This document shows, in pieces, positions 1 to 23,381 of a stretch of 23,381 nt of DNA. The stretch is taken from IMG/VR virus record IMGVR_UViG_3300051212_001621, positions 1-23,381 of that record. One strand, 5' to 3'. The position numbers and the translations under genes are program-made. Below the pieces are notes generated by a model. The model ran no database searches. It saw nothing but the letters and a program-made list of their open reading frames with translations, and had not been told where the DNA came from. The stretch comes from a virus. Positions within the stretch are counted from its first letter, which is position 1, and each line of letters opens with the position of its first letter.

Positions 1-57
1 GGCAGAGCTGTGACGATCGAAGGGGTGGCACAACTGCCCCCCGATCCTGCCGCCTGA
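1..57 (+). CDS. Possible 3' end of a gene cut by the left edge
   Basis: Frame 1 is open from the first base to a TGA at 55-57, giving 18 codons ending in LPPDPAA. The only support beyond openness is that the TGA lies inside an 18-bp repeat (54-71) whose second copy also begins at the stop of a small gene (251-376). The sequence is too short to assign. Frame 3 is open almost as long (to TAG at 63), so the frame choice is uncertain. Confidence 0.25.
   Translation, partial: GRAVTIEGVAQLPPDPAA
22..42 (+). other. GC-rich hairpin
   Basis: GGGG (22-25) and GGCA (27-30) can pair with TGCC (35-38) and CCCC (39-42) around a CAAC tetraloop, leaving T26 bulged: an 8-bp stem. No T-run follows, so it is not a standard intrinsic terminator. 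It may be a transcript-end structure or simply part of the coding end of an upstream gene. Confidence 0.3.
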
Positions 58-71
58 CCCTGTAGACTAAC
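54..71 (+). promoter_or_regulatory. 18-bp repeat, copy 1, with TAGACT -10-like element
   Basis: ctgaccctgtagactaac matches the copy at 373-390 at 16 of 18 positions. TAGACT (63-68) resembles a bacterial -10 hexamer and ends only six bases before the ATG at 75, so a transcript starting at normal spacing would be leaderless or nearly so. No convincing TTGACA-like -35 is visible. A promoter role is inferred from position and repetition. Confidence 0.4.
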
Positions 72-74
72 AGC

Positions 75-251
75 ATGAACAAAACCAAGATGACCCACGA
101 AGAACTGATCGCCATGGTGATGGCAGACTACACCGCCAAGATGGCAGCAGAGGCAGCAGAGCGCCAAGCGATCCGCGATGCCGTTGCCAACGGAACCTAT
201 CAGGCACCTGAACCCTGCACCTGGGGTTGGAACATCAGCGACCGCCACTGA
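75..251 (+). CDS. Small hypothetical protein, 58 aa
   Basis: ATG at 75 to TGA at 249-251. It begins MNKTKMTHEELIAMVMADYT and has a long Ala/Glu-rich stretch, likely helical (roughly residues 8-38, AAEAAERQA), then a tail with CTWGWN near residues 48-53. I do not recognise the family. No signal peptide or membrane segment is evident, and no Shine-Dalgarno lies before the ATG. A TAGACT -10-like hexamer ends six bases upstream, so it may be translated from a leaderless message. Its stop overlaps the next start by one base (TGATG), implying coupled translation with the 41-aa peptide. It lies in the GC-rich left strip. The Met-His start and the host-like GC suggest an accessory gene, not a structural one. 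The reading frame is moderately well supported; function is unknown. Confidence 0.55.
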   Translation: MNKTKMTHEELIAMVMADYTAKMAAEAAERQAIRDAVANGTYQAPEPCTWGWNISDRH

Positions 252-376
252 TGAAGAAGAACATGCGTACCATCGCCATCGCTGCAGCGGTCATCCTACT
301 GTGGCAACCCCTGCAACCCGTTCGGGGTGTGACAGCTCAGGCACTGTACACTGTAGGCGACCTGATCGCCCGCTGA
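251..376 (+). CDS. Short peptide with N-terminal membrane/signal segment, 41 aa
   Basis: ATG at 251 overlaps the previous stop (TGATG); TGA is at 374-376. The start is basic (KKNMR), followed by an uninterrupted hydrophobic run of about 12 residues (TIAIAAAVILLW), then LQPVRG and a short tail ending GDLIAR. This is the shape of a signal peptide or single-pass membrane anchor, so the product is probably inserted in or exported across the host inner membrane. Similar very short hydrophobic peptides are common in cyanophage genomes as hypotheticals; I cannot name a function. It is likely co-transcribed and translationally coupled with the 58-aa gene. The stop codon is the first part of the second 18-bp repeat (373-390), so the next transcript may initiate right at the end of this gene. 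Confidence 0.6.
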   Translation: MKKNMRTIAIAAAVILLWQPLQPVRGVTAQALYTVGDLIAR

Positions 377-390
377 CCGTCTAGACTAAC
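373..390 (+). promoter_or_regulatory. 18-bp repeat, copy 2, with TAGACT -10-like element
   Basis: ctgaccgtctagactaac differs from copy 1 (54-71) at two positions. It begins at the stop of the 41-aa gene. TAGACT (382-387) lies 26 bases before the ATG at 414, leaving room for a short leader. No clear -35 hexamer is seen. A promoter is the simplest reading; a binding site for a repressor or activator shared by both copies is an alternative. Confidence 0.4.
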
Positions 391-413
391 CACAGATCAA
401 ACGAACCCAACCC

Positions 414-602
414 ATGGCAATCTTCTCTCAGTGCAGCGACCTCCAGACCCGCGAGACCATGTGGGTCGCTCGCAAGACAGAGACCGCACCCCAGACCCGC
501 TACGCTGGACAGATCAACCCCGCTGAGGGTTGGTGGTGGGCAGGATGCCACGCTGACCGTTGGGGAGAGGAAGCGATCGCCAAACTCCCCACCTTCGGGT
601 GA
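414..602 (+). CDS. Small hypothetical protein, 62 aa, Trp-rich
   Basis: ATG at 414 to TGA at 600-602. It begins MAIFSQCSDLQTRETMWVA and has an unusual WWW run followed by AGCHADRWGEEAIAKL. Two Cys and one His are present, but not in a spacing I recognise as a metal site. No signal peptide, membrane segment or known domain is evident. The region before the ATG lacks a Shine-Dalgarno; the second 18-bp repeat with TAGACT lies 26 bases upstream and is the likely promoter. It sits directly before the HicA-like gene, where a HicB antitoxin might be expected, but it does not show a recognisable HicB pattern. GC is about 63% in the line 541-600, far above the structural genes. An open frame on the other strand over the same bases is judged a shadow. 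Confidence 0.5.
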   Translation: MAIFSQCSDLQTRETMWVARKTETAPQTRYAGQINPAEGWWWAGCHADRWGEEAIAKLPTFG

Positions 603-625
603 CCCCCCATCCTACCACACCCCCA

Positions 626-642
626 TTTCTCTACACTCACCC
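626..642 (+). promoter_or_regulatory. Possible promoter before hicA-like gene (TACACT)
   Basis: TACACT (632-637) is one base different from the TAGACT of the two 18-bp repeats and ends five bases before the ATG at 643, the same tight geometry as copy 1 before the 58-aa gene. No Shine-Dalgarno is present. Support is positional only. Confidence 0.3.
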
Positions 643-822
643 ATGACAACCAAACAACTACAGAAATTGGCAAAGGTGCATGGTTGGACATTACATAGGA
701 ACGGTGGCAAACATTACATCTATCGCCACGAAGATGCCAACAAACAAATCACAATCCCCTATCAAGTTAAGTCATTCGTAGGGCACAACATCGCCAAGCA
801 GTTAGTGACAGTGGGGCAGTGA
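643..822 (+). CDS. hicA: HicA-like mRNA interferase toxin, 59 aa
   Basis: ATG at 643 to TGA at 820-822. The protein has the HicA plan: an N-terminal helix (MTTKQLQKLAKVHGW, 'Gw' ending the helix), a first strand with R-NGGKHYIYRH where the first His sits at the HicA catalytic position, a strand QITIPYQ, and a C-terminal helix (GHNIAKQLVTVGQ). HicA toxins are double-stranded-RNA-binding-fold ribonucleases that cleave mRNA and are usually 55-80 aa, so the length fits. The Lys/Arg-rich strands suit RNA binding. No HicB antitoxin with the usual partial RNase H fold is visible on either side, so this is an orphan, or its partner lies outside or is unrecognised. It is the last gene of the GC-rich strip. 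Its stop codon lies inside the loop of the terminator at 811-839. It could help redirect host translation; that is inference. Confidence 0.65.
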   Translation: MTTKQLQKLAKVHGWTLHRNGGKHYIYRHEDANKQITIPYQVKSFVGHNIAKQLVTVGQ

Positions 823-839
823 TTTTGCCCCCTTTTTTT
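811..839 (+). terminator. Rho-independent terminator overlapping the hicA stop
   Basis: GGGGCA (813-818) pairs with TGCCCC (826-831) around a seven-base loop that contains the TGA stop, and is followed by CC and seven T (833-839). This is a textbook intrinsic terminator. It separates the small-gene strip from the late structural genes. Confidence 0.85.
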
Positions 840-903
840 ATATTTAAGGGCGCCAAGCGAAAAGTTTGGGTCCTTCCTAACCTACAAAAGTATCCAGACG
901 ACC

Positions 904-912
904 GATAAATAT
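904..912 (+). promoter_or_regulatory. Late promoter, ATAAATA type
   Basis: gATAAATAt (core 905-911) matches the T4-like late promoter core (TATAAATA; cyanophage variants ATAAATA), recognised in T4 by gp55 with gp33/gp45. It lies after the terminator and about 60 bases before the first gene of the next block (973), in an otherwise empty 150-base gap (823-972) that also holds the inverted repeat at 913-936. Confidence 0.65.
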
Positions 913-936
913 ATTTGGAAAATCCAATTTCCAAAT
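913..936 (+). repeat. Perfect 9-bp inverted repeat in late leader
   Basis: ATTTGGAAA (913-921) and TTTCCAAAT (928-936) are exact reverse complements separated by ATCCAA. It begins two bases after the late-promoter core, so the expected transcript would start within or just upstream of it. It could be a 5' stabilising hairpin or a protein-binding palindrome. No T-run follows, so it is not a terminator. Confidence 0.6.
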
Positions 937-972
937 CATTGAAAAATAAAAAATTTCCCCCAGAAAAATATC

Positions 973-1158
973 ATGGAAAACTCGAATGAAGTTCTTTTAC
1001 AGTTATTGGCATTGAATCGCCGCATGGATGCCATTGAAAAAAAATTCACAGAGCTTGAGATGGATTTAAGGTTCAAGAATGACCCACAGAATGATCCTCT
1101 CAATGATCTTCCTGGTCGCGGCAAGACATCTGCGTTTGGTAAAATGATGGGACTATGA
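973..1158 (+). CDS. Small coiled-coil hypothetical protein, 61 aa
   Basis: ATG at 973 to TGA at 1156-1158. Residues 1-35 have regular hydrophobic spacing (VLLQLLALNRRMDAIEKKF) typical of an amphipathic helix or short coiled coil. The tail is polar and Asn/Asp/Pro-rich (NDPQNDPLNDLPGRGK), ending FGKMMGL. I do not recognise the family. It is the first gene after the late promoter at 905 and overlaps the next gene by ATGA, so translation is probably coupled. A Shine-Dalgarno is not obvious; the upstream sequence is mostly A/T with a CCCCC run. Its position in a late block before PAAR-like and baseplate genes suggests a virion or assembly role, but that is inference. The opposite-strand open frame here is a shadow. 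Confidence 0.6.
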   Translation: MENSNEVLLQLLALNRRMDAIEKKFTELEMDLRFKNDPQNDPLNDLPGRGKTSAFGKMMGL

Positions 1159-1421
1159 CAACACGATACGATTCAAATTTTTACGAAAAAATTCTAAGTA
1201 ACTTTGATGACTTTTGTAATGACTTTGAGGATGCTGCAGCAAAACGATTTTCAGGATTAGACGATGACTCAAGAATTCCAGTTACAAATGAACAAGTTCA
1301 ACGAGCAACTCCAGCAGTTGTCCGAGAGGTTGAACAAGATGGAGGAGAGGATCTCATCATTAGAACACCCCCAATTGATGTACAAACCCCCCCGCTCCCA
1401 GAATTACATGAAGTTGAATGA
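1155..1421 (+). CDS. Hypothetical acidic protein, 88 aa, overlapped by the next gene
   Basis: ATG at 1155 overlaps the preceding stop (ATGA); TGA is at 1419-1421. Residues 1-38 look like a helical acidic domain (FYEKILSNFDDFCNDFEDAA, then KRFSGLDDD). The rest is Pro/Val/Glu-rich and likely extended. From codon 37 onward the same bases also encode the next gene in the +1 frame. In the overlap, third positions of this frame are mostly A/T (about three quarters by my count), like the rest of the low-GC genes, which argues that this frame is genuinely coding to its stop. I do not recognise the family. Alternatives are that only the first 37 codons are used with a frameshift into the other frame, or that one of the two frames is not translated. 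Confidence 0.5.
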   Translation: MTTRYDSNFYEKILSNFDDFCNDFEDAAAKRFSGLDDDSRIPVTNEQVQRATPAVVREVEQDGGEDLIIRTPPIDVQTPPLPELHEVE

Positions 1422-1476
1422 AGCTTTAGATTTAATTTTCGATAAAATACATATTATTGGAAAGTACATGAGGTAA
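1264..1476 (+). CDS. Coiled-coil hypothetical protein, 70 aa, in alternative frame
   Basis: ATG at 1264 to TAA at 1474-1476. An AGGA at about 1253-1256 gives a good Shine-Dalgarno at seven-base spacing. Residues 1-34 are a strong heptad-type coiled coil (FQLQMNKFNEQLQQLSERL, then NKMEERISSLE). After a Pro-rich break the end is again helical (LNEALDLIFDKIHIIGKYM). The first 158 bases overlap the 88-aa gene in another frame; the last 55 bases are unique to this gene and remain protein-like, and its stop sits four bases from the Shine-Dalgarno of the next gene. Its helix resembles in style the 61-aa protein at 973, so the two may be related. Function is unknown; a small structural or assembly protein is plausible. 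Confidence 0.6.
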   Translation: MTQEFQLQMNKFNEQLQQLSERLNKMEERISSLEHPQLMYKPPRSQNYMKLNEALDLIFDKIHIIGKYMR

Positions 1477-1477
1477 T

Positions 1478-1843
1478 ATGCCAAATGTTGTTGGTACAGA
1501 GACAGTAGATACTTCAAGTACAGATGGAAACTGTTTATATCTTGCAAAAGCACTTGGAGGGGAACCTACGATATCCTCTAATGTACTTTTTGAGGGGGAA
1601 GAAGTTGAGTATTATCAGTCAACCGATATTCCAGAATCTGTCGATGGTGTAAAGATTAATCCTCTCATTCCAGCACCATGTCAACCAGGCAATCGAAGAA
1701 TCAATCCGACTGTTAACACGACAGTGTTCATTAATGGAAATCTTTTCGCAGTTAGTGGTGATCAAGCTTCGTTAATTACGGGAGCGACTACACCAAGACC
1801 CTTGACAGGTCCATACAAATATCCTACAATTATCATAGGTTAA
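1478..1843 (+). CDS. PAAR-like protein, candidate gp5.4 spike-tip homologue, 121 aa
   Basis: ATG at 1478 to TAA at 1841-1843, with GAGG four bases upstream. Around residues 72-96, NRRINPTVNTTVFINGNLF followed by AVSGD resembles the PAAR signature (V-x-x-NG-k-p-a-a-r-x-GD). PAAR proteins such as T4 gp5.4 cap the central spike and sharpen it for membrane piercing. The position, shortly before gp25-gp6-gp7-gp8, fits a baseplate part. Oddly, the protein has no histidine at all and just two Cys (19 and 68), whereas classical PAAR tips bind a metal through His/Cys. Either this is a divergent non-metal PAAR, or a beta-structured protein with a chance NG/GD motif. There is no signal peptide or membrane segment. 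The late promoter at 905 is the nearest upstream. PAAR assignment is moderate only. Confidence 0.6.
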   Translation: MPNVVGTETVDTSSTDGNCLYLAKALGGEPTISSNVLFEGEEVEYYQSTDIPESVDGVKINPLIPAPCQPGNRRINPTVNTTVFINGNLFAVSGDQASLITGATTPRPLTGPYKYPTIIIG

Positions 1844-1858
1844 TCCGAGGTATAAATT

Positions 1859-2005
1859 ATGGCGATCAAAGCATCTTCAAAGACTACTGGGTATGTCGAA
1901 GGCACACCCAAAAAAACTCGCCAAGGGCGCTCACAAAATACGCATTTGGGAGCATCTTCGCGGAATGGTCGCAAGAAGCGTTATCGTGGTCAGGGGAAGG
2001 GTTGA
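1859..2005 (+). CDS. Very basic small protein, 48 aa
   Basis: ATG at 1859 to TGA at 2003-2005, with CGAGG at 1846-1850 as Shine-Dalgarno (eight-base spacing). Translation begins MAIKASSKTTGYVEGTPKK and ends RNGRKKRYRGQGKG. Thirteen of 48 residues are Lys or Arg and one is acidic, with many Ser/Gly/Gln, so it is probably disordered and binds nucleic acid or an acidic surface. I believe small proteins of this style recur in T4-like cyanophages as conserved hypotheticals, but I cannot name a function. Its location between the PAAR-like and baseplate genes in the late region suggests a virion-packaged or assembly-associated peptide. Third-position GC is higher than in its neighbours, reflecting the many CGC/GGG/AAG codons. 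Confidence 0.65.
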   Translation: MAIKASSKTTGYVEGTPKKTRQGRSQNTHLGASSRNGRKKRYRGQGKG

Positions 2006-2010
2006 GGACC

Positions 2011-2039
2011 TTATCTCCGAAAACTCCGAGAGATAAATA
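2011..2039 (+). promoter_or_regulatory. Late promoter ATAAATA embedded in an inverted repeat
   Basis: ATAAATA (2033-2039) is a T4-like late promoter core, 56 bases before the gene at 2096. Its first bases are also the 3' arm of TTATCTC (2011-2017) / GAGATAA (2030-2036), a 7-bp inverted repeat with a 12-base spacer. The leader that follows contains gtagggatagcaaccccg, a possible small GGG/CCC hairpin. The promoter call rests on the core match and position. Confidence 0.6.
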
Positions 2040-2095
2040 CGAGTAGGGATAGCAACCCCGTTAAAAGTTCTAGCAAAACTTTCTACGAGGCATTT

Positions 2096-2311
2096 ATGGG
2101 ACTATTTCCAGTTGATAAAAGTGAAAATTTTATAGACGAAGGAAAAACTCTAATTACTGAAACCGATAGCGACAAGTATCTAGATATTGTTGCTAAGCGC
2201 AATATTAACAAAAGAAAAGAAGAACTATATGATATTCCCGACGATCGCATGAGTCGTCCTTGTGGTGGTGCTGGTGGATTCGATGATTTTGTAGAGAGAT
2301 GGCATACTTGA
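2096..2311 (+). CDS. Small hypothetical protein, 71 aa
   Basis: ATG at 2096 with GAGG five bases upstream; TGA at 2309-2311. It begins MGLFPVDKSENFIDEGKTLI and has a charged middle (AKRNINKRKEELYDIPDDR) and a Gly-rich end (PCGGAGGFDDFVERWHT). No membrane segment, signal peptide or known fold is recognisable. It has its own late promoter (2033-2039), and the next late element (2318-2324) follows its stop by six bases, so it appears to be a separately expressed late gene. Its place immediately before gp25 suggests a link to the virion or its assembly, but no homologue is recognised. Confidence 0.65.
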   Translation: MGLFPVDKSENFIDEGKTLITETDSDKYLDIVAKRNINKRKEELYDIPDDRMSRPCGGAGGFDDFVERWHT

Positions 2312-2317
2312 AGCTCA

Positions 2318-2324
2318 CTAAATA
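2318..2324 (+). promoter_or_regulatory. Late promoter, CTAAATA type, for the gp25-gp6-gp7 block
   Basis: CTAAATA followed by AG lies 23 bases before the GTG start of gp25. It is a variant of the late-promoter core (first base C for A). No other candidate is seen upstream of gp6 or gp7, so this element, with read-through from 2033, would drive about 12.5 kb of baseplate genes. Confidence 0.55.
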
Positions 2325-2347
2325 AGTAGTAAATTACTGTTTGGTTT

Positions 2348-2746
2348 GTGGCGAAGACGCTAACTCAAAATTTCAAAGATCTTAATCTTGGATTTAAGAA
2401 GCACCCCGTAACTGACGATTTGATGGTTACGAAGGATGAAGCTGCAATTAAACAAGCAATTGTAAGTTTGTTATTAACAGAAAGAGGCGAAAGACTATTT
2501 CAACCCGAATTGGGTGGTGGTCTTCGCCGTTTTTTGTTTGAACCTTTAGATTATGGAACTGCTGCATTGATTCAATCTGCAATTCGTGATGTTTTACAAA
2601 GATATGAACCACGCATTCGTATTGAATCGTTAAATGCATTTCCAAATCAAGATGAAGATGGATTTGATATTGAACTCACATTTAATATTATTGGTACAGA
2701 ATTTGCACCAATTCAAGTAGAATTCTTCCTGACTCGCACACGATAA
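2348..2746 (+). CDS. 25: Baseplate wedge protein gp25 (T4-like)
   Basis: GTG start at 2348, TAA at 2744-2746, 132 aa: the same length as T4 gp25 as I remember it. The family (gpW/gp25, related to type VI secretion TssE) forms the inner-baseplate wedge joint and helps initiate sheath assembly. Hallmarks seen are SLLLTERGERLFQPELGGG near residues 40-58, a helical middle (LIQSAIRDVLQ) and the E-P-R motif at 87-89 (RYEPRI), which T4 gp25 also has (NYEPRI), followed by a beta-rich C-terminus (FDIELTFNI). GTG was chosen because no in-frame ATG lies upstream after the previous gene and the length fits; no strong Shine-Dalgarno is visible. Its stop overlaps the gp6 start by one base (TAATG), so the two are translationally coupled. 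Confidence 0.95.
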   Translation: MAKTLTQNFKDLNLGFKKHPVTDDLMVTKDEAAIKQAIVSLLLTERGERLFQPELGGGLRRFLFEPLDYGTAALIQSAIRDVLQRYEPRIRIESLNAFPNQDEDGFDIELTFNIIGTEFAPIQVEFFLTRTR

Positions 2747-4551
2747 TGCCATACACACAGCTCAACAATTTAGACTTTAATGATATTAAAGTTGCTCTGA
2801 AGGAATATCTGAGATCAGAGACAGATTTTACTGACTATGATTTTGAAGGATCAACTTTAAGTCAGTTATTGGATGTATTGGCATACAATACTTATTACAC
2901 CGCCTTCAATGCAAATATGGTGGTAAATGAGTTATTTCTTGATTCTGCCACCTTAAGAGATAATGTTGTTTCTCTTGCAAAGCAATTAGGTTACACACCA
3001 AAGTCAATTACTGCATCAAGAGCAACTGTTAACTTTAATGTAGTATTTTCAAACAATCCTCCTCCATATGTTGTTCTAAAGAAAGGAAGCGGATTTATTA
3101 CAAATTATGATGATTCTACCTATCAATTTGTTGTACTAAACGATTATAGGGCAGAAGTTGCAAATAATGTTGCAACTTTCGAAAATATTGAACTTGTTGA
3201 AGGAACGATGATCACTACTAGAACTTTAGTAGAGACAAGTTTAAAGAATCAAAGATTTTTTATTGACAATCCAAGTGCAGATGTGAACACCTTGCTTGTT
3301 AAAGTTTTTCAATCAGCACAGTCAAGTGCATTTGAAGAATATTTAAGAGCTGATAATATTCTAGACCCAACTGTTGAATCAAACAGTCCTGTGTATTTTA
3401 TTAATGAAATTGAAGATTCTCGTTATGAAATTATATTTGGTGATGGCATCTTAGGCAGAAAGTTACAGAATAATGAAGTTGTTGAAATATCATACATCAA
3501 AACCAATGGTAAGGAAGTGAATGGAGCACGCACATTCCTCTTCAGCGGTGTCCTGGAAGACGATGGAGGCACTGTTGATGTACCATTCGTAGTGAATAAC
3601 ATCACAACGATTAGCAAGGCATCTGGGGGCGAGGATATTGAAGGTATTGACAAAATTAAATATCTTGCCCCAAAGTTTTTTTCTTCTCAGAATAGAGCAG
3701 TTACCAAAAGTGACTATGAAGTTATTGCTAGAAACATCTATCCAGCTACGAGTGACATTATTGTTTTTGGTGGCGAAGATCAAGAACCACCGCAATATGG
3801 AAAAGTTTTTCTAGCAATCAAACCATCGGATGCGTCGTTCTTATCAGCATACACAAAGAATGAGATTGTAAAGGCGCTTAAGAAGTATTCAGTTGGATCT
3901 GTTCGTCCTGTTCTTGTAGATCCATCAATTCTGTATGTTGAATTGACATCAGACATCTATTTTGATGGAACAAAGACTGAATTGCTTCCTCAGCAAATGG
4001 TTTCTAAAGTTACGAACTCTTTATTAGAATATCTCAAGACTTCTGCTACAGAAAAATTCAATGGGAAGTTTCGTTATTCTAAATTTGTTGCTGTGATCGA
4101 TGAGTCTGATCAAGCAATCAAATCTAATTTGACATCAGTAACAATGAGGAAAGATTTTTATGCTCAATTAAATTCTTCGTCATATTATGAGATTTGTTAT
4201 CAGAATGCATTTAAAGAAGATTGCGAAGAATCAGTTGTTTCATCTTCTGGATTTGTTGTCCTAGAATATCCAGAATACACTGTCTATTTGGAAGATAGAA
4301 GTGGTAAAATTGTCCTATATAGACTAGATTCAGTTACTGGCGAAAAAATTGTTTTAAACAATGCAGTTGGTGATGTTGATTACTTAAAAGGCGAAGTTAA
4401 ACTTTATGATTTAACTATCATTCAAGGTAGTTTTTCTGATAATCGCATCGAACTGAGAACAAAACCAGCATCATATGATATTTCTGTGAAAAGAGAAGTT
4501 TATCTAGATGTTGACATTGCAAAGAGTAAATTTATCGGATATAAAGAGTAG
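2746..4551 (+). CDS. 6: Baseplate wedge protein gp6 (T4-like, baseplate J family)
   Basis: ATG at 2746 overlaps the gp25 stop; TAG at 4549-4551 followed at once by a second TAG. At 601 aa it is close to T4 gp6 (660 aa). Gp6 dimers form the continuous inner ring of the baseplate and bind gp7 and gp53/gp25. The N-terminus has the family look: YTQLNNLDFNDIK, then DYDFEGSTLSQLLDVLAYNT around residues 30-50 and LRDNVVSLAKQLGYTPKS near 70-87. A J-like core follows with YEIIFGDGILGRKLQNNEVV from residue 227 and SYIKTNGKEVNG, then a helix-strand unit SDYEVIARNIYPA near 322-335. The gap to gp7 is only three bases. The last third (from about residue 490) contains a beta-rich stretch (VVLEYPEYTVYLEDRSGKI) I cannot match to a T4 feature. 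Confidence 0.93.
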   Translation: MPYTQLNNLDFNDIKVALKEYLRSETDFTDYDFEGSTLSQLLDVLAYNTYYTAFNANMVVNELFLDSATLRDNVVSLAKQLGYTPKSITASRATVNFNVVFSNNPPPYVVLKKGSGFITNYDDSTYQFVVLNDYRAEVANNVATFENIELVEGTMITTRTLVETSLKNQRFFIDNPSADVNTLLVKVFQSAQSSAFEEYLRADNILDPTVESNSPVYFINEIEDSRYEIIFGDGILGRKLQNNEVVEISYIKTNGKEVNGARTFLFSGVLEDDGGTVDVPFVVNNITTISKASGGEDIEGIDKIKYLAPKFFSSQNRAVTKSDYEVIARNIYPATSDIIVFGGEDQEPPQYGKVFLAIKPSDASFLSAYTKNEIVKALKKYSVGSVRPVLVDPSILYVELTSDIYFDGTKTELLPQQMVSKVTNSLLEYLKTSATEKFNGKFRYSKFVAVIDESDQAIKSNLTSVTMRKDFYAQLNSSSYYEICYQNAFKEDCEESVVSSSGFVVLEYPEYTVYLEDRSGKIVLYRLDSVTGEKIVLNNAVGDVDYLKGEVKLYDLTIIQGSFSDNRIELRTKPASYDISVKREVYLDVDIAKSKFIGYKE

Positions 4552-4554
4552 TAG

Positions 4555-7500
4555 ATGCCTAAGACTGCTAACCAGATTTCTCTTTTAATTGAGAATCAAC
4601 TTGCATCATTTATCACAGACGAGTATGAGCTTTTTACAAAGTTCGTACAAAAATACTATGAGCAGCAAGAATTAAGGGGTCAACCTCTTGATATCATTAC
4701 AAATCTTGAAACTTATAGAAATATTGATTTTTACGAGAAAGATATTCTCAATAAATTTACCAAGCTAACTCAGTTTCTACAGGATACTGATACTGTTATT
4801 AATGTAGAAACTACAAGTTCATTTCCTGATAGTGGATATTTGAAAATTGATGATGAAATTTGTTTTTACAAATCAAAAACAGAAACGCAATTTCTCGAAG
4901 TAAGTCGTGGCGTAAGTGGAAACACGACACTTGGAGATTTGTATACGAAGTCAATCTTTGTAACCACTCAATCAGATGACCATGTAAACGGATCATCTGT
5001 TTATAACATTAGTAATCTTTTTCTTTTTGCTCTTGTAAAGAGTTTTGAATCTCAATATCTTCCAGACTTCCCAATTTCATATCTGAATCAAGAAGTTGAT
5101 CAAAGAACTCTAATCAAGAATATTGCAGATTTCTATCAATCAAAAGGCACTAGTAATTCTGTCAAATTCTTATTTAAGTGTTTAATTCAAAGTGATCCAG
5201 AACCAGTAGTATATTATCCAAGAGATAATACGCTAAAAGCATCAGAATCCACTTGGAGAAGAAATTATTCTATTAAAGCTAATATCTTTTCAGCAAATCC
5301 AGATGATTTAATTGGTAAACAAATCATCCAAGATTTGGAAGGCAATTATGCTTCAGCAACAGTTGACAATGTTCTATTCAATGGAACATACGATGGTATC
5401 GATTTATATGAACTGATTCTTGCTGAAGAAACTGTTAATGGATCTTTCTTAACTTCATCAAAGACATTTTTAACATCTGCTGTTTCTGCAAACTCTTCTG
5501 TAGTAGATGTCTTCTCTACGCTTGGTTGGGGAGAATCTGGTAAGTTTCGCATTGAAAATGAAACCTTTACATTTGAAAAGAAGAATGTAAATCAGTTTTA
5601 TATCAAAACAAGATCTGGATCTGCTTCTTATTCTGCAAATACATTTGTATATGATTCTGCAAATGTTTTTATAGAAGATAATCCCATTTTAATTCTTGGA
5701 GTATTGTACACAGCAGTACCAAAGATTAAAGTTCCATATCTTTCTGCTGGTGAGCAAATTGAAGTTTCATCTCCTGGTTTTGTTACAATCGATCAAAAAA
5801 TCTTTGATTCCCAAAATAATCTAAGGTGGAAACTTTCTACATCAAAAGTTGCAGGACTACCAGATGTAAATGCAGATGTTTCTGGTGTATTTCAAGATGA
5901 AACTGATTACTATATTGCATCATCTGGATTTCCTTCACATTTTTTTAATTTAGATGTTCCTGTAAGAGATCAAAGACAATTAAGAATTATTCCAAAAAAT
6001 TCTGAACCAACTACAGAAATCTACAAAACAAACCAGGGAGATGTTGGCATTTTTGTAAATGGCATCGTTGCAATGGGTGCTAAAGACGAAGAACAAATTT
6101 TTTCTGGTCCAATTCAAAAAATCTCTGTGTTTGATAGAGGAAGTGGATATGCCAAGCCTCCATTTGTTTTAATTAATGGAGTTCCGAATCTTGCTCGTGC
6201 AAAAATGGCGGGGCAAGTTGTAGAATCTATTATTGTTGATGTCCCTGGAAATTACAATTCTACACCAAATGTAGAGATTGTTTCTGGCAGAAATGGTATC
6301 GTTGCACCTGTTATTACAAATGGAGAAATTACAAGTTTAGTTGTCACAAATCCAGGTCAATTTTATTCTTCTCCACCCATAATCAGAATTACAGACCTTG
6401 CTGGCAAGGGAAGATTTGCAGATTACACTTCTATTGTTTCTCCAGCTGGACAAATTACTGGGTTTATTCAAAGAAGAACTGGAAGTGGTTACACTGCTGA
6501 AAATATTCGTATTGATGTAATTCCAGTAGGAAGTGGTGCAAGAGCAAATGCTTCTGTAAAGAGTTGGACAAAAAACAGGTATTACAAGTATCAGTCTAAA
6601 CTAGATTCAAATAATGGTTATTACATTCCTAACAAAGATCAGTCTCTAGACTATGGTTATGCTTATTATGCTTCTCCAAATTATTTGAGAACAAATGATA
6701 CTGGTGTTGGACATTCTCCTATTTTGGGTTTTGCTTATGATGGAAATCCAATTTATGGTCCCTATGGATATTCAAATCCATTAAACTCTAGTAGTCAGAT
6801 TACTAGAATGACTTCTAGTTATAGTAAGAATATTTCTAGACAAAATGGACCATCAGTATCTCAGTATCCACTAGGAACTTTCTTTGAAGACTATACTTAC
6901 ATTCATAAGCTTGGTTCTTTAGATCAAAACAATGGTAGATTTTGCGTAACACCAGATTTTCCAAATGGAACATATGCATATTTTATCACTGTAGATTCTT
7001 CCAATGATCCAGTATTTCCATATATTATTGGAGATAACTACTATTCGATTCCTAGAGATTCAAACTACAATCAAAATATTTCTCAATCAGATATTCCAAA
7101 AAATGTAATCAGACTCAGAACTGCAGACATTGAAAAGAATGGTGACTTAACCAAACTTTTAATTGATGAAGTAGAAAGAGGAACTGTTACATCTGGCATA
7201 TCCGTTTCTAGTCAACCAAACTTTTCGGTTGGTTGTAAATTAGAAATTGATAATGAATCAACTGGTGGTTATGATGCATCTGCAGAAGTTTCATCGGTAA
7301 AAGGAAAAACAGTTCTATCAATTGAATCACAATCAACCAAATGTTTATTGATTGATCTTTCAACAACCGCGTATCTTTTTGATGGGGACATAATCACACA
7401 AAATGTCACTGGAGCTACTGGTGAAATTGTTGGGGATGTGTTTTCTGGAACAAAATTTGCTCTTAGAAATGTATCTGGAGATTTTTCTAATGGAGATACT

Positions 7501-10500
7501 CTCAGTTCGAGCACTTCTGTTGTCAATTTAATTCTAGACAAAAATTCATCCTATACAGTTGGTGCAGTATTGCAACTAACAGATGGAAAAGTCTCGATTA
7601 TTGCACAAGGAGAAGTTTTAGAATCCACTGTCGGTAAAAACACTGTTAAGGTTAAAGTTAACTCTGGTCAGTTTGTTCCAACTGATGGTTACTATATTAA
7701 GAGCTCCAATCTATTTGATACTCCTGGTTCTGAGTTGTTAGATGTTAATTCTCTAAGTAGCAACTTAAGAATTTTTGAAATTACAGATAATGTAGCAATT
7801 TTAAAAACAGCAGATGCCCATGGTGTTGGCATTGGTGATAAAATCACTGTAGACATTAATCCCAATGATGCTCAAACAACCACAAATTATTATGTAAGAA
7901 GTAGAATATTCCAAAAAATTAAATTTGAATCTCCAGGTGCATCAACTACAATTAATGACAGTGGTATTGGAAGACTATCTCTTCTAAATTCTGGAGAAAA
8001 TTACACTCCTGGAACTTATCAAAATATTGCTTTAGTTGGTGGATCTGGATCTGGAGCAAAAGCAAATATTACAGTTTCTTTTCAAGGAAAAGTAACTCAA
8101 TTTACTATTGTTGATAAGGGAGAAAATTATAGCAAGTATGATATTCTTACTGTAGGAAATTCTGCTTTATTGAAAACAAATTCTTCTACTCCGTCATTAA
8201 AATTATCTGTAGATCATGTTGGACTCGCTCTTCAAGAAAATAAGATTAAAGTTTCCAGTGGCATTGGATTTACAGATGATGATTTTATCAAAATTGGAAA
8301 TGAAATTGTAAAGATTGTCAATAGAACTGGTGATACCTTTACAGTATTGCGTGGACAAAAATCAACAATTGCTATCGATCATTTTGATGGTGCATCTGTA
8401 GAGCTTTTTGATCCTGGTTTTGATCTGCCAAAGGGATTACCACTTGGTCAATCAGTACAAGATCCAAAAATCGAACAATACAATCCAATTACACAAGAAG
8501 CTGAGGTTGTATTTGAATATGGTCAAACACTGGATACTATCAATGCTGTATCTTTGAGTACGGTATTTTTTGATGTAAGTGCTGACACTCGTTTAGTCAG
8601 AGTTGTACAAATTGAAGATCCTATTGAGGTCTTTATTTTTTCAAAAGACAATACCAACTTCATCAGAAATCCTGAAATTGAAATTAAAGAATTTTACAAA
8701 TATAGATTTAATGTCTCCCATTCTTCTATGAATGGAAGAAGTTTTGATATTTCTCCAAGCATTAGTTATAATATTGAGACCCCAGAAAAGATCGACTTAG
8801 GATCAATTGTAGATTTAAAGATTGGTTTTGGTTCAAGAGTATCAACAAATCTATATTCAAATAAGATTCAAAGTAGATATTCTAAGTATTTCTATTATGA
8901 TCGCAATAGAATTACTTCTTCCGAATCTGGCTATTTCAAAGTAATTTCAGATCCTTTGCAGGGCGAGAAAGATTCTTTATATGTAACCGATACAAGTATT
9001 GTGTATGATACAAAAGTATTTGCTCCTCATGATGGTAGTGGTAGTATTTCATATACATCAAAATCTAGATTTTCAATTGGTGAGATAGATACGATTGAGG
9101 TTACCAATATTGGTTCTGAGTATAAAAAAATTCCAATTGTGATTGGAGCATTGCCTACAGAATCATATAGAGCTTCTGCAATTGTAGATATCTCAAATGG
9201 TTCTATTTCTGGTGTACGAGTAATTTCTGGAGGAAGTAATTATTCAAATCCAAGGGCCGTAGTTGATGGAAATGCAGTTCTTGATGTTGTGGTGGATAAT
9301 GGTATAATTACTGGCGTTTTAATTAAACATCCTGGATCTGGATATAATTCCATCCCAGAAGTTAGAATTGTGGAGACTGATGTAAAAATCTATTTGGAAA
9401 GTGAAGATATTGGATTGCCAAGAAATATAAGAATCATCTCAAACGGTGGGTCATATCATACCGATTCTACACTAAGATCTTCATTAAGATCAAATTATGT
9501 TTTTACCGTTTCTAACTTTAGTTCAAATGGATTTGCTTTGGGAGAATCTGTAGTTCAGATTACAGATGGTGTTGAAACTGCCAGAGCTAAAGTTTCTTCT
9601 TGGAGAAATGGTTCGAATATTTTAATTGTTAAGGATGTCACTGGTCTTTTTAGGGAAGACAAAGAGATTATTGGTTTAGCAAGAAGAACTACTGCAAATC
9701 TTGATAGAATTAGATACGCTGAGTTTGAACCAACAATTAAAACATATTTTGATAATATTGGATCATTCGAAGATGATCAGGGAATTGCAAGTTCTTCAAA
9801 TCAAAAAATTACTGATACTTATTATTATCAAGATTACTCGTATGTAGTAAAATCAAGAACTCCAATTAATGTTTGGAGAGATTTAATCAAGCAAACTACA
9901 CATCCAGCTGGATTCCAATTATTTGGAGAAGTTTTGATTGAATCTGATGCTGACATCAGCATGTCAAATAATTCTAAGACTGTTGCTACTAGCGTTATTC
10001 AGTTATGGGATCCTTTAAAAAATAAAATTAGTGTGGTTAGCACCAGAAAAAATATTATAACATCGATAATTAAAACGGAACAACTTAAAGTTGAAAAAGG
10101 TTCTGGATCTATCGCATTAGATACTTTTAGCACAACAGAAATCCGAGCAAAGCGTGTTTATCTGAATGCTGCATTTGATGGAGCATTTACAGATAAAGGA
10201 AATCTTGAAGGAACACAATCATTTGTATTGATTGATGATGATGGCGCGGTCGTTTCTCCATATAATGAACAGGCATTAACAATAACATTAGATGGCATTT
10301 TACAGGAACCTGGATCTGCATATCAAGTTAATGGAAGTATTATAACATTTGCTTCTCCTCCACTTGGTCCAAGCACAGAAGATGGTCAAGAAGTACCTGG
10401 AGTAATATTCTATGGAAGACTATTTGAGTTCAAGAGAGCAGATCTTAATGAAAGATATTTGAAAAAAATTAGAAACATTTATCAAAGATCTGGTACTTGG

Positions 10501-13500
10501 ATTGATGCAGCAAATCAATTAGCAATGAACAAAGCGTTCATTCAATCCGAGACTCTTGGTTATATTAGAGAAAAATATCCAACACTTTCTTGGGGAACTT
10601 TAAGTACAAAATGCTATCGTGATATTGGACTAGTTATTGAAGCACTAGAGCATGATTTGAGATTTGGTGGAAATTTAAAGACAATTGATGCTATTGAATC
10701 ATATTTTGTAGGAGGTACTTTATCTTATATTGATGGAGAGATTCAAGCATCAATTGATGCTTATTCGTATGCAACTAGATTGTGCAAAATTGCAATGAGA
10801 AACTGGGATGTTGTCGAGCGTCAAGCTTCTTGGACTTCGGGGACAGACATTATTGAAATTACAAATACTGATAATGTTGCAATAGGAATGAAGATTAGTG
10901 CTGGCAGAGCTTTTTCGGATACTACAGTAATTCAAGAAATTATTGATAGCAGGACACTTCGTTTAAGTGAAAACTCACTTCCAGGAAATAATATTCCAAA
11001 TGAAAATGCCCAGGTTACATTTATTTGGAGTGGATTAAATACTGGCACTTTTTATGATGCTGCTACTTTAATTGAAAGAAACAAAGAAAATATTCAAAGA
11101 GAAGCATCACATAGAATTTATGATGAATATCCAAAATTTACATATCCAGGTGTTCCCGAGGAAGCATTTAGATTTAAGGATGGTAGAAGATTAATTTATG
11201 AAAATCTTAACAATATTGTATTGGCAGTTATTTCCGAATTGGGTAGTACATTTGGTCCTCAATATGCAACAGATTCTTGCGCCAGAGATTTAAAAATTAT
11301 TCTTTCTGGAATTGCTGAAGATTTGGGTAGAGGATCAAATTCTAACACAATTTTTAATACAAAGGAGTATTTCTTAAATCATGATGCTTTGGAAGGAGAA
11401 GTAACAGAATCTGTCTATGCTTTTGAATATGCAAGAGAGCTTTGCATTGAAGCAATTAATAATAGAGGTTCTTATCAAGATCCAAATATTATTCTTGTTC
11501 CTGACTGCACCAATGTTAATTCTGCAATCACTGTTCTATTTGATATATTAATTGATGCCATTTCTTCAAATACTCAACCAAATATTCCAATTAATACTGG
11601 GATTGTATCCTGGACAAGATCAGAGGATTTCTGTTTTAGAGATACTGGAATCCTAGTAGATGCTGTTGTCTATTCTCTGAGATATGGTGGTAATCAAAAA
11701 ATTGTAGAATTTGCAAATGCATATTTTAATAATTACAAAATCAATCATATCGGAAACGAATTATTAGAGACAATCTATGCATACAATGTTGCAAGAGATT
11801 TGATGATCCTTGCAATGAGGAATCAAATCTCTGGATCAACAATTGTATTTCCATATACAAATTTAGATATTCGTATTGATACACAATCTCCCTATTGTGT
11901 TGAAGTAGAAAGTGCTATTGCCAACTATGCACAAATTGTTGAAGATATTTTAAAAGGAGGTCCAGATAGATTAGATATTGTTCCCGAGAATGAATCTTCA
12001 ACTGGAAATTGGACATCTTTGAGAGTGTATGTCAATAAAAATATTTTACCAGATCAAAATCTACTAAATGGCGTATTCAGAGAGTGTGAAGAGGTTGCTT
12101 CATCTTTAGATTCATTAAATGAAGTAATAAGAAATATCTTAATTACTGGTCCTGGAGCAGTAGAAAAAACAAATCCAGATTATGTTGATAATGAAAATAA
12201 AGAATTTGATCTATATTATCTCGATGGATCACCAGTGATCACTGAAGAGAACGAAAATTTATTCATTGCAATCAGTGGAATTCTACAACACGAACAAGCA
12301 TATTTTATTGATAAATCTCAAACTCCAAACAAAGTAGTTTTTAGTGGAGCTCCAATTTGGGGTCAAGAAGAAAATGTTAAAACTGTTCAAGAACCTCTTG
12401 CAGTAGAAAATATCGCATTACATGGTGTTGGAAATTACATTCGATGTGAATTAGACACATCAGGAATTTTAGATGGATCATCTGGTCCTTTCATTATTCT
12501 AAACACTTCAACAAAAGAGGTTAGAAATATTGATGATTCCAATTATGCACTTGTATTCATAGATGGAATTCTTCAGAGAGAAGGAGACTCTTACACTATT
12601 AATGGTCCAGCAATTAATTTCTCAAGAGACATCTATAAAGAAAATAATGTAGAGATTATTCTTCTATATGGACGAGATATAGAACAAAGTATCACATTAC
12701 ACGATTTTGAACCAACAACCTACTTCAACCGACTAACATTAACAATTTCCGATACATCTCCAAATGATTATACTGATTTGTTTACTTGGTTTAATACAAA
12801 TTATGATAATGAAACTTTTGCATACCAGAAAGATGGATCTAATAAAAATCTAATTGGTAAAATTAAGAGGGTATATAAAGTTAACAACAATACTGTAGAA
12901 CTAGTTCTTTCTGGAAATAATCCAATTTTCAATGGAAGCGAGCCAATTTATGGATCTACTGATTATATCAACTTCAGTGATGAGACAATTTTTGGAGGAA
13001 CATCTGCAACATTAGTTTATGCGTTAGATGAATTTGGGAATCGTAGAATGCAGAGAGATTCTTCTGCATGGTTATTTGATAGTATAAAATCAGATGAATC
13101 ATTCTATGTTCAAAGAAATCTATTAGCAAGGTTGAATGCTGGAGATTCTGTAAAAATTGATGGCGAAAAGAGTTATAGAGAAATTAAAAAATTACCTCAA
13201 TATGTAAATCCAAAAGATTATAATGCAGGTGCAGATATTTCTTCTAAGTTTTATGGTTCAATTATCACAACAAATTATAATGGTTCAACAAAAGGAGTTG
13301 GACTAAGTGCAACATGTGAAATCAATGCAGAAGGAGAAGTAATTAATATTGAATGGAATAGAAAGGATTTAAATCTCTACTACCAGCAAAACATTTTACA
13401 AAAGACAACCGCATATGGTTATGAAACTCCCCCAGTCTTGCATTTTATTCCAGTCAATCAATCTGGAGGTGGAGCTTCTGCTGAGGTAATTGTATCCAAG

Positions 13501-14850
13501 GAACAAATTGTTGATATTGTAATTACAAATAAAGGATCTGGTTATACAGAAGCGCCAAAAATTGTTGTCGCTAGAAGATATAATTTAATTAAAGGTAATA
13601 ATAGAAAAATTGATTCTCTTGTTAACATAAGATTTGCAAATAAGATTCAAAAACAATCTCCAGTATCTGCAAATATTGTATTCGAATTTTCTAGAGGAAT
13701 TGAGTCTATAACTGCGTTTGCAGCTGCAATCACAATTCCAGAAAATAAACCAACTATTTACACAACACTTAATAAAGTAGTAAATCTTGAGAATTTAGTT
13801 ATTTCGAAAGAAATCATTAAATTTGGTCCAACTTCAACTGGTTCCGTATCCATGTTCGGACCAAACGAAAACTCTCCAAAAATTTACAGAACATTTTTAC
13901 TTGATAGAACCGTTGAATCTCAACCATTACTATCAACTAAAGTTGAAAGATCATTTGCTATAGAAACTGGATTTATTGATTTAACAAATCCATTCTCATA
14001 TAGACGAAATTATTCTTCTGGTATTGCTGGACCAGCAGCACCACAATGGAGACCTTTTACCGATTGTGGAAACATCTTATCAACATCAGGAATTCCAGTT
14101 TCTGGTGTTACAATTGAAGAATTGGAAAGATATGGATTTACAATTGAACAGTTAAACAATGCTGTTGTTTCTGGTGGAATTTTTGTTGATGGTGATAAGT
14201 TTAATCTGGCAACTTCATCCATCAATAATTACCTAGTAAGATTGCAAACTTCGCCACTTCCAGATAGAGGAGACTTTACTCCCACCTTACTTGATTCTTC
14301 TTATGTTTCATCATCTGGATATGGAGATCCGACACCAGATGGATATTATGTTGTATTAAATAATGTCATTTACCTTTATATCGCAAATAGTAGCGGGTTG
14401 CCAATTATCAATACTTTCCGTCAAAATATGACAGGAACTGATATTTGGATTGATTGGGGCGAGGGTAGTTTTATCGGTGGTAGATATTCAAATAACAATC
14501 TTACTGGATTTGCAAACTCTCCATATGAAAATAGAATAACTGCTGGCCAGTTTGACTTATTCAATGATGGTTCTCAAGCTGGAGTTGTACTAATTCCAAC
14601 AACACCAGTTCCAAATGGTATTGGAAGATTCAATAGAATCGGGAATTATGATGTTACTTTCAGTCCAACAAATGTGATTGTTTATTGTGACACCGCACGA
14701 TTCCCAACATCTGGAACAATATTAATCAACAAAGAGCAGATTACTTATACAAGTAAGTTGTCGGATCGTCTTCTTGGTTGCACACGCGGTGCCAATGGTA
14801 CTCCTATTGGAACACATGTGGTAGGAGATTACATTAGATTGCTTCAATAA
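4555..14850 (+). CDS. 7: Giant baseplate wedge protein gp7 homologue, 3431 aa, multi-domain
   Basis: ATG at 4555, three bases after gp6; TAA at 14848-14850. T4 gp7 (1032 aa) starts wedge assembly by binding gp10 and later gp8 and gp6. Two blocks match what I recall of T4 gp7: residues 192-255 (DFYQSKGTSNSVKFLFK, then DDLIGKQI; T4 has DFYSTKG..KFLFK..DLVGQ) and 1752-1795 (YVVKS, WRDLIK at 1774, HPAGF at 1783; T4 HPVGF). About 1500 residues lie between them. Other modules seen: 'sG-x-I-x-x-E' units at about 85-135, 316-372, 1229-1288 and 3376-3431; GSGY repeats at 526-660, 1144-1200, 1516-1640 and 2990; a YHYH domain at about 675-832 (GHSPILGFAYDGNPIYGPYG from 719; NGRFCVTP at 793); GILQ units near 1909, 2570 and 2665; three helical repeats at 2020-2423. 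No signal peptide or membrane segment. Identity as gp7 is strong by synteny and motifs; the extra domains may be surface decoration or fibre attachment. Confidence 0.88.
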   Translation: MPKTANQISLLIENQLASFITDEYELFTKFVQKYYEQQELRGQPLDIITNLETYRNIDFYEKDILNKFTKLTQFLQDTDTVINVETTSSFPDSGYLKIDDEICFYKSKTETQFLEVSRGVSGNTTLGDLYTKSIFVTTQSDDHVNGSSVYNISNLFLFALVKSFESQYLPDFPISYLNQEVDQRTLIKNIADFYQSKGTSNSVKFLFKCLIQSDPEPVVYYPRDNTLKASESTWRRNYSIKANIFSANPDDLIGKQIIQDLEGNYASATVDNVLFNGTYDGIDLYELILAEETVNGSFLTSSKTFLTSAVSANSSVVDVFSTLGWGESGKFRIENETFTFEKKNVNQFYIKTRSGSASYSANTFVYDSANVFIEDNPILILGVLYTAVPKIKVPYLSAGEQIEVSSPGFVTIDQKIFDSQNNLRWKLSTSKVAGLPDVNADVSGVFQDETDYYIASSGFPSHFFNLDVPVRDQRQLRIIPKNSEPTTEIYKTNQGDVGIFVNGIVAMGAKDEEQIFSGPIQKISVFDRGSGYAKPPFVLINGVPNLARAKMAGQVVESIIVDVPGNYNSTPNVEIVSGRNGIVAPVITNGEITSLVVTNPGQFYSSPPIIRITDLAGKGRFADYTSIVSPAGQITGFIQRRTGSGYTAENIRIDVIPVGSGARANASVKSWTKNRYYKYQSKLDSNNGYYIPNKDQSLDYGYAYYASPNYLRTNDTGVGHSPILGFAYDGNPIYGPYGYSNPLNSSSQITRMTSSYSKNISRQNGPSVSQYPLGTFFEDYTYIHKLGSLDQNNGRFCVTPDFPNGTYAYFITVDSSNDPVFPYIIGDNYYSIPRDSNYNQNISQSDIPKNVIRLRTADIEKNGDLTKLLIDEVERGTVTSGISVSSQPNFSVGCKLEIDNESTGGYDASAEVSSVKGKTVLSIESQSTKCLLIDLSTTAYLFDGDIITQNVTGATGEIVGDVFSGTKFALRNVSGDFSNGDTLSSSTSVVNLILDKNSSYTVGAVLQLTDGKVSIIAQGEVLESTVGKNTVKVKVNSGQFVPTDGYYIKSSNLFDTPGSELLDVNSLSSNLRIFEITDNVAILKTADAHGVGIGDKITVDINPNDAQTTTNYYVRSRIFQKIKFESPGASTTINDSGIGRLSLLNSGENYTPGTYQNIALVGGSGSGAKANITVSFQGKVTQFTIVDKGENYSKYDILTVGNSALLKTNSSTPSLKLSVDHVGLALQENKIKVSSGIGFTDDDFIKIGNEIVKIVNRTGDTFTVLRGQKSTIAIDHFDGASVELFDPGFDLPKGLPLGQSVQDPKIEQYNPITQEAEVVFEYGQTLDTINAVSLSTVFFDVSADTRLVRVVQIEDPIEVFIFSKDNTNFIRNPEIEIKEFYKYRFNVSHSSMNGRSFDISPSISYNIETPEKIDLGSIVDLKIGFGSRVSTNLYSNKIQSRYSKYFYYDRNRITSSESGYFKVISDPLQGEKDSLYVTDTSIVYDTKVFAPHDGSGSISYTSKSRFSIGEIDTIEVTNIGSEYKKIPIVIGALPTESYRASAIVDISNGSISGVRVISGGSNYSNPRAVVDGNAVLDVVVDNGIITGVLIKHPGSGYNSIPEVRIVETDVKIYLESEDIGLPRNIRIISNGGSYHTDSTLRSSLRSNYVFTVSNFSSNGFALGESVVQITDGVETARAKVSSWRNGSNILIVKDVTGLFREDKEIIGLARRTTANLDRIRYAEFEPTIKTYFDNIGSFEDDQGIASSSNQKITDTYYYQDYSYVVKSRTPINVWRDLIKQTTHPAGFQLFGEVLIESDADISMSNNSKTVATSVIQLWDPLKNKISVVSTRKNIITSIIKTEQLKVEKGSGSIALDTFSTTEIRAKRVYLNAAFDGAFTDKGNLEGTQSFVLIDDDGAVVSPYNEQALTITLDGILQEPGSAYQVNGSIITFASPPLGPSTEDGQEVPGVIFYGRLFEFKRADLNERYLKKIRNIYQRSGTWIDAANQLAMNKAFIQSETLGYIREKYPTLSWGTLSTKCYRDIGLVIEALEHDLRFGGNLKTIDAIESYFVGGTLSYIDGEIQASIDAYSYATRLCKIAMRNWDVVERQASWTSGTDIIEITNTDNVAIGMKISAGRAFSDTTVIQEIIDSRTLRLSENSLPGNNIPNENAQVTFIWSGLNTGTFYDAATLIERNKENIQREASHRIYDEYPKFTYPGVPEEAFRFKDGRRLIYENLNNIVLAVISELGSTFGPQYATDSCARDLKIILSGIAEDLGRGSNSNTIFNTKEYFLNHDALEGEVTESVYAFEYARELCIEAINNRGSYQDPNIILVPDCTNVNSAITVLFDILIDAISSNTQPNIPINTGIVSWTRSEDFCFRDTGILVDAVVYSLRYGGNQKIVEFANAYFNNYKINHIGNELLETIYAYNVARDLMILAMRNQISGSTIVFPYTNLDIRIDTQSPYCVEVESAIANYAQIVEDILKGGPDRLDIVPENESSTGNWTSLRVYVNKNILPDQNLLNGVFRECEEVASSLDSLNEVIRNILITGPGAVEKTNPDYVDNENKEFDLYYLDGSPVITEENENLFIAISGILQHEQAYFIDKSQTPNKVVFSGAPIWGQEENVKTVQEPLAVENIALHGVGNYIRCELDTSGILDGSSGPFIILNTSTKEVRNIDDSNYALVFIDGILQREGDSYTINGPAINFSRDIYKENNVEIILLYGRDIEQSITLHDFEPTTYFNRLTLTISDTSPNDYTDLFTWFNTNYDNETFAYQKDGSNKNLIGKIKRVYKVNNNTVELVLSGNNPIFNGSEPIYGSTDYINFSDETIFGGTSATLVYALDEFGNRRMQRDSSAWLFDSIKSDESFYVQRNLLARLNAGDSVKIDGEKSYREIKKLPQYVNPKDYNAGADISSKFYGSIITTNYNGSTKGVGLSATCEINAEGEVINIEWNRKDLNLYYQQNILQKTTAYGYETPPVLHFIPVNQSGGGASAEVIVSKEQIVDIVITNKGSGYTEAPKIVVARRYNLIKGNNRKIDSLVNIRFANKIQKQSPVSANIVFEFSRGIESITAFAAAITIPENKPTIYTTLNKVVNLENLVISKEIIKFGPTSTGSVSMFGPNENSPKIYRTFLLDRTVESQPLLSTKVERSFAIETGFIDLTNPFSYRRNYSSGIAGPAAPQWRPFTDCGNILSTSGIPVSGVTIEELERYGFTIEQLNNAVVSGGIFVDGDKFNLATSSINNYLVRLQTSPLPDRGDFTPTLLDSSYVSSSGYGDPTPDGYYVVLNNVIYLYIANSSGLPIINTFRQNMTGTDIWIDWGEGSFIGGRYSNNNLTGFANSPYENRITAGQFDLFNDGSQAGVVLIPTTPVPNGIGRFNRIGNYDVTFSPTNVIVYCDTARFPTSGTILINKEQITYTSKLSDRLLGCTRGANGTPIGTHVVGDYIRLLQ
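6130..6525 (+). repeat. GSGY beta-repeat cluster in gp7 (four copies)
   Basis: Four consecutive copies of a 35-45-residue unit with a turn G-[SNQ]-[GYF]-Y followed by P-x-[IV]-x-[IV]: DRGSGYAKPP (residue 526), VPGNYNSTPNVEI (561), NPGQFYSSPPIIRI (597), RTGSGYTAENIRI (about 641). It is a protein-level repeat; DNA copies have diverged. Further copies lie near 7984, 8110, 9100-9440 and 13522. Confidence 0.75.
9100..9450 (+). repeat. GSGY beta-repeat cluster in gp7 (second cluster)
   Basis: Copies NIGSEYKKIPIVI (residue about 1516), SGGSNYSNPRAVV (1556), HPGSGYNSIPEVRI (1590) and a weaker NGGSYHTDST (1627), at 35-40 residue spacing, just before the HPAGF block of the gp7 core. Confidence 0.7.
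10612..11823 (+). repeat. Three copies of a ~63-residue helical repeat inside gp7
   Basis: Copies at 10612-10803 (residues 2020-2083), 11278-11463 (2242-2303) and 11632-11823 (2360-2423). Each starts C-x-R-D and follows with a helix, a [DS]-L-[RG]-[FYR]-G-[GS]-N turn, a Y-F, then E-x-x-x-[SI]-x-x-[AY]-x-x-x-A-R-[LD]-[CL], ending A-[MI]-[RN]-N. Copies 1 and 2 are preceded by a DAA-x-x-x-x-x-NK-x-x-I-Q module (residues 1984 and 2168); C-x-x-V-x-SAI modules follow copies 2 and 3. I have seen similar repeats in cyanophage tail and fibre proteins; function unknown. Confidence 0.8.
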
Positions 14851-14863
14851 ATAAATATAAATA
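14851..14863 (+). promoter_or_regulatory. Tandem late promoters before gp8
   Basis: ATAAATATAAATA directly follows the gp7 stop and holds two overlapping cores: ATAAATA (14851-14857) and TATAAATA (14856-14863), the latter an exact match to the T4 late consensus. The gp8 ATG lies 36 bases on. This would give gp8 and the DUF4815 gene their own transcript, independent of the 10-kb gp7 message. Confidence 0.75.
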
Positions 14864-14899
14864 ACTCGGATTCAGTCTTACTATACAGAGACCAGTGCT

Positions 14900-16660
14900 A
14901 TGGCAGCTATTATTTCGGAAAAATTTAGAATTTTTAACGCGAAACAATTTTTAGAATCATTAAGTGAAGGCGCGAATGATGCTGACACTGCTCGTACACG
15001 AATGTATTTCTTCGTTGGAAGATCTGCTCAATGGGCGGCATATGTAGAAATCTTTAATGTTACTGGAACATTTGAGCAAGGAGAAACTGTATCTGGTGGC
15101 GGGTGGTCTGGAACAATCGCTGAAGTAAATGAAAACAGTTTATTGATTCAGAATATTCTTCCAAATTCATCTACGACTCCACCATTTGGAACTACAATTA
15201 CTGGTGCTGATTCCTCTGCTAGTGCAAAGACTGGAGTTTATAGATATGCAACAGAAGAAGCCCCTCCTGCACCACTAGACAACCACGCAGAGACACTCTC
15301 GATTTATAATGAATTGATTGCTGCTAAGAGAATTACTGCTCCTTTTGCAAGACTGGTGATTCCACGATATAACTGGAATCTATCTCTAAATCCGAAATTT
15401 GATATGTACAGACCATCATATGCACCGACAGCAGGTGGTGGTGGTTCAATTGGAAAGCAAACTGCTACTGGGCAAACAAGTCTAGCAGAAGCAAAATTCT
15501 ATGTTATGAACTCAAGATACGAAGTATTCAAGTGTCTTTACAATGGTGAGAATGCTGCAAATCCAAATGGACAAAACGCAACATACGAACCAACTTCCCA
15601 ACCAACATCAGGACAGGGAACTTTTGCAAACGGTATTTTCACAGAACCTTCTGGAACTGCAAAATACATTTGGAAGCATATGTTTACAATTCCAACTGGA
15701 GATGTACTAGCATTCCTTTCAACCGACTTTATTCCTATTGTAGAATCTACAGAGTTGAGCAGAACACAGGTAAGAGCACTTGCAGTTAATGGTGCTGTTC
15801 ATGTTGCTGTGGTAAGAAACGCTGGAAGCGGTCTACCAGCATCTGCAACGCTTTACACTGCTGTTAAGGGTGATGGTAGCGGAGCAGTTGTAAAGTTCAC
15901 TACAGATGGTTCTGGCGCTGTTACATCAGCAGAAATGCAATCAGTAGGAAGTGGTTATACATATGGCAATCTGAGACTTGTTACTGGAGAGGTTTTCACC
16001 GATGCAGGTCTAACTGCAGCAGCGGCAGCTTTTACTGGCAAAGCATTCATTGAACTCGTTATTTCGCCAACTGGTGGTCATGGTTTTGATCCAGAAATGG
16101 AACTGTTTGCAAAAAGAATCATGACAAATGTTCGTCTAACTTATGACGAAGGTTCTGGTGATTTCCCAGTTGACAATGATTTCCGTCGTATTGGAATTGT
16201 TCAAGATCCATATACATACGGAACAACTAATTATGCTGTTTCATCTACTCTCCGTGGTACTTATTCCATGGTTGTTTCGAACGCAAATTCAAACTACCAA
16301 GTTGACGAAGATATTTTCCAACAAGTAACTGGTGGAATTGCTTATGGTAAAGTCGTTTCGTGGGATAGTTCAACTGGAGTTCTGAAGTACTATCAATCAC
16401 CAGATTTACATTCACATCAAGGAGTTTTGAGAAGATTTGCTTCTAATGCGGCAAATGCTGTCATTGGTGCTAACTCAACAACCTCTGGAAATGTAAATAC
16501 ATCGGCTAATGGAACAATTTCTGATATTGCATTCACTGGTGGTTTGGCTAATCCAGAAATCGAACCAAACTCTGGAGAAATCATATACATAGAGAATAGA
16601 AGACAGATTACAAGAGCTGCTGACCAAATTGAGGACATCAAGCTAGTAATCGAATTCTAA
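14900..16660 (+). CDS. 8: Baseplate wedge protein gp8 (T4-like, enlarged)
   Basis: ATG at 14900, TAA at 16658-16660, 586 aa against 334 in T4. Gp8 forms dimers on the wedge bound to gp7/gp10 and then gp6. Conserved landmarks, with remembered T4 equivalents: FFVGRSAQWA near 37 (T4 FITFGRSEPWS), LVIPRYNWN near 152 (VIPRRDWG), YIWKHMFTIP near 255 (YVWEYLFEIP), RRIGIVQDP near 430 (RQISIITNP), and the C-terminal SGEIIYIENRRQITRAADQ followed by IEDIKL (SGEMIYMENRPPI..). The extra length is inserted modules: an F-x-x-GE-x-V unit at about 58-100, a GSGY segment at about 305-397 (GSGAV, VGSGYTYGNL) and a second F/Q-type unit at about 466-500. It has its own tandem late promoters. The 27-base gap to the next gene contains only GGTTGAG just before its ATG. 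Confidence 0.93.
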   Translation: MAAIISEKFRIFNAKQFLESLSEGANDADTARTRMYFFVGRSAQWAAYVEIFNVTGTFEQGETVSGGGWSGTIAEVNENSLLIQNILPNSSTTPPFGTTITGADSSASAKTGVYRYATEEAPPAPLDNHAETLSIYNELIAAKRITAPFARLVIPRYNWNLSLNPKFDMYRPSYAPTAGGGGSIGKQTATGQTSLAEAKFYVMNSRYEVFKCLYNGENAANPNGQNATYEPTSQPTSGQGTFANGIFTEPSGTAKYIWKHMFTIPTGDVLAFLSTDFIPIVESTELSRTQVRALAVNGAVHVAVVRNAGSGLPASATLYTAVKGDGSGAVVKFTTDGSGAVTSAEMQSVGSGYTYGNLRLVTGEVFTDAGLTAAAAAFTGKAFIELVISPTGGHGFDPEMELFAKRIMTNVRLTYDEGSGDFPVDNDFRRIGIVQDPYTYGTTNYAVSSTLRGTYSMVVSNANSNYQVDEDIFQQVTGGIAYGKVVSWDSSTGVLKYYQSPDLHSHQGVLRRFASNAANAVIGANSTTSGNVNTSANGTISDIAFTGGLANPEIEPNSGEIIYIENRRQITRAADQIEDIKLVIEF

Positions 16661-16687
16661 TTACTATCCTAATAGCGACTGGTTGAG

Positions 16688-19600
16688 ATGCCTCAAAAAA
16701 CTAATCTAAATGTAGCACCTTACTACGACGATTTTGATACAGATAAAAATTTTTATAAGGTGCTTTTTCGTCCTGGATATTCAATTCAGGCGAGGGAGTT
16801 AACTCAGCTTCAGTCTGTTTTACAGAATCAAATTGAGCAATTTGGTAAGTATGCATTTAAACAGGGAGAACTTGTAATCCCTGGAGAAGTAGCGTTTAAC
16901 AATAAATTACCTTTTATTAAACTATCTTCGGTTTCTGAAATTCCAGTTAATCAAGATGGTCAAATTGTATACAAAAAATACGACATTACCCAACTTAAGG
17001 ATAGAAAGGTTAGAGGTTTAACATCTGGGGTAATCGCAACTGTTGTATCAGCAGAAATAGCTACCGAAACTTCTGCTGATGTTTTATTTGTAAACTACAC
17101 AACTAGTGGTGATTCTGGTGATGAAGAAACATTTAGACAAGGAGAAACCTTAGAAGTAGTTGATGGTATCAACACACCTCTCTTGGTTGTTGGAACCGAT
17201 GGCAGTGTTTTACCTACAAGCATTCAAATAACAAATCCAGATACTGCTGAAGTTTCTTCATTAGAAAGTCCAGCAATGGGTTATGCCTCCGCTGTAAAAG
17301 TTGAAGAAGGTATCTATTTTGTAAATGGGTATTTTGTAAGAAATGATGCACAATTACTAATTGTTGACAAATATTATAATTCTCCATCCGCACAGGTAGG
17401 ATTCAAAATCGAAGAATCGATTGTAACTCCAGAGCAAGACGAAAGTCTATATGATAATTCAATTGGATCTTCCAACTACTCTGCACCAGGAGCACATAGA
17501 CTAAGTATTAAATTATCTCTTGTAAAATATTCTTTAGATGAAAAAACTGATAGAAATTTCATCAAAATTCTATCTATTAAAAGAGGATCCGTTCAGAGTC
17601 AGGTTGTTCAGACAGATTACAATTTACTAGAACAAACACTAGCAAGAAGAACATATGATGAATCTGGTGACTATGTTGTTGATAATTTCTCCCTAGATGT
17701 TAGAGAATATTATCAGAAAGATGGAAATCTAGGGATTTATGGAAAAAATCCAGATGGAACAGTCAATGGATTATCAGAACAAGACGCATCCGAAAAATTG
17801 ATTGCCAGCATTGGTCCTGGAAAAGCATATGTTAGAGGATATGAGATTGTTAACAAAGAAACAAAGTATCTTGAGGTTAACAAGGCAAGAGAAACCCTGA
17901 ATAGAGAAGACATTAGAATTAAGACTCAGGGACTTCCAACATATAAAATTACAAATACATATAATACTTTACCACTGAATACAGAGGGATCTCAGCTTAC
18001 TGCGTATCCAGATGTATTTTTATTAGGCAATTTTAATGATGGAACAGTAGGACTGAATAATACAGAATCTTCTACAGCATCAAAGCAAACTCTCAATAGA
18101 AGGGGAGAGTTTTTTGATATCAACACTGGTATTAAAACAATTTACTTACAAATTGAAAATAATTATGCAACACTAGTTGCTGGTTTGACTGGATCCAACT
18201 TTGTAACTGAAATTGGAACTTTGTGGTTCGTTCAGGCAAGAAATTCTGACGATACTCCATCAGTTGTCAATAGTGTTGATGTTATTTCTTTTTCTAGAGT
18301 TCCTAGACTGGAAGTTTCTGCAGATCCAAGTGTAACCTTCTTGGAAATTACAGTTACAGCAAGAAAAGATTTATTGGATCAATTTTTATTAGAATATGAT
18401 GATAGAGAGGCAGCTAAGAGAAGACTACTCTATATCACTAGAAATGATGCTCAAAATCCATCGTCTATCCCATTCGGAACTATTGTAGATTATAATGAAA
18501 CTTTTACACCAGTAATTGGAATTGCAAAACCAAGTAATTTTTCTCTTCTAGAAAAAGGATCTGGGTTTAACTCTGATACTGATGTTATTGTTTCCAAAGG
18601 CAGACTTTCTGATGGATCTTCTGTCTATAATGCAACATTTGGATTTTCATACTTTAATCCATATTTCTTCACAAAAATTCAACTAGATGAACCGATTACA
18701 GTTGTTGGTAGTTTTACAGTTGGTCAATATGTTTATGGATTGACTTCTGGTGCATATGGCGTTGTAGAGGGATCTTTGACAGGAGCATTTACATCATTAA
18801 AAACATTGATGATCAAGTCACTTTTTGGAAATTTTGTAAGTGGAGAAGTTATTGTTGACGAAAAAGGCAATTCGTTAAGGATTGCAAAAGACAACACAAT
18901 TTCTCATTTCATTGTCAATACTAGAGGTGCGAATTATGTAAACGGAACTAGTTTGAGAATTGATGGTGTCACTGTAGATGATTCGAAAGTAAAATTGAAT
19001 TTTGATGGTTCTGGTGGAATTTACAAGGCAGAAATTTTAGATAGAAGCTCTGTGTCTACTGAATATTCAAAACCACCATTGGTTGAGGTAATTCAAGGAA
19101 CTGGTGGTGGTACTCCAGTTGGATCTGTCATCACTCCAGTTCTTGTTAGAAATGCGGTTACCACATATACTCCACAAAATGTTAAGTCATTTTATTCGGA
19201 ATTTGGTTCTGGAAATGCAAACACCTTTACATCTGATATTGAGATCAACAAAGAAAGATATGCAGAGATTGTTTCTGTCACAGAGTTTACATTTAGTGGT
19301 TCTAAAGGAAGAAAATATATCGAGTGTAATGGATTTGGTGGAGATGCTACAACATTCTTGCAGCAAGGAGATCTTGTACAGTTTACAGATGACTCATCAG
19401 AGTTGATTAGAGCGATTGTACAGCAAGCAACAAAACCAGAGGGTGTTTATAAATCCAGAATTTATTTTGATAGATCTCTCCCAGAGAATGTGACCAATGT
19501 CAGCGTCGTTCGTGTTAGACCATCGATTGATAACTACAATAAAGGAACTTTGCTTTATAAAGTAGGATCGAATCAAATTAGTTCAATTGTTGCTAGCAGC

Positions 19601-22600
19601 GAAGATTCCAAGATCACTTATTATATTAGAAGAGATTTTGTTTCTACTGGTGCAGGGGGAGAAGGTAAGATCACTTTCTCTGCTCAACTACCATTTGGAA
19701 CTCAGAGATTTGTTTCTTTTAGCGAGAGTAATTTCTTGGTAACTGTTTTGGATCCAGGTGATGCTCCATCCAATATTGTCAAGACTGGCGATGTTGTCTA
19801 TGTTACGCAGTCAAATGTTGAGATTAAAGCATCGACAGATGCTTCTAGTGGATTGACTTCTGGTAGCGTTAAGTTAAATCTGCCAGCAAATTATTTTGGA
19901 GATATTCCAATTGGTGGACAATATCCAACTTTAAAGGTAACAGCAACTTTAGAAGTATCTAAGGGTAAACCAAGATTAAAAACTGCAAATATTAATAAGA
20001 GAATCATTATTGAATCTACTGGAGATAGAGTTATTCCATTTAGAGGAAGAGATTATGATAGTGAATCTTTGAATGTGTATAGTTATGCAGACGCATTTAA
20101 ATTGAGATATGTTTATGAAGGATCTCCATCAGAACCACCAACTGTCGATAGAAATGGAAATCTTGTAAACGGTATCGATATTACAAATAGATTTACATTT
20201 GATGATGGTCAGAGAGATACAGTTTATGACATCTCAAGAATTGTCTTAAAACCAGGATTCAATCCTCCAACAGGTCAACTTGTCATTGCATTTGATTATT
20301 TTGATCATACATCTGGAGATTTTTGTACAGTTGATTCATATCTGCATGAAGCTGGAGTTGGTTCAGAAGAGATCCCATCATATAATTCACCAGCACTTGG
20401 TAAAATTTCGCTAAAAGATGTGTTGGATTTTAGACCAAAAATTGATAACAATGCAATTGTTAGCGGATTCCAGAACAAATCAATTCTATCTGCACCAAAT
20501 AGCAGATCATTTAATGGTACTGGTGGAGTTGTATCTAGTACTCCTGCTCCAGATTCTAATCTTGAATATACTTTTGCCTTTACGCAAACACAATATCTTG
20601 ATAGGATTGATGGTTTGTTCTTAAATAAAAAAGGAGAATTTTTAATTAAAGAAGGAAATTCTTCTCTGAATCCATCAAAACCAGATCCAGTAAGTGATGC
20701 GATTCCACTTTATTATATGTACATCCCAGCTTTTACTCAAACAAGTAAGGATGTGAGAATTACTGCAGTTGATAACCGCAGATATACAATGAGAGATATT
20801 GGAAAACTTGAAAAGCGCATTGAGCGACTTGAATATTACACCACTCTCAGCATTTTAGAACAACAGGCTCTAAACATGCAAATTACAGATTCTGTTGGAA
20901 TGAATAGATTTAAGAGTGGATTTATTGTAGATAATTTTGAATCTCATAAAATTGGTTCATTGCAATCTTTAGATTACAAATGCAGCATTGACACACAGCA
21001 GTCTGTTTTGCGTCCACAATCAAAAGAAGATTCATTTAATCTAATTGAAATTAATACTAGAGATGATCAGAGATCAATTTCTGGTTACAGAAGAACTAAT
21101 GATGTAATCACTCTTCCATATACAGAACTTGAACTGCTTGGAAATAATTTTGCAACCAAAACAATCAATCCAAATCCATTTGTTGTTCTTCAATATGTTG
21201 GAGATTCATTTATTTCTCCAGCAGTTGACAATTGGTATGACACAAATGTTGCTCCTCTGGTAACGGATAATAACACAAATTTATACTCAATCTTCTTAGC
21301 TAAGAATGAATTGCAAGATGCTTTCTCTAGTCTTCATAATTCATACCAAATTAATTGGATGGGTGCAAATCAATCTTTCTACAATATCGGATCTTTTGCA
21401 GAAGTAAATTCCAGCATTTCAAATTCTACGGTGACAAATGCATCTGTAGGAAGCTCTTCAAACATCAGTCCTCAGAATAATGAACTGGCTAAAGGAGTAT
21501 CAACAAAGGGTGTTGGAACAAATGTCGTAACTACTGCACTTTCATTCTTTGCTAGAAGCATTCCAGTAAGATTTACTATCAATCGTCTCAAACCAAACAC
21601 TCGTGTTTATGTGTTTATGGAGGGAAGAGATATTTCAAGATGGGTAAATCCAGATTTGAAATATACTGGTATTGCGGCAAACTCCTTATCTGCATTTAAC
21701 GGATCCATCACTACAGATAGTAATGGAAATGCAAGTGGATTAATTTTAATTCCAGCTGGAAAACCACCAAGAGAAAATTCTGTTTGGACTGGAGATATCA
21801 ACACAGTTTCTTACGATGAAGAAGCTGCTGAAGTGAGATTTACTACTGGAGTAAAGACTATTAGATTTACTTCTAGTTCAACCGATGCTGATAAAGAAAC
21901 TGTTGAATCTTTTGCTGAAGTAAAATTCTACGCAACTGGATTAGTTCCAGAAAATCCAGCATCAATCATTTCAACCAAACCAGCATTCTTCAAGTCAAAT
22001 GAAGGAACACAAATTGTAGATAGCAATACTGAAAATCCAGTCAGACCAAATCCATGTGCTCAAACATTCAAAGTTGATAACTTTGAGGGTGGAGTATTCG
22101 TGACTGGTGTTGATTTATTCTTCAAAAAGAAATCAACAAACATTCCAATTCGTGTTTACCTTACCGATGTTGTGAGTGGAAAACCTGGAAAAAATATTAT
22201 TCCAGGAACTCAAAAAATTCTTACTCCAGAGACTTTCTTAAAAGTTGTCGCAAGCGATACTTTGACACTTCAGGTTGGTGAAACTGTTACTGGAGGAAAG
22301 TCAAATGCATCTGGACCAATTTCAAGACTGATTGACAAAAATAATATCGAAATTATTCCAAGTACTACAGGAGTTCTAACTCTAACCAATGATCAAGTGT
22401 ATACTTTGGTATTGAGTAATAACAACGGCAAGAAATTTGTACAGGACGAATCTCTGTCTGTCACCTCAATTACACAATATAATAATGCAAATAATACACA
22501 ATTAAATTTAAAGATTTGCAAAGATTCTGGAAGAGTTACTGATTTAAAAGTCACTAACACTGGAAGTAATTACCAGTCAGCAACAATTACAATTGAGAGT

Positions 22601-23381
22601 CCGCAACTTCCAGGAGGAGGAAACGCAACAGCAACTGTTAGAGTTTCTGATGGAAGGATTTACGATGCTGAAATTTCGTTACCTGGATCTGGATATACAG
22701 AACCTCCAGCAATTGTTTTAAGAGGTACTGGATCTGGAAATGCAGGAGCTTCAATTGAATCGTACATTACAATTGATACTCCAGCAGTTGTGATGGGTAT
22801 CGCTTCTGACATTGATGGTCAAACTCCATCGATCACTCCAACCAACTTCAAATTTGATTATCCAGTTTATCTTCAGAATTCAACAGAATATGCTCTTGCT
22901 ATTGAAACTGATTCGATTGATTATGAAATTTGGGCATCAAAACTTGGTGAGATTGAAGTTGCAACTAGTGCAATCGTAACAACTCAACCAGCATTGGGAT
23001 CTCTCTTTAAGTCACAAAATGTTGATTCTTGGACAGAAGATCTATTTGAAGATGTTAAATTCAGACTGCATAGAGCAGAATTTGATATCTCCAGAAAGGC
23101 AAGTTTGTTACTAACGACTGAAGATCCTGGTTATGAGCTGCTGGAATTAAATCCATTTGAAACAAATGCAGAGTCCAACACTACTGCAACATCACCTCTA
23201 TTTAAAAACAACAATTCTATAGTTAAAGTTTCTCATAGAGATAATGGATTTGACACAGAAAACTCCTATGTTTATTTTAAGTCTGCTTTGGATGTTGGTG
23301 GCGTAACTGCCTCACAGTTGAATAGTAGACTTTATAAAGTTTCAAATGTAGGTGTTGATTACTACAATATAATTTCTAGTT
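16688..23381 (+). CDS. DUF4815 virion structural protein, partial (right edge), at least 2231 aa
   Basis: ATG at 16688; the frame stays open to the edge and is cut there. The N-terminus (NVAPYYDDFDTDKNFYKVLF, then RPGYSIQARELTQLQSVLQN) is the DUF4815 signature found in large baseplate-region proteins of T4-like cyanophages. In T4 the slot after gp8 is gp9-gp10-gp11, so a role in the peripheral baseplate or fibre attachment is reasonable but unproven. Seen along it: an F-x-x-Gx-V module at about 674-728; GSGY-type turns near 18550 and 18916; a coiled coil at about 1365-1400 (DIGKLEKRIERLEYY); LKPNTRVYVFMEGRD near 1638-1652; and a GSGY pair at 1952-2030 (TGSNYQSATITI; PGSGYTEPPAIVL). No signal peptide or membrane segment. 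Codon use matches gp7 and gp8. Smaller open frames over it in other frames are shadows. Confidence 0.88.
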   Translation, partial: MPQKTNLNVAPYYDDFDTDKNFYKVLFRPGYSIQARELTQLQSVLQNQIEQFGKYAFKQGELVIPGEVAFNNKLPFIKLSSVSEIPVNQDGQIVYKKYDITQLKDRKVRGLTSGVIATVVSAEIATETSADVLFVNYTTSGDSGDEETFRQGETLEVVDGINTPLLVVGTDGSVLPTSIQITNPDTAEVSSLESPAMGYASAVKVEEGIYFVNGYFVRNDAQLLIVDKYYNSPSAQVGFKIEESIVTPEQDESLYDNSIGSSNYSAPGAHRLSIKLSLVKYSLDEKTDRNFIKILSIKRGSVQSQVVQTDYNLLEQTLARRTYDESGDYVVDNFSLDVREYYQKDGNLGIYGKNPDGTVNGLSEQDASEKLIASIGPGKAYVRGYEIVNKETKYLEVNKARETLNREDIRIKTQGLPTYKITNTYNTLPLNTEGSQLTAYPDVFLLGNFNDGTVGLNNTESSTASKQTLNRRGEFFDINTGIKTIYLQIENNYATLVAGLTGSNFVTEIGTLWFVQARNSDDTPSVVNSVDVISFSRVPRLEVSADPSVTFLEITVTARKDLLDQFLLEYDDREAAKRRLLYITRNDAQNPSSIPFGTIVDYNETFTPVIGIAKPSNFSLLEKGSGFNSDTDVIVSKGRLSDGSSVYNATFGFSYFNPYFFTKIQLDEPITVVGSFTVGQYVYGLTSGAYGVVEGSLTGAFTSLKTLMIKSLFGNFVSGEVIVDEKGNSLRIAKDNTISHFIVNTRGANYVNGTSLRIDGVTVDDSKVKLNFDGSGGIYKAEILDRSSVSTEYSKPPLVEVIQGTGGGTPVGSVITPVLVRNAVTTYTPQNVKSFYSEFGSGNANTFTSDIEINKERYAEIVSVTEFTFSGSKGRKYIECNGFGGDATTFLQQGDLVQFTDDSSELIRAIVQQATKPEGVYKSRIYFDRSLPENVTNVSVVRVRPSIDNYNKGTLLYKVGSNQISSIVASSEDSKITYYIRRDFVSTGAGGEGKITFSAQLPFGTQRFVSFSESNFLVTVLDPGDAPSNIVKTGDVVYVTQSNVEIKASTDASSGLTSGSVKLNLPANYFGDIPIGGQYPTLKVTATLEVSKGKPRLKTANINKRIIIESTGDRVIPFRGRDYDSESLNVYSYADAFKLRYVYEGSPSEPPTVDRNGNLVNGIDITNRFTFDDGQRDTVYDISRIVLKPGFNPPTGQLVIAFDYFDHTSGDFCTVDSYLHEAGVGSEEIPSYNSPALGKISLKDVLDFRPKIDNNAIVSGFQNKSILSAPNSRSFNGTGGVVSSTPAPDSNLEYTFAFTQTQYLDRIDGLFLNKKGEFLIKEGNSSLNPSKPDPVSDAIPLYYMYIPAFTQTSKDVRITAVDNRRYTMRDIGKLEKRIERLEYYTTLSILEQQALNMQITDSVGMNRFKSGFIVDNFESHKIGSLQSLDYKCSIDTQQSVLRPQSKEDSFNLIEINTRDDQRSISGYRRTNDVITLPYTELELLGNNFATKTINPNPFVVLQYVGDSFISPAVDNWYDTNVAPLVTDNNTNLYSIFLAKNELQDAFSSLHNSYQINWMGANQSFYNIGSFAEVNSSISNSTVTNASVGSSSNISPQNNELAKGVSTKGVGTNVVTTALSFFARSIPVRFTINRLKPNTRVYVFMEGRDISRWVNPDLKYTGIAANSLSAFNGSITTDSNGNASGLILIPAGKPPRENSVWTGDINTVSYDEEAAEVRFTTGVKTIRFTSSSTDADKETVESFAEVKFYATGLVPENPASIISTKPAFFKSNEGTQIVDSNTENPVRPNPCAQTFKVDNFEGGVFVTGVDLFFKKKSTNIPIRVYLTDVVSGKPGKNIIPGTQKILTPETFLKVVASDTLTLQVGETVTGGKSNASGPISRLIDKNNIEIIPSTTGVLTLTNDQVYTLVLSNNNGKKFVQDESLSVTSITQYNNANNTQLNLKICKDSGRVTDLKVTNTGSNYQSATITIESPQLPGGGNATATVRVSDGRIYDAEISLPGSGYTEPPAIVLRGTGSGNAGASIESYITIDTPAVVMGIASDIDGQTPSITPTNFKFDYPVYLQNSTEYALAIETDSIDYEIWASKLGEIEVATSAIVTTQPALGSLFKSQNVDSWTEDLFEDVKFRLHRAEFDISRKASLLLTTEDPGYELLELNPFETNAESNTTATSPLFKNNNSIVKVSHRDNGFDTENSYVYFKSALDVGGVTASQLNSRLYKVSNVGVDYYNIISS

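Follow-up and report, generated by a model that had tools for sequence, protein, structure and literature searches.

Two open reading frames on one strand of a T4-like cyanophage fragment raise the question of whether the same nucleotides are used to encode two proteins. The fragment comes from IMG/VR (23,381 bases, termed the window) and carries gp25, gp6 and gp8-type baseplate genes downstream of the two frames, here called A and B. A sequence-only reading of this DNA had proposed that one frame was overprinted on the other, or else that a +1 frameshift near position 1260 joins the two products, and it had raised an indel near 1250-1270 as a possible artefact. The geometry that it described is correct, in that A and B have 158 nt in common and B lies in the +1 register (Table 1). 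Throughout this overlap, the third position of an A codon is the second position of a B codon, and the first position of an A codon is the third position of a B codon. The A/T-rich third positions ascribed to A are also confirmed within the overlap, with a GC3 of 0.21 in the window versus 0.19 in the reference genes (gp25, gp6, a giant ORF and gp8).

Table 1. Features at and around the A/B locus, in window positions
Feature	Position	Strand	Remarks
ATAAATA, late-promoter-like motif	905..911	+	within block TCCAGACGACCGATAAATATA, which precedes the A/B operon
61-aa ORF	973..1158	+	stop overlaps the start of A (ATGA)
ORF A, acidic, 88 aa, phrog_10663	1155..1421	+	ORF list, profile match
Shine-Dalgarno AGGA for B, within A	1253..1256	+	7 nt before the ATG of B
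ORF B, predicted two-helix coiled coil, 70 aa, phrog_699	1264..1476	+	ORF list, profile match
Dual-coding stretch, 158 nt	1264..1421	+	A in frame 0, B in frame +1
PAAR-type spike-tip candidate, next gene	1478..1843	+	phrog_11361; weak match to phrog_281 'PAAR motif'
gp25 baseplate wedge subunit	2348..2746	+	phrog_261, E 7.6e-47
gp6 baseplate wedge subunit	2746..4551	+	phrog_219, E 1.7e-204; used for tree

Setting and protein families of A and B

The pair is preceded by the sequence ATAAATA, which we take to be a T4-type late-promoter-like motif. Among the 72 loci with enough upstream sequence, this motif is found within 450 nt upstream of the FDxFC motif of A in 50 (compared with 14% in mononucleotide shuffles) and is missing from 22. 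The block TCCAGACGACCGATAAATA (window 890-960) is well conserved before A/B in many contigs, and this conservation extends beyond the bare promoter hexamer. On the other side of the pair, the PAAR-type candidate gene starts 2 nt past the stop codon of B, and in relatives the interval between A/B and the downstream baseplate genes may hold a gene for a protein of approximately 300-400 aa, or else a baseplate wedge gene of the phrog_719 family. Given the late-promoter-like block upstream and the PAAR-type, gp25 and gp6 genes downstream, we therefore infer, from position only, that A and B have a late, baseplate-linked role, in or beside baseplate assembly. Virion mass-spectrometry data sets are available for S-SM1, S-PM2 and Syn9 (PMC3037559). 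The 61-aa ORF that abuts A is present in close relatives of the window, but S-B43 and phages like it have no such ORF in front of A; profile searches gave no significant family match for it.

Several other features of the window were recorded. Positions 643-822 encode a 59-aa HicA-like toxin (Pfam HicA_toxin, E 5.6e-8; phrog_353 'toxin'). The G+C content is 0.58-0.62 at positions 1-600, where there are small ORFs, versus 0.35-0.45 from 901 on, and this segment, which precedes the late operon, may be an island acquired from elsewhere. Between gp6 and the gp8-type gene lies a 3,431-aa ORF (4555-14850), with matches to several profiles of giant virion and baseplate proteins (phrog_4406, phrog_2885).

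Each frame matches a protein family of its own, and both families are known but unnamed, with a function assigned to neither in PHROG. The A protein, whose N-terminus had been noted as acidic, has a net charge of -12 and a pI of 4.2, and matches phrog_10663 over its full length (E 3.7e-15; residues 8-78 to profile positions 8-79 of 83). Using tblastn, A was found in 25 of 50,697 phage records, all of them Synechococcus phages, and an IMG/VR profile scan gave 360 relatives, 80 of which were taken. AlphaFold2 predictions on 31 A sequences place helices at residues 9-15 and 17-32, with pLDDT values of 51-65 beyond residue 40. Thus the N-terminal helix with its conserved FDxFCxxFE motif is outside the overlap, and the C-terminal half, which is predicted to be disordered, is inside it. 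A sequence search of the PDB with A returned nothing significant.

The B protein likewise shows a full-length match, in this case to phrog_699 (E 4.9e-11; residues 3-68 to profile positions 11-77 of 80), which corresponds to T4-GC_393 of Syn33 and P-RSM4 and includes syn9 gp93. Searches by tblastn found 62 records with the window B as query and 219 with syn9 gp93; the IMG/VR profile scan gave 267 relatives, of which 80 were taken. The coiled coil previously proposed for B is borne out by AlphaFold2 (34 B sequences, mean pLDDT 83), which predicts a helix at residues 3-34, a linker and a second helix at 51-69. The linker carries the motif P-x-LMY-K/R-x-P. Searching the PDB with the B sequence recovered 85 sequences at E up to 1, generic coiled coils of which the best had an E of 7e-4, and a fold search against viral models gave 16 matches, none at E 0.001 or less.

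Members of phrog_699 (Syn33_086, PRSM4_099 and syn9 gp93) have the same coil, a P-x-L-x-Y-K-P linker and the C-terminal helix of B, and the alignment to Syn33, a phage with B only, covers the whole length of B with the coil included (hhalign, 96.7%). Like the window B, these genes are located just upstream of baseplate genes. In the phages tested, syn9 and Syn33, B is followed by the phrog_719 baseplate wedge gene, unlike the arrangement in the window.

Conservation of the pair and of the start site of B

We collected 188 loci, a number that includes the window and leaves out one copy of it (L001). A is present in 181 of these loci, and the remaining seven comprise five phages with B only and two contigs that are cut inside the pair. 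Thirteen loci found later, eight of which were examined, are outside these counts. In every one of the 84 distinct sequences left after deduplication, no stop codon interrupts the +1 frame for at least 69 codons spanning the overlap, and all 61 distinct loci with both landmark motifs have the same +1 register. The overlap measures 137-179 nt in the IMG/VR loci, and the complete phage records with A that were examined are 186-214 kb in length. A DNA-level search of phages matched short pieces only. The A/B pair is common in marine cyanophages, with cultured isolates such as S-CAM4 and S-RSM4 among its carriers.

The sequence-only reading had named two findings that would speak against dual coding, namely homologues with one frame full of stop codons and relatives with a single fused frame. 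Both were looked for and are absent among relatives that carry A. The frame equivalent to A is full of stop codons (7-11) only in the five phages where B has no A over it (syn9, Syn33, S-8S29, P-RSM4 and metaG-MbCM1).

The AGGA noted ahead of B is present (Table 1), and a TAG at 1258-1260 shuts the frame of B just upstream of its ATG. This ATG keeps its position in 81 of the 84 distinct sequences. Of these 81 loci, 69 have a Shine-Dalgarno match of 4 nt or longer ahead of the ATG; the corresponding count is 113 of 420 for control positions within the overlap and 24 of 72 for the starts of A. The window sequence around the start of B has unusually little structure (z +2.2) and folds less stably than all 200 shuffled versions.

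The exceptions to the conserved ATG are L004 (Sf-CH1b), L019 (ACG-2014h) and L028, the last of which has its ATG further down. In Sf-CH1b and ACG-2014h, the coil of B is conserved and no ATG is found at the conserved place; therefore B must start elsewhere in these two. In both, an SD-like run precedes an ACG at this place, and an ATG is found further upstream, in the CDGFE codons, without an obvious SD.

Twelve loci of a short-A clade were examined, nine of which (L217, L218, L220-L223, L225, L229 and L230) have an A of 63-68 aa. Four of the 12 loci share an ATG for B that is missing from seven others, and in these seven the usable ATG lies further upstream. Two members, L028 and L216, have an A that reaches 83 aa past the usual stop, an apparent second lengthening over B. 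In one further locus (L219), an insertion of approximately 400 nt separates A (62 aa) from B, which is intact and has its own ATG at 1698. The insertion holds a 149-aa ORF (L219:1265-1714; phrog_35149) with a CxCC-type motif, and a short near-identical sequence (TTATGAACA...GATGG) is present on both sides of it. These flanking repeats suggest a mobile insertion that may have restored the start of B.

Gene annotations usually miss B. None of the 12 annotated A-carrying records examined has B at its full length; it is absent in seven and shortened in five (approximately 39 aa in ACG-2014e, i, j and S-CAM4, and 43 codons with a stop in S-CAM3). Gene finders suppress long overlaps, and A/B flags a systematic annotation gap in the cyanophage baseplate region.

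Purifying selection on both frames

To measure constraint, 43 representatives were chosen from the 84 sequences at below 90% nucleotide identity. L028 was left out of the shuffles and of the OLGenie-like, slippery-site, codon-usage and B-only stop comparisons (it has an indel and a different B start), leaving 42 sequences; L004 and L019 were also left out of the comparison of A-equivalent stop codons and of GC3 in the +1 frame, as they lack an ATG at the conserved place. Among the 43 representatives, mean diversity at positions 1, 2 and 3 of A codons is 0.286, 0.194 and 0.460 in the part that encodes A only, and 0.418, 0.326 and 0.304 in the overlap. The third-position excess of A therefore vanishes exactly where a change at that position would alter the second position of a B codon.

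Permuting synonymous codons with the A protein held fixed introduced a stop codon into the B frame of, on average, about 30 of the 42 sequences, compared with 0 of 42 observed. In the reciprocal experiment with B held fixed, a stop appeared in A in about 14 of 42, again with 0 of 42 observed. The +2 frame contains 227 stop codons spread over all 42 sequences. Amino acid identity was also higher than in the shuffled sets (0.556 versus 0.300 for B with A fixed, and 0.477 versus 0.289 for A with B fixed; none of the 200 shuffles gave a value as high as that observed, in one case or the other), a comparison that is inflated because shuffling destroys shared ancestry, with the control +2 frame also above its null. 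The stop counts and the OLGenie-like test do not rest on this identity part.

The latter test (dNN/dSN for A and dNN/dNS for B) is a simplified calculation of our own that follows the OLGenie approach, and with it the synonymous-site check that the sequence-only reading had suggested points to purifying selection on both frames. Among 30 independent pairs at 80-95% identity, the ratio is 0.43 (0.28-0.62) for A and 0.31 (0.20-0.44) for B, and in the same band the rate of changes that are synonymous in A and alter B is 0.28, compared with a dS of 0.82 in the non-overlapping part of A. For 37 independent pairs at 70-80% identity, the values are 0.79 (0.52-1.16) for A, which is not significant, and 0.33 (0.21-0.48) for B. 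Figures for all pairs cover 358 of 358 pairs in the 80-95% band and 400 of 1273 in the 70-80% band. On dividing the overlap (30 independent pairs), A and B give 0.39 (0.23-0.62) and 0.38 (0.23-0.60) in the proximal part, and 0.57 (0.33-1.02, not significant) and 0.19 (0.07-0.42) in the distal part. This regional split indicates that B is constrained throughout, and that A is clearly constrained in the proximal part and less surely at its tail.

From the sequence alone, then, both frames are open and conserved, B has a conserved start site, and purifying selection acts on both. These characteristics are best explained if A and B are two real, separately initiated overlapping genes in a late operon that flanks the baseplate genes, which we consider very probable, and we infer that both proteins are made. 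A late transcript would begin at the promoter-like site near 905, and ribosomes would translate A while others would initiate B at the AGGA-ATG (1253-1266) that lies inside A and continue in the +1 frame as far as 1476. The stop codon of A lies approximately 155 nt after the start of B, and therefore re-initiation after A is unlikely to yield B. The ratio of A to B would probably be set by internal initiation under the ribosome traffic of A.

Three other explanations for the coding pattern have been weighed. Frameshifts in tail-assembly-chaperone genes provide a model for an A-B fusion, in which ribosomes that start on A undergo a programmed +1 shift into the frame of B and join the acidic head to the coiled coil. 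The geometry permits such an event (A in frame 0, B in frame +1 and a long open overlap), and the absence of the usual ATG of B from Sf-CH1b and ACG-2014h accords with it. However, none of the 61 loci in +1 register is fused, slippery-type sites occur in just 3 of 42 representatives and are never shared, so that there is no conserved slippery sequence, the SD and ATG of B are conserved, and B stands alone in some phages and apart from A in L219. We consequently consider the shift near 1260 to be very improbable. We also reject a sequencing error or indel near 1250-1270, since the register is the same in 61 of 61 cases, drawn from independent metagenomes and from isolates.

There is similarly little likelihood that only one frame codes for protein and that chance or codon bias keeps the other free of stop codons. 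This proposal draws on the codon usage of B in the overlap, which is unlike that of the genome (correlation -0.10), and on the selection signal of A, which is not significant among distant relatives. Against it stand the lack of stop codons in either frame after so many were expected from permutation, the ratios below 1 for both frames with intervals that exclude 1 (80-95% band; proximal part), and the separate family matches of A and B. Finally, B might begin at the internal methionine of LMY (window 1378), which would reduce the overlap to approximately 44 nt, or to 26 nt in the ACG-2014e, i, j and S-CAM4 records. This start is the one used by GenBank for the 39-aa annotations, and the methionine is invariant in 34 of 34 relatives. 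In contrast, the B frame upstream of it lacks stop codons and is under purifying selection (the proximal ratio of 0.38), the phrog_699 match runs through the coil, and the SD and ATG are conserved. We rejected the internal start on the basis of the upstream selection, and regard it as highly unlikely.

Origin of the overlap and comparison with related systems

The two genes appear to differ in age. B would be a small coiled-coil protein that arose earlier, is widespread among T4-like cyanophages and is encoded just before the baseplate genes. The broader distribution of its family suggests that the disordered C-terminal half of A was overprinted on B, most likely on its conserved coil and P-x-LMY-K/R-x-P linker. 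We therefore think it probable that B is the older of the two in the overlap. Living relatives exhibit graded stages, with B alone, a short A, a long A and, in L219, one natural uncoupling. Proteins of phrog_11480 (S-CAM1, S-CAM3 and Marine virus AG-345-P14) share the N-terminal helix of phrog_10663, are mostly 62-68 aa long and overlap B over a shorter distance than does the window A. In a gp6 tree, the short-A phages (S-CAM1, S-CAM3 and AG-345-P14; support 100/99) neighbour the long-A phages (12 rows; 89/83), and a separate group is formed by those with B only (100/100). By this phylogenetic spread, the distal tail of A would be its newest part. S-B43 (MN018232.1) has a second, diverged gp6-like gene at 47954-49783 (42% identity) besides gp6 at 129437-131230.

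The reverse order is also compatible with dual coding. A could be older, with the N-terminal coil of B overprinted on it and A subsequently lost from B-only phages. Codon usage in the overlap correlates with that of the reference genes of the window (gp25, gp6, the giant ORF and gp8) at 0.83 for A, compared with the negative value for B, and the constraint on A is significant in the proximal overlap. This polarity test is biased in +1 overlaps because the first position of A is the third of B, but the GC3 of B is 0.67, compared with 0.45 for reference genes read in +1, and so the conflict between codon usage and phylogeny stands. Opposed to an older A are the wider spread of B (219 records versus 25), its homology through the coil in phages that lack A, the shorter A of the sister clade (62-68 aa in 9 of 11 loci with B in register 1), the variable distal tail of A and the stronger constraint on B in the distal overlap (0.19 versus 0.57). 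On balance, we consider an older A unlikely.

A more far-reaching reading, which we consider less likely than not, is that of a coupled pair, in which the internal start of B in translated A would fix how much of a coiled-coil baseplate factor is made relative to its acidic partner with a disordered tail. Growth of the overlap might have been stepwise in one cyanophage lineage (none, then short A, then long A), with A extending over the most conserved motif of B and later taking over the shared codon choice. If true, overprinting could be followed stage by stage in a large dsDNA phage. Phages with large genomes are not short of space, and long dual-coding stretches are uncommon in them. The graded stages and the cultured isolates make the origin and cost of overprinting directly testable.

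Same-strand overlapping gene pairs are a known kind, and A/B is another such pair. No description of it was found in literature on overlapping genes in cyanophages and phages, a body of work in which subscription journals were mostly outside coverage. Two-component spanins (Rz/Rz1 and the P2-type 'overlapped' form) are same-strand overlaps, often in +1, whose downstream gene is often unannotated (PMC6139136). A/B resembles them as overlapping same-strand genes of tailed phages with the downstream gene missed. Identity as a spanin pair was rejected: neither protein has a transmembrane stretch (maximum Kyte-Doolittle mean over 19 residues of 0.08 for A and 0.48 for B) or a lipobox, B has no Cys and A has a single Cys, in FCND. 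The neighbourhood of A/B is the baseplate, whereas that of spanins is lysis.

The pair is similar to overprinted viral genes generally (PMC8227390, PMC8903798), in that the narrower-ranging protein is predicted to be disordered in the overlap and both frames are constrained; disorder is expected in the overprinted protein (PMC8227390). DNA-virus overlaps are mostly short, with a median of per-genome means of 15.6 nt (IQR 8.5-61; PMC8903798). The overlap of 137-179 nt in these phages of 186-214 kb is longer than is usual for DNA viruses.

Follow-up and report, generated by a model that had tools for sequence, protein, structure and literature searches.

A 3431-residue gp7 orthologue of a T4-like cyanophage baseplate wedge, apparently expanded at domain V and with predicted phycobiliprotein-fold repeats

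The question raised by this locus is whether a protein of 3431 aa can be gp7 of a T4-like baseplate wedge and, if so, where its many additional residues are placed with respect to the gp7 core. The window (the whole stretch of viral DNA analysed, 23,381 nucleotides) carries this protein as one uninterrupted ORF (4555-14850, plus strand; phrog_4406, E 0). It is preceded on the same strand by gp25, a baseplate wedge or sheath initiator protein (2348-2746; PF04965, E 3.8e-16; phrog_261), and by the baseplate wedge protein gp6 (2746-4551; phrog_219, E 1.7e-204; PF21379), and it is followed, again on the plus strand, by the baseplate wedge protein gp8 (14900-16660; phrog_438, E 6.4e-162; PF09215). 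The gene order is 25-6-(3431-aa ORF)-8, with the ORF as the sole gene between gp6 and gp8, and genes 6-7-8 of T4, where gp7 is NP_049765, stand in matching order. The next ORF (16688-23380, more than 2231 aa) extends past the end of the window; relatives carry VrlC-like giant proteins in this place.

Short motifs of T4 gp7 were located in the 3431-aa ORF at residues 192 (DFYQSKG), 204 (KFLFK), 251 (DLIGK) and 1783 (HPAGF), the T4 counterparts being at residues 733 (DFYSTKG), 745 (KFLFK), 780 (DLVG) and 884 (HPVGF). Spacing of the outer motifs was 1591 residues in the former protein as opposed to 151 in the latter, and 1644 residues lie C-terminal of the HPAGF motif. The first-pass annotation of this DNA had placed two motif blocks at residues 192-255 and near 1783, followed by another 1650 or so residues, and both the positions and the second large addition at the C-terminus were as described; its figure of about 200 residues for the distance between the blocks in T4 gp7 is 151 when measured between the outer motifs. 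In a single-sequence search of all window ORFs with residues 640-1032 of T4 gp7, the 3431-aa ORF was the best match (E 0.004, compared with 2.1 for the runner-up) and was matched in two short collinear stretches (residues 188-215 and 1761-1803). Single-sequence searches of the PDB with each half of the protein gave no match, and profiles were needed. With half-profiles of the family built from ten relatives each and 177,635 PDB sequences, T4-type gp7 was the best match of the N-half (E 3.4e-4 and 5.3e-4) and also of the C-half, but weakly in the latter case (E 0.055, HPxGF aligned). Because the T4 gp7 search ranks this ORF first and both half-profiles place gp7 at the top, the likeness of the motifs is not ascribed to chance. 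E-values from iterated searches within a set of 19 proteins were inflated and were kept out of the evidence.

Both gp7 blocks were also found within a single gene located after gp6 in phages of other hosts. Thus, at a fixed database size of 177,635, matches to the two blocks were noted in order in Sinorhizobium phiM7 (2e-23 and 7e-15), Caulobacter Cr30 (6e-18 and 6e-16) and Stenotrophomonas Moby (3e-11 and 2e-9) and contiguously in Nitratidesulfovibrio SRB7757 (2e-16 and 2e-20), while weaker matches to both blocks were seen in Dickeya XF4 (284 aa, annotated gp7) and Vibrio Kuja. The last quarter of PF23786 (Baseplate_wedge) matched residues 1741-1793 of the 3431-aa ORF (E 5.9e-5 with the fragment as query, a score short of the curated cut-off). 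Several relatives are already named gp7 or wedge initiator in GenBank, including those of P-HM2 (ADO99864), ACG-2014f (AIX41761), P-SSM3 and S-SZBM1 (UNH61325), and the cyanophage gp7 relatives fall in PHROG families 4406 and 2885; the PHROG label of the 3431-aa ORF is 'virion structural protein'. On a separate point of annotation, PHROG families 3465 and 460 give the Ackermannviridae relatives of gp7 the label 'head closure Hc2' (e.g., L002, 3422-4276). This label is doubted because the genes in question sit directly after gp6, and it is probably an error that has spread into GenBank annotations.

The fold was approached through a natural split relative of 896 aa (L099, 5001-7688), which is 100% identical to gp7 of Methylophilales phage Melnitz-3 and was modeled from an alignment of 36 relatives. 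In the AF2 model, confidence was low for the core (pLDDT below 50 in residues 1-43, 143-189, 198-237 and 609-895) and good for the inserted beta domains. Matches below 1e-3 in a Foldseek search of 350,542 chains were to T4-type gp7 only (5iv5_BJ, 1.2e-4 and 9f4a_A0, 1.5e-4), and model residues in the range 230-617 were aligned by VIA with residues 760-850 (domain V) of T4 gp7 (Z 9.2). Given the low confidence of the modeled core, it is the domain V barrel that carries this fold match; since the aligned range spans both sides of the insertion, the barrel is predicted to be made from both flanks, which is what an insertion emerging from within domain V should give. Taken with gene order and the profiles, these results identify the 3431-aa ORF as the gp7 orthologue of a T4-like cyanophage baseplate wedge. 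In the same Melnitz-type model, residues 363-506, which are part of the insertion, resembled a domain of the T4 sheath protein gp18 (3fo8; Z 8.8 by VIA), and residues 261-308 of Moby gp7 (L005, 7767-9278) matched Gp18_dom_I (PF22639), so a sheath surface domain may have been reused in gp7 of Melnitz-type phages and Moby. No structure of the baseplate of a marine T4-like cyanophage was found.

From the profile and motif matches, the plus-strand layout of the protein can be drawn as follows. An N-terminal helical block common to phiM7, Cr30, SRB7757 and Moby in profile alignments (residues 1-60, 4555-4734) is followed by core block 1, which was recognised by motifs, profiles and the T4 gp7 search (DFYxSKG..KFLFK..YYPRD..K.S; residues 192-232, 5128-5250), and by the first part of a domain-V-like beta module that includes DLIGK (residues 233-300, 5251-5454), assigned from profile A1 and from the structural match of the Melnitz-type relative to T4 gp7. 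The A1 match stops at residue 299 and the match of profile A2 begins at 1673, which delimits an insertion of residues 301-1672 (5455-9570). Core block 2 (..D.YYQDYSY..HPAGF; residues 1673-1825, 9571-10029), placed by profiles and PF23786, precedes a C-terminal extension (residues 1826-3431, 10030-14847) that is without gp7 core similarity and matches tail-fibre families of PHROG. Within the insertion, a YHYH domain (PF14240) was identified at residues 645-815 (6487-6999, plus strand; E 2.8e-30; 106.2 bits, compared with a cut-off of 25). Secondary matches of profile A1 also indicated four copies of a small beta module (LKIDDEI..Y.......RG), at residues 67-126 (4753-4932, plus strand), 302-360 (5458-5634), 1224-1270 (8224-8364) and 3372-3416 (14668-14802).

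The insertion boundaries, which the first-pass annotation had proposed to compare across cyanophage gp7 proteins, fall at a place that varies in length throughout the family. In the Limestonevirus-type gp7 of XF4, block 1 ends at residue 221 and block 2 starts at 236, leaving about 15 residues between them; in SRB7757 the core blocks are contiguous around one beta module; and in T4 the place between the blocks is occupied by domain V (residues 766-861, PF21427; 96 aa). Gaps between the two profile matches were 143 residues in Moby, 238-275 in Melnitz-type proteins (about 70 contigs), 418 in Cr30, 704 in phiM7, 1304-1667 in the Synechococcus type, 1851-2209 in others and 2570 in syn9. In the 3431-aa ORF the profile matches are about 1370 residues apart, and the core is followed by about 1600 more. 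Tail length beyond the core changes independently of the gap, ranging from 0 (S-B68) to about 1930 residues. A large gap, of 1300-2600 aa in most cyanophages, was therefore there as anticipated, but its site is domain V, which already measures 96 aa in T4. Because T4 carries this domain at the same point, the insertion of about 1370 residues represents, as judged from sequence comparisons, a known variable site enlarged to an extreme degree.

Relative to T4 gp7 (PDB 5IV5 and 5HX2; Pfam Gp7 domains V, VI and helical), the 3431-aa ORF has in common the position between genes 6 and 8, the blocks DFYxxKG/KFLFK/DLxG and HPxGF and, as modeled in a split relative, the domain V fold. In the T4 protein, however, about 640 residues precede the core, whereas the 3431-aa ORF is without this arm and has its added residues at domain V and at the C-terminus. 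No Pfam match to T4-type N-terminal peripheral domains (fn3 and others; T4 residues 1-640) was obtained in the 3431-aa ORF, where the core begins near residue 1. These domains are not taken to define gp7 because the 284-aa Limestonevirus protein, the basis of PF23786, is also without them; that protein has both blocks, likewise in this order, 15 residues apart and without extra modules. Cyanophage gp7 proteins named 'baseplate wedge initiator' share the architecture of insertion and extension and differ in length, and the insertion is family-wide in marine T4-like cyanophages (482 phage records in the family). The first-pass description of a gp7 core split by a very large insertion was thus borne out by the collinear T4 matches, the half-profiles and gene order; that of the wedge initiator as a scaffold holds insofar as a split core carries internal and C-terminal additions, although the feature belongs to the whole family and is partly annotated already.

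The most surprising part of the protein, which was absent from the earlier finding, lies in the C-terminal extension. Three repeats were delineated there on the plus strand: residues 1978-2088 (10486-10818; KCYRD at 2019; profiles, Foldseek and repeat alignment), residues 2199-2337 (11149-11565; SCARD at 2241 and a second Cys at 2318; profiles, Foldseek and VIA) and residues 2349-2470 (11599-11964; FCFRD at 2359 and a second Cys at 2448; profile and repeat alignment). The Pfam family Phycobilisome (PF00502) matched excised residues 1851-2648 at 5.7e-7 and 30.1 bits (cut-off 22.2). The twelve best PDB matches of a profile of 33 repeats were alpha chains of phycocyanin and phycoerythrin, and all 60 of the matches listed for profile A6, built from 25 fuller repeats, were phycobiliproteins or derivatives of these (E 4.4e-5 to 0.024). 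An AF2 model of residues 1940-2492 had a mean pLDDT of 69.6, with values of about 70-90 in the repeats; its best 50 Foldseek matches were phycobiliproteins in 50 of 50 cases (E 0.03-0.2, probability 0.94-1.00), and VIA superposed the predicted repeat on a phycobiliprotein over 139 residues (Z 16.1, rmsd 2.6). Since sequence and structure agree, homology is the best reading, and the extension is predicted from the profiles and the model to contain three repeats of globin-like fold that are homologous to phycobiliproteins. The fold is common to both, and many phage repeats carry Cys-x-Arg-Asp and a second Cys; identity, on the other hand, is about 20%, and the phage repeats have an invariant Asn after GG and are part of a virion protein. 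With respect to the search itself, PF00502 scored 21.7 bits, below the cut-off, on the whole 3431-aa protein as opposed to 30.1 bits on the excised stretch (10105-12500), and domain matches can be missed in this way when giant proteins are scanned whole.

Repeats of this kind were noted in 334 phage records, all named Synechococcus, Prochlorococcus or cyanophage with the exception of one marine virus, and a single genome often has them in several of its tail proteins. Other large tail ORFs with repeats include those of S-PM2 (3340 and 3792 aa), S-CAM1 (3700 aa) and S-H9-1 (3438 and 2942 aa). A scan of bacterial genomes with one repeat returned no relative and no donor, and neither a split gp7 core nor phycobiliprotein-like domains in phage tails were reported in the non-subscription literature searched or mentioned in the GenBank gp7 records consulted. 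Two gp7 relatives have been detected as proteins in virions. Virion mass spectrometry recovered 71 peptides from S-SZBM1_208 (6619 aa, 724 kDa; PMC9146016), the gene for which (149248-169107) encodes the N core, the C core and helical repeats, and 91 peptides from ORF122 of S-CREM2 (PMC10665884), which is located at the gp7 position (77594-83407, about 1937 aa).

Two alternatives would undo the assignments made above. The less probable, which we consider very nearly untenable, is that the 3431-aa ORF is an unrelated giant tail protein with only short gp7-like motifs. The confinement of direct T4 similarity to short stretches and the noncommittal PHROG label would suit such a protein, but not its place as the sole gene between gp6 and gp8, the chain of intermediates with both blocks in order, a fold search with a relative that returned gp7 only, or the gp7 names of relatives in GenBank. 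Convergence of helical bundles, as an explanation for the likeness of the repeats to phycobiliproteins, is also most improbable. Helical models can reach a high Z by chance and the pLDDT of the repeat modules is only about 70-90; nevertheless, sequence profiles by themselves put phycobiliproteins first (60 of 60 listed), PF00502 exceeded its cut-off, the best 50 structural matches were of a single family and the repeats are confined to phages of cyanobacteria.

Two further alternatives accept both assignments and concern the use of the added parts. A role of the repeats and the other modules as decorations for adhesion or receptor binding is possible but rather unlikely: the modules do recur in tail-fibre-like proteins of cyanophages, tail-fibre PHROGs are matched by the C-terminal part and one short motif is weakly similar to the N-terminal repeat in a K1 depolymerase (E 0.076), but a Pfam search detected no known adhesin domain, lectin and depolymerase domains included, and T4 gp7 is not a receptor binder. 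The adhesive or protective domains predicted in the first-pass annotation accordingly found no support, the recognisable modules being the YHYH domain and the phycobiliprotein-fold repeats, neither of which is a known adhesin. A more doubtful proposal is that the repeats bind a bilin made by phage or host through a Cys84-like or Cys155-like residue, or both, loaded by CpeT, the T-type bilin lyase of the phage, and that the baseplate or tail is thereby pigmented for light sensing, photoprotection or stabilisation. The CxRD of the repeats does align with the chromophore site Cys84-x-Arg86-Asp87 of phycocyanins. Among 57 unique repeats, counted without selection (alignments A6 and A7 were picked from repeats mostly with cysteines), 40 had the Cys, 35 the Arg, 49 the Asp and 30 the full CxRD, and one Asn was shared by every one of the 57; CxRD was present in all three window repeats. 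In most full repeats, as in window repeats 2 and 3, a second Cys occurs, about 75-110 residues downstream, and lines up, in a weak alignment, with beta-Cys155 of phycoerythrocyanin. CpeT was found in 14 of 17 cyanophage genomes with repeats and in none of five without (22 records, W06-W27; Fisher 0.0021, kinship ignored). T-type lyases load beta-Cys153/155 (PMC2327270, PMC10452541), and for this reason the action of phage CpeT on phage repeats is a reasonable guess but nothing beyond that; what purpose phage bilin genes serve in Prochlorococcus hosts has been called unclear (PMC2984593). Against the proposal, Cys is absent from 17 of the 57 repeats, the two Cys could serve other roles, and bilin reductases were not associated with repeats in the 22 cyanophage genomes (Fisher 0.31), P-SSM2 having a reductase and lacking the repeat. 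The co-occurrence with CpeT, which takes no account of phylogeny, may also mirror a single clade split: P-SSM2 and other large genomes form a group among those lacking repeats, so that few independent events would lie behind it. The fuller claim, that virions of marine cyanophages carry bilins covalently on these baseplate and tail repeats with CpeT as the lyase, is more doubtful again.

Plain structural use of the added parts is the most likely, ahead of adhesion, spacing and pigment binding. We return to the combined reading, which we hold with high but not full confidence, of a gp7 wedge subunit with its core in residues of about 1-300 and 1673-1825, an insertion at the domain V site, an extension with three phycobiliprotein-fold repeats, an outward periphery and repeats derived from the host. 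In T4, gp7 is a monomer present in six copies that forms with gp8 a platform for gp6, and its peripheral domains shift in the hexagon-to-star change (PMC3004832). By analogy, the core of the 3431-aa protein would bind gp6 (and gp8/gp53) and start wedge assembly, and six copies would radiate from the baseplate. Its periphery would be formed by the insertion and extension, which would project outwards and take over the work of the N-terminal arms of T4 gp7. The periphery is probably built from new domains because those of the T4 type are absent from the N-terminus and new ones are present at domain V and the C-terminus; thus, relative to T4 gp7, it seems to have moved from the N-terminus to a loop and the C-terminus. 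The repeats may have been taken from cyanobacterial hosts and then multiplied as stable helical building blocks of the tail, where they could serve as spacers or interaction surfaces.

The split core as such is a property of the family, and the gp7 names in GenBank predate this analysis. What it indicates is that the T4-like wedge initiator can accommodate over 1,000 residues at a single fixed point, domain V, and therefore that the same small core underlies baseplates as dissimilar as those of Limestonevirus, T4 and cyanophages. The phycobiliprotein-fold repeats would represent a light-harvesting fold of the host reused as a building block of the virion. Their co-occurrence with CpeT makes testable the long-standing question of what phage bilin genes are for, as posed for Prochlorococcus phages (PMC2984593). 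If virions do carry bilins, these genes would serve the particle itself, structurally or in light sensing, whether in place of a part in light harvesting by the host or in addition to it.
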